Shown here: positions 1 to 64,000 of the stretch, in pieces
Layout: each line of letters starts with the position of its first letter
Numbering within the stretch: position 1 is the first letter of the stretch
Origin: Pantoea vagans
GTDB taxonomy: Bacteria; Pseudomonadota; Gammaproteobacteria; Enterobacterales; Enterobacteriaceae
Assembly: GCF_001506165.1 (NCBI RefSeq)
Contig: NZ_CP011427.1
Location: 310,001-374,000 of the forward strand
Length of the DNA: 64,000 nucleotides
Reading direction: 5' to 3'
Notes under the pieces: generated by a model
The model's database searches: none
Told to the model about the DNA's origin: nothing
What the model saw: only the letters and a program-made list of their open reading frames with translations
Program-made: the position numbers and the translations under genes

Positions 1-8
1 CCTTGAGA

Positions 9-656
9 ATGAACGAGACCGAAAACAAAGGGTTCTGGTATGCCGACTGGTCGTTCCCGATCTTTGTTGGCCTGCTGTCTGCGGGTGTGTTTGCCGGTAC
101 GCATATGTACTACCTGTACGGTATTGGCGCGTTTAACGAAGTCGCGTTTGTGTCGATGCTGCGTTCGGGTATGGAAACCGGCGTGTATGGCGCAGTGGCG
201 GCATTTGGTGCCAGTTTCTTGTTTGCCCGCATCATCGAAGGTTCGCTGGTGGGGATCCTCGATATTGGTGGCGCAATCCAGACCGGCGTTGGCCTGGGCG
301 TTCCGGCGCTGCTGCTCGGGGCAGGGATTGTGTTCCCGGTGGCCAACTTCGCCGCTTCACTGGCAACGGGCCTGGTGGTGGGGTTAGCCATTGGTTATCT
401 GATTATCCTGGCGCGTAAGTTCACCATTAATCAGAGCGATTCCACCTACGGTGCGGACGTGATGATGGGCGCAGGTAATGCCTCCGGTCGCTTCCTTGGG
501 CCGTTGATCATTCTCTCTGCGATGGCCGCATCGATTCCAATCGGTCTTGGTTCGCTGGTGGGTGCGCTGCTGTTTTATCTCTGGAACAAACCGATCACCG
601 GTGGTGCGATTCTCGGTGCCATGGTGTTAGGCGCGATGTTCCCGATTTCGTTGTGA
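9..656 (+). CDS. DUF4310 family membrane protein (transport component of a Dga-type operon)
   Basis: Very hydrophobic protein of about 215 residues with several glycine-rich membrane segments and conserved stretches such as FWYADWSFP near the N terminus and YGADVMMGAGNASGR in the middle. I recognise it as the DUF4310 family, which in enterobacteria is encoded with DUF4311/DUF4312 and a glycine-rich SFCGS protein upstream of the metallo-hydrolase and DgaE/DgaF genes found here. A role in uptake of the operon's unknown substrate is inferred only from this company. ATG at 9 is preferred over TTG at 3, but the window starts right here, so the ribosome site cannot be judged and the upstream genes are outside the window. 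Confidence 0.8.
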   Translation: MNETENKGFWYADWSFPIFVGLLSAGVFAGTHMYYLYGIGAFNEVAFVSMLRSGMETGVYGAVAAFGASFLFARIIEGSLVGILDIGGAIQTGVGLGVPALLLGAGIVFPVANFAASLATGLVVGLAIGYLIILARKFTINQSDSTYGADVMMGAGNASGRFLGPLIILSAMAASIPIGLGSLVGALLFYLWNKPITGGAILGAMVLGAMFPISL

Positions 657-671
657 TTTTTTGTGTGACCA

Positions 672-770
672 GGTCGCCATTAATGGCGACCCTACAATGG
701 CTCGGCGCGGTTTGTAGGGTCGGCAGTCAATTGCGGCTAGTATTTTGTAGGGTGCGCATTTATGCGCACC
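672..770. repeat. Two short perfect palindromes in an intergenic repeat unit
   Basis: In the gap between the DUF4310 gene and the hydrolase gene there is a 20-bp perfect palindrome (arms 672-681 and 682-691, ggtcgccatt/aatggcgacc) and a second one with 9-bp arms 751-759 and 762-770 (ggtgcgcat/atgcgcacc). Both are flanked by gtagggt motifs. They look like REP-type intergenic units and may end or protect the upstream transcript. The hydrolase ribosome site (taagga) follows directly. Confidence 0.6.
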
Positions 771-786
771 TGGCTAAGGAGTTCGC

Positions 787-1920
787 ATGTTTGATCTGAT
801 TCTGCGCCGCGCGCGTCTGTGCGACGAACAGCTGGTGGATATTGCCATCCAGCACGGCAAAATTGCTGCTGTAGGCGAGGTCAGCGGCCCAGCCCAGCAG
901 GAGCGCGATCTGGCAGGGCGTTACTACGTCAGCGCAGGCTGGATCGACAGCCACGTACACTGCTACCCCAAATCCCCGATTTACCATGATGAAGCTGATG
1001 CGATTGGTGTGGCGCAGGGCGTCACCACGGTTGTCGATGCGGGCAGCACCGGCGCGGATCATATCGACGATTTCTATCAGCTCACCCGTTCTGCCACCAC
1101 TGAAGTACGTGCGCTGATCAACATCTCGCGCACCGGCATCATCACCCAGAACGAACTGGCAGATATGGCGCAGATCGACGGCGAAGCGGTGGTGCAGGCG
1201 GTGAAACGCCGTCCAGACTTTATCGTGGGCCTGAAAGCGCGCATGAGCAGTAGCGTGGTGGGTGAAAACGGCATCCAGCCGCTGATTCGTGCCAAAGCCA
1301 TTCAGCAGGCGGCCGGTAATTTGCCATTGATGGTGCATATCGGAAATAACCCGCCGGTGCTGGAAGAGATTGCCGATCTGCTGACCTCGGGTGACATCAT
1401 CACCCACTGCTTCAATGGCAAACCTAACCGCATCCTGTCGCCGCAAGGTGAGCTGAAAGCGGCGGTGAAAAATGCCATCGCGCGCGGTGTGAAGTTGGAT
1501 ATCGGTCACGGCAGTGCCAGCTTTAGCTTTGAAGTGGCGCGCCAGGCCATCGCGCAGGGCATTCTGCCTGACACCATTAGCTCGGACATCTATTGTCGCA
1601 ACCGCATCAACGGGCCGGTACACAGTCTGGCGCACGTGATGTCGAAATTCTTCAGCATCGGTATGACCCTGCCGCAGATTATTGACTGCGTCACGGTGAA
1701 CGCCGCGGCTGGCCTGCGTTTAGCAGGCAAAGGGCGCTTAACCGCCGGTTATGACGCCGACCTGACCATTTTTACCGTCAAAGAGGAAGCCCGCCCGTTC
1801 GTCGATGCTGAAGGCGAACGGGTTCTGGGTGAGCAACATTTGCTGCCGCTGGCCGTGGTTGTCGCGGGTGAGTGGCATCTGACTGATGAAGGGAAAACCA
1901 ATCATGTCTTCGATTTATGA
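787..1920 (+). CDS. Amidohydrolase/deacetylase family metallo-hydrolase
   Basis: A 377-residue TIM-barrel metal-dependent hydrolase. The metal ligands of the amidohydrolase superfamily can be followed: HxH in SHVHCYP (about residue 55), a candidate carboxylated lysine in VGLKARMS (about 150), histidines in MVHIGNNP and ITHCFNG, and the late aspartate in TISSDIY. This subfamily accompanies DgaE/DgaF and is annotated as a deacetylase-like enzyme; a step removing a group from an amino-sugar-acid substrate fits but is inference. The start is ATG 787 behind aagga. The 3' end overlaps the next gene by 17 bases, so the two are cotranslated. Confidence 0.85.
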   Translation: MFDLILRRARLCDEQLVDIAIQHGKIAAVGEVSGPAQQERDLAGRYYVSAGWIDSHVHCYPKSPIYHDEADAIGVAQGVTTVVDAGSTGADHIDDFYQLTRSATTEVRALINISRTGIITQNELADMAQIDGEAVVQAVKRRPDFIVGLKARMSSSVVGENGIQPLIRAKAIQQAAGNLPLMVHIGNNPPVLEEIADLLTSGDIITHCFNGKPNRILSPQGELKAAVKNAIARGVKLDIGHGSASFSFEVARQAIAQGILPDTISSDIYCRNRINGPVHSLAHVMSKFFSIGMTLPQIIDCVTVNAAAGLRLAGKGRLTAGYDADLTIFTVKEEARPFVDAEGERVLGEQHLLPLAVVVAGEWHLTDEGKTNHVFDL

Positions 1921-3025
1921 AAAATATGACCTGAAACAGGTCATCAATGCCTCCGGTCGTATGACCATTCTTGGGGTTTCTACCCCGTCTGCTGATGTGG
2001 TGGACACGGTCAGCTACGGTCTGAATCACTACTTCGAGATCAAAGATCTGGTCAACAAGACCGGCGCGTACATCGCGAAATTGCTGGAGGTCGAGAATGC
2101 GGTAGTGGTGTCGTGCGCCTCTGCCGGTATCGCGCAAAGCGTGGCGGCGGTGATCGTCAAAGATAACGACTGGCTGCTGGATAACCTGCACGCTGCGCCG
2201 CTGACCGTGCCGCACGATATCGTGGTGCCAAAAGGCCACAACGTGAATTTTGGTGCTCCGGTGGGTGCGATGGTAGCACTGGGCGGTGGACGCCTGATTG
2301 AAGCCGGTTACAGCAATGAGTGCTCGCCAGAACAGCTGGCGGCAGCCATCACGCCGACCACGGCAGCGCTGCTGTATATCAAATCACACCACTGTGTGCA
2401 GAAAAGCCACCTCAGCGTTGAGCAGGCGGCGGTCGTTGCGCGTAAGCACGGTATTCCATTGATCGTGGATGCGGCGGCAGAAGAGGATCTGCAGTGCTAC
2501 TACCAGATGGGTGCCGATCTGGTGATCTACAGCGGTGCGAAAGCGATTGAAGGGCCAACCAGCGGCTTAGTGATTGGCCGCACCCAGTATGTTGAGTGGG
2601 TAAAACGTCAGAGCAACGGCATTGGCCGTGCAATGAAAGTGGGCAAAGAAGGTATTCTTGGCCTGACGCAAGCGATTGAAAACTATCTGGTACAGCCAAA
2701 AACTACCGGTGCCGAAATGGTCGCCAATATGACGCCGTTTATCGACCATCTCAATGGGATAAATGGCGTGACCGCTCGCGTGGTGTGGGATGCGGCAGGA
2801 CGTGATATCGCTCGTGCGGAAATTAAGTTTGATGAAGCAGTCACGGGTTGGCCCACTGGCGAACTGGTGCAGGCGCTGAAAACCGGCGACATCGCCATCT
2901 ATTTCCGTGGCTATAAAGCCAATGAAGGCATCATTGAAGCCGATGTGCGCAGTGTGAGCGCCGATCAGCTACACATCATCTTTAGCCGTATCCAGGCGTT
3001 AATCAGCGGAGGAAAACGCGCATGA
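1904..3025 (+). CDS. dgaE: DgaE-like PLP-dependent ammonia-lyase/dehydratase
   Basis: Fold-type I PLP enzyme of 373 residues resembling SelA/DgaE. The Schiff-base lysine is very likely Lys213 in YSGAKAIEGPTSG, with the cofactor aspartate in PLIVDAAAEED upstream. In Salmonella, DgaE turns D-glucosaminate-6-phosphate into 2-keto-3-deoxygluconate-6-phosphate (KDGP); here the operon has no dga PTS genes in view, so the physiological substrate may differ. The start is ATG 1904 (SSIYEKY), which matches the family, rather than the in-frame ATG at 1886 inside the previous gene; gaaggga at 1888-1894 can serve as ribosome site. The stop overlaps the next start as ATGA. Confidence 0.85.
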   Translation: MSSIYEKYDLKQVINASGRMTILGVSTPSADVVDTVSYGLNHYFEIKDLVNKTGAYIAKLLEVENAVVVSCASAGIAQSVAAVIVKDNDWLLDNLHAAPLTVPHDIVVPKGHNVNFGAPVGAMVALGGGRLIEAGYSNECSPEQLAAAITPTTAALLYIKSHHCVQKSHLSVEQAAVVARKHGIPLIVDAAAEEDLQCYYQMGADLVIYSGAKAIEGPTSGLVIGRTQYVEWVKRQSNGIGRAMKVGKEGILGLTQAIENYLVQPKTTGAEMVANMTPFIDHLNGINGVTARVVWDAAGRDIARAEIKFDEAVTGWPTGELVQALKTGDIAIYFRGYKANEGIIEADVRSVSADQLHIIFSRIQALISGGKRA

Positions 3026-3759
3026 GTCTGAACCCTAATTTCTATCAGGACCGTCTGTGCCTCAACGTGCTGGCGGGTTCAAAGCAGAATGCCAAAGAGA
3101 TTTGGCAGGCAGCGGAAGGCCATGTGTTGGTGGGCGTGCTGTCAAAAAACTACGCCAGCAACGAAGAAGCGATTGCCGATATGCGCGAGTATGCGGCGCT
3201 GATCGATAACGCACTGTCCGTAGGGCTGGGCGCGGGCGATCCCAATCAGTCGGCGATGGTGAGTGAAATCTCCGCGGTGCTGCAACCACAGCACGTCAAC
3301 CAGGTGTTTACCGGTGTGGCAACCAGCCGTGCGCTGCTGGGCCAGAACCAAACCGTCGTGAATGGATTGATCTCCCCGACCGGCACGCCGGGTTTGGTGA
3401 AGATCTCCACCGGGCCGCGCAGTTCGCAGGTTGAGGATGCGATTGTGCCAATCGACAGCGCGATTGCCATGCTGCAAGACATGGGCGGCAGCTCAGTGAA
3501 ATACTTCCCCATGGGCGGTTTGAAAGCGGTGAATGAGTACCGTGCGGTGGCGGAAGCCTGCGCGCGTCACGACTTCTGGCTGGAACCGACTGGCGGTATC
3601 GATCTCAATAATTTCGAAGCCATTGTGCAAATTGCGCTCGATGCAGGCGTAAGCAAAGTTATCCCGCACGTCTATAGTTCGATCATTGATAGCGCCACCG
3701 GCGACACGCGCATTGACGATGTGCGTCAGCTTCTGGCAACGTGCAAAAAATTGCTGTAA
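3022..3759 (+). CDS. dgaF: DgaF-like KDGP aldolase
   Basis: A 245-residue TIM-barrel aldolase of the DgaF/KDGP-aldolase family, which cleaves 2-keto-3-deoxy-6-phosphogluconate to pyruvate and glyceraldehyde-3-phosphate. Conserved stretches visible are PTGTPGLVKISTGPRSS, KYFPMGGLKA (phosphate-side lysine region) and WLEPTGGIDL. It is the last enzyme of the pathway laid out by the two genes upstream. The start overlaps the dgaE stop (ATGA) and has a strong ggagga ribosome site at 3008-3013, a classic coupled arrangement. Function by family is secure; the true substrate of the whole route is not. Confidence 0.85.
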   Translation: MSLNPNFYQDRLCLNVLAGSKQNAKEIWQAAEGHVLVGVLSKNYASNEEAIADMREYAALIDNALSVGLGAGDPNQSAMVSEISAVLQPQHVNQVFTGVATSRALLGQNQTVVNGLISPTGTPGLVKISTGPRSSQVEDAIVPIDSAIAMLQDMGGSSVKYFPMGGLKAVNEYRAVAEACARHDFWLEPTGGIDLNNFEAIVQIALDAGVSKVIPHVYSSIIDSATGDTRIDDVRQLLATCKKLL

Positions 3760-3782
3760 CACATCAGTACAGGTGAGGCTCC

Positions 3783-5693
3783 GTGAGATTTCCCAATCAG
3801 CGACTGGCACAACTTTTCGCTGCGCTACAAAACGAAACGCTGCCGCAGGATGAGCTGGCGCGCCGCTTTTCTGTTTCCACGCGCACGGTGCGCACCGATA
3901 TCACCGCGCTGAATGCGCTGCTAGAGCAACACGGCGCGCAGTTCGTGCTGGCGCGCGGCGCGGGCTATCAACTGAAGATTGACGACGTGGTGCGTTTCGA
4001 CCGCTTGCAGGAAGAGAGCGCCGCGCCGTTGCGCGTGCCGCGCACTTCGCAGGATCGCGTGCGCTATCTGTTGACGCGTTTCCTCACCGCCGCCTATTCC
4101 CTCAAGCTGGAAGATTTGTCGGAAGAGTGGTTTGTCAGCCGCGCGACCTTGCAAAGTGATATGGCGGAAGTGCGCGAGTGGCTCGGCCGCTATCATCTCA
4201 ATATTGAAACCAAACCGCGTTACGGCATGAAGCTGTTTGGCAGCGAGGCGGCGATCCGCACCTGCCTGACGGATTTACTCTGGCAGATCGATCAGGTGAC
4301 GCCAGACAGCCCGCTGCTGACGGTTGAAGCATTGCACAGCGGCATGCTGGATCAGTTAAAGCCACTGCTGGAACACTGCTTCGCTCAGCACGCGATTCGC
4401 CTTAGCGATGAGGGGGAACGCTATCTGCAAATCTACTGCGCCGTGGCGATACGCCGCATCAGCGAGGGTTTTCCCCTTAACGATCCCGGCGCAGAAGATG
4501 TCGGTGATGAAGTGCGTGAAGCGGCGCAGGATTTGGTGAACCTGATGCGACCGCTGGTGGGCAAACCGATCTCGCAGGCGGAAGAAAACTGGTTGCGCGT
4601 CAATATTGCTGCGCGCCAGATCCAGGCATTAGCACCTAGCACCATCAATGCCGATGACGCTGATGCGCTGGTCGATTACTTGCTGAATTACATCAACACC
4701 CATTACAACTACCGGCTCCAGCAGGATGAACAACTGCGCGCCGATCTGCTCACCCATATCAAGACCATGATCACTCGGGTCCGCTACCAAATCCATATTC
4801 CGAATCCCTTGCTGAGCAACATCAAACAGCACTATCCAATGGCGTATGACGTGACGCTGGCGGCGGTGACCAGCTGGGGCAAGTACACGCCTTACAGCAT
4901 CAGCGAAAACGAGATTGGCTTCCTGGTGCTGCACATCGGCGTCGGGCTGGAACGCCACTACGATGTCGGCTATCAGCGCCATCCGCAGGTGCTGCTGGTG
5001 TGTGACAGCGGCAACTCCACGCTGCGCATGATTGAGGCGCTGCTGCTGCGCAAATATCCGCAATTAGTGGTCACGGCGCGTTTGTCGCAGCGTGATTATG
5101 AGATGCGCGCGCACATCGACGAAGACTTCGTGATATCTACTGCGCGTCTCAGCGAGAAGAACAAGCCGATTGTGGTGATGTCGCCGTTCCCGACTGAGTT
5201 CCAGCTTGAGCAGTTGGGTAAGCTGGTGCTGGTGGATCGCACCCGTCCGTACATGCTGGAGAAGTACTTCGATGCGCAGCACTTTATGGTGCTGGATAAG
5301 CCGATGTCACAGTCGGCGCTGTTCGGTGTGTTGTGCGAGCAGCTGGAGCGGGAAGGGTATGTGGATGCCGATTTTTATCCATCGGTTGAAGAGCGTGAAG
5401 CGATAGTCAGCACGCTGCTTGGCGAAGGTATCGCGCTGCCGCACTCGCTGGGATTACTGGCGAAGAAAACCGTGGTCTACACCGTGCTGGCACCGCATGG
5501 CGTGAGCTGGGGTGATGAAACGGCATCGGTGATTTTCCTGCTGGCGATCAGCAAAAGCGAATACGAAGAGGCGATGGCGATTTACGATCTGTTCGTGACC
5601 TTTTTGCGCGAAAGGGCGACCGCACGGCTGCGGGATTGTGGCGATTTCGTCAGTTTTAAAGCGGTGGCGATAGATTGTTTGAGCAGGATGTGA
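3783..5693 (+). CDS. PRD-domain transcriptional regulator with PTS EIIB/EIIA-like domains
   Basis: A 636-residue MtlR/BglG-type regulator. An N-terminal HTH (QDELARRFSVSTRTVRTDI, about residues 18-36) is followed by a second winged-helix region, two PRD domains (about 180-400), an EIIB-like domain with VCDSGNS (Cys407) and an EIIA-like domain with ALPHSLG (His554). Such proteins sense PTS phosphorylation and sugar through the PRD histidines and control the neighbouring operon. It starts with GTG 3783 behind aggtgagg, 23 bases after the aldolase gene, so it is the last gene of the operon and probably its own regulator. No PTS permease is visible in the window, which is odd for a PTS-sensing protein. 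Confidence 0.85.
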   Translation: MRFPNQRLAQLFAALQNETLPQDELARRFSVSTRTVRTDITALNALLEQHGAQFVLARGAGYQLKIDDVVRFDRLQEESAAPLRVPRTSQDRVRYLLTRFLTAAYSLKLEDLSEEWFVSRATLQSDMAEVREWLGRYHLNIETKPRYGMKLFGSEAAIRTCLTDLLWQIDQVTPDSPLLTVEALHSGMLDQLKPLLEHCFAQHAIRLSDEGERYLQIYCAVAIRRISEGFPLNDPGAEDVGDEVREAAQDLVNLMRPLVGKPISQAEENWLRVNIAARQIQALAPSTINADDADALVDYLLNYINTHYNYRLQQDEQLRADLLTHIKTMITRVRYQIHIPNPLLSNIKQHYPMAYDVTLAAVTSWGKYTPYSISENEIGFLVLHIGVGLERHYDVGYQRHPQVLLVCDSGNSTLRMIEALLLRKYPQLVVTARLSQRDYEMRAHIDEDFVISTARLSEKNKPIVVMSPFPTEFQLEQLGKLVLVDRTRPYMLEKYFDAQHFMVLDKPMSQSALFGVLCEQLEREGYVDADFYPSVEEREAIVSTLLGEGIALPHSLGLLAKKTVVYTVLAPHGVSWGDETASVIFLLAISKSEYEEAMAIYDLFVTFLRERATARLRDCGDFVSFKAVAIDCLSRM

Positions 5694-5712
5694 GGGGAGC
5701 GTTGGTCTTTCA

Positions 5713-5829
5713 CCCTCACCCCAGCCCTCTCCCGCAAGCGGGCGAGGGAATGTTTAGGGGGTGCACCGTTATCACTCCAGTGCTGGGTCGGCCCCCTCTA
5801 CCGCTTGCGGGAGAGGGCTGGGGTGAGGG
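5713..5829. repeat. 28-bp perfect inverted repeat (intergenic repeat element)
   Basis: The arms 5713-5740 and 5802-5829 are exact reverse complements over 28 bases, with a 61-base spacer, between the convergent PRD regulator and yhaJ genes. The core ccctctcccgcaagcg is the kind of dispersed element seen in Pantoea and relatives; a related copy lies at 13762-13931. It can act as a bidirectional terminator, but there is no clear T-run. Confidence 0.8.
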
Positions 5830-5846
5830 AGTCAGCACGCACCACC

Positions 5847-6746
5847 CTAACCGCGCTTCGCCAGTAACCGCGGGATCTCACGCAAACACCACGCCTTGGC
5901 CTCACCCATACTGTCGCGGCGCCACGCCATAATAATATCCACTTCACGCGTGTATTCGGCACTGACCACTCGCAGACGCCCTTCGGCGATATCCTGCTCT
6001 ACCATCGGGTAGGGCATGGTAGCGACACCCAATCCTGCCAGCAGCGCACGGCGTTTGTCGTCCATGCTACTGACCGTCAGGCGCTGCTGTTTATCCAGCA
6101 ACTGCACGGTTAAAACCGGACGCTCGCGCGCGGTATCCGCTACGGCAATACCGCGATACTTCACGCGGGTCACTTCGGACAGCGGCTCGGCTTCCTGATG
6201 AATCGGATGATCCGGACTCGCCACGTACACGCTCATGATGCTGTACAGTTTGCGGGTGTTGATTTCGGTCGAGGCGCGAAAATGCATATCTGGCGCAATC
6301 ACGATATCGGCGCGGCCCTGTTCCAGACGCTCCCACGCGCCCGCCAGCACTTCAGTGACCAGCGAAATCTGCGTATTGGCTTTTTCCGCCAGTTTCTCGA
6401 CGATGGGGAACAGCAGATTGGTGGGGATCAGCGCTTCCGCCACAATGGTGAGATGGGTTTCCCAACCGCGCGCAAGGGCTTCGGCATCGGTGGTGAGTTT
6501 ATCGGCCGCTTCCAGTAGCACGCGACCGCGCTCCAACAGCATGCGTCCTACATTGGTAAATTTGGTGCGGTGGCCAGAGCGGTCAAACAGCACTACGTCC
6601 AGTTCCTCTTCCAGCTTCTGCATGGTATAGCTCAATGCAGACGGAACACGACCCAGTTCATCGGCCGCTGCGGCAAAGCTGCCACGACGATCAATAGCAT
6701 CCATCACACGTAAAGCTTCGAGGGTTAACGCGCGGTCTTTTGCCAT
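5847..6746 (-). CDS. yhaJ: LysR-type transcriptional regulator YhaJ
   Basis: A 299-residue LysR-family regulator, nearly colinear with E. coli YhaJ. The N-terminal winged HTH starts ALTLEALRVMDAIDRRGSFA and includes LGRVPSALSYTMQKLEEEL; the rest is the periplasmic-binding-like effector domain (about 90-290). E. coli YhaJ senses aromatic breakdown products and activates yqjF and other genes; both yhaJ and yqjF are in this window, so the circuit may be conserved. It is divergent from yhaK, sharing a 129-base promoter region. Confidence 0.93.
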   Translation of the reverse strand: MAKDRALTLEALRVMDAIDRRGSFAAAADELGRVPSALSYTMQKLEEELDVVLFDRSGHRTKFTNVGRMLLERGRVLLEAADKLTTDAEALARGWETHLTIVAEALIPTNLLFPIVEKLAEKANTQISLVTEVLAGAWERLEQGRADIVIAPDMHFRASTEINTRKLYSIMSVYVASPDHPIHQEAEPLSEVTRVKYRGIAVADTARERPVLTVQLLDKQQRLTVSSMDDKRRALLAGLGVATMPYPMVEQDIAEGRLRVVSAEYTREVDIIMAWRRDSMGEAKAWCLREIPRLLAKRG

Positions 6747-6875
6747 GCCGGTTCTCTGTCAGTAAATTTGAACATGCCCGGCAGATTAACTGGCTTACAA
6801 TCTGGCGTCCAGCCTTTTACCATTGGCGTATAAAGCCTGCGTTCGATTATCACCGCAGAGCGTCGGAGGTAATTC

Positions 6876-7577
6876 ATGATGACAACCCGCTGCGCGTCCG
6901 CATGTGGCCAAGCCGATTTCGGTTGGTTGCAGGCGCGATACAGCTTCTCTTTTGGCCACTATTTTGATCCTAAAATGATGGGCTACGCGTCATTGCGCGT
7001 GCTCAACCAGGAAGTGCTGGCGCCGGGTGCCGCGTTTCAGCCGCGTAGCTATCCGCAAGTCGATGTGCTGAACCTGGTGCTGCAAGGCGAAGCGGAATAC
7101 CGCGACAGTGAAGGGAATCATCTGATCGCCAACGCCGGGGAAGCAATGCTGTTATCCACGCGTCAGGGCGTGAATTACAGCGAAATCAATCTTAGCAAAG
7201 ATCGGCCCCTTACGCGTATGCAACTGTGGCTGGCCGCTTGCCCCGAGCGTGAAAATCCGCTGCTGCAGAAAATGACGTTGCCGGAACAAACCTGCTTGCT
7301 GCTGGCTTCGCCGGATGGTGCCGAAGGTAGCCTGCAACTACGCCAACAGGTCTGGGTGCATCAGGTGACGCTGGCTCCCGGTGAGCACTACACGGTGAAA
7401 TTGCATGGCGCACGCGCGTATCTGCAATCGATTCACGGTTCACTGGATCTGCAAGCAAACAGTGCCAATCAGGAACGACTCGGCTGTGGTGATGGGGCGT
7501 TTTTGAGTGAAGAGAACCAGATTACGTTACAGGCAAAAACGCCGTTGCGTGCGCTGGTGATTGACCTTCCGGGATGA
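6876..7577 (+). CDS. yhaK: Pirin-family bicupin YhaK
   Basis: A 233-residue bicupin (pirin-like) protein with the YhaK signature FGHYFDP and AEYRDSEGN. In E. coli YhaK is a cytosolic redox-sensitive protein regulated by NsrR; unlike YhhW it has little quercetinase activity, so an enzymatic role is uncertain. ATG 6876 follows cggaggt with good spacing. It is transcribed away from yhaJ, which may regulate it, and converges on dolP with a bidirectional terminator between them. Confidence 0.92.
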   Translation: MMTTRCASACGQADFGWLQARYSFSFGHYFDPKMMGYASLRVLNQEVLAPGAAFQPRSYPQVDVLNLVLQGEAEYRDSEGNHLIANAGEAMLLSTRQGVNYSEINLSKDRPLTRMQLWLAACPERENPLLQKMTLPEQTCLLLASPDGAEGSLQLRQQVWVHQVTLAPGEHYTVKLHGARAYLQSIHGSLDLQANSANQERLGCGDGAFLSEENQITLQAKTPLRALVIDLPG

Positions 7578-7615
7578 AAAAGGCAGCCGATAGAGGCTGC
7601 CCTGATTTGATAAAG

Positions 7616-7640
7616 AGGCGCACCGTTGTGCGCCTTTTAT
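7616..7640. terminator. Bidirectional terminator between yhaK and dolP
   Basis: The 8-bp stem aggcgcac (7616-7623)/gtgcgcct (7628-7635) has a 4-base loop and is followed by ttttattttg on the plus strand, with aaag on the other side. A second hairpin (ggcagcc/ggctgcc, 7582-7600) lies just upstream. Confidence 0.8.
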
Positions 7641-7647
7641 TTTGCCG

Positions 7648-8220
7648 TTACTTCAGAATGGTAAAGGCTGTGGTCACGTGCTTCACGCCGCTGACACGGC
7701 TGGCCACATCCGCTGCAGCTGCCGCTTCTTGCTGTGTCACCAGGCCCAGCAAGAACACCTCACCATTTTCGGTGGTCACTTTCACGTTAGATGATTTCAC
7801 CTGATCGCTGCCCAACAGCTGGGAACGAATTTTGGTGGTGATCCAGGTATCAGAAGAGGAGGTCCCGAGGCTGACTTTCTGGCCGGTACGGATTTCGTTA
7901 TAGACTTCGGTGGCACCATCGACGCCCATGGCGATCTGTTTCGCGCGGCTCGCCAGATCGGCAGACGGTGACTGGCCGGTCAGCAGCACTTTGCCTTGAT
8001 ACGCGGTGACGACCACACGCGCCTGGTTTTTGATTTGTTCATCTTTCGCCAGCGCGTTAGTGACACGTAACTCCAGCGTACCATCATCCACCTGGGTACC
8101 TACGGTACGGGGATCGGTGGCCGTTTTGGTGGCGACAGCGGCACCGCCCGCGACAACGGCGACACAGCCCTGCAGCAGCATGGCGGTTAACAGAATGGCG
8201 ACAGCGTTCAATGCTTTCAT
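7648..8220 (-). CDS. dolP: Outer-membrane lipoprotein DolP (YraP), two BON domains
   Basis: A 190-residue lipoprotein with a signal peptide ending in the lipobox LLQGC and two BON domains (about 45-115 and 120-190). In E. coli DolP sits on the inner face of the outer membrane, associates with division sites and the BAM machinery, and supports envelope integrity and amidase regulation; it is sigma-E dependent. The start is placed at ATG 8220 (MKALNAV), which follows aggag and begins the signal peptide, rather than six codons upstream. Last gene of lpoA-yraN-diaA-dolP, 14 bases after diaA. Confidence 0.95.
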   Translation of the reverse strand: MKALNAVAILLTAMLLQGCVAVVAGGAAVATKTATDPRTVGTQVDDGTLELRVTNALAKDEQIKNQARVVVTAYQGKVLLTGQSPSADLASRAKQIAMGVDGATEVYNEIRTGQKVSLGTSSSDTWITTKIRSQLLGSDQVKSSNVKVTTENGEVFLLGLVTQQEAAAAADVASRVSGVKHVTTAFTILK

Positions 8221-8234
8221 TTGAGCTCCTTCAG

Positions 8235-8822
8235 TCATTCCTGGTGTGGGAACAAAGTGTTATCAATCAAATCGCACAGGCAATTCAGCGTCAGCATATG
8301 CATTTCCTGAATGCGTGCGCTGCGATGTGACGGAATGCGAATTTCCACATCGTGCGGACCCAGCAGGCCCGCCAGCTCACCGCCGTCATGGCCGGTCAGC
8401 GCGACGATAGTCATATCGCGAGTAACCGCAGCTTCAACCGCTTTGACAATATCGCGGGTGTTACCACGGGTTGAAATGGCCAGCAGCACATCACCGGCCT
8501 GACCAAGCGCGCGAACCTGCTTGGCATAAATCTCATCATGAAGACGATCGTTACCAATCGCCGTCAGCATCACGTTATCAGCACTCAGTGCCAATGCAGG
8601 CAGGCTGGGGCGCTCGGTCTCAAAACGATTGATCATGCTGGCGGCGAAATGCTGCGCGTTGGCCGATGACGCACCGTTGCCGCAGCTCAGGATTTTGTTA
8701 CCGTTCAGCAGCGACTGCACCAGCGTCATGGCCGCGCGGGAAATGGCATCCGGCAGCGCTTCCGCAGCGGCGATTTGAGTCTGAATACTTTCGGTAAAAC
8801 ACGCTTTAATTCTGTCCTGCAC
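8235..8822 (-). CDS. diaA: DnaA initiator-associating protein DiaA
   Basis: A 195-residue SIS-domain protein almost identical to E. coli DiaA over its full length. The SIS phosphosugar-binding motif is [15 protein letters not shown] and a second conserved part is [10 protein letters not shown]. DiaA forms a homotetramer that bridges DnaA molecules at oriC and ensures timely replication initiation. It starts with GTG at 8822, as in E. coli. It sits between yraN and dolP with short gaps, consistent with a single transcript from lpoA. Confidence 0.96.
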
Positions 8823-8836
8823 AAGACCACCTGGTT

Positions 8837-9232
8837 CTATCCATCGGCATTAAAGGCATCGGGCAGCCACTCCAGCTCGCGCCCGGTAATGGCAATGATG
8901 TCAAAACGGCAATTCACCGTATCGAAACTGCCGCCGCGTGCCAGTAACCACAGTGCGGCGGTACGCAGCAGCTTTTGTTGTTTCTGGCGAGTGACACTGG
9001 CAGCCGCACCGCCATATCGCGCATCACGCCGATAGCGCACTTCTACAAACACCCAGCAGTCGGCATCGCGCATGATCAGGTCAATTTCCCCGCTGCGACA
9101 CCGCACATTGCTGGCGACCCACTGCAGCCCGGCGCGCTCCAGATAGCGACGCGCCTGCTGCTCCTGCTCAGCGCCAATGCGCTGGCGGTTTACTGCACCG
9201 GAACGATTTGTCCCTGACGATACTGGTTCCAT
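8837..9232 (-). CDS. yraN: YraN, UPF0102 nuclease-fold protein
   Basis: A 131-residue UPF0102 protein, the same length as E. coli YraN. It has the restriction-endonuclease-like fold with a PD-(D/E)XK-type core: [10 protein letters not shown] and [10 protein letters not shown] give the acidic metal-site residues. Activity and role are not established, although homologues behave as structure-specific or metal-dependent nucleases. The chosen start (MEPVSSG) lies within the end of lpoA, overlapping it by 43 bases, and gives the family length; a longer in-frame start exists at 9256. Confidence 0.92.
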
Positions 9233-11235
9233 GCCAACTTCCTGTTGATCACGCAATCCGTGTCGGCGTTCAGTTTGCCCGTGTTGCCATCAATGGCAAA
9301 ACCCGGCACCTGACGCATCTGGTTAAAGTGATTCGCCAGCGTCCAGGCATCAATGCCCATCGCATAGAGACGAACCAGCGAATAATCGTTGTTAAACGAC
9401 TTCGCCGCTTGCTGCATCAGGCCAGGATTGCTCCCGGAGAGCAGCGGAATATCGCTGAATTGCAGACCATCCATTTCCAGACGGAAATCAGGGCCTGCAC
9501 CGGCCTGCGCACTGCGTGAGCTGGCATAAAGCGCGATGTTATTGCGGCTGCTGGTACGCATCGCAATCATCGGCTTGATCAGTTGCAGCTCATCCTGGCT
9601 GGCAACGATATACACCGCATCGATGCTGCCGCTGCTGGCATCTGCCGTTGGTGCTGGCGTCGTGGTTTGCGGAGCCGGAATGGTCAGGCCCGCCACGGCT
9701 ACGCCCGCAGCTTGTGGCTGCTCCACGGTCAGTGGCGTGCCACTCAGTGCGATACCTGCACCGCTATTGATACCCTGTTTCAGCTCAGAAACGCCACCAA
9801 AACGTTGTTGCAGCACGGTGGAACCGCCGAGTTTCTGCCACTCCTGGGCAAAGGCTTTGCTCACACGGTCGCCATAGCTACTGCGTGGCACCAACAGTAA
9901 TGGCTGGCGCTTGCCTTGCTCATAGATATGGTGCGCGGCATCACGCGCTTCGTCTTCAGGAGAAAGCGCAAAATAACAAATATTCGGATGGTTCTGGATC
10001 TGTTCTGGCTCATTTAACGCCAGAACATTGAGTGGCGTCTGGCTGTTTACCACGGACTCCACTTCATTTTTCAGCAGCGGACCGACCACGATGGTGGCGC
10101 CATCCTGCTGTGCCTGCTGCATCACCTGGGCAATCGGCTGGCTGCTGGTGTCATACACTTTGACCTGCGCGTTGCTGTCTGGCTGAGCAGCCGCGGGCTG
10201 AGCAGCGGGCTGTGGCTGTTCAGTCTGAGCCGGGGTGTTTGCTGCCATTGCAGGACTAACCACGGTATTGGCTGCGGCGTTGGCATCAACGGGTTGCTGT
10301 GCGGCTGGCTGCGCACTGGCATCGGTAGCGGCCGGTGCAGCAGGCGCTGGCTGAGGTGCGGGAGCATTCAGCACGCCATTTTTCGCATCGTTAAAGCCTT
10401 TCTGGATGGCATTAGCGAAGACCTGCGCCTGGCCATTCAGCGGTAACAGCAACGCGATAGTGCTGGTGGAGGCTTTGCTGAAATTCTGCACCTGGCTCAG
10501 TGCAGTCGGCAGCGTCTTCGCCGCAGGGTTCAGCGGATAGCGCGTCTGCCAGTCTTTGATGGCCGCTTTCAGCATCTGCGGATCCTGGCTGTTGGTGTGC
10601 CAGGTGTTCAGCAGATCCAGCCAGCCTTGCAGGGTATTTTCATCGGCATTGATCACCAGGCTGTTCAGCTGATCTTGCGTCATCTGCGTCAGGGCTTGCC
10701 AGGTGGCGTCAATATTGCTCTGGTGGTCGGCACCTTGCAGCAGCGGTTCCTGAGCGATATAGGCGCGTAGCAACGCGAGTGAAGGGCGATTCTGCGCCGC
10801 CGCGATTTGCAGCGCGTAGTAGCGCACTTGTTGATCCTGAGACAGACCGTCGGTTTTCACCTGACCGAGTTGCTGCTGGGCACCACCAAAATCTTGCTGA
10901 CCAATCTGCATCTGAGCACGCAGTAATAGCAGCTCTTGCTGCTGTACAGCAGAGAGCTGTTGCGGCAGTTGAGCGATCTGATCGTTAGCCTGAGGATACT
11001 TTCCTTCCTTCAATAGGGCACGGATGGCAAGTAATTGCCAGTCGGTCTTGCTATCATCGCTGCTTTGTTGCACCTGCTGCAGATAATAGTCAGACCGGCC
11101 AGTTGCCGGGCCCTGAATATTGACGTTGGAGGTTTGCTGCGGTCCCTGACCGCTACACGCGGCTAAAATTAGCCCAGCGAGAAGAACAGGTACAAAGCGT
11201 CCTGCTTTATGACGTACGACTTTTGAAGGAAGCAT
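9190..11235 (-). CDS. lpoA: Penicillin-binding protein activator LpoA
   Basis: A 681-residue outer-membrane lipoprotein. The signal peptide ends in LILAACS (Cys about residue 27). An N-terminal TPR-like helical region (about 30-260) is followed by an Ala/Pro/Gln-rich linker (about 290-360) and a C-terminal periplasmic-binding-like domain starting near [11 protein letters not shown]. LpoA spans the periplasm and activates PBP1A (MrcA) transpeptidase. The start at ATG 11235 (MLPSKVV) matches the family; the frame stays open upstream toward rsmI. It heads lpoA-yraN-diaA-dolP and is divergent from rsmI, with a 62-base intergenic promoter region. Confidence 0.97.
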
Positions 11236-11297
11236 ACTGTATCCAGTGATGTTTTTTTCAAGATGCTCAATATTAAATCGGCAATTCGGATGAAACA

Positions 11298-12161
11298 ATG
11301 AAACAACTCGATCGGGCAGAGATTTCTGCCAGCACGCTCTATATCGTTCCTACCCCGATCGGTAACCTGGGTGATATCACGCAGCGTGCGCTGACGGTGC
11401 TTGCGAGCGTCGATCTGGTCGCAGCGGAAGATACACGTCATACCGGGCTGTTGCTACAACATTTCGCCATCAATGCGCGACTGTTCGCACTTCACGACCA
11501 CAACGAACAACAGAAAGCAGAGGTGTTGTTAGCCAGGCTGCAGGAAGGCCAGAGCATTGCACTGGTCTCGGATGCGGGCACGCCGTTAATCAACGATCCG
11601 GGCTATCATCTGGTGCGTCGCTGCCGTGAAGCAGGTGTGCGCGTGGTTCCGTTGCCGGGTGCCTGCGCGGCGATTACAGCATTAAGCGCGGCGGGGTTAC
11701 CGTCAGATCGTTTCTGTTACGAAGGGTTTCTGCCCGCCAAAAGCAAGGGACGTTGTGATGTGCTGCGGTCTCTTGAGAATGAACCCCGCACCCTGATTTT
11801 TTATGAATCCACCCACCGTTTGCTCGATAGCCTGCAAGATATGGTGAGCGTATGGGGCGCGGATCGCTATGTGGTGCTGGCGCGCGAAATCACCAAAACC
11901 TGGGAAACTATTCAGGGCGCGCCGGTGGGTGAACTGCTGGCTTGGGTGCTGGAAGACGAAAATCGCCGCAAAGGCGAGATGGTGCTGATTGTTGAAGGCC
12001 ATAAGGCAGATGAAGAAGCCTTGCCTGCTGAAGCGCTGCGCACGCTGGCTCTGCTCCAGAGCGAGCTGCCGCTGAAAAAAGCGGCAGCGCTGACAGCGGA
12101 AATTCATGGTGTTAAGAAAAACGCACTCTACAAGTACGCCCTGGAGCAGCAAGAGGCGTGA
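11298..12161 (+). CDS. rsmI: 16S rRNA (cytidine1402-2'-O)-methyltransferase RsmI
   Basis: A 287-residue tetrapyrrole-methylase-fold enzyme. SAM-binding motifs visible are [31 protein letters not shown] and PLPGACAA. RsmI uses AdoMet to 2'-O-methylate C1402 of 16S rRNA, working with RsmH to tune decoding fidelity. Length and sequence match E. coli RsmI (YraL, 286 residues) closely. It is divergent from lpoA and immediately upstream of rnpB, whose promoter begins inside its stop codon region. Confidence 0.97.
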
Positions 12162-12186
12162 CAAACGCTGACGGATCGCCTATTAT
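12158..12186 (+). promoter_or_regulatory. Sigma-70 promoter of rnpB
   Basis: The -35-like gtgaca (12158-12163) and -10 tattat (12181-12186) are separated by exactly 17 bases and placed 8 bases before the mature 5' end of M1 RNA at 12195. The -35 overlaps the rsmI stop codon. A GC-rich discriminator (cccgcgcc) follows, as in stringently controlled stable-RNA promoters. Confidence 0.8.
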
Positions 12187-12194
12187 CCCGCGCC

Positions 12195-12573
<379 letters not shown>

Positions 12574-12582
12574 TTTTAATGG

Positions 12583-12608
12583 AAAAACCCCGCCTCGGCG
12601 GGGTTTTT
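12583..12608 (+). terminator. rnpB terminator
   Basis: A hairpin aaaaaccccgcc/ggcggggttttt with a short ctc-type loop and a T-run lies about 10 bases after the mature M1 RNA 3' end. Confidence 0.9.
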
Positions 12609-12621
12609 GCTTTCTGGGACA

Positions 12622-12717
12622 AGATGAATGACTGTCCACTCCTCTTTCTATGAAAAGAACGCGGCTTATCGGTCAGTTTCGACTTCTTTATGGAAAAACC
12701 CCGCCTCGCGGTTTTTT
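12622..12717 (+). repeat. Partial duplication of the rnpB 3' end with a second terminator
   Basis: About 98 bases downstream, the M1 RNA tail is repeated: agatgaatgactgtccac (12524 and 12622), cggcttatcggtcagtttcgact, and a second, imperfect terminator (aaaaaccccgcctcgcggtttttt). E. coli is known to carry 113-bp repeats of the rnpB 3' end downstream of the gene; this looks like the same phenomenon with a different period. The copy differs in the middle, so it does not encode a second RNase P RNA. Confidence 0.85.
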
Positions 12718-12729
12718 TGCTTTTATTTG

Positions 12730-13083
12730 TGCTCGTTTCCCAGACCACATTTAATAAATAGCGCCCATCGTAAAGAAATGAAAATCCACCCTAAATCTAA
12801 CGGCCATATGCCAGAATAAGCGCGTGTTTAACTACCGAGGACAATTATTCATCCACATCGATGAAAAGCAACAACGTGGATAAGTTGTAAAATTATGGAC
12901 AAAATGAACGCCCCAATGATGGCTATTTTTACTGACCTTCCTGAACACTTCCACTGCTCGATCTACGACCAGCACTGGCGCTTCGCGCTTTAGCGTCACA
13001 CTCTCCTTATTTAAAAATATTCTTAAATTTCTCACGCGATTATTCCGCGTGATGGCTATCTATTTCTCTTAAGGAGAGAAAGT
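12730..13083. other. 354-base gap between rnpB repeat and mdtJ
   Basis: I see no convincing gene. The right part should hold the mdtJI promoter and leader: a 7-bp hairpin tcacgcg/cgcgtga (13032-13052) lies just before the ribosome site aaggagag (13071-13078), placed to influence mdtJ translation. I found no guanidine-II (mini-ykkC) motif pair despite the SMR family of the genes downstream. Confidence 0.5.
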
Positions 13084-13434
13084 ATGCGTTATTGGATTTT
13101 ATTAGTTTTAGCCATCCTGGCTGAAATTACCGGCACGCTTTCGATGAAATGGGCCAGCGTCAATGACAATCAATCTGTTTTTATTTTCATGCTGGTGATG
13201 ATTGCGCTTTCCTATATTTTCTTATCGTTTGCCGTAAAACGTATCGCGCTTGGCGTGGCTTACGCCATGTGGGAAGGGATCGGCATTCTGTTTATTACGC
13301 TGTTCAGCGTGATGTTGTTTGATGAAAGCTTATCGGTGATGAAAGTGGCCGGCTTAATTACGCTGGTGGCAGGGATTGTGTTGATCAAATCCGGCACTTT
13401 GGCGCGCAAGGAGCGACAACATGGCCACGTTTAA
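13084..13434 (+). CDS. mdtJ: Spermidine export SMR subunit MdtJ
   Basis: A 116-residue small multidrug resistance protein with four membrane helices and the membrane glutamate in [17 protein letters not shown]. It is near-identical in its core to E. coli MdtJ ([34 protein letters not shown]). MdtJ pairs with MdtI as a heterodimer in the inner membrane and exports spermidine when polyamines are in excess. ATG 13084 follows aaggagag. It overlaps mdtI by 14 bases. The location next to rnpB differs from E. coli, where mdtJI lies elsewhere on the chromosome. Confidence 0.95.
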
Positions 13435-13750
13435 TGCTGTGCACCTTGCCTGGCTGGCACTGGCGATTGGGTTGGAGATCATCGCAAACATCTTTCTGAA
13501 ATACTCCGATGGATTCCGCCGCCCGCTGTATGGCCTGCTGTCTCTCACTGCCGTGCTGGCGGCATTCAGTGCCTTGGCACAAGCGGTAAAAGGAATCGAT
13601 CTTTCGGTGGCGTATGCCCTATGGGGTGGTTTCGGGCTGGTCGTGACCGTCGCTGCAGGTTGGGTGCTGTTTGGCCAGCGGCTGAACCGCATTGGCTGGC
13701 TGGGCGTCGGATTGTTGATTGCGGGGATGGTGCTGATTAAGTTTGCTTAA
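13421..13750 (+). CDS. mdtI: Spermidine export SMR subunit MdtI
   Basis: A 109-residue SMR protein with four helices, the conserved membrane glutamate in [21 protein letters not shown], and the MdtI signature [16 protein letters not shown]. It is the obligatory partner of MdtJ; both are required for spermidine export in E. coli. ATG 13421 lies within the end of mdtJ, with aaggagcg just upstream, so translation is coupled. The C terminus MVLIKFA matches the family. Confidence 0.95.
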
Positions 13751-13761
13751 GCGGGTAAATG

Positions 13762-13931
13762 CGCCCTCATCCTAACCTTCTCCCGCATGCGGGAGAAGGG
13801 AATGACCGAGCGGTTATCAGCCATGAACACATTCTGCCAAACCGCACAAAACAGTCCTGTCTTCCTGTGAAGGGTACCAAACCGCACACAACAGTTCCCT
13901 CTCCCTGTGGGAGAGGGCCAGGGTGAGGGCA
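13762..13931. repeat. Composite intergenic repeat with a 24-bp perfect palindrome
   Basis: The left end carries ccttctcccgca/tgcgggagaagg, a perfect 24-bp palindrome (13776-13799). The right end carries ccctctccc...gggagaggg followed by agggtgaggg, complementary to the ccctcatccta at the left. In between, the sequence aaaccgcacaaaacagt/caaaccgcacacaacagt is repeated (about 13838 and 13878). It is related to the 28-bp inverted repeat at 5713-5829 and separates convergent mdtI and yqjG. Confidence 0.75.
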
Positions 13932-13947
13932 CCCAGCCGTACTATCC

Positions 13948-14922
13948 TCAGCCGCGGCCGTGCGGCTCATCCCAGTCAAATGCCGGGCCCAGCGAAATCA
14001 CGCCGCTCGGATTGATGGTTTTGTGGCTGCAATAGTAGTGATGGCGAATGTGCGGCAGGTTCACGGTATCGGCAATACCTGGCATCTGGTAGATATCACG
14101 CAGGAAGCCGCTGAGATTGCGGTAATCACTGATACGGTGGCGGTCACATTTAAAGTGAGTGACGTAAACCGGATCAAAGCGCACCAGCGTCGTCCACAAG
14201 CGCAGGTCGGCCTCGGTGAGACGGTCGCCTGTCAGATAGCGATGCTGCCCAAGGATCTGCTCCAGCCGTGCCAGCGAATGAAACAGCGCCGTTACTGATT
14301 CATCATAGGCTGCCTGGGAAGTGGCAAAGCCGCTTTTGTACACGCCGTTGTTGACCGTGTCGTAAATCCAGCCGTTCAGCTCATCAATCTTGTCGCGTAA
14401 TTCAATCGGGTAGTAATCACCTGCGCGCGCGCCCTGCGCATCAAAGGCGCTGTTGAGCATGCGAATGATATCGGCAGATTCATTACTGACAATGGTGTGC
14501 TGCGTTTTGTCCCAGAGCACCGGCACGGTGACGCGCCCTGTGTAGTGGGGATCGGCATGCAGATAGAGTTGATACAGGAATTCGTTCTGGTAAAGCGAGT
14601 CACCGGTGGCGTCCGGGAAATCATCATCGAAGGTCCAACCGTTTTCCAGCATCAATGGATGCACCACCGATACGGAGATCATCTCCTCCAGCCCTTTTAA
14701 CTGACGCATCAACAGCGTGCGGTGTGCCCACGGGCAAGCAAGAGAAACGTACAAATGATAACGGTCACGTTCGGCGGCAAAGCCTTCTTTGCCGGTGGGG
14801 CCGGCATGGCCATCAGCGGTGACCCAGTTGCGCCAGACTGCTTCTGTGCGTTTGAAGCGGCCACCGGTTGACTTCGTATCGTACCAGGTGTCATGCCAGA
14901 CACCGTCAATCAGCTGTCCCAT
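13948..14922 (-). CDS. yqjG: Glutathionyl-hydroquinone reductase YqjG
   Basis: A 324-residue Xi-class glutathione transferase. The catalytic cysteine lies in SLACPWAHRTLL (about residue 61) at the N-terminal end of the thioredoxin-fold domain; the C-terminal helical domain starts about residue 170 with the conserved YKSGFATSQAAYD. The enzyme reduces glutathionyl-hydroquinones to hydroquinones. In E. coli yqjG is next to yqjF, as here; a terminator lies between them, so a separate promoter is possible. Confidence 0.95.
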   Translation of the reverse strand: MGQLIDGVWHDTWYDTKSTGGRFKRTEAVWRNWVTADGHAGPTGKEGFAAERDRYHLYVSLACPWAHRTLLMRQLKGLEEMISVSVVHPLMLENGWTFDDDFPDATGDSLYQNEFLYQLYLHADPHYTGRVTVPVLWDKTQHTIVSNESADIIRMLNSAFDAQGARAGDYYPIELRDKIDELNGWIYDTVNNGVYKSGFATSQAAYDESVTALFHSLARLEQILGQHRYLTGDRLTEADLRLWTTLVRFDPVYVTHFKCDRHRISDYRNLSGFLRDIYQMPGIADTVNLPHIRHHYYCSHKTINPSGVISLGPAFDWDEPHGRG

Positions 14923-14942
14923 AAGCCCTCCATAAAGAAAAA

Positions 14943-14963
14943 GGGCGAGGAATATCCTCGCCC
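14943..14963 (-). terminator. Terminator after yqjF
   Basis: The 8-bp hairpin gggcgagg/cctcgccc has a 5-base loop; read on the minus strand it is followed by tttttctttat. It lies 40 bases downstream of yqjF and just before the yqjG start. Confidence 0.8.
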
Positions 14964-15002
14964 CTGCAAATCAGTATATGTGTTCTGACAATGCTTGTGT
15001 GC

Positions 15003-15413
15003 TTAGCGTGCGGCAGCCGGAGCGAAACGCGCACGAATCAGACGATCAATGCTGTAAGCGCCTGGACCTACCAGACCCAACACCAGGAAACCACCGGCGA
15101 TGGACAGGTTTTTCATGAACATCAGCTGGTTAACACCTTCCGCGAAGTTGCTGTGGAACAGGAACGCGGTCAACAAGGTGAAGCCAGCGGTGAACAGCGC
15201 AGTGAAACGGGTCAGTAAACCGAACAGAATCGCCAGACCGCCGCCGAACTCCAGCAGGATAACCAGTGGCAGCAGGAAGCCAGGGACGCCCATTGACTGC
15301 ATATATTGTGCGGTACCCGCATAACCGGTGATTTTGCCCCAGCCTGCAGTGATGAACAGAATGGTCATTAATACACGTGCCAGCAACAGGCCTGAGTCTT
15401 CGAATTTTTTCAT
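15003..15413 (-). CDS. yqjF: DoxX-family inner-membrane protein YqjF
   Basis: A 136-residue DoxX-like protein with four membrane helices, highly similar to E. coli YqjF (ITAGWGKITGYAGT, LLEFGGGLAILFG, FHSNFAEGVNQLMFMKNL). In E. coli yqjF is induced by aromatic compounds through YhaJ; the molecular function is unclear. ATG 15413 is preferred over the ATG one codon upstream because it stands six bases from ggag, rather than three. It stands apart from the yqjDEK genes, with its own likely promoter in the 203-base gap upstream. Confidence 0.93.
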   Translation of the reverse strand: MKKFEDSGLLLARVLMTILFITAGWGKITGYAGTAQYMQSMGVPGFLLPLVILLEFGGGLAILFGLLTRFTALFTAGFTLLTAFLFHSNFAEGVNQLMFMKNLSIAGGFLVLGLVGPGAYSIDRLIRARFAPAAAR

Positions 15414-15583
15414 CATTTACTCCAACAAGAATTATGAAGCAGGTTGTTGGCCTGCAAGGTTTTAATCCCGCTGAACCGGATGTAAAAGTTCGTTGGGCTG
15501 ATGGAGGGAGATGATAGTCGCAGGATGGAACAGTTGTAAGCGAGATAAACTGTCAATGTTGTTCAGGAATTCTGATGAAGAAA

Positions 15584-15606
15584 AACCGAATCAATTAGAT
15601 CCGGTT
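15584..15606 (-). terminator. Terminator after yqjK
   Basis: The 9-bp stem (aaccggatc/gattcggtt on the minus strand, one G-T pair) has a 5-base loop and is followed by tttcttc. It ends the yqjD-yqjE-yqjK transcript, 14 bases beyond yqjK. Confidence 0.75.
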
Positions 15607-15619
15607 TGAAATGAAGGAA

Positions 15620-15904
15620 TTAGCGAGGTTCGAGCGTGGATTTGATCATGCGCCAGGTGCTCCACAAGCCAAAACCGCGTTTTGCCCAACGCAAAATACG
15701 GTTAGGGCTGCGGATAGACCAGATTGCTAACGCGCTGCTGCCAATCGCCAGATAGCGGCGCATGCTGATCAGCGTTAACCAACCGCGATCGTACTGCGCA
15801 GTGCTATCCAGCCAGTCCCGGCGACCCGCGCTGAGATCGAGGCGCTGCTGCTGCACCTGGTTAAGCAGTTCATGGATGCGCGCTTCACGTTCGCGGCGGC
15901 TCAT
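15620..15904 (-). CDS. yqjK: YqjK-like small membrane-associated protein
   Basis: A 94-residue basic protein beginning MSRREREARIHELLNQVQQQRLDL, with a short hydrophobic stretch around residues 48-62 (RYLAIGSSALAIWSI). It matches YqjK by sequence and by position as the third gene of yqjD-yqjE-yqjK. Function is unknown. Its ATG overlaps the yqjE stop by four bases. Confidence 0.88.
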   Translation of the reverse strand: MSRREREARIHELLNQVQQQRLDLSAGRRDWLDSTAQYDRGWLTLISMRRYLAIGSSALAIWSIRSPNRILRWAKRGFGLWSTWRMIKSTLEPR

Positions 15905-16296
15905 GAGCGATGCTCCTCCAGCAGCTTGCGATCGGTTTCAAGTTCTTTACGCGTGTGGCGCAGCAGCGTGGACTGACGAGACTTATGCAGCGTCCACAAA
16001 CCAAATATCAACGCCAAGGCAAACAGCACTGCGGTGGTAATGCCTATCGCCATCAGCCGATATTGCGCATCCACCGCCCAGATGATCAGCACCATCAGGC
16101 TCATTAAACCGAAAGCGGTAAACAGCATGGTCAAACCAATCATCAGCAGCATCTGAATCAGATTGGCTTTTTCCTCTTCCAGCTCCGCAATCGCAAGCCG
16201 GACACGCGTTTCCACCATGCCTACCAGCGTGGTGACAATGCGCTGACCAATGTTGAAGACCCCTTTGCCTGGGCCGTGGCTCTGACTATCGCTCAT
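15901..16296 (-). CDS. yqjE: Inner-membrane protein YqjE (phage-holin-like DUF)
   Basis: A 131-residue protein with a hydrophilic N terminus, two adjacent membrane helices (about residues 47-70 and 78-102) and a charged C terminus. Family features are VETRVRLAIAELEEEKANL and the helix pair after it. In E. coli YqjE is an inner-membrane protein encoded with YqjD and YqjK. Its biochemical function is unknown. It begins one base after the yqjD stop, so the two are cotranslated. Confidence 0.9.
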   Translation of the reverse strand: MSDSQSHGPGKGVFNIGQRIVTTLVGMVETRVRLAIAELEEEKANLIQMLLMIGLTMLFTAFGLMSLMVLIIWAVDAQYRLMAIGITTAVLFALALIFGLWTLHKSRQSTLLRHTRKELETDRKLLEEHRS

Positions 16297-16297
16297 A

Positions 16298-16603
16298 TCA
16301 ACGACGTGAGATCAGGATGCCGATCAGCACACCGACAGCAGCACCGATGCCCACGCCGTGCCACGGGTTATCGCGCACATACTCATCGGCTTTCTCCGCA
16401 GCTTCACGGGTGGTCTGCGCGATACGCTCGCCAGAATCCCCCAGACGCTCACGAGAACTCTCAATCGCACCACGCGCTTTGCTACGCAGCTTATCCAGCT
16501 CAGTTTTGGATTTATCCGCTGAACTGCTCAGGACTTCTTCCAGGGTGTCAGCAAGGTTTTTCAATTCCGCACGCAGATGTTCAGATGTAGTGTCTTTAGA
16601 CAT
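16298..16603 (-). CDS. yqjD: Ribosome-associated membrane protein YqjD (ElaB/YgaM family)
   Basis: A 101-residue protein, the E. coli YqjD length when started at ATG 16603 (MSKDTTSEHLRAELK). It has a charged amphipathic N-terminal two-thirds and a single C-terminal membrane anchor NPWHGVGIGAAVGVLIGILISRR-type tail with glycine zipper. E. coli YqjD tethers 70S/100S ribosomes to the membrane in stationary phase and is RpoS dependent. The frame stays open eight codons upstream, into the edge of the ERIC element, but those codons are not conserved. Confidence 0.94.
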   Translation of the reverse strand: MSKDTTSEHLRAELKNLADTLEEVLSSSADKSKTELDKLRSKARGAIESSRERLGDSGERIAQTTREAAEKADEYVRDNPWHGVGIGAAVGVLIGILISRR

Positions 16604-16615
16604 GAAGTTCTCCAT

Positions 16616-16742
16616 TATACCCTTCATACTTCAAGCTGCAGGTGCGTTGGCTACGTGCATTCACCTCAGTCACTTACATCAGTAAGCTCCTGAGGATTCA
16701 GGCACTTGCCGCCTTCCTGAAGCTCGAATTATTTTGGGTATA
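16616..16742. repeat. ERIC element, copy 1 (127 bp)
   Basis: A full-length enterobacterial repetitive intergenic consensus. The ends tatacccttcatacttcaag and gaattattttgggtata are imperfect inverted repeats and the core cactTACATCAGTAAGctcctg is the ERIC palindrome. It lies between yqjC and yqjD and would be transcribed as a long hairpin in the yqj message. Confidence 0.95.
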
Positions 16743-16762
16743 CATCATTTATTTAAGTCCGA

Positions 16763-17134
16763 TTAGTAGGGCTCAGCTTCCAGCTTTTTCAGCTCGTGCT
16801 GTGCCTCTTCTAGCTTACGTTCGCGCTTTTCAATCTTGTCTTTGTCGCCATCCTGACGTTCTTCCTTCAACTCTCGCTCACGTTCAGCAATTTTATGCTT
16901 CTGCGCTTCGATGCGTTCGCTGTGGGCAGATTTCAGTTTCTCATCGGTGCAGCTGGCACGGACTTCAGTCAGCGCGCGCTCCAGCCCGGTGACCCGGCGC
17001 TGATTATCATGCTGTTTAGCCATGTCGATCTCGCGCTGAATGTCATGCTCTTTTTGCAGACACAGTGATTCAGCCGCCAGCAGCGAACCGGAGAGAGAGA
17101 ACAGAATAGCACCCAGCAGTAATTGTTGTTTCAT
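16763..17134 (-). CDS. yqjC: Periplasmic DUF1090 protein YqjC
   Basis: A 123-residue secreted protein. The cleavable signal peptide MKQQLLLGAILFSLSGSLLAA is followed by a mature part that is highly charged and helical, with coiled-coil character (ERIEAQKHKIAERERELKEE, DKIEKRERKLEEAQHELKKL). Two cysteines (SLCLQKEHD and RASCTDE) could form a disulphide. It is the DUF1090 family represented by E. coli YqjC; function unknown. The start at 17134 begins the signal peptide; longer in-frame starts at 17209 and 17152 are less plausible. Confidence 0.92.
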   Translation of the reverse strand: MKQQLLLGAILFSLSGSLLAAESLCLQKEHDIQREIDMAKQHDNQRRVTGLERALTEVRASCTDEKLKSAHSERIEAQKHKIAERERELKEERQDGDKDKIEKRERKLEEAQHELKKLEAEPY

Positions 17135-17277
17135 CAGGCTTTTACCTTCCATTGTTGATGACCTGCCGCAAACCGGGCAGGAATGGCATCCCAGCTTGTC
17201 ATAACGCACGCTTCCTTAAGGATAGACATCGGACGAAAAAATTCAAAGAAGACGCGGGGATAGCGAGGATTGATTCA

Positions 17278-17300
17278 CCGTCTGGCTTATCGCCAGACGG
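17278..17300. terminator. Possible terminator between mzrA and yqjC
   Basis: A perfect 9-bp hairpin ccgtctggc/gccagacgg with a 5-base loop lies directly downstream of mzrA. There is no good T-run on either strand, so it may be a transcript-stabilising or partial terminator. Confidence 0.45.
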
Positions 17301-17307
17301 AGGAATG

Positions 17308-17676
17308 TTAGCTGTAAGTGGGACGATTGGCGTCAGGAACCTGCTGCGAAGCTTGTGGCCCACTGGCCACCACGAACCCTTGTGGCAGCAGGCGTCGCAG
17401 CACTTTCTGTGCCGCTAAACTCTGCTCTTCATTCTCAAAATGAATCACTAGCGCATCGCCAGAAGGCGTAATACTTTTGATACGTACGCCTTGCGCGGTG
17501 AGTTGCTGATAAAGATAAAAACCATCGGGCAAATTGGTGCCGCTATGAGCAACACGGATTTGCACCACGGCTTCATGTTGCAGTAACGAAGGCGCAAAAA
17601 TCACGGTCAGCACTGCCAACGCACCGGCAAATACCCAAGGCAGTATGCGCTTGGGGAATCCACGCAACTTGATCAT
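17308..17676 (-). CDS. mzrA: EnvZ/OmpR regulon moderator MzrA
   Basis: A 122-residue bitopic inner-membrane protein with an N-terminal membrane segment (about residues 11-28, [17 protein letters not shown]) and a periplasmic domain with the MzrA core [29 protein letters not shown]-type sequence. In E. coli MzrA contacts EnvZ and links the CpxA/CpxR and EnvZ/OmpR systems. Its start overlaps the yqjA stop by four bases, as in E. coli, so the pair is one translation unit. The N terminus begins [10 protein letters not shown]. Confidence 0.92.
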
Positions 17677-18350
17677 GACTGTGAATTCCCATTACGTGAT
17701 GCCTGGCGTTTACGCCACAGTACAACCAGAGAACCCACCAACCCAATCACCAGCAACACTAACGGCAGCAGCATCAGGCAGAACATCAGCTCATCTTCGT
17801 AGCGGCGGAAAATCGGGGTTTTACCCAGCGCAAAGCCGAGCACGGTTAGGATCAGCACCCACAAGAAGCCGCTCACCCAGTTGAAGAACTGGAAACGCGC
17901 ATTGCTCAAGCCAGAGAGCCCGGCAATGGTAGGCAACAGCGTACGCACAAAGGCAATAAAGCGGCCGATCAACAGCGCCGATAAGCCGTGGCGGTGGAAT
18001 AATTTATGGGCGCGCTGATGATATTGCGCGGGTAAATGTGAGAGCCATTTTTGCACGGTGGGGGTGTTGCCGAGCCATCGGCCCTGTATATAACTCACCC
18101 AACAACCGAGGCTGGCGCCGGTGGTCAGCACCAGCAATGTTAACGGGAAACCCATGGTGCCTTTGGCGATTAACACGCCAACAAGAATTAACAGGCTATC
18201 ACCGGGAAGAAATGCGGCAGGTAGCAGGCCGTTCTCCAGAAACAGGATCATGAACAGCAAACCGTATATGGCCCACACCAGCGTGGGGTCGGAGAGCATT
18301 TCGTAATCCTGCTGCCACAGGGCATGCAGCAATGCTTTCAAAATATCCAT
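17673..18350 (-). CDS. yqjA: DedA-family membrane transporter YqjA
   Basis: A 225-residue DedA protein with the family signatures [31 protein letters not shown], and the re-entrant [19 protein letters not shown] region with its two conserved arginines. E. coli YqjA is a proton-coupled membrane protein needed for alkaline tolerance, envelope homeostasis and drug resistance, partly redundant with YghB. ATG 18350 follows agga at good spacing; the TTG one codon before is less likely. It is the first gene of yqjA-mzrA. Confidence 0.95.
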
Positions 18351-18671
18351 CAATCGTTCCTGAACATCATTGTTAAACGTGCCCGTGAGGGGCTGAGGCG
18401 CAGGCTGGTTTGGTTATACATTTTAGGTATGCAGCCCATGCGGGGTTTCCGGATCCATCCAGAATAGATTGTTAAATCAGCGACTTTTTAAAGCCCTGTC
18501 GCAAAGGGTAAGAAAAGGGCGATAACTGTAACAAAAATCACGCTAGTCAGACAGTGTAAAGTGGCTGCCGTACAGGAGTTTTACCTTTTGACGCAGATGG
18601 TCAAAAGGAGCTTTACATGAGCTGACATTATTGCAGATTAACTGACTAATTCGCCTGGAAATGCAGCAGAA
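18351..18671. other. 321-base gap between yqjA and exuR
   Basis: No gene seen. It should contain the yqjA promoter. Two features stand out: a 9-bp perfect hairpin ccttttgac/gtcaaaagg (18584-18608) with no T-run, and an ExuR-like sequence tttggttatacatttt at 18409-18424. Confidence 0.5.
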
Positions 18672-19445
18672 TCAATGTGAATTGTCACTACCTTCCGGCA
18701 GGATGACGGGATTTTCCGCAAACATGTAACGGTCAACATTGAATTCAAAATCATCGGCTGTGGCGTTAAACAGCATCTGTTTAGTATTTTCCAGGTGCTG
18801 CCACATTGCCAGCTTGCTGGCGGCGGGATCTTTGCGCATCAGTGCTTTCAAAATCTGGTCATGATCGTCGCACCAGCTGGTGATATTGCGCGCATCGATA
18901 TGTTCGTGCAGTTTCAGCCAATAGGGGTTGTGCAGGCGGTGCAGCCACATCTTTTCAACAATCGCGGCTAATGCACTGTTTTGTGTGGATTGCGCAATAC
19001 GCACATGGAAATGCATATCCCATTCGGAATCACGTGAGTGATCTTCATGACGCGCTTTTTCCTGGATCGCCATCAACGCCATAATATCCTGACGCGTGAC
19101 TTGCGTGGCGGCGAATTCGGCCACGTTGCTCTCAATCAGCTGGCGGGCTTGCAGCAGCTCGAAGGGTCCAAAGCTGGCAAATTCCAACTGGCTCGGGGTG
19201 GTTTCACGATTCTGCTGCTGATTGCTGACGACGTGAATGCCTGAGCCTTTACGCACTTCAACGTAACCTTCCACTTCCAGCATAATGATCGCTTCACGCA
19301 CCACCGTACGGCTGACTTCCATCTCTTCAGCGATCAAACGTTCAGCAGGCAGTTTATCGCCCACGCGATAATCGTCTGCTTCAATCCGGCGTTTGAGTTC
19401 ACTGGCGAGTTGTTGGTAAAGACGACGGGATTCGTTCAGATCCAT
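18672..19445 (-). CDS. exuR: Hexuronate regulon repressor ExuR (GntR/FadR family)
   Basis: A 257-residue GntR-family regulator. The winged HTH lies at residues 5-75 ([45 protein letters not shown]), followed by an all-helical FCD domain whose metal/ligand-site histidines lie near [11 protein letters not shown] and LHEHIDARN. In E. coli ExuR represses exuT, uxaCA and uxaB and is released by galacturonate/glucuronate. An ExuR-like palindrome (19474-19491) in its own promoter suggests autoregulation. It lies downstream of exuT in the same orientation. Confidence 0.96.
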
Positions 19446-19473
19446 TGCGCGGTTCGCTGTAGTGGTGGAGGTT

Positions 19474-19491
19474 GAGTTGTTATACCACTTT
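19474..19491. promoter_or_regulatory. ExuR-like operator upstream of exuR
   Basis: gagttgttataccacttt resembles the ExuR/UxuR consensus aaattggtataccaattt; it lies 29 bases before the exuR start codon. Two further copies flank the exuT/uxaC promoters. Confidence 0.65.
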
Positions 19492-19535
19492 GGCGGAACG
19501 GAGGAAATGGGCTGGCAGACACCAGCCCGAGGAGA

Positions 19536-20837
19536 TTAACTGCGCGCGGTGGCCGGTTGCGCCATGTGCGCATCATCCAGTTCAGACACCGGTTGATTTT
19601 TCAGTACCGTCCAGATAACGCAGGCACCCAGCAAATCAAACACGGCCAGTGCGGCGAACAGCGGGCTAAAGCCTAAGGTATCGGCCAGTGCGCCGACCAC
19701 CAGAGCAAACAATGTGCTGGCGGTCCAGGCTGCCATGCCGGTCAAACCGTTGGCGGTTGCCACTTCATTACGCCCAAACACATCGGAAGAGAGAGTAATC
19801 AGCGCGCCAGACAGGGCCTGATGAGCAAAACCACCGACGCACAATAATCCAATCGCGACATAAGGGCTGGTAAACAAGCCGATGGTGCCCGGCGCAATCA
19901 TCAGCACTGCGCCCATGGTGACGACCAGTTTACGTGAGACGATGAGGTTGACGCCAAACCAGCGCTGGAACAGTGGTGGCAAATATCCGCCGACAATACA
20001 GCCCAGGTCCGCGAACAGCATCGGCATCCAGGCAAACATAGCGATCTCTTTCAAATTGAAGCCATAAACTTTGAACATAAACAGCGGGATCCACGCGTTA
20101 AACGTGCCCCAGGCTGGTTCTGCAAGGAAGCGCGGCAGAGCGATACCCCAAAACTGGCGGTTGCGCAGAATCTGGCGGGCGGACATTTTGCTGTTGTTGC
20201 CAGTCTGATGCTGTACTTCCTGTCCCGCGATAATGTAATGACGCTCTTCTTCACTCAGCTTGGTTTGTTGCTTTGGATGCTTATAAAACACCAGCCAACA
20301 CAGTGCCCACACCATGCTCAACACGCCGGTGATGATAAACGCCATTTGCCAGCTGTGTGCCATAATCGCCCACACCACCAGCGGCGGTGCCAGCATCGCT
20401 CCTATCGACGAACCCACGTTAAAGTAGCCCACCGCGACGGAACGCTCTTTCGCCGGGAACCATTCGCTACTGGCTTTCAGGCCCGCAGGAATCATTGCGG
20501 CTTCCGCTGCACCGACCGCACCGCGCGCCAGCGCAAAACCGCCCCAGCTGCCCGCCATCGCCGTGGCCGCGCAGAAGATTGCCCACAGCACGGCGAATAC
20601 CGCATAGCCGATTTTGGTACCCAGTAAGTCCAGCACATAACCGGCCACGGGCTGCATCACGGTGTAGCACGCCGAATAGGCGGCAACGATATACGAGTAT
20701 TGTTGTGTGGTAATGCCAAGCTGGGTTTCCAGCGTGGGTGCGGCAACCGCGATGGTATTGCGCGTGAGGTAGCCGAGTATGGTGCCCAGCGTCACCAGCC
20801 CAATCATGTACCAGCGTAGCCCTTTGATCTTACGCAT
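19536..20837 (-). CDS. exuT: Hexuronate MFS transporter ExuT
   Basis: A 433-residue major facilitator (ACS family, 12 helices) nearly identical to E. coli ExuT in stretches such as YLTRNTIAVAAPTLE, GAAEAAMIPAGLKASSEWFP, ALPRFLAEPAWGTFNAWIP and FGRNEVATANGLTGMAAW. It imports D-galacturonate and D-glucuronate by proton symport. ATG 20837 (MRKIKGLRWYM) is chosen because it lies six bases from gagg; an ATG sits one codon before. It is divergent from uxaC and upstream of exuR. Confidence 0.97.
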   Translation of the reverse strand: MRKIKGLRWYMIGLVTLGTILGYLTRNTIAVAAPTLETQLGITTQQYSYIVAAYSACYTVMQPVAGYVLDLLGTKIGYAVFAVLWAIFCAATAMAGSWGGFALARGAVGAAEAAMIPAGLKASSEWFPAKERSVAVGYFNVGSSIGAMLAPPLVVWAIMAHSWQMAFIITGVLSMVWALCWLVFYKHPKQQTKLSEEERHYIIAGQEVQHQTGNNSKMSARQILRNRQFWGIALPRFLAEPAWGTFNAWIPLFMFKVYGFNLKEIAMFAWMPMLFADLGCIVGGYLPPLFQRWFGVNLIVSRKLVVTMGAVLMIAPGTIGLFTSPYVAIGLLCVGGFAHQALSGALITLSSDVFGRNEVATANGLTGMAAWTASTLFALVVGALADTLGFSPLFAALAVFDLLGACVIWTVLKNQPVSELDDAHMAQPATARS

Positions 20838-20984
20838 CATTAACCTCTTCCAGTCTGTCGTAATGCTTGCCATTAAAGAGTCAGGCGCACTGCTGTGCGC
20901 ACTCGGGCGGCCTTGACGAGCAGACCCGCCGCCTTGTTGTTATGCGCTGTGCCATTACGATCGGCATCAACGAGGCGAGAGGTT

Positions 20985-21002
20985 AACTTGTTATACAACT
21001 TT
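20985..21002. promoter_or_regulatory. ExuR-like operator on the exuT side
   Basis: aacttgttatacaacttt is a near-perfect palindrome matching the ExuR/UxuR type box. It lies 148 bases before the exuT start. Confidence 0.75.
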
Positions 21003-21165
21003 AAAAGTTGAATGCCATCACAAAAACCCTGCATGCCGTGTGAGTTCATTTAAAAAGCCGCTACAACAGCAGGTTAGTGCATTAATGCTGGCTATTTCGT
21101 CCATATACCCACAGTGAAACTGTCATTATTGTGAGATGCATCGCAAACAATTTTGCCGATTTGCA

Positions 21166-21183
21166 AAATTGGTATGATAACTT
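21166..21183. promoter_or_regulatory. ExuR-like operator upstream of uxaC
   Basis: aaattggtatgataactt has the left half of the ExuR consensus exactly (aaattggtat) and a weaker right half. It lies 41 bases before the uxaC start, where bound repressor would block transcription of uxaCBA. Confidence 0.75.
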
Positions 21184-21224
21184 TGAGTCAGAAGCCAACA
21201 GGCACCAAACATGAGGAAGCAGGT

Positions 21225-22640
21225 ATGTCGCGTTTTATGAGTGAAGATTTTCTCCTCGATAGCGAGTTCGCCCGTCGTCTGTACCATGACTACGCCAAAG
21301 ATCAGCCGATTTTCGACTATCACTGTCATTTACCCCCGCAGCAGATTGCCGAAAATTATCGCTTCACCAACCTCTATGACATCTGGCTGAAGGGCGATCA
21401 CTACAAGTGGCGGGCGATGCGTGCCAACGGCGTGCCGGAAGCACTGTGCACGGGCGCAGCCAGCGATCAGGATAAGTTCAACGCCTGGGCCCGCACGGTG
21501 CCACATACTATTGGGAATCCGCTGTATCACTGGACGCACCTCGAACTTCGCCGTCCGTTTGGTATTACTGATGTGCTTTTGAATGAGCAAAGCGCCGATC
21601 GCATCTGGCAGCAGTGCAACGAATTACTGGCTCAGGATGCCTTTAGCGCACGCGGCATCATGCAGCAGATGAAGGTGAAAATGGTCGGTACCACCGACGA
21701 TCCACTGGACGATCTCCAGCATCACCGCACGCTGGCGAACGATGCCAGTTTCAGCGTGAAAGTGCTGCCGAGCTGGCGTCCAGATAAAGCCTTCAATATC
21801 GAACTCGATACCTTCCTGCCGTGGATCCAGCGTCTGGAGCAGGTCACGGATATCAACGTGCTGCGCTTTGACGATCTGCTGCGTGGCCTCAGCCAACGTC
21901 TCGATCATTTTGCCGCACACGGCTGCAAAATCTCCGACCACGCGCTGGATGTGGTGCTGTTTGCCGAAGCGGATGAAAGCACGCTGGATGGCATTCTGGC
22001 GCGCCGTCTGCAAGGGACCGCACCATCACAACAGGAAGTCGCGCAATTCAAAACTGCGGTGCTGGTATGGCTGGGCAGCGAATATGCCCGCCGCGGCTGG
22101 GCGCAGCAATATCACATCGGTGCGCTGCGTAATGCCAACCAACGCCAGTTCGATATCCTTGGCCCGGACGTCGGTTTCGATTCCATTAACGATGCGCCGC
22201 TGGCGATCCCGCTGGCTCGCTTGCTGGATGCGCAGAACCGCAATAATGCGCTGCCAAAAACCATCCTTTATTGCGTCAACCCCCGTGATAACGAAGTGCT
22301 GGCGACTATGGCGGGCAATTTCCAGGGGGAAGGGGAGCCGGGCAAGATGCAGTTTGGCTCAGCATGGTGGTTCAACGATCAACTGGATGGTATGCAGCGT
22401 CAAATGACGCAGCTGGCGCAAATCGGTTTACTGAGCCGCTTCGTCGGCATGCTCACCGACAGCCGCAGCTTCCTCTCCTACACGCGCCATGAGTATTTCC
22501 GTCGTCTGCTGTGCCAGATGATTGGCAATTGGGTGGCACGAGGTGAAGCCCCTGCCGACGAAGCGCTGCTGGGCCAGATGGTGCAGAACATCAGCTTTAA
22601 CAATGCCCGTGATTACTTCGGCATTGAGTTAGGAGCCTGA
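21225..22640 (+). CDS. uxaC: Glucuronate (uronate) isomerase UxaC
   Basis: A 471-residue member of the amidohydrolase-like uronate isomerases. The metal HxH lies in FDYHCHLPP, and other family blocks are [41 protein letters not shown] and [11 protein letters not shown]. It isomerises D-galacturonate to D-tagaturonate and D-glucuronate to D-fructuronate. The start ATG 21225 ([11 protein letters not shown]) follows aggaag and gives the family length (E. coli 470); codons upstream to 21153 run into the operator. First gene of uxaC-uxaB-uxaA; its TGA shares a base with the next ATG. Confidence 0.97.
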
Positions 22641-24091
22641 TGATGCAGCGGCTAAACCGTCACGACTTCCCCGGCGCGCAGTACAGCGAACGCGTTATTC
22701 AGTTCGGTGAAGGCAATTTCCTGCGTGCCTTCATTGACTGGCAACTTGACTGGCTCAATCAACATCAGGATACCGATGCGGGCGTGGTGGTGGTGCGGCC
22801 GCGCAATCGCGTGGTAGCGGATTCACTGAATCAGCAGGATGGGTTGTACACCACGCTGATCCGTGGCCTGAATGCGGCGGGTGAGCAGGTCAGTGAAACC
22901 CGCTTGATCCGCAGCGTGAATCGCGAGATCCAGCCTTATCAGCATTATGACGATTTCCTCGCACTGGCCCGCGCACCGCAGATGCGCTATGTGTTTTCCA
23001 ATACCACCGAAGCGGGTATTGCGTTTGCTGAGCAGGATCGTCTGGAGGATGCGCCCGCCTCCTCCTTTCCCGGCAAGCTGACGCAATTGCTGTGGGAACG
23101 CTTTAACCACTTTGCTGGTGCCGCAGACAAGGGCTGGCTGATCGTGCCCTGCGAGTTAATCGATTATAACGGCGATGCGCTGCGCGATTTGGTGTTGCGC
23201 TACATCAAGCACTGGCAGCTTCCCTCCGGGTTTGCACGCTGGGTGCTGGATCACTGCGCGTTTTATAACACGCTGGTGGATCGCATCGTCATCGGTTATC
23301 CCGCCGACAGCGCGTCGATATCTGCGCAGTTGGGCTATGAAGATCGCTATCTGGTGGCGGGTGAAGTCTATTACCAGTTTGTGATTCAGGGGCCAGATGC
23401 GCTGGCGCAGGAGTTGAAGTTGGATCATCTGGCGCCAGAGGTGAAGTTTGTCGATGATATCACGCCCTACAAAGCGCAGAAGGTGGCGATCCTCAATGGC
23501 GCGCATACCGCCATGGTACCGGTGGCGTTTCAGGCGGGGCTGGAGAGTGTCGGCGAAGCGATGGATGACGCTGCCATTGAAGGCTATGTCGATGCGCTGC
23601 TACGTGATGAGGTGATCCCGACGCTGGATCTACCCCGCGATGAACTCCACGCCTTTGCCGATGCCGTGCAGCGCCGCTTCCGCAATCCGTTTATCCGCCA
23701 TGCGCTGCTCTCGATTGCGCTCAATGGCATGACCAAGTTCCGCACCCGTTTGCTGCCGCCGCTGTTGCTGTCACAGCAGCAAACCGGCCAATGGCCAACT
23801 CACCTGACCTTCGCGTTTGCCGCGCTGCTGGCGTTTTATCGTGGCGAACAGGGTGAGCAGCACTGGCCTTTACAGGATGACGATCACTGGTTGCAGCAGT
23901 TCGCTGAGCTGTGGCCCGCCGTAAACCAAAACAAAATGCCCCCAGAACAGCTGGTGCAGACCGTGCTGAGCAACAGCCAACACTGGGGCGAAGATCTGAC
24001 TCAGCGGCCCGGACTTGTGGCCGCCATCAGCCAACACCTGCAAAACATCATCGTCCACGGGATGCGGGCGGCGTTGAACCCACTGAGATAA
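22640..24091 (+). CDS. uxaB: Tagaturonate reductase (altronate oxidoreductase) UxaB
   Basis: A 483-residue NAD-dependent mannitol-dehydrogenase-family enzyme. The N-terminal nucleotide-binding region starts [17 protein letters not shown], and the catalytic lysine region is [23 protein letters not shown]. It reduces D-tagaturonate to D-altronate. The start overlaps the uxaC stop (TGATG); a second ATG one codon later is better spaced from ggag. In E. coli uxaB is unlinked from uxaCA; here it is inserted between them, giving one catabolic operon. Confidence 0.96.
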
Positions 24092-24095
24092 CGCT

Positions 24096-25586
24096 ATGCA
24101 AGATGCGATAAAAATACATTCACGCGACAACGTGGCGGTGGCGCTGCGGGATTTAGCAGCTGACACCCAGGTTGAAATCGATCATCAGGTCATCACGCTG
24201 CAGCATGAAGTAGGGCGCGGCCATAAGTTCGCGCTGACACCGCTGGCAACCGATGCGCTGGTGATCAAATACGGTTTGCCGATTGCCCATGCCACGCGCC
24301 CAATTGCTGCAGGGGAAATCATTCACTCCAGCAACGCACGCACCAATCTGAGCGATCTGGATGAATATGCGTATCAGCCAGAATTCCTCACGATTCCGCC
24401 CCAGGCGGCTGACCGTGAGGTGCAGATATACCGACGCGCCAGTGGCGAGGTGGGGATCCGCAATGAGCTATGGATTCTGCCCACCGTTGGCTGCGTGAAT
24501 GGTATCGCCCGGCAAATCCTGTCGCGCTTTATGAAAGAAACCAATGACGCGCAAGGCATTGATGGCGTGCATTTGTTCAGCCACCCGTTTGGCTGTTCAC
24601 AGCTCGGGCAGGACCATGAGAACACGCGCACCATGCTGCAAAACATGGTGCGTCATCCGAATGCTGGCGCAGTGCTGGTGATTGGCCTGGGCTGCGAGAA
24701 CAATCAGGTGGATGTGTTCCGCGATACCCTCGGTGGCTTTGACAGCGACCGCGTGCAGTTTATGGAATGTCAGAAGCAGGACGATGAGGTGGAGGCCGGA
24801 CTTGAGCGGCTGCACGCGCTGTATAACGTGATGCGCGAAGATCAGCGCCAGCCGGGCAAACTCAGCGAACTGAAGTTTGGTCTGGAGTGTGGTGGTTCCG
24901 ACGGTTTCTCCGGCATCACCGCTAACCCGATGTTGGGCTGTTTCTCCGATCAAATGATTGCTAACGGCGGCACCACGGTGTTGACCGAAGTACCGGAGAT
25001 GTTTGGCGCAGAGCGCATTCTGATGAGCCGTTGCCGGGATGAAGCCACCTTCGACAAAACTGTGGCGATGATTAACGACTTCAAGCGCTACTTTATCGAT
25101 CACCAGCAGCCGATTTATGAGAACCCGTCGCCAGGGAACAAAGCGGGCGGCATCACCACGCTGGAAGAAAAGTCCCTCGGCTGTACGCAGAAAGCGGGCC
25201 AGAGCCAGGTGGTGGACGTGCTGAAATATGGGGAACGTCTCAACACGCCGGGCTTGAATCTGTTGAGTGCGCCGGGAAATGATGCGGTAGCCACCAGTGC
25301 CTTGGCCGGTGCGGGCTGTCATATGGTGCTGTTTACCACCGGTCGCGGCACGCCTTACGGTGGCTTTGTGCCCACGGTGAAGATCGCGACCAACACCCAG
25401 TTGGCTGAGAAGAAGCCGCACTGGATTGATTTTAACGCTGGACGGTTGATTGATGGCATGAGCATGCCGGAGATGCTGGCCGAGTTCGTCGATATGATCG
25501 TAGCGATAGCTAATGGGAAACCAGCGCGTAACGAAGCCAATGATTTCCGTGAGTTAGCGATATTTAAGAGTGGGGTGACGCTGTAA
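24096..25586 (+). CDS. uxaA: Altronate dehydratase UxaA
   Basis: A 496-residue UxaA-family dehydratase with an N-terminal SAF domain (about 1-95, including HKFALTPLA and GEIIHSSNART) and the large catalytic domain (VGCVNGIARQILSRF, FSHPFGCSQLGQDHENTRT, GLECGGSDGFSGITANP). It dehydrates D-altronate to 2-keto-3-deoxygluconate, the common product of the hexuronate routes. Fe2+-dependent in E. coli; several conserved cysteines and histidines fit this. Last gene of the operon, four bases after uxaB. Confidence 0.97.
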   Translation: MQDAIKIHSRDNVAVALRDLAADTQVEIDHQVITLQHEVGRGHKFALTPLATDALVIKYGLPIAHATRPIAAGEIIHSSNARTNLSDLDEYAYQPEFLTIPPQAADREVQIYRRASGEVGIRNELWILPTVGCVNGIARQILSRFMKETNDAQGIDGVHLFSHPFGCSQLGQDHENTRTMLQNMVRHPNAGAVLVIGLGCENNQVDVFRDTLGGFDSDRVQFMECQKQDDEVEAGLERLHALYNVMREDQRQPGKLSELKFGLECGGSDGFSGITANPMLGCFSDQMIANGGTTVLTEVPEMFGAERILMSRCRDEATFDKTVAMINDFKRYFIDHQQPIYENPSPGNKAGGITTLEEKSLGCTQKAGQSQVVDVLKYGERLNTPGLNLLSAPGNDAVATSALAGAGCHMVLFTTGRGTPYGGFVPTVKIATNTQLAEKKPHWIDFNAGRLIDGMSMPEMLAEFVDMIVAIANGKPARNEANDFRELAIFKSGVTL

Positions 25587-25610
25587 ATTCCCCGGCGCAT
25601 GAATGCGCAA

Positions 25611-25749
25611 ACCGGGCACACAGGTAACACTTTTTGCTGGTCTGGCTAACGTTGCTGTGGGTATCGTGCACGGCCCCATAAAAGCCAGCCCGATCGCAAA
25701 GGAATCACGCATCCATGCAGATCGGCCGCCGCTCCCGGCGGCGGACGCT
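25611..25749 (-). mobile_element. 139-bp dispersed repeat, copy A (mobile element remnant)
   Basis: This stretch matches 44544-44682 in inverted orientation over 139 bases with only a handful of mismatches. It holds the palindrome gccgccgctcccggcggcgg. The family resembles the terminal/leader region of an IS481-type insertion sequence, but no transposase is present; the assignment is tentative. It separates convergent uxaA and sstT. Confidence 0.6.
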
Positions 25750-25759
25750 GTTTTACAAA

Positions 25760-26992
25760 TTATGCAGTGCTCGGTTCCCGCTCTGCCTCAGCCTGACATA
25801 CCGCCGCAGTAAACAGAATGTCGGTCGATGAATTCAGTGCAGTCTCAGCCGAATCCTGCAACACGCTGATAATAAAGCCGATGGCCACCACCTGCATCGC
25901 CAGATCATTAGGGATGCCAAACATGTTGCAGGCCACCGGGATCAGCAGAAGAGAACCGCCCGCCACACCGGACGCGCCGCAGGCACAAATTGATGCCACA
26001 AAACTCAGCAGAATCGCGGTGGGAACATCCACAGCAATCCCTAAGGTGTGCACCGCCGCCAGGGTTAACACCGTGATGGTGGTGGATGCGCCCGCCATAC
26101 TGATGGTCGCGCCGAGAGGAATCGAGACGGAATAGGTGTCTTCGTCCAGGTTCAGACGTTTGGCGATGGCCATGTTCACCGGAATGTTGGCGGCAGAGCT
26201 GCGGGTGAAGAAGGCGGTCACGCCACTTTCACGGATGCAGGTAAACACCAGCGGATACGGGTTACGGCGCAGCTTTTGAAACACCAGCATCGGGTTGACG
26301 ATCAGCGCCATGATGGCCATGCATCCCAGCAACAGCGCCAGCAGTGTGGCGTACTCCTGCAGGGCCTCGAAGCCGGTTGAGGCCAGAATCGAAGCCACCA
26401 AACCAAAAATTCCCAATGGCGCACAGCGAATCACACAGCGCACCACCCATGTCGCCGCATGAGAGGCATCATTGAGAAACGCCTTACTGCTGGGGCTAGC
26501 GTGACGAAATGCCAAACCTAACCCGATGGCCCATACCAGAATACCGATGTAGTTGGCGTTCATTAACGCCTCAATCGGGTTGGCCACCATGCTCATCAAC
26601 AAACCATGCAGCACTTCAGTAATGCCAGACGGCGGGGAAATCTCGGTCGCTCCCACTTTCATGGAGAGGTTTTGCGGGAACAGATGGCTCATGCTTACGG
26701 CGACCACCGCCGCAAAGAAGGTGCTGAGCAGATAGAGCATCACGATCGGTCGGATGTTGGTTTTCTGCCCCTGTTGGTGATTGGCAATCGAAGAGATGAC
26801 CAGCACCAGCACCAGCAACGGTGCCACAGCCTTCAAAGCGCGAACAAAGAGTTCACCCAGCAGGCCCACCGCCAAGGCGGCATCATGTGAGAACCACGCC
26901 AGCGCCACACCGGCAACCAGGCCAATCATGATTTGTTTTACCAGGCTTCCTGCGAACAGCGCGCCCAGACGTCCAATAAAGTTGTTTTGCAT
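25760..26992 (-). CDS. sstT: Serine/threonine:Na+ symporter SstT
   Basis: A 410-residue member of the dicarboxylate/amino acid:cation symporter family (DAACS). The serine-rich hairpin motif is [14 protein letters not shown], and conserved transport motifs are [13 protein letters not shown] and [19 protein letters not shown]. It takes up serine and threonine with sodium across the inner membrane. The order uxaA, sstT, alx, ygjR is like E. coli. ATG 26992 begins [10 protein letters not shown] terminator-poor repeat follows its 3' end. Confidence 0.96.
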
Positions 26993-27190
26993 AGTTCGGT
27001 CTTTTTATAGCGGTATGAATGTTGTGCGCGGTTGCTCCGCACCTAACGGTTTGCCCGGCGGAGTATAAGGAAAAGTCTTGGTGATAAAAGAGATAATTCT
27101 GTTTGTATGGGCTGGATCGGTTATTTGATCTGCTAATGATGGGAAGTGTGACAGAGCGATAAAAGGTGAAGGTTTAATCTGGCAAAATAA

Positions 27191-27215
27191 TGCAGGGGCG
27201 ACTATCGCCCCTGCA
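27191..27215 (-). terminator. Terminator after alx
   Basis: The 10-bp perfect stem tgcaggggcg/cgcccctgca has a 5-base loop and is followed on the minus strand by ttattttgcc, six bases downstream of the alx stop. Confidence 0.75.
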
Positions 27216-27220
27216 GCAGA

Positions 27221-28192
27221 TTATGGTGAGATGCCCTTCTGGTCGTTTCTGTGGTTAACCCAGGCGTTAATCAGCAGTGTGCCGCCCAGAATCACACCCA
27301 CCACCGTCAGTGAGACACCAACCGGGATATGATAGAACTCGACGATTAGCATCTTGATACCGATAAACACCAGCACTATCGCCAGGCCATATTTCAGCAT
27401 TGAGAAACGTTCCGCCACGTTCGCTAACAGGAAATACATCGCACGCAGGCCGAGGATCGCGAACAGGTTTGAGGTCAGCACGATAAAGGGATCGGTGGTG
27501 ACCGCGAAGATAGCCGGGATGCTATCAACCGCGAAAATCACATCGCTCAATTCCACCATGATCAGCACCAGCAGCAACGGGGTGGCAAACAGCACGCCGT
27601 TTTTGCGGGTAAAGAACTTCTCTCCTTCGAGGTTATCGGTCATGCGCAGATGTTTTCGCAGCCAGCGCACTACCGGTTTATCACCCACCGCTGCATCATC
27701 GCCTTCTTTTGCAAAGGCCATTTTGAGGCCGGTGAACAGCAGGAAAGCACCGAAGATGTACAGTATCCAGCTGAACTGCGTCACCAGGTAACTACCCGCG
27801 AAGATCATGATGGTACGCAGCACAATCGCGCCCAGTACGCCGTAGATCAAGACGCGACGCTGTAGCTGCGCCGGAATCGCAAAGTAGCTAAACAGCATCA
27901 GCCACACAAAGACGTTATCCACCGCCAACGCTTTTTCCAGCACGTAGCCAGTCAGGAAAGCCAGGGTTTGTGCGGTTGCCACTTCACGCCCCGCGGTGCC
28001 TTCGAGGTACCACCAGAACGCCGCGCTGAAGAGTAGGGAGATGGAGATCCAAACCAGAGACCAGATAGCCGCCTGTTTGAATGACATGGTTTGAGCGCCG
28101 CGACGTCCCTGTAAGAAGAGATCAATCGCCAGCATGATGAGCACAACAACAGCGAAGCTGCCCCAGAGTAGTGGTGTGCCTACAGAGTGCAT
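27221..28192 (-). CDS. alx: TerC-family membrane protein Alx (Mn2+ export)
   Basis: A 323-residue TerC-family protein with about nine membrane helices. Conserved acidic membrane motifs are [14 protein letters not shown] and [21 protein letters not shown]. coli Alx lowers intracellular manganese and is induced by high pH and Mn2+ through a yybP-ykoY riboswitch in its leader; the same kind of leader lies directly upstream here. It is between ygjR and sstT as in E. coli. Confidence 0.95.
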
Positions 28193-28209
28193 AGTCGTAT
28201 CCTGTCGGA

Positions 28210-28350
28210 AAATAAAAAACGGCTAAGTCAGAAGACGTTAGCCGCTTTTATTAAGCTGCAAGCAAACCTCGCCTTCCGGCAAGGTCTCACTTACAACTCA
28301 GAATTCGATTCCGGGTTGCCTGACGACCGGATGCGTTTAGCATCGTAATG
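28210..28350 (-). ncRNA. yybP-ykoY (manganese) riboswitch leader of alx
   Basis: On the minus strand the leader reads a stem ccggtcgtcaggcaacccgg, then gtgagaccttgccggaagg/cgaggtttgc, then a clear intrinsic-terminator hairpin cggctaa...ttagccg (28220-28244) followed by ttttttatttt, 20 bases before alx. This order of elements is that of the E. coli alx pH/manganese-responsive leader, a yybP-ykoY riboswitch. Boundaries are approximate. Confidence 0.75.
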
Positions 28351-28364
28351 ACGATCAATCAGCT

Positions 28365-28491
28365 AATACCTTTCATAATTCAAATTGCAGGAGCGTTGGC
28401 TACGTGCATTCACCTCAGTCACTTACTTCAGTAAGCTCCTGCGGGTTCATGTACTTGCCGCCTTCCTGAAAATCGAATTATTTCGGGTATA
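28365..28491. repeat. ERIC element, copy 2 (127 bp)
   Basis: About 85-90% like the copy at 16616-16742 and in the same orientation: ends aatacctttcataattcaa and gaattatttcgggtata, core cacttacttcagtaagctcctg. It sits between ygjR and the alx leader. Confidence 0.93.
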
Positions 28492-28572
28492 CAAGTTACT
28501 CCCCTTTGCAGCGCTCAACATACGTCCAACCGCAAGCAGATACAATGGGGGAGTGGAAATATTTTGCAATAT

Positions 28573-29559
28573 TTACTGATTAACCTGATCCGCCGGGAAC
28601 ACCACACCGGTCTGACGACGGATTTCCGTCAGCAGTTTTGCCGTGATACGTGAGGTTTCCAGGGCCGGATGTTCAACCTGATGCTGTTCAACCAGACGGG
28701 CAAAGGTCTCGGCTTCATACAGCATAGTATTAGTATGCTGGGGCTGCGTCAGCGTCTGGCTCTCACCGCCGCGCGGGATAAAGCGCAGTTGCTGGCACTC
28801 AGAGATTTTCTCAATCACCAGCGAACCGGCCTCACCCTGAATTTCACTGGGGATCTGGGAGTCGCTGACTTTAGAGTGCAGCAAAGTGACGTCAAAACCC
28901 CCATAGCCCAGTACCACCACGCCGTGTGCATCCACGCCGCTTTCCAGCAGCGAAGCCTGTGCCTGCACTTTTTGTGGCTCGCCAAATAGGGTCACCGCTG
29001 CGGCCAGACAGTAGAATCCGATATCCATGATCGAACCATTCGACCAGCGTGGATTAAAGGTGTTGGGGTTTTCACCGTCGAGGTAACGCTGATAACGTGA
29101 TGAATATTGGCAATAATTGATCAATGCTTTGCGTAGCTTGCCGAGTTGCGGCAGGGTTTGCTGCAGTTGCAGGAAAGTAGGCAGGCTGGCGGTTTTAAAG
29201 GCTTCAAACAGCACCACCTGATGCTGACGCGCGCAGGCGATCATCGCTTCGGCTTCACGCAGGTTTGAGGCCATCGGCTTTTCACAAATCACGTGTTTGC
29301 CGTGCGACATAAACAGCATCGCCTGTTCAGCATGCAGCGCATTCGGGCTGGCGATGTAGACCGCGTCAATCTCCGGGCTGGCTGCCAGCGTGTCAAGCGA
29401 TGTGAAGGTGAGTGTGCAGGGATAGTCGGCGATAAAGGCATCAGCCTGGGCTTGCTGACGCGAATAGACGCCGCTTAACTTCATTTTGCCGGTCTCGTGC
29501 GCGGCGTCGATAAACTGGCGGGTTATCCAGTTGGTTCCCACAATGGCAAAACGAATCAC
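28573..29559 (-). CDS. ygjR: Gfo/Idh/MocA-family oxidoreductase YgjR
   Basis: A 328-residue NAD(P)-dependent oxidoreductase of the Gfo/Idh/MocA family, colinear with E. coli YgjR. The Rossmann start is IRFAIVGTNWITRQF, the catalytic motif EKP occurs in HVICEKPMASN, and the C-terminal part includes NGSIMDIGFYCLAAAV. Substrate unknown. The start is GTG 29559 with aggag seven bases before; upstream in-frame codons reach 29634 but are not conserved. It is divergent from the ClcB-like gene. Confidence 0.93.
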   Translation of the reverse strand: MIRFAIVGTNWITRQFIDAAHETGKMKLSGVYSRQQAQADAFIADYPCTLTFTSLDTLAASPEIDAVYIASPNALHAEQAMLFMSHGKHVICEKPMASNLREAEAMIACARQHQVVLFEAFKTASLPTFLQLQQTLPQLGKLRKALINYCQYSSRYQRYLDGENPNTFNPRWSNGSIMDIGFYCLAAAVTLFGEPQKVQAQASLLESGVDAHGVVVLGYGGFDVTLLHSKVSDSQIPSEIQGEAGSLVIEKISECQQLRFIPRGGESQTLTQPQHTNTMLYEAETFARLVEQHQVEHPALETSRITAKLLTEIRRQTGVVFPADQVNQ

Positions 29560-29698
29560 GGTTAGCTCTCCTGCAACAGTAAAGCGGCAGAGTAGCATGT
29601 TCAGCGGGAAGGTCGTCAGACGAAATTTGATCATGCGATCCGCATTCCAATATGATGATGCGGCACATTTTTCTTAACCAGCAAACGGGGACGCGTGG

Positions 29699-31378
29699 GT
29701 GAGTGGAAGTAAACATGCATTGAACTGGACCACGCTGTTAATCGCTATCCCCGTGGGATTTGTCGCGTCGCTGGTGACGCTCGCCTTTCGCGGCGTGATT
29801 GATCTCATCAACCGTCTGCTGTTTAACAGCGACAGCGAAATCACCGTGGCGATGCACGTTTGGCCGTGGATCTTTTGGCCACTGCTGGTGGGTGCAGGCG
29901 GGGTACTGGCGGGCTATTTCCTGCGTTTTGCCGTGGCGATCGAGAAACAGGAAACGGTCAAAACCGATTACCTCGAAGTGATCAACGCCCGTCTGGATGC
30001 GGTGCCGACCAAAACCTCTCTGTTCCGTGCGCTGTCATCGATTGCCAGTATCGGCAGCGGCGCCTCGATCGGTAAAGAGGGGCCGATGGTGCAACTGTCG
30101 GCGCTGAGCGGCAGCCTGATCGGGCGCTGGTTTCCGCAGATGCGTAACAGCGATATCGTAGCAATGGCCGCGGCGGCTGGGCTCTCTTCGGTGTATCACG
30201 CTCCCTTAGCGTCCGCGATCTTCGTGGCTGAAATTGCCTTCGGTATTTCGGCCTTACAACGGCTGATCCCGTTGATTGTCGCGTCGGCGGTGGCGGTAAT
30301 GACCATGTGGTCATTGGGTTTCCGCAGCGCGCTTTATCCGCTCTCCGAAGCGCTATTCCAGATGGATATCAGCAGCTTGCTGATGACCATTCTGATTGGT
30401 TTGGTGGCGGGCGGTGCGGGCTGGCTGCTGATTAAGTTGATTGCACGCAGTAAAGCGCAGTTTGCTCGTATCTCATCTCTGCCCGCCCGCCTGGGGTTAG
30501 GCGGTTTAGCGGTGGGTTTTTTGGCGCTGATCTCCACGGATATTCTGGGCAATGGTTACGAAGTGATCGTGAAAATCATCGATGGTCACTATGTGCTGGC
30601 GGGATTGGTGGGCCTCTTGGTGCTGAAAACCCTGGCGACCACCCTGTCGGTGGGATCGAACGCGGTGGGCGGGCTGTTTACCCCTTCTTTACTGATAGGC
30701 GCGTTGCTGGGTGTGGCACTGGCGCAGATTGGCGTAGTGCTGCATATACCGGTAGGTAACACCTTGCTGTATGCGGCGATTGGCATGGCGGCGGTGCTGG
30801 CAGCAGTCAGTCAGGCGCCGTTAATGGCGATGTTGATGGTGCTGGAAATGACGCTCAACAGCAGCCTGCTGTTCCCAATCATGATTGCCTCAGTGCTGGC
30901 CTCGATGGTGGTGTACCGGCTGCAATCCGCCAGCACCTATCCGGTGGTGAGCAATCACTTTAGTCGTTCAGAAGCCAAATTCGACTTCGATAATATGCGC
31001 GTGGATCAGCTGATTATCCCCGGCGCGGCGCTGCAACCGGAAGAGTCAGTGGGACAGGCGCTGGCGGTGAGTTCGCTCAAACGTGAACGCTATGTCTACG
31101 TGATCAACAGCGTTGGGCAGTTCCTTGGCGTGGTGTCGATTCACGATATCTCACGCAAAGTGCTGACGCAGGAGATCACCCTGGATTCGCCAGTTAGCAG
31201 TGTGATGGACGATAACTTCCCGTGTATTTATCAGAATCAGAGTATGCGAGAAGGCTGGGAGGCGTTTGCGCGGGTGACGCTAGAGCGCTTGCCGGTGCTG
31301 AACAACCCGCAGGAGCGCCGTTTTATGGGCGCCCTGACCAAAACCAGCTTGATACAGAAGGCGCAGGAGTTTCTTTAA
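29699..31378 (+). CDS. ClcB-like chloride channel/antiporter with CBS domains
   Basis: A 559-residue CLC-family protein. The selectivity segment GSGASIGKEGP keeps the gating glutamate (Glu127); a second signature is GSNAVGGLFTPSLLIGALLG. A cytoplasmic pair of CBS domains fills residues about 430-555, which E. coli ClcA and ClcB lack. It may act as a Cl-/H+ exchanger in acid or osmotic response. The start is GTG 29699 with only a weak ribosome site, so the true N terminus is not sure. It converges with ygjP, overlapping by four bases. Confidence 0.88.
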   Translation: MSGSKHALNWTTLLIAIPVGFVASLVTLAFRGVIDLINRLLFNSDSEITVAMHVWPWIFWPLLVGAGGVLAGYFLRFAVAIEKQETVKTDYLEVINARLDAVPTKTSLFRALSSIASIGSGASIGKEGPMVQLSALSGSLIGRWFPQMRNSDIVAMAAAAGLSSVYHAPLASAIFVAEIAFGISALQRLIPLIVASAVAVMTMWSLGFRSALYPLSEALFQMDISSLLMTILIGLVAGGAGWLLIKLIARSKAQFARISSLPARLGLGGLAVGFLALISTDILGNGYEVIVKIIDGHYVLAGLVGLLVLKTLATTLSVGSNAVGGLFTPSLLIGALLGVALAQIGVVLHIPVGNTLLYAAIGMAAVLAAVSQAPLMAMLMVLEMTLNSSLLFPIMIASVLASMVVYRLQSASTYPVVSNHFSRSEAKFDFDNMRVDQLIIPGAALQPEESVGQALAVSSLKRERYVYVINSVGQFLGVVSIHDISRKVLTQEITLDSPVSSVMDDNFPCIYQNQSMREGWEAFARVTLERLPVLNNPQERRFMGALTKTSLIQKAQEFL

Positions 31379-31875
31379 GCCGCGTTGCCGCGCATCGCCT
31401 GGTCTGTCATCCACAGGCGCGCATCAAACTCCAGCTGGTGGTAATCCGGTTCCATATGGCAGCAGAGTTGATAAAACGCTTTATCGTGCTCTTTCTCTTT
31501 CAGGTGCGCGAGTTCGTGCACCACGATCATGCGCAGAAAAGGCTCCGGCGCCAGGCGGAAGAAGGTCGAGATGCGAATCTCGGCTTTGGCTTTCAGATTG
31601 CCACCCTGCACGCGTGAAATGGCCGTGTGCAGCCCAAGCGCATGTTTCATCACCTTAATTTTGTTATCCCAAATCACTTTGCTCACTGGCGGCGCGCTGC
31701 GCATATAGCGGCTTTTCATCGCTTGGGTGTAATCGTAAAGTGCCTGATCGCTGACTACATCGTGGGTATCGGGATAACGTTCCTGCAAAAAGCTGCCTAA
31801 TCGCTGATTATCAATCAGCAACTGCACCTGTTCGAGGATGTTTTCAGGGTAACCCTGCAGATAGATTAATGACAT
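31375..31875 (-). CDS. ygjP: YgjP, M48/WLM-type zinc metallopeptidase family
   Basis: A 166-residue protein with the zincin motif [19 protein letters not shown]. The two histidines and glutamate plus the downstream histidine/aspartate form the expected zinc site. E. coli YgjP belongs to the same DUF45 (YgjP-like metallopeptidase) family and lies next to rlmG, as here. Role unknown. It is divergent from rlmG across an 81-base gap. Confidence 0.92.
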
Positions 31876-31956
31876 TGGGATTCCCGACGAAAGACAGTAT
31901 ACTGCGCCCCCTTTTTAGGGCGAAAATCGCGCAAAGTGTACCACGCCGGAGATTCC

Positions 31957-33075
31957 ATGAGCCAATTTGAACTGACCGATCGCACGCTGACGTTGCAGCG
32001 CTTCCCGCCAATGCGTGAAGAAAGCCCGTTACAGGCGTGGGATTCCGCCGATGAATACCTGTTGCAGCAAGCCCTGCCAGAAGGACCGGTGTTGGTGTTC
32101 AACGACAATTTTGGCGCCTTGACCTGTGGATTGGGCAACCGTGAAGTCTGGCACGTGAGCGATTCCTGGCTCAGCCAGATGGCGGCGAAACAGAACCTGC
32201 GTCTGAATGAGATGGATGAAGATCAGGTGCACTTTATCGATAGCCTGGCGCCACTGCCGGCCGCGCCTGCCGCCGTACTGATCAAAATCCCGAAAGCGCT
32301 GGCGCTGTTAGAGCATCAACTGCGTGCGCTGCGCAAAGTGGTCACGCCTGATACGCTGATCATCGGCGCGGCAAAAGCCAAAGACATTCATAATTCCACG
32401 CAACAGCTGTTTGACCGTATCCTCGGTGAGAGCAAAACGTCACTGGCGTGGAAGAAAGCCCGTCTGATTTATTGCACCTTCACGGAACCGAAATTGCCGG
32501 AGGTATCAGACACAACGGTTTGGCCACTGGATGATTCGTCTTACCAGATCCATAACCACGCCAACGTCTTCTCACGCGGTTCGCTGGATGTCGGCGCACG
32601 CTTCTTTATGCAGCATCTGCCATCAGATATTGAAGGTGAAATCCTCGATCTGGGCTGCGGTAACGGCGTGATTGGTTTACTGGCGCTGGAGCAGAACCCG
32701 AATGCCGAGGTGCTGTTCTATGACGAATCCTACATGGCGGTGGCGTCCAGCCAGCTCAATGTGGAAGTGAACCGTCCGCAGGATCTGGCGCGCTGCCAGT
32801 TCCGCGTTAACAACGTGCTGAGTGGCTTCCCGTCGGATCGTCTGCACGCCGTGCTGTGTAATCCACCGTTCCACCAGCAGCACGCGGTGACCGATCATCT
32901 GGCCTGGCAAATGCTGCGCGATGCCAAACGTTGCCTGCAATATGGCGGCGAATTGCGCATTGTTGGCAACCGTCACCTCGGTTATCACGTCAAAATGAAA
33001 AAGCTGTTTGGCAACTGTGAGCTGGTGGCGTCCAATGCCAAATTTGTGGTGCTGCGCTCGGTTAAACTGCGTTAA
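31957..33075 (+). CDS. rlmG: 23S rRNA (guanine1835-N2)-methyltransferase RlmG
   Basis: A 372-residue protein with the duplicated RsmC/RlmG-type architecture. The N-terminal inactive methyltransferase-like half is followed by the catalytic half, with SAM motif [16 protein letters not shown] and the amino-methyltransferase motif NPPF in [10 protein letters not shown]. It methylates G1835 of 23S rRNA. The start ATG 31957 ([11 protein letters not shown]) matches E. coli; seven codons upstream are open but nonconserved. The stop abuts the fadH stop in convergent arrangement. Confidence 0.95.
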
Positions 33076-35550
<2,475 letters not shown>

Positions 35551-36582
35551 ATGAATATCGAAACACAATCCTGCGTGATCACCGGTAAAAAACAGGTCAG
35601 TGTCGCGCAGCAGCAGGTGAAGTGGGAGGGTAAAGGCACGCTGGTGCGGATTACGCGCGGCGGCATCTGCGGTTCTGATCTGCACTACTACCAGGAAGGC
35701 AAGGTCGGCAATTTTGAAGTCAAAATGCCGATGATCCTCGGCCATGAAGTCATCGGTCAGGTGGTCGAAAGTGATGATCCTAACCTCAAGCAGGATCAGA
35801 AAGTGGCGGTCAACCCTTCCAAACCCTGTGGCGAGTGCAAATACTGCCAGCGCGACCAGGAAAACCAGTGCACCTCCATGCGCTTCTTCGGCAGCGCCAT
35901 GTATGTACCGCATGTGGATGGCGGTTTCACCCAATACAAAGTGGTGGACAGCAAGCAGTGTGTTCCCTTCCCACAGGACGCTGATGAAACGGTGATGGTG
36001 TTTGCCGAGCCGCTGGCGGTGTGCATTCATGCTACGCATCAGGCGGGCGATCTCACCGGCAAGCACGTATTTATCTCTGGCGTGGGGCCGATTGGCTGCT
36101 TGATTGCCGCCGCCGCCAAAGCGCGCGGTGCCGCTTCAGTGGTATGCAGCGACATCAGTGAGCGTTCACTGAACATGGCGTTGCAGATGGGCGCGAGCGA
36201 GGTGATCCACGCCGCCGACGGCGATTTCACGCCGTATCTGGCGGACAAAGGCTATTTCGATGTGGCGTTTGAAGCGTCTGGCCATCCTTCTTCGCTGCAG
36301 CGCTGTCTGGATGTGGTGTGCGCCAAAGGCACGCTGGTGCAGGTCGGCATGGGCGGCACCATCCCGAACTTCCCGATTATGGCGCTGATTGCCAAAGAGA
36401 TTCAGCTGGTCGGCTCTTTCCGCTTCACGCACGAGTTCAACACCGCCGTGGAGTGGCTGGCGACCGGCGTAGTGCAACCGCTGCCGTTGTTCAGCGGTGA
36501 ATACGATTTGCAGGACATCGATGCAGCATTGCAGTTTGCCGGGGACAAAACCCGTGCAGCGAAAGTTCAGTTAACCTTTTAA
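35551..36582 (+). CDS. idnD: L-idonate 5-dehydrogenase IdnD
   Basis: A 343-residue zinc-dependent medium-chain dehydrogenase, the same length as E. coli IdnD. The catalytic zinc ligands are in GGICGSDLHYY and GHEVIG, the structural zinc cysteines in PCGECKYCQRDQENQC, and the NAD site in ISGVGPIGCL. It oxidises L-idonate to 5-keto-D-gluconate. ATG 35551 follows tggggaaatc; an upstream open frame to 35476 overlaps the CRP site and is not coding. First gene of idnD-idnO-idnT. Confidence 0.95.
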   Translation: MNIETQSCVITGKKQVSVAQQQVKWEGKGTLVRITRGGICGSDLHYYQEGKVGNFEVKMPMILGHEVIGQVVESDDPNLKQDQKVAVNPSKPCGECKYCQRDQENQCTSMRFFGSAMYVPHVDGGFTQYKVVDSKQCVPFPQDADETVMVFAEPLAVCIHATHQAGDLTGKHVFISGVGPIGCLIAAAAKARGAASVVCSDISERSLNMALQMGASEVIHAADGDFTPYLADKGYFDVAFEASGHPSSLQRCLDVVCAKGTLVQVGMGGTIPNFPIMALIAKEIQLVGSFRFTHEFNTAVEWLATGVVQPLPLFSGEYDLQDIDAALQFAGDKTRAAKVQLTF

Positions 36583-36591
36583 GGAGCAGTG

Positions 36592-37356
36592 ATGAGTCAG
36601 TTATTTTCCCTCGAAGGCAAACGTGTATTGCTCACCGGTTCTGCGCGCGGCATCGGCTTTCTGCTGGCACGGGGTTTAGGTGAAGCCGGCGCGGAAGTGA
36701 TTATTAACGCCACCACCGCTGAGGGCGCAGAGAAGGGCGCAGAGAAATTACGCGAGTTGGGCCTGCGCGCGCACGCCAAAGCCTTTGATGTGACGCAGTC
36801 TGCCCAGGTGCAACAAGCGGTGGATGAGATTGAAGCGGAGTGGGGGCCGATCGATATTCTGGTCAACAATGCCGGTATTCAGCGTCGTCGTCCATTCCTG
36901 GAATTCCCGGAGCAGGACTGGAATGACGTGATTGCCGTTAACCAGACCGCGGTATTTTTGGTGTCACAAACCGTGGCGAAGAAAATGGTCGATCGTCAAC
37001 GCGGCAAGATCATCAATATTGGTTCGATGCAGAGCGAATTGGGCCGCGACACTATCACGCCTTATGCTGCCTCAAAAGGGGCGGTGACCATGTTGACGCG
37101 CGGCATGTGCGTCGAGCTGGCACGCCATAATATCCAGGTGAACGCCATCGCACCGGGCTACTTTGTCACTGAAATGACGCAGGCGCTGGCCGACGATCCG
37201 GCCTTCACCGGCTGGCTCACCAAACGCACTCCAGCTGCTCGTTGGGGTAAACCGGAAGAGCTGATTGGTGCGGCTGTGTTCCTCGCTTCTGGTGCCTCTA
37301 ATTTTGTGAATGGTCATCTGCTGTTTGTTGATGGCGGTATGCGCGTCGCCGTGTAA
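36592..37356 (+). CDS. idnO: Gluconate 5-dehydrogenase IdnO (5-keto-D-gluconate 5-reductase)
   Basis: A 254-residue short-chain dehydrogenase. Nucleotide motif GSARGIGFLLARG, NNAG motif in LVNNAGIQRR, catalytic Ser in IGSMQSELG and YxxxK in PYAASKGAV. It reduces 5-keto-D-gluconate to D-gluconate. ATG 36592 follows aaggag; the GTG one codon before is less likely. Nine bases separate it from idnD. Confidence 0.95.
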   Translation: MSQLFSLEGKRVLLTGSARGIGFLLARGLGEAGAEVIINATTAEGAEKGAEKLRELGLRAHAKAFDVTQSAQVQQAVDEIEAEWGPIDILVNNAGIQRRRPFLEFPEQDWNDVIAVNQTAVFLVSQTVAKKMVDRQRGKIINIGSMQSELGRDTITPYAASKGAVTMLTRGMCVELARHNIQVNAIAPGYFVTEMTQALADDPAFTGWLTKRTPAARWGKPEELIGAAVFLASGASNFVNGHLLFVDGGMRVAV

Positions 37357-37436
37357 TGCCATGGCGCGGCTGGCATTATTGCCGGGCCGCGCCTAAACCT
37401 TAATCACCCCTCTGTATTTCTAAGGATAATAAAAAA

Positions 37437-38756
37437 ATGCCAATAACCATTATTGTGCTGGGTGTGATACTGCTGCTGGTGTTAATGATTGTATTTAAGG
37501 TCAACGGCTTCATTGCGTTGGTGTTTGTCTCCGCGGTGGTCGGGATTGCCGAAGGCATGACGCCGCTTAACGTGATGGCCTCGATCCAGAAAGGTATCGG
37601 TTCGACGCTCGGCGGATTAGCGATGATCCTCGGCTTCGGTGCCATGCTCGGGCGGCTGGTATCGGATACCGGTGCGGCACAGCGTGTTGCCACCACCTTG
37701 ATTGCGGCCTTTGGTAAGGAACGGCTGCAGTGGGCGCTGGTGGTCACCGGCTTGATCGTCGGCCTGGCGATGTTCTACGAAGTGGGCTTCGTGTTGCTGC
37801 TGCCGCTGGTGTTCACCATCGTCGCCGCGGCCGGTTTGCCCCTGCTGTACGTCGGCGTACCGATGGTGGCTGCGCTCTCCGTGACGCACTGCTTCCTGCC
37901 GCCGCATCCCGGCCCCACCGCCATCGCCACCATCTTTGGAGCGAATCTCGGTACTACCTTGCTGTACGGCATGATCATCACCATTCCTACGGTGATCGTG
38001 GCTGGGCCGATCTTCTCGAAATTCCTCAAGAGCTTTGAGAAGTCGCCGCCGGAAGGGTTGTACAACCCTAAAATCTTCAGTGAAGAGGAGATGCCAGGCT
38101 TCGGCATCAGTATCTTTGCGGCGGTGATCCCCGTGGTGCTGATGGCGATTGCCGCAGTCTTTGAGCTGACCACGCCGAAAGAGAACCCGCTGCGCCAGTT
38201 CTTTGAGTTCATCGGCAACCCAGCGGTGGCGCTGTTTATCGCGGTGGTGATTGCGGTGCTGACCTTGGGCCTGCGCAATGGACGCAAGATGGAAGAGGTG
38301 ATGGATATGTGCGGCGAGTCGATTGCCGCCATCGCCATGATCGTGTTCATCATTGCTGGCGGCGGTGCCTTTAAGCAGGTGCTGGTGGACAGCGGCGTCG
38401 GTAACTACATTGCCGACATGATGAAAGGATCGTCGCTCTCTCCGCTGTTGATGTGCTGGACCGTGGCCGCCATGCTGCGTATCGCACTGGGATCGGCAAC
38501 CGTGGCGGCGATCACTACGGCGGGGATCGTCACGCCGATCATTGCTGCGACCCATGCCGATCCGGCATTGATGGTGCTGGCGGTGGGATCGGGCAGTGTG
38601 ATCGCCTCACACGTTAACGATCCTGGTTTCTGGCTGTTCAAGGGTTACTTCAACCTCAGCGTGGTGGAAACCCTGAAAACCTGGACAGTGATGGAGACGC
38701 TGATCTCTATCCTCGGCCTGGCGGGAGTACTGGCGCTCAACGCCATCATCCACTGA
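37437..38756 (+). CDS. idnT: L-idonate/gluconate permease IdnT (GntP family)
   Basis: A 439-residue GntP-family permease with about 12-14 membrane segments and family blocks PPHPGPTAIA, GSGSVIASHVNDPGFWLFKGYF and GSATVAAITTAG; length equals E. coli IdnT. It imports L-idonate, D-gluconate and 5-ketogluconate. An 81-base gap after idnO holds a hairpin ggcgcggc/gccgcgcc (37363-37393), which could set a lower or differential permease level. Neither idnK nor idnR is adjacent, so the kinase and regulator must be elsewhere. Confidence 0.94.
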   Translation: MPITIIVLGVILLLVLMIVFKVNGFIALVFVSAVVGIAEGMTPLNVMASIQKGIGSTLGGLAMILGFGAMLGRLVSDTGAAQRVATTLIAAFGKERLQWALVVTGLIVGLAMFYEVGFVLLLPLVFTIVAAAGLPLLYVGVPMVAALSVTHCFLPPHPGPTAIATIFGANLGTTLLYGMIITIPTVIVAGPIFSKFLKSFEKSPPEGLYNPKIFSEEEMPGFGISIFAAVIPVVLMAIAAVFELTTPKENPLRQFFEFIGNPAVALFIAVVIAVLTLGLRNGRKMEEVMDMCGESIAAIAMIVFIIAGGGAFKQVLVDSGVGNYIADMMKGSSLSPLLMCWTVAAMLRIALGSATVAAITTAGIVTPIIAATHADPALMVLAVGSGSVIASHVNDPGFWLFKGYFNLSVVETLKTWTVMETLISILGLAGVLALNAIIH

Positions 38757-38762
38757 GGTCAC

Positions 38763-38784
38763 GGCTTCACAGGGACGTGAAGCC
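38763..38784. terminator. Hairpin between idnT and the PgeF-like gene
   Basis: The 8-bp stem ggcttcac/gtgaagcc has a 6-base loop between two convergent genes. It lacks a T-run; termination is plausible but not proven. Confidence 0.4.
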
Positions 38785-38785
38785 A

Positions 38786-39496
38786 TCAGTCCCGGCGGCG
38801 AATCCACGAAAAACGTGACTGGAAGCCGCTGTCAAAATGGGTGTTGAAGCGATAGCTCGATCCCGACTCTGCCATGCAATAGGTGCACACATTCAGCAGC
38901 TCAATGTGTTGCGCCGCCATACCGCGCTGTAACAACAATCCCCGTGCCAGATGCGGCAAATCAAACCAGACACCCTGATGATGCGCGCGGGCCTGCGGAC
39001 GGATCGCCGCGCTATTTTGCGGTTGCTGGTTGGCCCATTTTAATTCAGGCAAATCATCACGCTGCTGCATCTCTGCCACTAGATCCTTACCCAACTCATA
39101 ACAGCACGGCCCAATCGCCGGGCCGATGGCCACCCGCAGCGTGTCAGGCCGAGCGCCGCGCGCCAGCAGGCCATCAATCGCGCTGTTCAACACACCAGCC
39201 AGCGTCCCTTTTAGCCCGGCGTGCACCGCCGCAACCAGATGGTGCTGGGTATCGGCAAACAGCACCGGCAGGCAGTCTGCGGTATAGACCGCCACGGGCA
39301 GGTGATCTTCACCGATTACGCCATCAGATTCACAGCTTTTTGGCGGCTGATTCTGCGTCGCCAGCACCACGGTGGCGGTATGGCGCTGCTGGCCGTAAGC
39401 GGCATCGGTGGGCACCGGTTGGCCCGCAGGCTGAAAGGCATAATCAAGCCATGGCAGAGCATCAAGCAGGGTTGAGCGCGGTCCGGCATGTGACAT
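38786..39496 (-). CDS. PgeF/YfiH-family (laccase-domain) protein, paralogue
   Basis: A 236-residue protein of the YfiH/PgeF cysteine-histidine zinc family. The three metal ligands appear kept: His39 in GQQRHTATVV (the QVHG position), Cys in YTADCLPVLF, His in VAAVHAGLKG; the usual tryptophan after HAG is leucine. Family blocks GPAIGPCCYELG and SYRFNTHFD are clear. PgeF hydrolyses misincorporated amino acids from peptidoglycan precursors; older annotation calls it polyphenol oxidase. The core yfiH gene is normally next to clpB/rluD, so this is probably a second, divergent copy. Confidence 0.8.
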   Translation of the reverse strand: MSHAGPRSTLLDALPWLDYAFQPAGQPVPTDAAYGQQRHTATVVLATQNQPPKSCESDGVIGEDHLPVAVYTADCLPVLFADTQHHLVAAVHAGLKGTLAGVLNSAIDGLLARGARPDTLRVAIGPAIGPCCYELGKDLVAEMQQRDDLPELKWANQQPQNSAAIRPQARAHHQGVWFDLPHLARGLLLQRGMAAQHIELLNVCTYCMAESGSSYRFNTHFDSGFQSRFSWIRRRD

Positions 39497-39602
39497 AAGT
39501 GTCTCCTTTGACTGGGCGGCAGCTTTCTTCTGCCCACAGCTTACGTTAACTGCTACATTTTTAAAGCTTTACACAAACTGACCATAATCACTTAAGGATG
39601 AA

Positions 39603-40415
39603 ATGATGAAAAACACCACATTGCTGGCGGCGTCCGGCATGCTTGCGCTGCTGCTGACAGGATGCGCACAACCCGCCAAACAGCAGGCTCAGCAGCAACT
39701 CAGCCAGCAATCGGTATTGGCGGTGAACTGGTTCCAGCAGTCTGGGGAATATCAGGCGTTAAGCTGGCAGGCATTCAACAGCGCCCGTATGGCATTTGAT
39801 GCCGCCCCTTCGCTGGCGGGCAAGCCTAAAGCGGTGATTGTCGATCTGGATGAAACCATGATCGATAACAGCGCCTACAGCGCATGGCAGGCGAAAAACG
39901 GTCAGCCGTTCTCCGGTAAAACCTGGTCCGCCTGGACTCAGGCGCGTCAGGCCACTGCGGTGCCGGGCGCAGTAGAGTTTGCCAACTACGTGAACAGTCA
40001 TGGCGGCACCATGTTCTACGTTTCTAACCGCGACCAAAAGGATTACGCGGCGACAGTGGATAACCTCAACAAGCTGGGCTTCAGCGGTGTCAGCGACCAA
40101 ACCGTGCGCCTCAGCACCGGAAATTCCAACAAACAGGATCGTTTTGATGCCATCAAAAATGCGGGCTACAACGTGGTGCTGTATGTGGGCGATAATCTGA
40201 ATGACTTCGGCGGTGGAACCTGGCATCAGGGCAATGCGCAACGCCAGCAGTTTGTCAGCCTTAATCACCAGCGTTTTGGCACCCAGTTTATCGTGCTGCC
40301 TAATCCGCTGTACGGTGACTGGGAGAGCGGCATGGCGGAAAACTACAACAAGCTGACGCCGGAACAGCAGCTGCAGGTCCGTGAAGCTCGCCTGAAAGCG
40401 TGGAACGGTAAATAA
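39603..40415 (+). CDS. 5'-nucleotidase, lipoprotein e(P4) family
   Basis: A 270-residue class C acid phosphatase of the HAD superfamily anchored as a lipoprotein. The signal peptide ends in LLLTGCAQ. The HAD nucleophile motif is VIVDLDETMIDN and the second aspartates lie in VLYVGDNLNDFG. Such enzymes dephosphorylate nucleotides (NMN, AMP) at the outer membrane. The start is either ATG of an ATGATG pair; aagga lies four or seven bases upstream. Single gene with its own terminator. Confidence 0.9.
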   Translation: MMKNTTLLAASGMLALLLTGCAQPAKQQAQQQLSQQSVLAVNWFQQSGEYQALSWQAFNSARMAFDAAPSLAGKPKAVIVDLDETMIDNSAYSAWQAKNGQPFSGKTWSAWTQARQATAVPGAVEFANYVNSHGGTMFYVSNRDQKDYAATVDNLNKLGFSGVSDQTVRLSTGNSNKQDRFDAIKNAGYNVVLYVGDNLNDFGGGTWHQGNAQRQQFVSLNHQRFGTQFIVLPNPLYGDWESGMAENYNKLTPEQQLQVREARLKAWNGK

Positions 40416-40430
40416 TTCGTCAAGCGAAAT

Positions 40431-40451
40431 AGCGCCTGTCTGGCAGGCGCT
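40431..40451 (+). terminator. Terminator after the e(P4)-like gene
   Basis: An agcgcctg/caggcgct 8-bp stem with a 5-base loop, followed by attaatccttt, 15 bases beyond the stop. Confidence 0.75.
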
Positions 40452-41002
40452 ATTAATCCTTTATTCAGGGCCAGTCATATTTACTTTTCTTCGTCATTAT
40501 TACTTCCCTCATTATTTTCCTGATATCTTGCTTTGTTGTTGGTAGTATTTTAGAGAAAAATGCCGCTAATTTAATATTCGTCCAGTGAATCACGCTAATC
40601 ATAAATTTTATAATTAAGATTTTTCTCACCCCAAAATGTTTATATCACCATACCAGTACATAGGCATAAAGAGAGTGCGTGTATATTTTTGTCATTTCAT
40701 TTGAAATGAATGATTTAAATCTCGTCTTAATTGATTGATATTTATTTAATATGCTGATTTTCAAGCCAACTCTCTCGCTTGCACTAAATTACGTTCGAAT
40801 GACATTTTTTGACGTTAATTTTACAGAGCGTGTTGTTTTATGGCGCATGGAAATATTCAGCATGCAACACCAAGCATTAGCAGCTATAAACAATTTCTGT
40901 GAAGGAGCACGGATTTTGCCTTCCATCGCCTGTCCTTGCGGCTTTTAAACTCCTGTGGCTCAGCCTGAAAATCCTATTTCTGGCAGTAGAGAAAAGATAA
41001 TT
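40452..41002. other. AT-rich gap, promoter region of the sulP unit
   Basis: About 550 bases, markedly richer in A+T than the neighbours. Short frames exist (for example 40751-40948), but none shows a good ribosome site or family resemblance. Several -10-like boxes occur (tataat-type stretches around 40680 and 40745). Likely a regulatory region or the place of a lost gene. Confidence 0.5.
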
Positions 41003-41173
41003 ATGACGACACTAAAACCCTTATTAGCGAAAAATCGCAGCGTGGCATTACAACGCCTTGAGCACAATCCAGATTATTTTGCGCAATATCTGCATCAGCA
41101 GAAACCGCATTCATTGTGGATCGGCCAGCTAAAACAGCTGGCCCAGCCATTTAGCGAGGAACCTGTGCCATGA
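41003..41173 (+). pseudogene. Truncated beta-carbonic anhydrase (internal deletion)
   Basis: A 56-codon frame starting MTTLKPLLAKNRS and running to KPHSLWIG. This matches the start of beta-class carbonic anhydrases, whose next residues are the zinc-binding CSDSR motif. Here the frame passes instead into QLKQLAQPFSEEPVP, and the CSDSR, HxxC and remaining about 150 residues are absent, so no active enzyme can be made. The junction falls in a hairpin (ggccagct 41123-41130 / agctggcc 41136-41143). The stop overlaps the sulP start as ATGA, so translation coupling is kept. Alternatively it is a real small protein; the homology is from memory and short. Confidence 0.6.
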
Positions 41174-42645
41174 ATCTGAATACACTGCGTCAGGATGTGC
41201 CCGCCGGGCTGGTGGTGTTTTTGGTGGCCTTGCCACTCTGTTTAGGCATTGCGCAGGCCAGCGGTCTGCCGCCCTTTGCCGGACTGCTTACCGGCGTGAT
41301 CGGTGGCCTGCTGGTCACCTCGCTCAGTCCATCACGCTTTGCGGTCAGTGGCCCGGCAGCGGGTCTGGTCACCATTGTGGTCGCGTCGATCGAGACACTC
41401 GGCAGCTTCTCCGCTTTTCTCACCGCATTGATTCTGGCGGGCGTGTTGCAGTGCCTGTTCGGCGTGCTGCGCGCCGGTCGCTTTATTTCCCTGGTGCCAA
41501 GCAGCGTGATAAAAGGGATGTTGGCGGCCATCGGTATTCTGTTGATTATGCAGCAGATCCCTGTCGCACTCGGTGCAGCGGGGGATGCCGAGCTGGTCTC
41601 GCTGGTGCAGGGCGATTTCCAGTTTTCTCTCAGTGCGATGCTGGTTGCAGGCATCGGCCTGGCGATTTTGTGGCTGTGGACCACTCCCGTAGTGAAGTCG
41701 GTTAAGGCGCTGGGCTGGATCCCGGGGCCGTTAGTCGCGGTGCTGTTCGGTTGTATGGCGACGCTGTTTGGCGATCGCCTGTTCCCAAGCCTGGCGGACG
41801 GGCTACCCCGCATTGTCTTGCCGGCCTTTGACAGCCTGTCGGCACTGGCGGCTGAACTGGAAACGCCGGACTGGCTGGCATGGCAAAATCCGTCGGTTTG
41901 GGTGGTCGCCGTGACGCTGGCGTTGGTGGCAAGCCTGGAAACTTTGCTGAGCCAGGAGGCATTGAAAAAGTTGCGTTCTCAGCATCCGGCACCGTCACCT
42001 AACAAAGAGATGTTCGCCCAAGGCGTTGGCAACCTGACGGCTGGCTTGCTGGGTGCGATGCCGATCACTGCCGTGATTGTCCGCAGCTCGGTGAACGTCA
42101 GCGTCGGGGCGCAAAGCAAGCTATCCATCTTGATCCACGGCGCGCTGTTGTTGATTTGCGGGCTGTGGTTCAGCGATCTGCTAAATACCATTCCGTTAGC
42201 CAGCCTCGCGGCCGTGCTGTTGTACACCGGCTACAAGCTGGCGACGCCGCGCCTGTTCGTTGAGCAATTCCGCATGGGGGCGCAGCAGTACGTTCCTTTT
42301 CTCGCCACCATTGGCGGCATTATCGTGTTTGGCATGTTGGCGGGCATTGGCATCGGGATCGCCACGCAGATCCTCTACAGCATTTATAAGAGCCATCGTA
42401 ATGCGTTGCAGTTAACCCGTCATGACGATCATTACGTCCTCCGCTTCCAGCAGAATCTGACCTTTATGCACAACCCGAAATTGCAGGGTTTGCTGGCGGA
42501 GATCCCAGAAAACAGCACGGTGATTGTCGACCACGATAACGCCAGCTACATGGACCCGGACGTCAAAGCGGTTCTGAAGGATTTCGGTGAAAACGCCCCT
42601 CAGCGTGGTATTCGTCTGAGTCAGTGGCCAGTTGCGGTGAAATAG
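41170..42645 (+). CDS. SulP-family inorganic anion (bicarbonate/sulfate) transporter
   Basis: A 491-residue SulP/SLC26 permease starting DVPAGLVVFLVALPLCLGIAQASGLPP, with the conserved PF(A)GLLTGVIGGL and SPSRFAVSGPAAGLVTIV. Residues about 1-395 carry the membrane part; the C-terminal 95 residues look like a short, degenerate STAS-type domain (NSTVIVDHDNASYMDPDVKAVLKDF). Bacterial members of this subgroup are often paired or fused with carbonic anhydrase and move bicarbonate with Na+; here the anhydrase partner upstream is truncated. ATG 41170 overlaps that frame. Confidence 0.9.
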   Translation: MNLNTLRQDVPAGLVVFLVALPLCLGIAQASGLPPFAGLLTGVIGGLLVTSLSPSRFAVSGPAAGLVTIVVASIETLGSFSAFLTALILAGVLQCLFGVLRAGRFISLVPSSVIKGMLAAIGILLIMQQIPVALGAAGDAELVSLVQGDFQFSLSAMLVAGIGLAILWLWTTPVVKSVKALGWIPGPLVAVLFGCMATLFGDRLFPSLADGLPRIVLPAFDSLSALAAELETPDWLAWQNPSVWVVAVTLALVASLETLLSQEALKKLRSQHPAPSPNKEMFAQGVGNLTAGLLGAMPITAVIVRSSVNVSVGAQSKLSILIHGALLLICGLWFSDLLNTIPLASLAAVLLYTGYKLATPRLFVEQFRMGAQQYVPFLATIGGIIVFGMLAGIGIGIATQILYSIYKSHRNALQLTRHDDHYVLRFQQNLTFMHNPKLQGLLAEIPENSTVIVDHDNASYMDPDVKAVLKDFGENAPQRGIRLSQWPVAVK

Positions 42646-42680
42646 CAATATCACTTTGCTTAAAAACGGGTTTTTAAGGT

Positions 42681-42716
42681 AAAAATCGGATATCTCGGAT
42701 ATCCGATTTTTTTATT
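42681..42716 (+). terminator. Terminator after sulP
   Basis: A perfect 14-bp stem (42681-42694 / 42698-42711) with the loop tcg and a following T-run; a strong intrinsic terminator 35 bases after the stop. Confidence 0.92.
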
Positions 42717-42874
42717 TGCAGGGCATAATTGCAGCGATTGAGCACCCCCAGTCGCAGAGTAGGTTGACGAACACCCGCTTAATTGCCGAATCATCACACG
42801 GGTATTTCAGGTTTAATGCTTGCTGATGCCCGTGGGCAGAGAGCAGCGATTTCCAGGTTACAGGGTTCAGACGT

Positions 42875-44299
42875 ATGCGCGTTAAGCTGTTTGCTGAGAA
42901 TAATTTAAAAAAGAATGCACTCTCGCTGTTCCTCATTACGCTTTTCTTCTGCTTTATTGGCAGCCATTTGCGTGTTCCTGAGGAATTTTCACTGTTTTGG
43001 CCGGTGAACGCACTGATTGCCGGTTTGATGGTGCGTAATCCATTCCTGCATACCACCTCCAGTTATCTGGTGTGTTTTGCTGCGATGATTTTTAACGACA
43101 CGGTGTTCTCAGGCTGGGCGCTGCCCGCCGTCACGGTCAACTTCGCCAATATCCTGTTTATCCTTGTTTCAGTCAGTATGCTGATTAAGCATCTGCAACC
43201 GCCTTCGGCTAACAGCCAGGTGTTCAATGCGATGCGCATCTTCCCGGCCTGTTTTCTCGGGGCCGCAGCCTGTGCGACCTGGGGCGCATGGGCGCAGGAT
43301 ATCGATTTCAATGCACGCTTTGTGGTGGCCTGGGGTGACTGGTTTAGCGAGCAGTTCTCCACCTCATTAATGCTGTTACCGGTGATGCTGGCGCGTTCGC
43401 TGCGCAGCGTTTCCCCGCGTGCCTTGCTGCATCCCGGCAAGCTGTTACCGCTGGCGGCGGTGGTGCTCTCATTAACCATGGGCGCGTTGATTGGTGGCGC
43501 AGGCAGCCTGACTTTCCCGGTGCCGGCATTGATCTGGTGCGCCATCGTGTTACCGATTCCTGTTACAAGCTTGGTGATCCTGATTACCGGCATCACTGAG
43601 ATCGTTCTCGTTTCACATGGTGTGATGAATATTCAGGGCGATGACGCACTGCTGCCTATCAGCCACCTGACTTCAGCGCGCTTGGGCGTTGCCACCGTGG
43701 CCTTAAGCCCACTGTTGGTGGCGGTGAGCATGGATGCAGTCCGCCAGCTCAACCATCGCCTGGCGCTACGCGCTAACTTTGATTTTCTTACCCAGTTACT
43801 GTCGCGTTCAGGTTTATATGAAAGTCTGAAGCAGGAGCCTTTCTCCCTGCAGCGTGAAGCGGGTGTTGTGATGCTGGATGTCGACTATTTCAAAGCGATT
43901 AACGACAACTTCGGCCATGATGCCGGTGATGGCGTACTGGAAGAAATTGCGCGCCGTATCCAGAAAGTGGTGGGTAATCGCGGCATGGTGTGTCGCTTTG
44001 GCGGCGAGGAGTTTGTGGTGGTAGTGTTCGACTACAGCCACCTGCAACTGTATCAACTGGCGGAAGCCATCCGTCAGGCGATGGTCAAAGAGAAGTTCTG
44101 GATTCAGGGCAACACCGTGACCGTGACTGCCAGTTTAGGTCTGGCGCGCGGCAGTGGCATCAACGAACGCGAGTGGCCAAGCTTGATCAATCGCCTGGTG
44201 TCAGCGGCGGATAAGAATCTCTATCTCTCGAAACGCAATGGCCGCAATCAAACCTCTCCGGCGATGGAACCCCGCAGCATGGTGAATGACGTGGCCTGA
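42875..44299 (+). CDS. MASE1-type membrane diguanylate cyclase (GGDEF)
   Basis: A 474-residue protein with eight or so N-terminal membrane helices (about 15-300, MASE1-like: WPVNALIAGLMVRNP, NFANILFILVS) and a C-terminal GGDEF domain. The active-site loop is GGEEF at residues 376-380 (RFGGEEFVVVV), preceded by LDVDYFKAINDNFGHDAGDGVL; an active cyclase making c-di-GMP is expected. No RxxD inhibitory site stands five residues before GGEEF. It has no obvious Shine-Dalgarno, and it is monocistronic. Confidence 0.9.
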   Translation: MRVKLFAENNLKKNALSLFLITLFFCFIGSHLRVPEEFSLFWPVNALIAGLMVRNPFLHTTSSYLVCFAAMIFNDTVFSGWALPAVTVNFANILFILVSVSMLIKHLQPPSANSQVFNAMRIFPACFLGAAACATWGAWAQDIDFNARFVVAWGDWFSEQFSTSLMLLPVMLARSLRSVSPRALLHPGKLLPLAAVVLSLTMGALIGGAGSLTFPVPALIWCAIVLPIPVTSLVILITGITEIVLVSHGVMNIQGDDALLPISHLTSARLGVATVALSPLLVAVSMDAVRQLNHRLALRANFDFLTQLLSRSGLYESLKQEPFSLQREAGVVMLDVDYFKAINDNFGHDAGDGVLEEIARRIQKVVGNRGMVCRFGGEEFVVVVFDYSHLQLYQLAEAIRQAMVKEKFWIQGNTVTVTASLGLARGSGINEREWPSLINRLVSAADKNLYLSKRNGRNQTSPAMEPRSMVNDVA

Positions 44300-44302
44300 G
44301 GT

Positions 44303-44497
44303 GCGCAAATGCGCAATAAATTGCACCGCGACGGTTGGGGAGCATGTTGATGCCATCACTGGCTGCAGCGCAAATGCGCAATAAATAGCGCCGCTACGGT
44401 TGGTGAGCATATTGATGTCATCACTGGCTGCAGCGCAAATGCGCAATAAATTGTGCCGCGACGGTTGGGGAGCATATTGATGCCAACACTGGCCGCA
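44303..44497 (+). repeat. Three tandem copies of a 65-bp repeat
   Basis: gcgcaaatgcgcaataaa begins copies at 44303, 44368 and 44433, a period of exactly 65. Each copy continues with gacggttggggagcat, ttgatgcc and cactggctgcag; copies differ by a few substitutions. It starts just after the cyclase stop codon. No open frame. No spacers, so not CRISPR. Confidence 0.85.
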
Positions 44498-44521
44498 GCA
44501 ATGACCATGCTAAAAGCCCCG

Positions 44522-44707
44522 TAAAGGCCAGCCCGAAGAGCAAAGCGTCCGCCGCCGGGAGCGGCGGCCGATCTGCATGGATGCGTGATTCCTTTGCGAT
44601 CGGGCTGGCCTTTATGGGGCCGTGCACGATACCCCCAGCAACGTTAGCCAGACCAGCCAAAAGTGTTACCTATGTGCCCGGTCTAATCTGTTACCCACGT
44701 GCTCGGT
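44522..44707. mobile_element. Dispersed repeat copy B with terminal tandem repeats (IS481-like remnant)
   Basis: 44544-44682 is the inverted twin of 25611-25749. This copy is longer: it has a 15-bp perfect inverted repeat (44522-44536 with 44600-44614) enclosing the GC-rich palindrome gccgccgggagcggcggc, and on its right end two 19-bp direct repeats tgttacctatgtgcccggt (44664-44682) and tgttacccacgtgctcggt (44689-44707). Such tgttacc..gtgcccgg repeats are typical of ends of IS481-type elements as I remember them. No transposase frame remains. Confidence 0.6.
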
Positions 44708-44749
44708 TGCACCTTCATCCGCACCAGGAAACGACACTGATCTTACTGA

Positions 44750-45844
44750 TTAAACGCTACTTTTTAACTGACTGCTCTGCTGATGACGCTGCTGCGCCAG
44801 CTCAATCAACCGCGTAATCAAATCGCTGTAACTCAACCCTGCCGCCTGCCATAACTTCGGATACATGCTGATATTGGTGAAGCCCGGCAAGGTATTCACC
44901 TCGTTCACCACAATCTCGCCATGCTCCGTCAGGAACACATCCACGCGCGCCATGCCGAAGCACTCCAACGCCTGGAAAGCGCGGATCGCCACCTCACGAA
45001 TCGCTGTGCTTTCTTGCTCAGCTATGGCAGCAGGTACCACGATTTGCGCGCCGTCTGCGCTGATATATTTGGTGTCGTAGGAGTAAAAGGCATCATGCAC
45101 CACCACTTCACCGCACGGGCTGGCTTCCGGTTCATCATTACCCAGCACCGCACACTCAATTTCGCGACCTTTAATGCCTTGTTCGATCAGTACTTTGCGA
45201 TCGAAGGTGAAGGCCAGATCGAGCGCTGCCGCCAAATCTTCAACGCGATCCACTTTACTCACGCCGACGGACGAACCCTGATTGGCTGGCTTGATAAACA
45301 GCGGCAATCCAAACTGATCGACCACGGCTTGCGCATCCAGACGAGCACGCTGCGGCTGAGTGACGCTGATCCAGGGTGCCACTTTCAATCCTGCATCACG
45401 CAGTAAGCGCTTGGTGAAGTCTTTGTCCATGCTCACCGCCGATCCCAGCACATCCGAACCGACAAACGGCAGATTCGCCATGCGCAGCAAGCCCTGCAGC
45501 GATCCATCTTCACCCAGGGTGCCGTGTACGATCGGGAAGATCACATCCAGCTGTGACAGTGGTTGTGCCTGCTGGCGGCTAATTAGCTGCTGCGAAGCAC
45601 TACCCGGCACCAGCGCCACGTTTTCTCCTGAACGGTTCAGAGCAATCAGCGCTGGGTTATCAGCATTCAGCAGAAAGCCTGATGCCTCATTCAGATGCCA
45701 CTCGCCCTGTTTATCAATACCCAGCAGCATCACCTCATATTTGCTCTTATCAATCGCTTCGAGGATGTTTTTCGCTGATTGTAACGACACTTCATGCTCA
45801 GCGGACTTGCCGCCAAACACGATTCCTACACGTTGTTTTGCCAT
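44750..45844 (-). CDS. ddlA: D-alanine--D-alanine ligase A
   Basis: A 364-residue ATP-grasp ligase, the same length as E. coli DdlA. It has the N-terminal [19 protein letters not shown], central [19 protein letters not shown] and [15 protein letters not shown], and the metal-binding end [18 protein letters not shown]. It joins two D-alanines for peptidoglycan precursors in the cytoplasm. DdlA-type rather than DdlB because of length and sequence. It is monocistronic and divergent from the mgtC-like gene. Confidence 0.96.
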
Positions 45845-46240
45845 TGCTGTTGATCCGTTTGCGGTAAAGCGAGTGGGTAAGATAGCACGGTGATTAGAGG
45901 CATCAACAGCGCGGGTAACCGGACCGAGGTGTCTTTAACCCAACCTAAACGAAAGCGCTATTCAGAGTAGCCATAACAGGGTGCGGGGTTTAGAATCCCG
46001 ACGAATTTTTACCCATGAGGATAAAAGCCTTGGACACCTGTCCCGAACGATTACAAAAGGTCCCTGCGGTAAGATAGCCCTCTACGCTGTCTTAACCGTG
46101 CGTTAAGACGGTGGATTTCCTTCCTGAATCTTCCCCTCTTTTTTGGCGTGATGCTGCTGAATTTCAGCGGTAATGGCACCGGCTGTAATCCATTTATTAC
46201 CCCTTGATGTTCCGTCACCTGAAGTGGCGGAGTGAGGTTT
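45845..46240. other. Long leader upstream of the mgtC-like gene
   Basis: About 390 bases with no gene. It holds a PhoP-box-like direct repeat (45936-45950, read on the minus strand as gttta-ggttg-ggtta), a perfect 8-bp hairpin gtcttaac/gttaagac (46089-46109), and a hairpin ccgtcac/gtggcgg (46212-46230) just before the ribosome site. The length and folding potential suggest a regulated 5' leader, as mgt genes often have. Confidence 0.5.
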
Positions 46241-46948
46241 ATGATGGATTGGAAAATCTTTTTACTGCGCGTCACTGTCGCGCTGGTTCTGGGCGCGCTG
46301 ATTGGCAGCGAGCGCCAGCTTCGCCAACGTATGACTGGTTTACGCACCAATGCGCTGGTCAGCACCGGCGCGTGTTTATTCGTATTGATGACGCAAAGCG
46401 TTCCCGGCATCGCCACCGATGCCTCCCGCGTCGCGGCCTATGTGGTCTCCGGTATTGGCTTTCTCGGCGGCGGCGTGATCATGCGTGATGGGCTCAACGT
46501 ACGCGGCCTGAACACTGCCGCAACTCTGTGGTGCACCGCCGCCGTGGGCGTGTTGTGTAGCATGGGATTGCTGCTGGAAGCGGCAATCGGCTGCATGGTG
46601 ATCCTGTGTGCCAACATTTTATTGCGGGATCTGGCGCAAGGGATCAATCGCCAAAGCCTGGTGCCTGCTGAAGAGGTGGTGCAGCACTACAAAGTGCAGA
46701 TCATCTGTCTGGCGCAGGATGAAGTGCAGGTGCGAAGCCTGATGCTGCACAGCCTCGGCGGCAGCGGTTTACGCCTGCAATCACTGCACAGCGAGGATAT
46801 GGATCCGCCACACCGTATGGAGGTGAATGCCGAAGTGCTGGGGAAACCGAGCATGACGGATCAGCTGGAAAATCTGGTGGGCAGGATCAGTCTGGAGAAG
46901 GGTGTGAGTTCGGTGCGGTGGCAGGTTTGTGGATTGGAAGGGGAGTGA
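46241..46948 (+). CDS. MgtC/SapB-family membrane protein
   Basis: A 235-residue protein with four or five N-terminal membrane helices holding the MgtC signature LGALIGSERQLRQRMTGLRTNALVSTGACLF and GIGFLGGGVIMRDG, then a soluble ACT-like C-terminal domain (about 145-235). MgtC-type proteins act in low-Mg2+ adaptation and restrain F-ATP synthase in Salmonella; short homologues such as YhiD are of unclear role. ATG 46241 or the next ATG (46244) follows gagg; a GTG at 46232 is also in frame. The C-terminal domain is complete. Confidence 0.88.
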   Translation: MMDWKIFLLRVTVALVLGALIGSERQLRQRMTGLRTNALVSTGACLFVLMTQSVPGIATDASRVAAYVVSGIGFLGGGVIMRDGLNVRGLNTAATLWCTAAVGVLCSMGLLLEAAIGCMVILCANILLRDLAQGINRQSLVPAEEVVQHYKVQIICLAQDEVQVRSLMLHSLGGSGLRLQSLHSEDMDPPHRMEVNAEVLGKPSMTDQLENLVGRISLEKGVSSVRWQVCGLEGE

Positions 46949-47058
46949 TGGGTTGCGATACGATTTCGTTTCCTCTCCTCTAATGTGGGGGAAGCTCTAT
47001 CATTGATGACTTGGTTCGGAAGTTAAAATCGAGTGCTGACAGATGGTATTGGAAATAT

Positions 47059-47235
47059 TCAATACCATCTGTTGTATTTGATGTATATGAAGGAAACAAA
47101 GATCACCCAAGATATACTCAGTAATGCAGCATAATTTGGAATGAATCGTACGAATATATAGATACCTGCCACAATGGCGGCGAGGGGTATGAGGTAGATG
47201 AATGACTGAATTAACCACAGGAAGGCTTTCTTCAT
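47059..47235 (-). CDS. Putative small membrane protein, 58 residues
   Basis: A 58-codon frame on the minus strand beginning MKKAFLWLIQSFIYLIPLA and ending YIKYNRWY. It has two hydrophobic segments (about residues 5-29 and 36-51), a basic start and a Tyr/Lys/Arg C terminus: the profile of a small inner-membrane protein. The upstream gaaga is a weak ribosome site. It lies in otherwise empty DNA at the edge of the accessory region. I do not recognise a family. Confidence 0.5.
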   Translation of the reverse strand: MKKAFLWLIQSFIYLIPLAAIVAGIYIFVRFIPNYAALLSISWVIFVSFIYIKYNRWY

Positions 47236-47637
47236 TTTTTTGTCTTCAATGTGGAATCTCGTTTATTGATGATTTTGATTTTTTAAAAAAACCTGAATTT
47301 CACCTGATTCGATAATGATTGATAAAACTTAAAATGGCCACGCTTGGAATGATGCTTTATTTAAGTAAGAATTATTGGTGAAGAATAAAAGTGATTGTGT
47401 CATGAAATTATTTTTGTTTTATCTTGGTGCTTTTGTGTTAGGTATGCATCAAAATGTGCTGAATGTTAATTTCACGAATTCAATGTTGATAACACAATAA
47501 TTCGCTCTTGTTATTATCCCTGTTGGTAACATTAATCTTCATGGGATTATTAAGATATTTACTATTGTATAAAGTTTCTTCATACCTATTCTGAATGTAA
47601 TCCGATACTCATAACTTCGTCCGATAAAGGATTGAAA
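47236..47637. other. AT-rich gap before the toxin module
   Basis: About 400 bases rich in A+T, no gene seen. The base composition marks the start of the accessory region. The promoter of the toxin gene should lie in the right half (candidate tattgtataaagtttc around 47565). Confidence 0.5.
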
Positions 47638-48458
47638 ATGACTGATGATGACGGCTTAACTGTAGCACTTTCGCCTGTGCAGCTTGCGGCCATTTTACGC
47701 AGAGGAACCGTGAGTGAAGGTGAGACACTCAGTAACCGACTTTGGGGTGGGGTGGGGTGGGGGTTTTAGGAGGTGTCGCTGAAATTTTTGGCGCAGGCGT
47801 TTTGTGTGTTGTACCTGAGCCAACTATGTTAACGAAAGCTGGATGTGTGGTGGTGGGTTCTCATAGTCTAGATACGCTGAATACCTCAATTAAACAGCTT
47901 TGGACAGGGCACCGCATGGAAACGGCAACGGCACAGCTTGCAGAAAAAGCAGCAAGTCAATTTGGTGCGAATCCTGAGATGGCTTACAAGATAGGTGCGA
48001 CAGTTGATCTAATTGTACCTATTGGCTTCGCCTCGCTAGCAGGAGCATCACGAGTCGCATCTATTTATTCAGGGCGCATCAGGTTGATGGAACATGAGGG
48101 TGGGTCTTTAGGGCATACGATTGCCCGCCATGTTGGCAGGACTCCAGAACAGCTTATCGCTCGCTTCTCTGAACCTCGTGCCCCCCATATTTCCAGCAGT
48201 TTTGGGAGTCTCAGGCAAGCTGAGTTGGTTATTTCTGAAGTGCTGTCAGTTAAGAGTAAGCAGATGGAATATGCTTTAAAGTATTCACATGCTCGCACTA
48301 CACTTGTTTATGCTCACAAGTTTAATTTCCCGATTGGCACTTACATTGATCGAGGGGCTACTGAGGTTAAGAAGGCTTACAGCGTCCGTATTGTCATCAG
48401 GCCAGCAACTTTCAATGGCAAACAGTACTATCTTGTCACCGCATTCCCAACGCCGTAA
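47638..48458 (+). pseudogene. RNase A-like (CdiA-CT type) toxin gene, frame broken at a GGGGT tract
   Basis: The start is ATG 47638 (TDDDGLTVALSPVQLAAIL, then TLSNRLWGG). After about 38 codons the frame ends at TAG in a (GGGGT)3GGGGG tract; the rest, from 47742 on (GGVAEIFGAGVLCVVPEPTM to the C terminus AFPTP), is in another frame. Removing one GGGGT unit restores LWGGVGVLGGVAEIF exactly. The C-terminal 130 residues resemble bacterial RNase A-like CDI toxin domains, with GHTIARHVG, the SSFGSLRQAE helix and KFNFPIGTYID. The immunity gene follows. It is either a pseudogene or a phase-variable OFF state. No long CdiA scaffold is present. Confidence 0.75.
47744..47763 (+). repeat. GGGGT repeat / G-quadruplex tract
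   Basis: Four runs of at least four G separated by single T bases (GGGGT three times, then GGGGG). It is the point where the toxin reading frame is lost. It meets the textbook pattern for a stable G-quadruplex with single-base loops. Confidence 0.9.
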
Positions 48459-48466
48459 GGAGCCAT

Positions 48467-48805
48467 ATGGATACTGATATGACAAAATCCTGTGAGATGG
48501 ATACGCTCGTCGTCGCTTACTTTGGCCAAGATTGCGATCTTATTGATCCTGATTGTAATTTCAATAACCTCTTAAATGATTATCTCTCTACCGCACCAGT
48601 TTTCAATTTAAGAATGCTGCTAGCGAACATACAAGAATTTGAACAAGAATCTGACAGTCTTCAGATTTTTTCTGAACGGTATAAGTATGATTTTGCGCCA
48701 GATAGATGGGATATGACGGCAGTAGAATGGTTAAGTGTTGTTAAAAAGAGAGTTGTTGACCACCTTCATAATAATGGGCACTCCTCTGAATTATCGGCAT
48801 TTTGA
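48467..48805 (+). CDS. Probable immunity protein to the RNase A-like toxin (CdiI type)
   Basis: A 112-residue acidic protein (FGQDCDLIDPDCNFNNLLNDYL, FSERYKYDFAPDRWDMTAVEWL) of the kind annotated as contact-dependent growth inhibition immunity proteins. It has an excellent ribosome site (aaggag) and starts nine bases after the toxin gene, the normal toxin-immunity order. While the toxin frame is broken the immunity gene remains intact, so the cell would still be protected against sibling toxin. Confidence 0.7.
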   Translation: MDTDMTKSCEMDTLVVAYFGQDCDLIDPDCNFNNLLNDYLSTAPVFNLRMLLANIQEFEQESDSLQIFSERYKYDFAPDRWDMTAVEWLSVVKKRVVDHLHNNGHSSELSAF

Positions 48806-48886
48806 TGCTGATGCGTGGGGGGAGAGAGGGCGGTACTTTGCTAATGAAGACTTTATGAGCATCGCTGTGTGCTGATTAATGGGCAC

Positions 48887-48935
48887 ATTCACCATTCACC
48901 ATTCACCCTTCACCCTTCACCCTTCACCCTTCAGC
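48887..48935 (+). repeat. Seven tandem heptanucleotide repeats
   Basis: Three ATTCACC units, three CTTCACC units and a final CTTCAGC. It is a simple-sequence array downstream of the immunity gene. Confidence 0.9.
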
Positions 48936-49150
48936 CTCTTCTCTCTGTAGTGGGAAAACCTCTGCGCATTGAAATCGCGTGCGAGCGGATCGCAAATACA
49001 CACAAAAGCATGGTTCATGGCTAATTGGCGTTTTAAATCGTCTTTCAAGGTAATGCCATGGGCGCCATACCATACGTCAACCAGCCCTCTCAACTTACAT
49101 CTGTCTTCTTTTTCTTCCTGCCACGGATTCTGTGCGGTTGTACCGTTCAA
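48917..49150 (-). pseudogene. Uncharacterised gene fragment
   Basis: A frame of 77 codons with protein-like composition (WYGAHGITLKDDLKRQLAM, VCICDPLARDFNAQRFSHY). It begins only with TTG (49150), without a ribosome site, and runs into the heptanucleotide array at its 3' end. I do not recognise the family. The rest of 48806-49559 also looks like broken accessory DNA; other frames there (for example 49095-49370) carry short stretches of similar character. Confidence 0.35.
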
Positions 49151-49559
49151 AGGCCAGCTCTGGCCTTGTTATCCTGGAACGTGCACTTGCATCAAAGGCG
49201 GCCCACGAAACGGACAGACGTGGCGGGGAGAGCATTGCGCTCAGATGGTTGCAAACACGAACATACACAATGTAATGGTTGATTTTCACTGGAAGAAAAA
49301 ACTTAAGGTTAAGGCCGTAAGGGTGGCAATGGAGGGATAGTATTCCGCACTGAAGTAAATCAGTGTGCATTTGTCAAGACTAAAAGAAGGATTATGCTGT
49401 TTAAATGGTCAGTATCATTTTCATAATTTATGTTTAGTTAATCTCTGCCATTTGGCTCCAAGAGTAATCAGGTTTTGATTTTTCTCATAAGAAATGGTAA
49501 AGATTACCTTCAATGTTACAAGCTTCCCCTTCAACATTTAAGCTCGCAAGGAATGATAA

Positions 49560-50609
49560 ATGGCTAACGATGATAAGACTTTAAACTTATTTCCTATAGA
49601 TTATCCATTTGAAACGTTATGCTCAAGGATGGAATCAAATCCTGTTAAGTTGAAATTAAATCCAGACTTTCAAAGGAAGTATAAATGGGATCAGGATGGA
49701 TGGCAGCGATCTTCAAAATTTATTGAATCTTGCTTAATGAGAATACCTCTTCCATCCTGTTATTTTGCAGAGGAAAACGATGGTAATCATATTGTTATTG
49801 ATGGAGTTCAACGTTTAACTACTATACAGAAGTTCTTTAATGATGAATTTTCCTTGGAAGGAATGACTACCTTTAAGGAATTAGAGGGTAAAAAGTTTTC
49901 TGAGTTAGGAAGTTTACGGTCTGAGCTTGAATCAACCACGATTAGATGCATTGTATTACGTAAAGAAAATCCCAAAGCTCTAATACGAGAAATATTTTCG
50001 CGATTAAACCAGGGCGCGGTAAAACTTTCTGATCAAGAAATTAGACATGCGTTATATCCAGGAGGTTTCGACGATTTACTAAATGAACTGGGGGGCATTG
50101 AAGCTATAAAAAACTTTGGATTAGCAGAAACAACTACTGTAAAAAGAGATAGTCGTGAACCTGATGAACAAGTTTTACGCTTCTTTGCCTTTTACGATGA
50201 TGGTTTTGCAGAGCACTTTAATAATACACTGAAAGATTTTTTAGATGATCAAATGGAGACGTTTTCGACTCTGGAAGAAGATCGTTTAAATGAGATGCGT
50301 GAGATTTTTAAATCATCTCTTCAGAAATGTGAAAAAATATTTGGCGATGATACTTTCACAAACCCCACTGTTAGAAGAAAAAGAAAAGGGTTGGTACATT
50401 ACGACATATTGATGCCTACTATAGGTAAATTAAGTGATGAAGTTGTAAATGATAAGGCTGAGAATATACGTCAGGCTTGGGAAGACTTATGCTCCAGCAA
50501 TGAATTTAAAAGAACTTTATCTGGAGGGTTGCAAAACAAAAGCTCTGTAATTAGGCGGAGAGATAGTTGGACGAAACTTCTGAAGGAAGTTACTGATGGA
50601 AAAGACTGA
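49560..50609 (+). CDS. DUF262 (GmrS/ParB-like) protein
   Basis: A 349-residue protein whose first 180 residues are the DUF262 domain: NPDFQRKYKWDQDGWQRSSKFIESCLMRIPLP, then the ParB-like nucleotide motif IDGVQRLTTIQKFF (DGQQR with V in place of the first Q) and FSRLNQGAVKLSDQEIRHALY. DUF262 is the N-terminal nucleotide-cleaving part of GmrSD type IV restriction enzymes and of the SspE antiphage protein. No C-terminal DUF1524 HNH nuclease is seen here. It overlaps the HEPN gene by 14 bases. Much lower GC than the core. Confidence 0.85.
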   Translation: MANDDKTLNLFPIDYPFETLCSRMESNPVKLKLNPDFQRKYKWDQDGWQRSSKFIESCLMRIPLPSCYFAEENDGNHIVIDGVQRLTTIQKFFNDEFSLEGMTTFKELEGKKFSELGSLRSELESTTIRCIVLRKENPKALIREIFSRLNQGAVKLSDQEIRHALYPGGFDDLLNELGGIEAIKNFGLAETTTVKRDSREPDEQVLRFFAFYDDGFAEHFNNTLKDFLDDQMETFSTLEEDRLNEMREIFKSSLQKCEKIFGDDTFTNPTVRRKRKGLVHYDILMPTIGKLSDEVVNDKAENIRQAWEDLCSSNEFKRTLSGGLQNKSSVIRRRDSWTKLLKEVTDGKD

Positions 50610-51183
50610 GTGTTTCGAACGCTATCGTTTATTGTTTCTTTCGTTGAAAGAAATCGTTAATGAAACCGAGAGAAATACATTACGTGAAGAAGTCGACTTT
50701 TTTAACAAAAATATAAACTTTTTTGTCAAGTCGTATCTTATCACTTTGTGTACTTATCTGGAATCATACTTATCTGACGCTGCTGAATGGCATTGTGATA
50801 GAATTAACAACAAATTAAAGGCAGCTTCCTTACCTCATAATTTTTTACTTTGGCGAGTCAAAAAAGATTTCAAAGATAAAGAGCTTAAGTATATTGATGC
50901 TGATTTAAAAGTTTATAAAAGTGAATTGTCAGATAATTTATCTGGAAACCCATATAAAACAATAAAGACATTTTCCTACTTGGGTTTAAACCTTATTGGT
51001 TCTAATGACTTCAACTTGAATAAAGATATTGTTAATGCAATAGTTACAAAAAGAAATAATATTATTCATCACAATGATCACGCTAATGATATTAGTCTGT
51101 CAGATATAAAGGGTTATATTGATATTTTCATAAGTTATATACAGATCATTGATAGTGTGATATGCAAAAACAACCAAGTTTAA
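50596..51183 (+). CDS. HEPN-domain protein (MAE_28990/RiboL-PSP-like), partner of DUF262
   Basis: A 195-residue helical protein with the HEPN ribonuclease motif Rx4-6H in TKRNNIIHHND (about residue 152-160). An N-terminal helix includes LITLCTYLESYLSDAA, typical of MAE_28990/18760-like HEPN proteins. HEPN proteins of this kind are toxins or effector RNases in defence and toxin-antitoxin systems. The ATG lies inside the end of the DUF262 gene, so the two are made in a fixed ratio. Activity is inferred from the motif only. Confidence 0.75.
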   Translation: MEKTECFERYRLLFLSLKEIVNETERNTLREEVDFFNKNINFFVKSYLITLCTYLESYLSDAAEWHCDRINNKLKAASLPHNFLLWRVKKDFKDKELKYIDADLKVYKSELSDNLSGNPYKTIKTFSYLGLNLIGSNDFNLNKDIVNAIVTKRNNIIHHNDHANDISLSDIKGYIDIFISYIQIIDSVICKNNQV

Positions 51184-51418
51184 ATCCGTGATTGTAATTT
51201 GGGCCAGTACTCTGGCCCTTTGTTATTTCATTTGGATTAGGGTAAATTAAATTATTTATGGCTAGAGCAATGGTGGCTATTATTCACTGTGCGAGTTTAG
51301 GTGTGCTATTAAATTTTTTATAAATTACATATTTTTAATTTTATTACATAACGGAATAATTATATTGACACGCCAAAAGAACACTTGAAATTTGGTGGGC
51401 TTATACTACTCACTCACT
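51184..51418. other. Gap after the HEPN gene
   Basis: An AT-rich stretch with no gene. A weak hairpin with gggccag...ctggccc (51199-51220) followed by tttgttatttc probably terminates the DUF262-HEPN transcript. Confidence 0.5.
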
Positions 51419-51642
51419 TGACCGGCCCCCAGTATTAGATACAACGATCAGTTAGTAATGTCGGTTTGTTTACTTTCTAATTTTCCATTTCTCCAGCTTG
51501 CTGCAAATTCAGTCGACGTCTGGTAATTCAGCGATGAATGAGGTCTGGACTCGTTATAGTCCTGCCGCCAGTCATTAATGATTTTCCGGGCATGAAGAAT
51601 ATCGCTGAACCAGTGTTCATTCAGGCATTCATCCCGAAGTGA
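51419..51642 (-). mobile_element. IS3-family transposase remnant (OrfB C terminus and one IS end)
   Basis: On the minus strand about 64 codons encode SLRDECLNEHWFSDILHARK, then IINDWRQDYNESRPHSSLNY and so on to TDITN and stop at 51448: the C terminus of an IS3-family DDE transposase (the final glutamate region NESRPHSSL). The outer sequence tgaccggcccccagtattag (51419) is the terminal repeat. The other 90% of the element is missing. Confidence 0.88.
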
Positions 51643-51729
51643 CTTATGAAGACATTACTAACATCGCGGTGTATTAAGCAACGGGAAGCAAGTCAGTTGT
51701 AGTCGCAGGTGATAAATTTTTTCAGCAAT

Positions 51730-51764
51730 GGCCTTTCTTATGGATGGAAAGGCCTTATTTTTTG
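51730..51764 (+). terminator. Intrinsic terminator of a lost plus-strand gene
   Basis: A ggcctttc/gaaaggcc stem (51730-51737, 51747-51754) followed by ttattttttg. Just upstream, a plus-strand frame ending TYEDITNIAVY and TAA (51643-51678) looks like the tail of a gene removed by the IS3 remnant. Confidence 0.7.
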
Positions 51765-51869
51765 TATTCACCGTGTCACTATAATGCAGTTAGAAAACTC
51801 TATTCAGGTATGTCTCAGATAACGGAGTAGTGGACGATAAGCTCTGGCATTATTTTGGACAAAAACGTG

Positions 51870-54452
51870 TCAAACGGGAGACTCGCAATTTGGACATTTG
51901 ATATTAATCGATGACATGGGCATCAAGGACAAGTAGGTCCAGTACTCTCCATTTTTGATAAGCCTCGTATTGCAAGAGCCACAATGGGTATAAACCGTAA
52001 ATTGTGTGCAATCATTGCACCGATACCAACGCTTTTCTTTGTTAGAGCGTATTGGATTAGAAATGTCTTCAACGTCTGGTGAGCCACAAGAAACACAGAA
52101 ATTCACGGCATGAGTATCATCCGATGCTCCTCGTAAAGAAGAGTTATCTTCAATGCCATACTGTAGAAACATGCCAAGCATACGCTGAATTTCGTCAAGA
52201 TAGCGTTGCGACTTCATTGGATTGGCACACACCGCCCCATAGCTTGTTGCTTGGCGTCCGTGATACGCATGTTCCCAATCGAACATGGAAAGCTCGCCCA
52301 GATAACTGTTTTTCGCCCATTCCTGCGGGGATACAATTTTCTCCACTGCCTCTAACACGGGATGAAGAACAAATACGCTGTTCTCTTGGCCTTCGCTATA
52401 ATCCTTGTCACTGTAAAGTTCATGGATAACGCCACCGATTCCACCTCTTTGCTTGAGATATGTAGCTGAATAATACTTTGCATCAACGACTAGCCGCTTT
52501 GAAATCTGCTCACCACTTTTGGTGGTCGCTTTCACATCCAGAACAAAATCTGGGCGCTTACCATTGTCTAGAAACGGCTCGTATTGCAAAGTAATCGCTC
52601 TGGAAACACTTGGGTTGAAAAACTGAATGCTGATTTGTTCTTCATTGCCATGAATATGCGAAATTAATTTTCGTTTCCAGTTGTCCTCCGGCTGATATCG
52701 CAAAGCATGAGTTAACACCTTAATGATTTGAAGTAAACACCAGCGCTCATAGAGTAGTGGCATGTTTATCATGCCTATTGCCTCGATCTTCTCCAGCGAA
52801 AGCAAAATGTCCTCATCTGCTAGACCAATCTGTTCTTTCAAATTTTTAAAACCTGAGTAGACCGCTTGGTAGGGAGGGTTCTGTACAAATGTCATGGAGT
52901 TGGGAAAGGTACTTTTACTTGTGACTTTGCATTGACGCCATTCTTTCTCTAGTTGTTGGAAAGGTTTTATTTTTGGCTCCAGAACTTTGCTTACTATTCC
53001 CACTTTTTTAAGTTCAGTGGCAAAGTAACCCAAGCGTTTATTGATGGTCGAACGCTCTTTTTCCTGTTCAGAGAGCTCTTCCGGTGTTAGCTTCATTTTC
53101 CAATTATTTTCATTTAGAACAATACCTTGCTTGCGCAATTTGGCAAAATTTTCTTTATATCTCTGCAGTGATGGCGAATCCGCCAAAAGAGTTAATCGGA
53201 GTATGTGCTTTGGGCGCAATATAGAAGCTGTTCCTCTCTTAGCAGGTGCAGGCATTATCGCTTCCATCTCATAGTCACTGTAAGGCTTAAACAAGCTTGA
53301 GTACGGGCTTCCAGAGCTAAAAATAGTATATCTATCTTGCTCAAACTGTTGCCAATCATCACTTAGTTGGGGCTTAATTTTAGCCCACCACTCATTCTCA
53401 GAACCTGTAGCTTTTTCTAATCTGAGGTAACCTTTGGCGGCAATATTTTGTGAAAAGTACATATTGGTCTTAATTTCATCTAATTTGTTCGCTAATTCTT
53501 TATTGATTTCTTTTGTATCAAAGAGTTTTTTCAACCGCTCTAAGTCTTTAACCACTAGATCACGGTTGATAGAGCGATAGTTTTTTAAACTTTCTAAACG
53601 CTCATTAAGCTTGTCGACGGCATCAGAGAAACGACTTTTTTTACTCTCAGCCACCCTAACCAATTTTTTTACAATGTTCAGCGTGTTCGAAACGACATGC
53701 AAGACATATTGATTTTCAGGCACGTTGTAGCTTGGCTCAGATGCGCGACTGGTTAAATGGTTACGCGATCCCTTAGTGCAAATCTCCATAAACGTACGTG
53801 GAACAGGGCGTACTTCTTTGGTCGGCTTCAATTCTTGAATTTCTTTCAGCTCAACTTTGGGCTTTTTGAGGATTGTTTGTACATTAGTCAGAATAGATGC
53901 GACCAGTGACAAAGCCTTTTGATCTATGGTCGCCACCAGAGATTTTTTAGCGTCGCCCGTAATATGGCTATTCTCATCGAGAATCAACTCCCACAGGTCT
54001 GCTTTGAAATCTGATAGGTAGCGAGAAAGGTCTGATTTGGTCTGTTCGGAGATATCAATATCAAGCTTTAGCGTTGAGTTACCAACAACAAACGTGATCT
54101 GGCCAGCAGTTCGCCGCGCCTCACTGCGCCAGACCCGTTGTTTTTTATCCCAATGAGCAGGTTCAACCCACCACACAGAATTAGAAGCAGGATCAATAAT
54201 CGACTCTAAAGGCTTCCTCTCGCCATTGGGCATTGCAATATAAGGCGGTGACTTGTCGCCGTGTTTAGCTTTAATCGCTAGTTGAGCAAATCGTAGCTCT
54301 TCGACCTTGGGGTATATGATCGTATGCGCAGAGAACGTGTTGTTTCCAAGATGCTCAAGCTTCAGCGAGTACTCTGACTCGTTAACACTGACTAAAGTTT
54401 GCTTATCATGCCATTTGGTTTCGATAAACTTGATAATGAATGGAACGTCCAT
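51870..54452 (-). CDS. DUF2357 PD-(D/E)XK nuclease with zinc ribbons (McrC-like)
   Basis: An 860-residue protein. The N-terminal DUF2357 region covers about 1-330 (SVWWVEPAHWDKK, ENQYVLHVVSNTLN), followed by a coiled middle (260-380) and a PD-(D/E)XK nuclease with RPDFVLDVKAT (about residue 636) and LVVDAKYYSA (about 658), that is D-x-AK. The last 80 residues have four CxxC pairs (CVSCG, CNDC, CGSC, CPNC), giving two zinc ribbons. It starts two bases after the McrB-like gene, so it is the nuclease subunit of an McrBC-type machine. No other role is supported. Confidence 0.85.
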   Translation of the reverse strand: MDVPFIIKFIETKWHDKQTLVSVNESEYSLKLEHLGNNTFSAHTIIYPKVEELRFAQLAIKAKHGDKSPPYIAMPNGERKPLESIIDPASNSVWWVEPAHWDKKQRVWRSEARRTAGQITFVVGNSTLKLDIDISEQTKSDLSRYLSDFKADLWELILDENSHITGDAKKSLVATIDQKALSLVASILTNVQTILKKPKVELKEIQELKPTKEVRPVPRTFMEICTKGSRNHLTSRASEPSYNVPENQYVLHVVSNTLNIVKKLVRVAESKKSRFSDAVDKLNERLESLKNYRSINRDLVVKDLERLKKLFDTKEINKELANKLDEIKTNMYFSQNIAAKGYLRLEKATGSENEWWAKIKPQLSDDWQQFEQDRYTIFSSGSPYSSLFKPYSDYEMEAIMPAPAKRGTASILRPKHILRLTLLADSPSLQRYKENFAKLRKQGIVLNENNWKMKLTPEELSEQEKERSTINKRLGYFATELKKVGIVSKVLEPKIKPFQQLEKEWRQCKVTSKSTFPNSMTFVQNPPYQAVYSGFKNLKEQIGLADEDILLSLEKIEAIGMINMPLLYERWCLLQIIKVLTHALRYQPEDNWKRKLISHIHGNEEQISIQFFNPSVSRAITLQYEPFLDNGKRPDFVLDVKATTKSGEQISKRLVVDAKYYSATYLKQRGGIGGVIHELYSDKDYSEGQENSVFVLHPVLEAVEKIVSPQEWAKNSYLGELSMFDWEHAYHGRQATSYGAVCANPMKSQRYLDEIQRMLGMFLQYGIEDNSSLRGASDDTHAVNFCVSCGSPDVEDISNPIRSNKEKRWYRCNDCTQFTVYTHCGSCNTRLIKNGEYWTYLSLMPMSSINIKCPNCESPV

Positions 54453-54454
54453 GA

Positions 54455-56629
54455 TTATGCCCAGTAGTTTACAACGCCATCATTTGCTTCGGCTGTCTTA
54501 ACCAAACGCTCTACCGATTTGGTGCATGAAAACTCCGCCGCAATCTCTGTCTGATTATCTAAAAGGGATTCAAGACGAGGTAAGAATACACGGCCAACAA
54601 GCTCAACTTTACTGTAATCGCCCACTTGCTTACCGCCATCAAACGTGAATTTAGGCAACACCTTATGAACGATAAAGTTGTTAATGGCCAGAGATTTATT
54701 GTCGTTTACATCGCTAAACAACCTTATGTAGTTAAGCCCCTGACGAATGGTACGCATACCAAACTCCACTCCAAGCGGGTCGAAAACCTCTCGATTTAAG
54801 GTGGTGAACAGCTCACAGAATTCATCCGAACGTTCAAATTTCGGATAAGGGCTACGTTCGCCAAGCTCTGCAATATCGAACCCAAGTGGCAAATTGACGT
54901 CATCAAGGCCATAAGAATCGATCTCATCAAAAATTGCATCCCAGTCTGTCAGTAAAGGGCTCTTAAACTTCATCACATGCGCACGATCGAGAATTTTTGG
55001 TGATAGGTAATGGGTAGTCTCGTCGATGTTAATTGCACCAATGATCCTAACGTTTGCTGGAATCGTGATAGACGAAGGTGTGCCAAGAACACCTGCCAAC
55101 ATGCGTCTGATGTCACCATGGTATTTAATTAACGAATCTTTGTCGCTAAAGCCAAACGAGCGCTTCATTTCAGCGTTAATCTCTTCATCCTGCAGGAGCG
55201 CAACGAAGTCCACGATGCCATTTTTACTGAATTTTTCTTGTGCGTTTGAAATGACCGAAACAACCCCTTTTAGCTCTGCAAGAACATGGGCTGCTTCATC
55301 ATCCGAATAAAGCTGAATCGTCGGTTGCTCGTTACGCTCCTCTAGCTTGGATAGAAAATCGGCAAAGTAATATTCCACTCGGGCAAGGTTCATTTCGTCT
55401 AAGCAGATAAAGTATGGGATATCTGGGTTTTGCTTGGCCTCGATTAATGCCTCAAGAAATGGCGTAGCTAGGTATTTCTTCTCTAGTGGGTTGTAATAGC
55501 CCAGCAAGTCTTCTGAACTGGTCCAGTTTGGTTTAACTGGGATGATTTTCGATACTCCACCAATCGCTTTAGCAAACGACTGAACTAGGTTCGTTTTGCC
55601 TGAACCCGAATCGCCTGCCAAAATGATAAGGTCATTTGTGCGAATTAGAGTAAGGAAATTCTCGATGATATGGCGCGGGTACAGAATGTCTCGTTCTTTC
55701 AAGTGTGCTTGAATGTAAGAAACTGCATTACTGTATTTAGAGTCAAGAGTTTGTGAAAAGGAGATATGTTTGCCTTGCTGTGCTGCAGATGAACGATTGC
55801 CTACAAAAATATCGAAATCTTCATCATCCAGAAATTCAAAGCTCTTAAGGAATAGAGCCTTACTCTCGACATAAGCTTTCAAGCGTTCAATTTTTTTTGA
55901 CATCGTCTCTTCTACCTTCTTTTGCAACGCGATTTTGCGTAGCCATTCTGTATTTTTTTCTTCCAACTCTTGAGTTTTAACTCTTGCTTGAGAAAGAATA
56001 TTATTATTTTTATTTAATTCTTCTTGTGTTTGCTGAAGCAGAACTTCATATGATGATATCTGCGCCTTTAATGAAGATTCTTCTCGCTCGAATTCTGCTT
56101 TTAGCGCACTGACTTCGCCGTCAATTCTTGACTGAACGTTCTGTAAATGCAGTTTATAAACAGCATCATCTAAGAAAATACTTTCATCGCCGTTGATGAT
56201 GTCATTCGCCCTATATTCAGGAAGTTTGATAAGTCGACGAACTGAACTCACTACCACATTGCATTCAAATGGGTTTTCATGTTTTTCACGCTCGGATTGA
56301 GGCGCTAAAGCAAGCTCGCATGAGATAAAACTCTCATCATCTATACCAAACAACTCTTCGACGCTTTTGAAAGAAATAAAAACACCTTTGACCATGGCCA
56401 AACGAACATTGATTGGGTATTCAAGGTGCAGCCCTGTTTGGAGGGATTTTATATCTAGAAGAAGTGTCGGGAGCTTTCGGTCATCAAAGTTTGTTCGATT
56501 TTTAATCTTGCCCCAAACTGCTAGTTTTCCGCTAGTTGAACCCCAGCTCTCACACAGTCGTCGATAAAGCTCTTCATCAGAGAATCCTTTAACTTCTTCA
56601 GGATCATAGATAACTTGTTCTAAAGCCAT
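54455..56629 (-). CDS. McrB-like AAA+ NTPase with N-terminal coiled coil
   Basis: A 724-residue protein. An unknown N-terminal domain (about 1-170) is followed by a long coiled coil (about 175-265, VSALKAEFEREESSLKAQIS) and a McrB-type AAA domain with Walker A AGDSGSGKTN (about 340), Walker B FICLDEMNLARVEYYF, and the GAINIDETTH signature that corresponds to the MNTAD element. McrB proteins bind nucleotide, form hexamers and drive an McrC nuclease along DNA or RNA. The coiled coil is like that of the CoCoNuT class of type IV systems. It is the first gene of the pair; no third gene is seen. Confidence 0.85.
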   Translation of the reverse strand: MALEQVIYDPEEVKGFSDEELYRRLCESWGSTSGKLAVWGKIKNRTNFDDRKLPTLLLDIKSLQTGLHLEYPINVRLAMVKGVFISFKSVEELFGIDDESFISCELALAPQSEREKHENPFECNVVVSSVRRLIKLPEYRANDIINGDESIFLDDAVYKLHLQNVQSRIDGEVSALKAEFEREESSLKAQISSYEVLLQQTQEELNKNNNILSQARVKTQELEEKNTEWLRKIALQKKVEETMSKKIERLKAYVESKALFLKSFEFLDDEDFDIFVGNRSSAAQQGKHISFSQTLDSKYSNAVSYIQAHLKERDILYPRHIIENFLTLIRTNDLIILAGDSGSGKTNLVQSFAKAIGGVSKIIPVKPNWTSSEDLLGYYNPLEKKYLATPFLEALIEAKQNPDIPYFICLDEMNLARVEYYFADFLSKLEERNEQPTIQLYSDDEAAHVLAELKGVVSVISNAQEKFSKNGIVDFVALLQDEEINAEMKRSFGFSDKDSLIKYHGDIRRMLAGVLGTPSSITIPANVRIIGAINIDETTHYLSPKILDRAHVMKFKSPLLTDWDAIFDEIDSYGLDDVNLPLGFDIAELGERSPYPKFERSDEFCELFTTLNREVFDPLGVEFGMRTIRQGLNYIRLFSDVNDNKSLAINNFIVHKVLPKFTFDGGKQVGDYSKVELVGRVFLPRLESLLDNQTEIAAEFSCTKSVERLVKTAEANDGVVNYWA

Positions 56630-57028
56630 GATTGAATCGCCACTGATAACTTAGATATATCTCATTCATTGATGATATTGGTTTTAATATTCGATCGGTG
56701 ACACCTTATCGCTCAAAGCATGCCTACGCTTACTGTTACAAAGCATTTTGATGTAATCGAAAAGATCGCATCGACCTCCGGTAAGTGTCAAGGTAGTTGA
56801 CACTCATTAGTTAATCTAAGCTGTCTGTTTTCCCCGCTACGGATTCAAAGTCACAGGACCTTCCGGTTGCCAGTTTCTTGTTCTCCCTGAATCGCATTCA
56901 AGATGCGCTTTCTACGCCCGACTATACAGTTCATCACGTCGTTTCGGTAAGTCACAGTCTTACACATGACGCCGCTCTTACCAACCCATAAACTTATCCG
57001 CAGATATCTTCCAGCGTTCTGAACCCCC
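56630..57028. other. Promoter region of the McrB-like gene and debris
   Basis: About 400 bases without a supported gene. It includes an 8-bp perfect palindrome agtgtcaa/ttgacact (56784-56804), a possible operator, and downstream of it sequence that appears to be transposon debris. Confidence 0.45.
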
Positions 57029-57235
57029 ATGACGGCTATCGAGGCACATATTTCAGTGTCCGGAGCAGCGACTTCGCATACTACCAACAGCCATGTTTTA
57101 ACCGATTCAGTTATGCCTGAACTTAATAAGTGGCAGCAACACTCGCGGGAGAGAGTTTACTCCTCCGTCAGGCTGGATGCGATTCATAGTAAAATCCGCA
57201 AAGATGGCCGGTATCAGAGTAAGGTGACTTTGTAG
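57029..57235 (+). pseudogene. IS256-family (mutator) transposase remnant
   Basis: From about 57098 the frame reads LTDSVMPELNKWQQHSRERV, then SSVRLDAIHSKIRKDGRYQSKV: the IS256-type block that precedes and includes a catalytic aspartate (LDAI). The protein ends at a stop soon after and neither end of the element is evident. Confidence 0.7.
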
Positions 57236-57238
57236 TGA

Positions 57239-57421
57239 GAAGATAACGGGCGTCTGTCGAGACTGCTTTGTGATGTGCTGTCGGTTATGGCGGGGAAGGG
57301 CTTACTGGATTACAGCCTGTGGGATGAGCACAAGGCATTTTACTTCAAGGCAATACAGGCTGGTGTATCAGGGAACTACAGCCCGATGATGCAACTGGTG
57401 GACGACATCTTGCCAAACTAG
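57239..57421 (+). pseudogene. Probable Fic/Doc gene remnant (C-terminal end)
   Basis: The 60-codon frame EDNGRLSRLL to VDDILPN with GLLDYSLWDEHKAFYFKAIQAG resembles the C-terminal helices of Fic proteins. It is in the same frame as the IS256 remnant, separated by TAG TGA. It has no start, and the Fic motif HPFxxGNGR is missing, so it is not functional. The identification is from memory of the family tail and only moderate. Confidence 0.45.
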
Positions 57422-57425
57422 CGTG

Positions 57426-57584
57426 CTAGCGTGCGAGGCCAACAGCTTTTGCCTGTACTGGATTTTGTTTGAGTTGCTGCTCAATTTTTTGCACTGAAAA
57501 ACCTGTCTCAATAGCGGTTGAGCTGGCAACAGAACGGTATATCTGTGCTTTGGTAATCTGAGATGGTGCTGTTTCTTGTCTCAT
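57426..57584 (-). CDS. Small protein of 52 residues, unknown
   Basis: A minus-strand frame starting MRQETAPSQITKAQIYRSVA and ending QAKAVGLAR, helical and polar, with a good ribosome site (gagga) and a palindrome (ttgtagt-tgt-actacaa, 57612-57628) 28 bases before its start. The size, operator-like palindrome and neighbouring Fic remnant recall an antitoxin, but I cannot name the family. It lies downstream of zorD in the same direction. Confidence 0.5.
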   Translation of the reverse strand: MRQETAPSQITKAQIYRSVASSTAIETGFSVQKIEQQLKQNPVQAKAVGLAR

Positions 57585-57611
57585 TAGCAAGTCCTCGCCA
57601 TGTTTTCAGGA

Positions 57612-57628
57612 TTGTAGTTGTACTACAA
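57612..57628. promoter_or_regulatory. Operator-like palindrome upstream of the 52-residue gene
   Basis: ttgtagt and actacaa are exact inverted copies with a 3-base spacer, positioned in the promoter of the small gene. Confidence 0.5.
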
Positions 57629-57673
57629 TGTGCTGGCAAGGTTAATGAAAGGCTAGATAGTAAAACGCGGAGA

Positions 57674-57697
57674 CACCAGCCGCTTATTGGGCTGGTG
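57674..57697 (-). terminator. Possible terminator after zorD
   Basis: The 8-bp stem caccagcc/ggctggtg lies 24 bases beyond the zorD stop on the minus strand; a modest T-run (gttttac) follows. Confidence 0.45.
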
Positions 57698-57720
57698 GCG
57701 TGGTTAGCATTTAGCGGTAT

Positions 57721-60700
57721 TTAAATCGAAGGTTTTCTGGCAACAACAGCCTCAAAATCAGCACCACTCAAATCAGGGGTTGCACACAGCATATCCCTGG
57801 CCAATGCACGTCGGCGCTGCAGTAGGTCATCCAGAGTTTCTTCAAAAGTAATGATTTCAGAGTCCCTTACCGTCGGGTAATAGACATATACGTCTTTAGT
57901 TTGCCCAATTCGGTACGCCCGGTCCGTTGCCTGATCTTCTTTGGCTGGATTCCAGCAGCGAGTGAAATGAATAACATGATTGGCTTTCTGGACGTTAACG
58001 CCGAACCCGACAGCAACCGTAGAGAGAATAATTACCCCAAACCCGGGCTGAGCCTGAAAATCATCAATCAGGCGCTGTCGGCTGTTTTGGCTTTGACTTT
58101 TAGTACTGGTATCACCATTGATAATGACAGGGCGGAAACCAAACTTTTGGTGGATAGCATGTTGAAGTTCGCGCTGTAAATCTCGAAGCTCCGTAAAAAT
58201 AATGACTTTATCTTTCGTGGTGTGTTTTATTTCTGCGAGTATTTTCAGCAGCCAATTCAGCTTGGGTGAGTTATCACGAAAACGTGGCTCTGGATTAACT
58301 ACTGCAGGGTGTGCACAGATGAGTTTCAGTCGGTGTAACAAACCTAACATACCGGTTCCGGCCTGCTGCATCCCTTCACTCAGGGCTTGCTGCTGTTGCC
58401 AGTTTGCAACAGACGAAAGGTAGAGCTGTTTTTGCACGCCAGACAACGTCAATTGCTTGCAGCTTTCCACTTCAATTTTCTGAGGTAAATCACGCGCAAC
58501 CTCTTCTTTAGTGCGGCGTAAAGTCTGGGGGTCTATCAGCGCCCGCAGGCTTTCCAGCCGTTCCGTATCGCGACCATCTTCGTTTTCGATGGGGCGAACA
58601 TAATGTTTACCAAATTCATTTAGTGCACCTAACAATCCAGGCTGGGCAAAATCAAATAAGCTCCACAGGTCGACAAGTGTGTTTTCGACAGGCGTTCCTG
58701 TGCATGCCACTTTGAATCTGGCTTGTACCGCGTTGGCCGCATGTGTAATTAATGCAGCTGGGTTTTTTATTTTTTGTGCCTCGTCGCACACCATAATGGA
58801 CCACGGCTGGCGTGCCAGAGAAAACTCCTGGTCGCGAAGCGTTTCGTAGGTTGTCAGTATGATTTTCGCCTCGCCCTGCCAGCCAGGTTTAAGCAGGTTT
58901 TTGATCCCCTGAGACTGCAGATGAGCAGGTATAGCCTGTTTGGGGTATTTCACCGCTTTAATGGTCTCGCCATACAATTTCAATACCGGAATTCCTGCGG
59001 TATAGAAGAAATTGTCCAGCTCACGTTCCCAGTTATCTAAAAGAGAGACAGGAGCAACAATGAGACTTGGCGGTTCTTGTGGGAATTTTTCAATGAACCA
59101 GACCAGGAAACTCAGGATTTGCAGCGTTTTCCCCAGACCCATATCATCCGCCAGTAAGCAACCTGCCGTTTCCTGTGGTGAGAGAAGAAAGAGTTGCTGG
59201 AGCCACGCAACACCCTTCCGCTGATGATCTTTGAGCTGGATATGTTCTTTCAGACTTAGGGGAATTTCAGGCTCGGCATGACGCGCATTGAGGAGCGAAT
59301 CCCGGCGCTGTTTGATGTAGGCCGCTTCTTCAATATTCTGTTCAATTTTAAGGACGGCCCGAGCCGCTTTAACATCAACATTGCCCTGTGATTCATTTGC
59401 CGTATTTTGCTGTTTTTCCCAATTCTTACTGAAGGTTTTAGCCGCATCCAGTGGTAATTCAGCATCATTCCAAGGGGAGATGATATGCGTTTCACCAGCT
59501 GCTTCTGCCTGAATGATTCTTTCCTGCAGTTCATCGAGATGGTGCAGGTTTTCAGGCTGCCAGCCATCCAGTGTTTCGACCGAAAATGTAGAGAAATCGA
59601 TGTCATCGGGGAGCCAATTTTCACTTTGCGCTTTGGTCAGCCAGGGAGATGATATTTTTTCGAACTCGCCAATACCGATAACACGATCGCCATATTTATC
59701 GATATCGAGAACATCATCGAATTCTTTACCTTCGATTTCCTGTTGCCAGCGAGATAATAGTGACTGGCAATAATGCCATTGCTGTTCGGTGAATTGGCTC
59801 AGTTCCAGCTCGTAACCCTGCCAGGAGCCTGCAGGCATTTGTGCCGCAACACTGATTCCCAATGCCTGAACAAATTTATCCAGCTCCCAAGGGGCGGAAA
59901 AGAGGAAGGTGACTTCCGGTTGTGGTACTGGCGAAACGGGCTCCAGAACCAACGTAATATCCTCTATCTTGTTCTCATCATTTAGACGGGGCTGGAGTCT
60001 AAAGTGATGGAAGAAAATATGGGCATCAAAGAGTGCCTGTTCATGCTCTTCAGGGGCAATCACGCTAGCGGCATCTTCACCCAGGAATGTGTAGGGGTTG
60101 CGAACAAATGACAGAGCTTCACTTCCGGCTACTCGGCGGCCTGGAATGGAGTGTATTAAATTCAGGACTTCTTTCACTTCGGGAGGAATGATGACGTGGC
60201 TGAGTTCGCCATTTTCGCCGGGGATTCGATAGCTATCGTGAACCTGCGAATTCTTGTCAAAACTGCCCAGCCAGTTAGCAGGCTGGTCCTCGAAATGGGG
60301 CTCAATTTCGATAACCGCAGTATCGGCAACCGTTGCTTTACGCAGACGTAATGACAATGAAGTTGGTTTGACGACATGCGTTTTTTCTAAATAATCATCA
60401 AATTTTGCCGCTGCTTGCTTTGCACATTTGCGGATAGCGGCCCATCCCAACTGATTAGTGGTTTCACCAGGAGTCTGACTCTGCTGTGCACTGAGTTGTT
60501 CTGTTGCCTGTATGAGTGCCCAGTTTTCCCGCGATAACAGGTATTGCTGATTTTCGTGGGTTAAAATGGCACCGGTACGACTGAAACGGATCGGCTTACG
60601 CGCTGGCAGCGTGGCCCATTCAGCAATCCAAACGCGAAAATCACTGTCGCTTAATGCCCCTCGCGAATTTAAACTTGCGCGTAATGGCAAAACCTCAGGG

Positions 60701-60972
60701 ACGCCAATCAGAGGCAGGCTACTGGCATGCTCTTCATCTTCCAACAGACGGTACAATGCATCCCAGCTCAACAACCACCGGTCTGTAAGTGATATCAGAT
60801 AGTCTTCTTCAGCCAGTTGTTCAAGCCAGGATGCCAGAGCCCAAAGCTCCGGCACATCAACCAGCGATAGCGGAAAGCTGAGTCCGTTATCCTCAACCTG
60901 GTATTGATTCTTTAGGTGGCGTTCTATCTGCTGACGGTTTCCCGTCAGTTTACTTAACAGGCGTTTGAGCAT
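57721..60972 (-). CDS. zorD: Zorya antiphage protein ZorD (SNF2-type helicase/nuclease)
   Basis: A 1083-residue protein; E. coli type I ZorD has about the same length. The N-terminal half is ZorD-specific. The SWI2/SNF2 ATPase occupies about residues 575-1050: LKDHQRKGVAWL, Walker A DDMGLGKT (about 612), DEAQ box VCDEAQKIKNP (about 729), LLHRLKLICAHP and motif VI region DRAYRIGQTKDV. In type I Zorya, ZorD is an autoinhibited nuclease/translocase recruited with ZorC when ZorAB detects a phage at the envelope. Its ATG overlaps the zorC stop by one base. The reading frame is intact. Confidence 0.92.
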   Translation of the reverse strand: MLKRLLSKLTGNRQQIERHLKNQYQVEDNGLSFPLSLVDVPELWALASWLEQLAEEDYLISLTDRWLLSWDALYRLLEDEEHASSLPLIGVPEVLPLRASLNSRGALSDSDFRVWIAEWATLPARKPIRFSRTGAILTHENQQYLLSRENWALIQATEQLSAQQSQTPGETTNQLGWAAIRKCAKQAAAKFDDYLEKTHVVKPTSLSLRLRKATVADTAVIEIEPHFEDQPANWLGSFDKNSQVHDSYRIPGENGELSHVIIPPEVKEVLNLIHSIPGRRVAGSEALSFVRNPYTFLGEDAASVIAPEEHEQALFDAHIFFHHFRLQPRLNDENKIEDITLVLEPVSPVPQPEVTFLFSAPWELDKFVQALGISVAAQMPAGSWQGYELELSQFTEQQWHYCQSLLSRWQQEIEGKEFDDVLDIDKYGDRVIGIGEFEKISSPWLTKAQSENWLPDDIDFSTFSVETLDGWQPENLHHLDELQERIIQAEAAGETHIISPWNDAELPLDAAKTFSKNWEKQQNTANESQGNVDVKAARAVLKIEQNIEEAAYIKQRRDSLLNARHAEPEIPLSLKEHIQLKDHQRKGVAWLQQLFLLSPQETAGCLLADDMGLGKTLQILSFLVWFIEKFPQEPPSLIVAPVSLLDNWERELDNFFYTAGIPVLKLYGETIKAVKYPKQAIPAHLQSQGIKNLLKPGWQGEAKIILTTYETLRDQEFSLARQPWSIMVCDEAQKIKNPAALITHAANAVQARFKVACTGTPVENTLVDLWSLFDFAQPGLLGALNEFGKHYVRPIENEDGRDTERLESLRALIDPQTLRRTKEEVARDLPQKIEVESCKQLTLSGVQKQLYLSSVANWQQQQALSEGMQQAGTGMLGLLHRLKLICAHPAVVNPEPRFRDNSPKLNWLLKILAEIKHTTKDKVIIFTELRDLQRELQHAIHQKFGFRPVIINGDTSTKSQSQNSRQRLIDDFQAQPGFGVIILSTVAVGFGVNVQKANHVIHFTRCWNPAKEDQATDRAYRIGQTKDVYVYYPTVRDSEIITFEETLDDLLQRRRALARDMLCATPDLSGADFEAVVARKPSI

Positions 60973-62654
60973 TATTTGATCCAGTAGCGATGTGGTTCTT
61001 TAGTCACGGGGGCGAAACCGAGTCGGAGCAACTCTCGTTCCGTTGTCTCATCCGGTGATTTGAGCTGCACAGACAGCACACCACCTTTTTGCCGGTTATC
61101 GCTGACGACACATGAGGTGTTTTCAACCAGACGCTGTATGGCCGTATCTCTCAATGGGTTGATGATCTTAACATCAGATACCGAGACGGGAGAGGGAGCT
61201 TTCTTGTCTACAAACTTGATGGGTTCTTCAGCCATCCAACGGATGCCTAGCTTGCGCAGCTCATCGTCGTATTTCAACATCCAGCCGGTGATACGGACCT
61301 TGTTATAGCCCTCAGCCCGAGGGGTATGCGGCAGTCGAAGAACATTACGGTATTTATCTTTTAAATGGATATTAATATCTAATGAACCTGTCTCTGGATT
61401 GAACGGTGCCTGACCTACTCGGTAAGCGTACATTGCGTTCCCTGTCCCGGAAAACTCCACGAAAATGTAATCGTTAATCTGCATAATCATGGCGTTATCA
61501 AAGCTACGTCCACCACGCAAATGACTCAGCCGTCCACGATTCTCCTCACGGAATTTCATAAAGTCGTTACCACGATCGTGCCAGGCATCAGGCCCCATCA
61601 CGATACGAGTGAATCCCATCTGATTGGCGAAACGCAGCCAATAGTGCAACCTTGCCTGGTCAACATCGCCATTGCCGCGGAGCAGTTCAAAGAAGTGCAT
61701 CAGGTCTTGTTTTGCCAGCCAACCCCGCACCATAGCCGCAACGGGCTCAGGAACATATTGATTCCACTTATTCTGCTGGCTTTTTAGCTGCGGGTTATCC
61801 CAGTATTCCAGCGCGGCCTGTTTCAGTGCTGTATGAGCCTGATCGCGATAAGTGGAATGGTAATAACGCGTCAGCGTTGCCGTCATAATGTCGTCGCGAA
61901 AACGTAGCCACTGCGCAGCCAGACCTAATAACCAGCTAATTTTTTCCAAGAATTGTGGATCGTCAAGCGTATCGAGTTGTGCCAACAGCACCATGAAAAT
62001 ACGCTTCCACAACCAGCTGCCATCGGGGATTTGCGCGATTTTTTCCAGTGATGATAGAGAGTTATTCTCACCGGAAAGTAGCTGTTGGGATATCACGCCG
62101 CCCGCTTGCGGCGTAAAAATATCGTGATAAAACTCAATGGTTTTCATCCACGACTTTTCTCTGCGGATAGCGGCTTTCACCACAGAGTAGCCTTGGGCGA
62201 TGTGCCCACGTAGTACGCACCAATGTGGATTTTCCTCAGGAGATTCATGCTGATATGCAAAATAACTTGAACAAAGCGCTGCCCAATCCTTTCGTTTCAA
62301 TTCCTTAGATTCAAGCCGCTTCATGATAGCGTTGTCGACCTCAGGAAAAAATACATCATCCTCAAGCAAGATTGGTCGGTCTGGATATAACGGGTCGTTA
62401 TCGGCTAGACCATAAAATACCATCCGCCATTCTCGCTCGGTGAGTTCTTTTGCAAGACGAAGGCGACGTAGAGCCTCCAGCCGCATTTCTTGTGGCGGTG
62501 ATGGGATTTTTTCTGCTTTATCAAACCTTTTTTCCATATCGAAGGCAGCGGAAGCCAACGTATGGAAATCATTATGCAGATAATTGTCTTCCCTTTGATT
62601 GGAAGAGAGTCTCGCAGCAATACGCTGAGAAAGAGAATTCAGGGCTGGCGTCAT
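60972..62654 (-). CDS. zorC: Zorya antiphage protein ZorC (EH-signature domain)
   Basis: A 560-residue protein, the same length as ZorC of the E. coli type I system. It has the EH_signature domain, with HDRGNDFMKFREENRGRLSHLRGGRSFDNAMI-type block near residue 360-395 and the conserved Glu/His pairs. It binds DNA and works with ZorD in the cytoplasm after ZorAB activation. The start shares bases with the zorB stop (TAATG). A complete open frame with no damage seen. Confidence 0.92.
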   Translation of the reverse strand: MTPALNSLSQRIAARLSSNQREDNYLHNDFHTLASAAFDMEKRFDKAEKIPSPPQEMRLEALRRLRLAKELTEREWRMVFYGLADNDPLYPDRPILLEDDVFFPEVDNAIMKRLESKELKRKDWAALCSSYFAYQHESPEENPHWCVLRGHIAQGYSVVKAAIRREKSWMKTIEFYHDIFTPQAGGVISQQLLSGENNSLSSLEKIAQIPDGSWLWKRIFMVLLAQLDTLDDPQFLEKISWLLGLAAQWLRFRDDIMTATLTRYYHSTYRDQAHTALKQAALEYWDNPQLKSQQNKWNQYVPEPVAAMVRGWLAKQDLMHFFELLRGNGDVDQARLHYWLRFANQMGFTRIVMGPDAWHDRGNDFMKFREENRGRLSHLRGGRSFDNAMIMQINDYIFVEFSGTGNAMYAYRVGQAPFNPETGSLDINIHLKDKYRNVLRLPHTPRAEGYNKVRITGWMLKYDDELRKLGIRWMAEEPIKFVDKKAPSPVSVSDVKIINPLRDTAIQRLVENTSCVVSDNRQKGGVLSVQLKSPDETTERELLRLGFAPVTKEPHRYWIK

Positions 62655-63391
62655 TAGGGCATTACCAACTGACAGACTTCTTTATTGACGACTGCGGGGA
62701 AATCCACCTCATCAGCCCCATCACGTTTATCTTTAAGTCCGAAGAATTGCATACGTAATTCGACACGACGGCTGGCTTCCTTGCTTTCCTTGGCATTATT
62801 GAAGGAGACGCCACCCGCGAGGAAAAGTTTACGGATTTGGATCTGCTGTTCTGCAGTTATGCTTTTTTGCAGCGGGCTGCGGCTATCGAGCAGACTACAC
62901 ATTACCCACTCAGAACGTTGCAAGGAGAGATGTAGATTGTATAAGTACGAACCGTCAGTGTCGGTAAACCCTTCAATAACGATCTGCTTAAACCACTTCT
63001 TGCCTTCTTCACTATCAGCTGCGTCCAGCACCAGGGGGACGACATCCTGCAACGCTTTTTGCCCTTCAGCGTTAAGGAAAAACCGGTTGTGATCGAAACG
63101 CCCGGCTTCACCAAAACTGATGCGATTATCGTGGCAATCCACCACGATAGTTTTGTTCACGTTACGGGCATGTATTTCCAGTCGCTCACACAATCTGGAT
63201 ATATCCTGACCTCTTGTTTTTTCACCCTGCTCTGCACGTTGGATACGTTGTGTAACGGAGCTCAACGAAGCAACCATGACGACCAGAAATAACACCATCA
63301 TGGCCGCCATCAGATCGGCATAAGAGATCCAGAATGGTTTCTCTGCTTCATCGCTGCGGCGTTTTTTAACGCCAAATGCGTTTCCAAACAT
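62654..63391 (-). CDS. zorB: Zorya antiphage protein ZorB (MotB/OmpA-like)
   Basis: A 245-residue MotB-like protein. The single membrane helix follows WISYADLMAAMMVLFLVVMV, with the ion-site aspartate at Asp26, as in E. coli ZorB. A periplasmic OmpA-like peptidoglycan-binding domain follows (EGFTDTDGSYLYNLHLSLQR, NAKESKEASRRVELRMQF). Two ZorB with five ZorA form a proton-driven rotary sensor in the inner membrane. It starts 13 bases after the zorA stop and overlaps zorC by one base. Confidence 0.95.
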   Translation of the reverse strand: MFGNAFGVKKRRSDEAEKPFWISYADLMAAMMVLFLVVMVASLSSVTQRIQRAEQGEKTRGQDISRLCERLEIHARNVNKTIVVDCHDNRISFGEAGRFDHNRFFLNAEGQKALQDVVPLVLDAADSEEGKKWFKQIVIEGFTDTDGSYLYNLHLSLQRSEWVMCSLLDSRSPLQKSITAEQQIQIRKLFLAGGVSFNNAKESKEASRRVELRMQFFGLKDKRDGADEVDFPAVVNKEVCQLVMP

Positions 63392-63404
63392 CAGCTGTCA
63401 CCCC

Positions 63405-64000
63405 TTAGGCACGAACGCGTGACAGGACATCATCAAGCTCGCTGACGCTCTCTCCAATCTGTTCAACAGAACCCGCGAGCAGAGTAGAGGCCTTCGCCAT
63501 TTCGACGTCCAGTTTGCCCAGCGTTTTATCCAGGCTGCGTAAAACACCTTCAGAGAAGTCTTCGAACCCTTTCCCGAGCACGTCACTGACATTTTCCATA
63601 AAAGCCTGTGCTTCACGGTTGTAGCCCTGAAGACGCTCACCATGTAGCTGAAGATCGGCGATGAATTGGCTGCGTGTGGTTTGTTCAGACTGCGTATTTG
63701 CGGCGAGCAGCTCCAGCATGGCAATGGATTTGCTAACAGCTTCCCGATTGTTACGATAATCAGCCACAACGGAAGTGAGTTCGCTGGTGGCAAGGGATAG
63801 TGATGAACCTGCTGATTGCGCTTTATTCAGCAAGTCAGCGGTAAGGTGATTTGCTTCCGACACCCGATCACCTGCATGTTCAAAGCGTTCGGCAGCCAGA
63901 CGCATTTTGTCCGCGCCGTTTTGCATATCCTGAATCTGTCGGTTGGTTTGTTCTGCGAGCAAGCGAAGTGTTTCTGTCGTTCCCTGATGCTGGCTGGCAA
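63405..64000 (-). CDS. zorA: Zorya antiphage protein ZorA, 3' part (continues past the window)
   Basis: The last 198 codons of the gene, cut by the window end. They encode a long helical, coiled-coil tail (TNRQIQDMQNGADKMRLAAE, NRGSIAMLELL-like heptads, GESVSELDDVLSRVRA) without membrane helices. In type I ZorA the N-terminal MotA-like membrane part is followed by such an intracellular tail that projects into the cytoplasm and is needed for ZorC/ZorD recruitment. The first gene of zorA-zorB-zorC-zorD. The full length cannot be assessed. Confidence 0.88.
   Translation of the reverse strand, partial: ASQHQGTTETLRLLAEQTNRQIQDMQNGADKMRLAAERFEHAGDRVSEANHLTADLLNKAQSAGSSLSLATSELTSVVADYRNNREAVSKSIAMLELLAANTQSEQTTRSQFIADLQLHGERLQGYNREAQAFMENVSDVLGKGFEDFSEGVLRSLDKTLGKLDVEMAKASTLLAGSVEQIGESVSELDDVLSRVRA

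What the first reader, a model, noticed from the sequence alone, without database searches (positions are those of the whole stretch)
47638..48805. RNase A-like toxin gene that can be switched by a GGGGT slippage tract
The toxin frame from ATG 47638 is lost at (GGGGT)3GGGGG (47744-47763); deleting exactly one 5-base unit gives LWGGVGVLGGVAEIF without any mismatch of frame, and the immunity gene downstream is intact. A simple repeat at the break point, in the 5' part of a toxin gene, is the classical layout of a phase-variable locus. The alternative is a simple fixed frameshift.
Basis: partly seen in the sequence, partly recalled or inferred. Interest (0 to 1): 0.75.

Follow-up and report, generated by a model that had tools for sequence, protein, structure and literature searches.

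The report
Freshly broken toxin gene beside immunity
A bacterium carries a bacteria-against-bacteria RNA-cutting toxin gene that has lost its reading frame at a short G-rich repeat while its protective partner gene stays open; relatives lose this toxin in many other ways and none that was examined has this repeat, so it looks more like a recent breakage than a built-in on/off switch.

Summary
ATG 47638 opens a toxin frame that ends at TAG 47767-47769, just past a perfect TGGGG x4 tract (47743-47762). The rest of the gene lies in another frame (ORF 47742-48458) with a complete bacterial RNase A domain (PF18431). A CdiI_2 immunity gene (48467-48805) follows, open. The tract is in 1 of 61 Pantoea genomes, this one, and in none of 72 other homologous loci scanned. 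The collinear Pantoea rodasii gene is intact (271 aa) without a repeat. Of 73 loci with this toxin architecture, 23 are broken or fragmentary, by lesions at many places. The frame after the tract was under purifying selection on this lineage until recently (16 of 19 polarised changes at third positions), so the break is young. Best reading: one recent slippage frameshift in a G-rich codon run silenced an interbacterial RNase toxin, immunity retained. Two facts pull the other way: four other copies have runs of 6-8 G at the same codons (one of them broken there), and the immunity gene has gathered more residue changes than the toxin on this branch. Reversible switching inside the species and an assembly error are not excluded; no reads and no second strain were held.

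The parts
47638..47769 (+). 5' piece of the toxin gene: 43 codons from ATG 47638 to the stop TAG 47767-47769, start of the N-terminal domain
   Evidence: Frame reading; 92.5% identical to residues 1-40 of the intact P. rodasii protein; no Pfam family by itself.
47743..47763 (+). G-rich pentanucleotide tract, TGGGG x4 and one more G, at which the frame is lost; the only place in the window with four runs of four or more G and loops of 1-7 bases
   Evidence: TRF, scans and shuffles, 1 of 61 genus genomes, G-run scan, 0 of 72 other homologous loci.
47742..48458 (+). 3' piece of the toxin gene in another frame: rest of the N-terminal domain and the whole RNase A-like domain (domain at 48111-48449)
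   Evidence: ORF; PF18431 profile 1-113/113; place of the domain; 5e3e match; 92% identical to P. rodasii residues 46-271.
48467..48805 (+). Open CdiI_2-type immunity gene, 112 aa, with TAAGGAG just before its ATG, at the toxin's stop codon
   Evidence: PF18593 E 1.7e-15; 87% identical to P. rodasii immunity; upstream letters printed.
46232..46948 (+). MgtC-like gene that marks the same chromosomal site in P. rodasii and P. rwandensis (neighbour, not part of the module)
   Evidence: 238-aa ORFs at the same place in L012 and L014; DNA search of the genus. The name MgtC is recalled.

Best explanation
This is a two-gene interbacterial toxin-immunity module: a small toxin (271 aa in the intact P. 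rodasii relative) with an uncharacterised N-terminal domain and a C-terminal RNase A-like domain, followed by a CdiI_2 immunity gene. In this genome the toxin gene has recently lost its frame inside a G-rich run of glycine and valine codons that had become a pentanucleotide repeat, most likely by one slipped-strand replication event. Ribosomes that start at the normal ATG stop after 43 codons, before the RNase domain, so no full-length toxin is expected, while the immunity gene keeps its own ribosome-binding site. The cell would be a non-producer that may still be protected from siblings or relatives with the intact toxin. Shown: both frames, tract, domains, intact relative, recent constraint on the toxin frame, repeated toxin loss in relatives. 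Inferred: slippage as the cause, loss of toxicity, continued immunity function, delivery route.
For: Collinear P. rodasii locus intact, 271 aa, no tract. Tract in 1 of 61 Pantoea genomes and in none of 72 other loci of this architecture. In its downstream frame the tract encodes the same residues as P. rodasii, differing only at synonymous positions. Toxin piece after the tract: dN/dS 0.066 against P. rodasii at dS 0.62; 16 of 19 polarised window-branch changes at third positions (P 7e-6 against 1/3): a recent break. Toxin state over 73 loci: 50 intact, 23 broken or fragmentary (genus 12 of 24 broken, family sample 11 of 49; counted by eye with 40, 61, and by script after correction of six rows, see Tried and rejected). 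Of 18 loci with immunity at least 50% identical the toxin is intact in 7, broken in 9, not found in 2. In print: immunity kept after effector displacement in V. cholerae (PMC5361080, abstract and section 13); tpsC cassettes with stops and frameshifts beside immunity ORFs in meningococci (PMC3848433, passages).
Against: The lesion sits exactly at a 4-unit repeat, which is what a switch would look like. The frame is young and otherwise perfect, which also fits an ON/OFF gene caught OFF or an assembly error. G-runs of 6 to 8 lie at the same codons in four other copies, so slippage there may recur. The immunity gene does not look better kept than the toxin on this branch: its polarised changes are 10, 3, 6 by codon position, against 1, 2, 16 in the toxin piece (Fisher P 0.0025), and 7 window-derived residue changes in 112 against 4 in 228, so it may be relaxed or adapting. 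From the toxin side, only 15 of the 23 broken loci have a recognised immunity match, 1 has one with a stop, 7 have none. The 18-locus set was found by immunity and is biased. Slippage itself was not observed.
Confidence: 0.68

Rival explanations
1. Phase-variable toxin: the tract gains and loses units often enough that a population holds both producers and silent but immune cells.
For: Repeat at the break point in the 5' part of the gene, far beyond chance; frame downstream recently constrained. Four other copies have G-runs of 6-8 at codons 35-42, one broken at or next to it. Of 9 single-lesion copies 6 break in the first 72 of 271 codons (cut-off chosen afterwards). A review passage says E. 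coli K-12 has no pentanucleotide repeats (PMC7015867, passage).
Against: No other homologous locus examined has the pentamer tract; intact homologues exist without it; most broken copies are broken elsewhere by ordinary lesions; about 4 units is short against known contingency repeats (recalled). No unit-number variation was seen, but no second allele was available.
Confidence: 0.15
2. Sequencing or assembly error in a G-rich repeat; the real gene is intact.
For: The frame is otherwise perfect and recently constrained; G-rich repeats are error-prone (recalled); one assembly only.
Against: The genome is one contig, completeness 100; three neighbours compared with P. rodasii (474, 238 and 112 aa) have the same lengths. 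Broken copies are common in the family, so a real break is unremarkable.
Confidence: 0.1
3. The 3' piece is still made, from an internal start or after re-initiation, as a shortened toxin held by the immunity protein, like a toxin-antitoxin pair.
For: 238-aa ORF with complete RNase domain, constrained; P. eucalypti and P. vagans plasmids also carry RNase-domain fragments next to immunity.
Against: In-frame starts TTG 47742 and ATG 47826 have no convincing ribosome-binding site by eye; promoter-like sites are at shuffle level (4 against mean 4.0); the plasmid fragments have a frame change or a stop inside; recency explains the constraint as well.
Confidence: 0.04
4. Programmed ribosomal frameshifting at the G-run, helped by a four-stranded G structure in the mRNA, yields some full-length toxin.
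For: Four runs of four or more G with single-T loops, the only such motif in the window, directly before the stop codon.
Against: No such site in P. rodasii; no classical X XXY YYZ heptamer in the zero frame by my reading; intact relatives need no shift; broken relatives differ in place and frame direction.
Confidence: 0.02

Closest known systems
CdiA-CT/CdiI of Yersinia kristensenii (PDB 5e3e; PF18431)
   Same: The C-terminal domain aligns over its whole length; three of four reported active-site residues (H175, R186, T276; list from PMC9086364 passages) align with the same residues here (numbering mapped by me).
   Different: The fourth, Y278, aligns with Phe, also in intact P. rodasii and in this genome's second copy. 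The gene is small and stand-alone, not the end of a giant two-partner exoprotein. The immunity protein found no significant PDB match (best E 0.12).
Stand-alone RNase A-like domain-containing toxins of Pantoea, Tatumella and relatives
   Same: Same N-terminal domain plus PF18431; CdiI_2-like immunity downstream in many loci.
   Different: The window copy is split in two frames at a pentanucleotide tract.
Orphan immunity genes left after effector loss (V. cholerae T6SS arrays, PMC5361080; meningococcal tps islands, PMC3848433)
   Same: Toxin lost or broken, immunity kept.
   Different: In the V. cholerae model the effector is displaced by a new module; here it is broken in place with nearly the whole gene left.
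Simple-repeat contingency loci (e.g. neisserial opa and siaD, recalled; siaD named in a reference seen)
   Same: Repeat at a frame break in the 5' part of a gene.
   Different: No evidence of unit-number variation, few units, pentamer tract not shared by the homologues examined.

Membership tests
Bacterial RNase A toxin domain (PF18431) | Profile match over the curated cut-off and full length | tested here: met
   92.7 bits against cut-off 27, profile 1-113/113
Bacterial RNase A toxin domain (PF18431) | Active-site residues reported for the Y. kristensenii toxin | tested here: inconclusive
   3 of 4 identical; the Y278 position is Phe here and in intact relatives
CDI (CdiB/CdiA/CdiI) system | Toxin as the end of a giant CdiA exoprotein with a CdiB transporter | tested here: not met
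   The intact relative is 271 aa; the largest ORF listed nearby is 860 aa and matches a defence family; CdiB was not searched for
CDI (CdiB/CdiA/CdiI) system | CdiI-type immunity gene directly downstream | tested here: met
   PF18593, 58 bits against 26.7
T6SS cargo effector | Delivery by a type VI machine | not testable with these tools
   Two TssB genes in the genome, nothing links them to this module
Phase-variable contingency locus | Repeat tract at which the frame is lost | tested here: met
Phase-variable contingency locus | Unit number varies between clones or strains | not testable with these tools
   No reads and no second strain of the species held
Phase-variable contingency locus | Tract shared by homologous loci | tested here: not met
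   Pentamer in 1 of 61 genus genomes and 0 of 72 other loci; but G-runs of 6-8 at the same codons in 4 of the 72
Orphan immunity gene after toxin loss | Open immunity gene beside a broken or missing toxin | tested here: met
   Immunity ORF open, toxin frame split
Orphan immunity gene after toxin loss | Immunity gene kept by selection after the loss | tested here: inconclusive
   Pairwise dN/dS 0.104, but 13 of 19 polarised window-branch changes at codon positions 1 and 2

The most novel reading that the evidence does not exclude
An interbacterial RNase toxin whose production is switched at random by a G-quadruplex-prone pentanucleotide repeat while immunity stays on, so that a clone holds producers and silent but immune cells; the switch would have evolved in this species by silent codon changes at a glycine-rich place where other family members carry plain G-runs.
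Probability: 0.11. Interest if true: 0.7.

Novelty: new member of a known kind. Interest (0 to 1): 0.27.

Why it matters
It is a freshly caught toxin loss beside an open immunity gene, with the intact version at the same site in a related species, in a family that is often broken in Pantoea (12 of 24 loci). If the tract did switch, it would be a rare example of a bacterial weapon turned on and off by a simple repeat while its antidote stays on.

Tried and rejected
Structure prediction of the intact P. rodasii protein as a single sequence gave mean pLDDT 36.7, unusable; no fold search was made. The N-terminal domain has no Pfam match at E up to 10. Phages by protein, viral contigs (1 pattern match, no relative) and complete E. 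coli genomes by DNA gave no relative. A lesion hot spot was considered: 9 copies have one lesion and both ends kept (window, G059 second and third, G043, G193, G146 at 1580674 and at 1359418, G268, G289; the last ambiguous); 6 break in the first 72 codons (P 0.014, cut-off chosen after seeing the data).

Limits of the counts. The 73 loci come (61 genomes; 392 genomes, the window's own and some genus genomes among them). One search scored at most 6 candidates a genome, so it undercounts: one more broken copy (G146 at about 3.212 Mb, seen through its immunity gene) is outside the 73. Seven loci with the RNase domain in other proteins were left out. The script printed 46 intact and 27 broken; six rows are wrong and were corrected by eye: five (G019, G000 second copy, G009, G418, G256 second) were called broken only because the query's own final stop was counted, and G001 second copy was called intact because its stretch holds the intact neighbour. 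This gives 50 and 23, the count by eye. Contig ends may make some fragments look broken. L079 and L133 are the same record as L013; L087 (immunity 40%) is outside the 50% set. Recognised immunity means a tblastn match to the window's, P. rodasii's or the second own immunity protein; other immunity families would be missed. One search scanned 66 loci with duplicates; one search rescanned the 73 for repeats of unit 4-9, of unit 2-3, and for single-base runs.

Literature: nothing held under PF18431; searches for repeat-switched toxin-immunity genes gave 2, 1 and 6 papers, of which I saw passages of three and the listing of the rest; none of what I saw is such a case.

Full report
What is there. 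At 47638-48805 the window holds a toxin gene in two pieces and an immunity gene. The first piece runs from ATG 47638 to TAG 47767-47769, 43 codons and a stop. The second is the ORF 47742-48458 in another frame, with a complete RNAse_A_bac domain (PF18431, E 3.6e-26) and similarity to the solved Yersinia kristensenii CDI toxin (5e3e, E 5.8e-10). The frame is lost at a perfect TGGGG x4 tract, 47743-47762, followed by one more G. The immunity ORF 48467-48805 belongs to PF18593 CdiI_2 and has TAAGGAG a few bases before its ATG.

Is it more than chance. In 100 dinucleotide shuffles of the window no tandem repeat of unit 4-9 with at least 3 copies and 18 bp appeared; the real window has four rows, this one and three others. 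The 19-base core of the tract is in 1 of 61 Pantoea genomes, at this place only (the reversed-pattern control is uninformative, because the pattern reads the same backwards). It is the only place in the window with four runs of four or more G and short loops, the textbook shape of a G-quadruplex (recalled). The residues here are glycine and valine, so G-rich codons are possible; with the window's codon usage the four codons of the core would be drawn with probability about 0.002.

The intact version. Pantoea rodasii LMG 26273 has the same locus with the same upstream neighbour, and there the toxin is one 271-aa ORF without a repeat. Read in its downstream frame, the tract encodes the same residues as P. 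rodasii, and the base differences are synonymous there. So the repeat seems to have grown by silent changes while the frame was in use. I say only that intact copies exist.

How old is the break. The piece after the tract has dN/dS 0.066 against P. rodasii at dS 0.62; the RNase domain alone 0.105, the immunity gene 0.104, the 35 codons before the tract 0.105. With three outgroup copies (one of them the broken T. ptyseos copy), 19 base changes could be placed on the window's branch after the tract: 1, 2 and 16 at codon positions 1, 2 and 3 (P 7e-6 against one third). On the P. rodasii branch it was 7, 3 and 10. Four residue changes are window-derived, six P. rodasii-derived, nine ambiguous. The toxin frame shows no decay: the break is recent, or the frame is still used at times, or it is not real.

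The immunity gene behaves differently. Its changes on the window's branch are 10, 3 and 6 by codon position (P. rodasii branch 0, 3, 5), with 7 window-derived, 2 P. rodasii-derived and 6 ambiguous residue changes of 112. The contrast with the toxin on the same branch has Fisher P 0.0025. So on this lineage immunity, not the toxin, has been changing. Relaxed constraint or adaptation would both fit; a bolder guess is that a drifting immunity protein made the toxin costly and favoured its loss. This weakens the step 'immunity still works'.

What relatives do. I searched 61 genus genomes and a family sample of 392 with the intact P. rodasii protein. Counting loci of this architecture or remnants of it, and leaving out 7 loci with the RNase domain in other proteins, there are 24 in the genus (12 intact, 12 broken or fragmentary) and 49 more in the family sample (38 intact, 11 broken or fragmentary); one search agrees after six rows are corrected (see Tried and rejected). 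One search was capped at 6 candidates a genome, so the family number is a lower bound. The lesions are diverse: a stop at codon 72 in Tatumella ptyseos, frameshifts near codons 37, 51, 53, 68 and 245, a stop near 195, an internal deletion in P. rwandensis at this very site, and loss of the N-terminal part on the P. eucalypti and P. vagans plasmids.

Repeats in relatives. In the 73 loci, repeats of unit 4-9 with 3 or more copies occur in the window only, and repeats of unit 2-3 with 4 or more copies in none. Runs of 6 or more G occur within the gene in 9 other copies, and in four of these they lie at codons 35-42, the place of the tract: G087 (8 G), G009 (7 G), G020 (6 G), all intact, and the third copy of G059 (6 G), whose frame break lies at or next to the run. 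This place therefore tends to be G-rich, and slippage there may have happened twice. It does not show switching.

Is immunity kept. The loci found with an immunity protein at least 50% identical to the window's number 18; the toxin is intact in 7, broken in 9 and not found in 2. This set was collected by immunity, so it cannot show how often immunity is lost. From the toxin side, all 8 intact toxins at least 58% identical to P. rodasii, itself included, have an open immunity ORF directly downstream (L105, L134 to L140). Of the 23 broken loci, 15 have a recognised immunity match, 1 (G446) has one with a stop inside, and 7 have none. So toxin loss with immunity kept is common but not the rule. 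The site beside the MgtC-like gene is variable: P. rodasii and P. rwandensis carry this module, G010 an immunity gene without a recognisable toxin, and G019, G038, G046 and G047 show no match to the module within the 1.5 kb looked at.

How it most likely works. Ancestrally a small toxin is delivered to neighbouring bacteria by an unknown route; the genome has two TssB genes of type VI secretion, but nothing ties them to it. The RNase domain would cut RNA in the target and the immunity protein would block it in kin, as reported for the Y. kristensenii pair (PMC9086364, passages). Three of four active-site residues are kept; the fourth is Phe also in intact relatives, so it is no sign of decay. 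Here the toxin is silenced early and immunity may still be made. The same genome keeps a second, intact, distantly related pair at 2.326 Mb and a third immunity-like gene at 0.861 Mb, with no toxin-like ORF listed beside it.

Switch or accident. For a switch speak the repeat at the break, the youth of the break and G-runs at the same place in four relatives. Against it speak the absence of the pentamer in all other loci examined, intact relatives without it, and frequent ordinary breakage of this family. The window genome is probably Pantoea 'rwandensis_B' ND04 or near it (one contig of 4.3 Mb, close to P. rodasii; my inference with PMC10665919 passages), for which that paper reports five sequenced strains; comparing those is the decisive step.

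Novelty. Broken or displaced toxins beside kept immunity genes are known: V. cholerae immunity arrays (PMC5361080, abstract and section 13) and meningococcal tps cassettes (PMC3848433, passages). Searches in open-licence papers showed no toxin of this type switched by a repeat, as far as listings and passages tell. I file it as a new member of a known kind, interest 0.27, and keep the bolder reading at 0.11.

Noticed in passing
window 48886-48937: A heptamer array (ATTCACC, then TTCACCC, about 7 copies) directly downstream of the immunity gene; three perfect units in a row occur in 2 of 61 Pantoea genomes, here and in G049.
   Followed up: partly
window 48467-48805: The immunity gene has gathered more residue changes than the toxin on the window's branch (7 in 112 against 4 in 228), the reverse of what a silenced toxin with a needed antidote would predict.
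   Followed up: partly
window 44303-44499: Three tandem copies of a 65-bp unit between the GGDEF-like gene and the ddl-like gene (gene names recalled).
   Followed up: no
window 49560-63962: Defence island beside the module: NsnA-like GmrSD_N gene with a RiboL-PSP HEPN gene, a PDC-M26B gene, then ORFs that look like an ATPase and like Zorya ZorA to ZorD (recalled, not tested).
   Followed up: partly
window 48923-49000: About 78 bp 83% identical to stretches annotated as integrase on a Salmonella and an Enterobacter plasmid, perhaps an integration scar.
   Followed up: no
L012 1985-3078: The ddl-like gene of the P. rodasii draft is split in two frames, while the window's copy is whole, 364 aa.
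   Followed up: no
L140, L108, L112, L131: Runs of 8, 7, 6 and 6 G at codons 35-42 of the toxin gene in G087, G009, G020 and G059 (third copy), the place of the window's tract.
   Followed up: partly
G059 contig C3 (L116, L131, L190): One genome holds three copies of the toxin family: one intact, one frameshifted near codon 37, one near codon 245.
   Followed up: partly
G292 contig C13 and G198 contig C15 (L150, L145): Several CdiI_2-like immunity matches in a row behind one toxin gene, like the immunity arrays described for V. cholerae.
   Followed up: no
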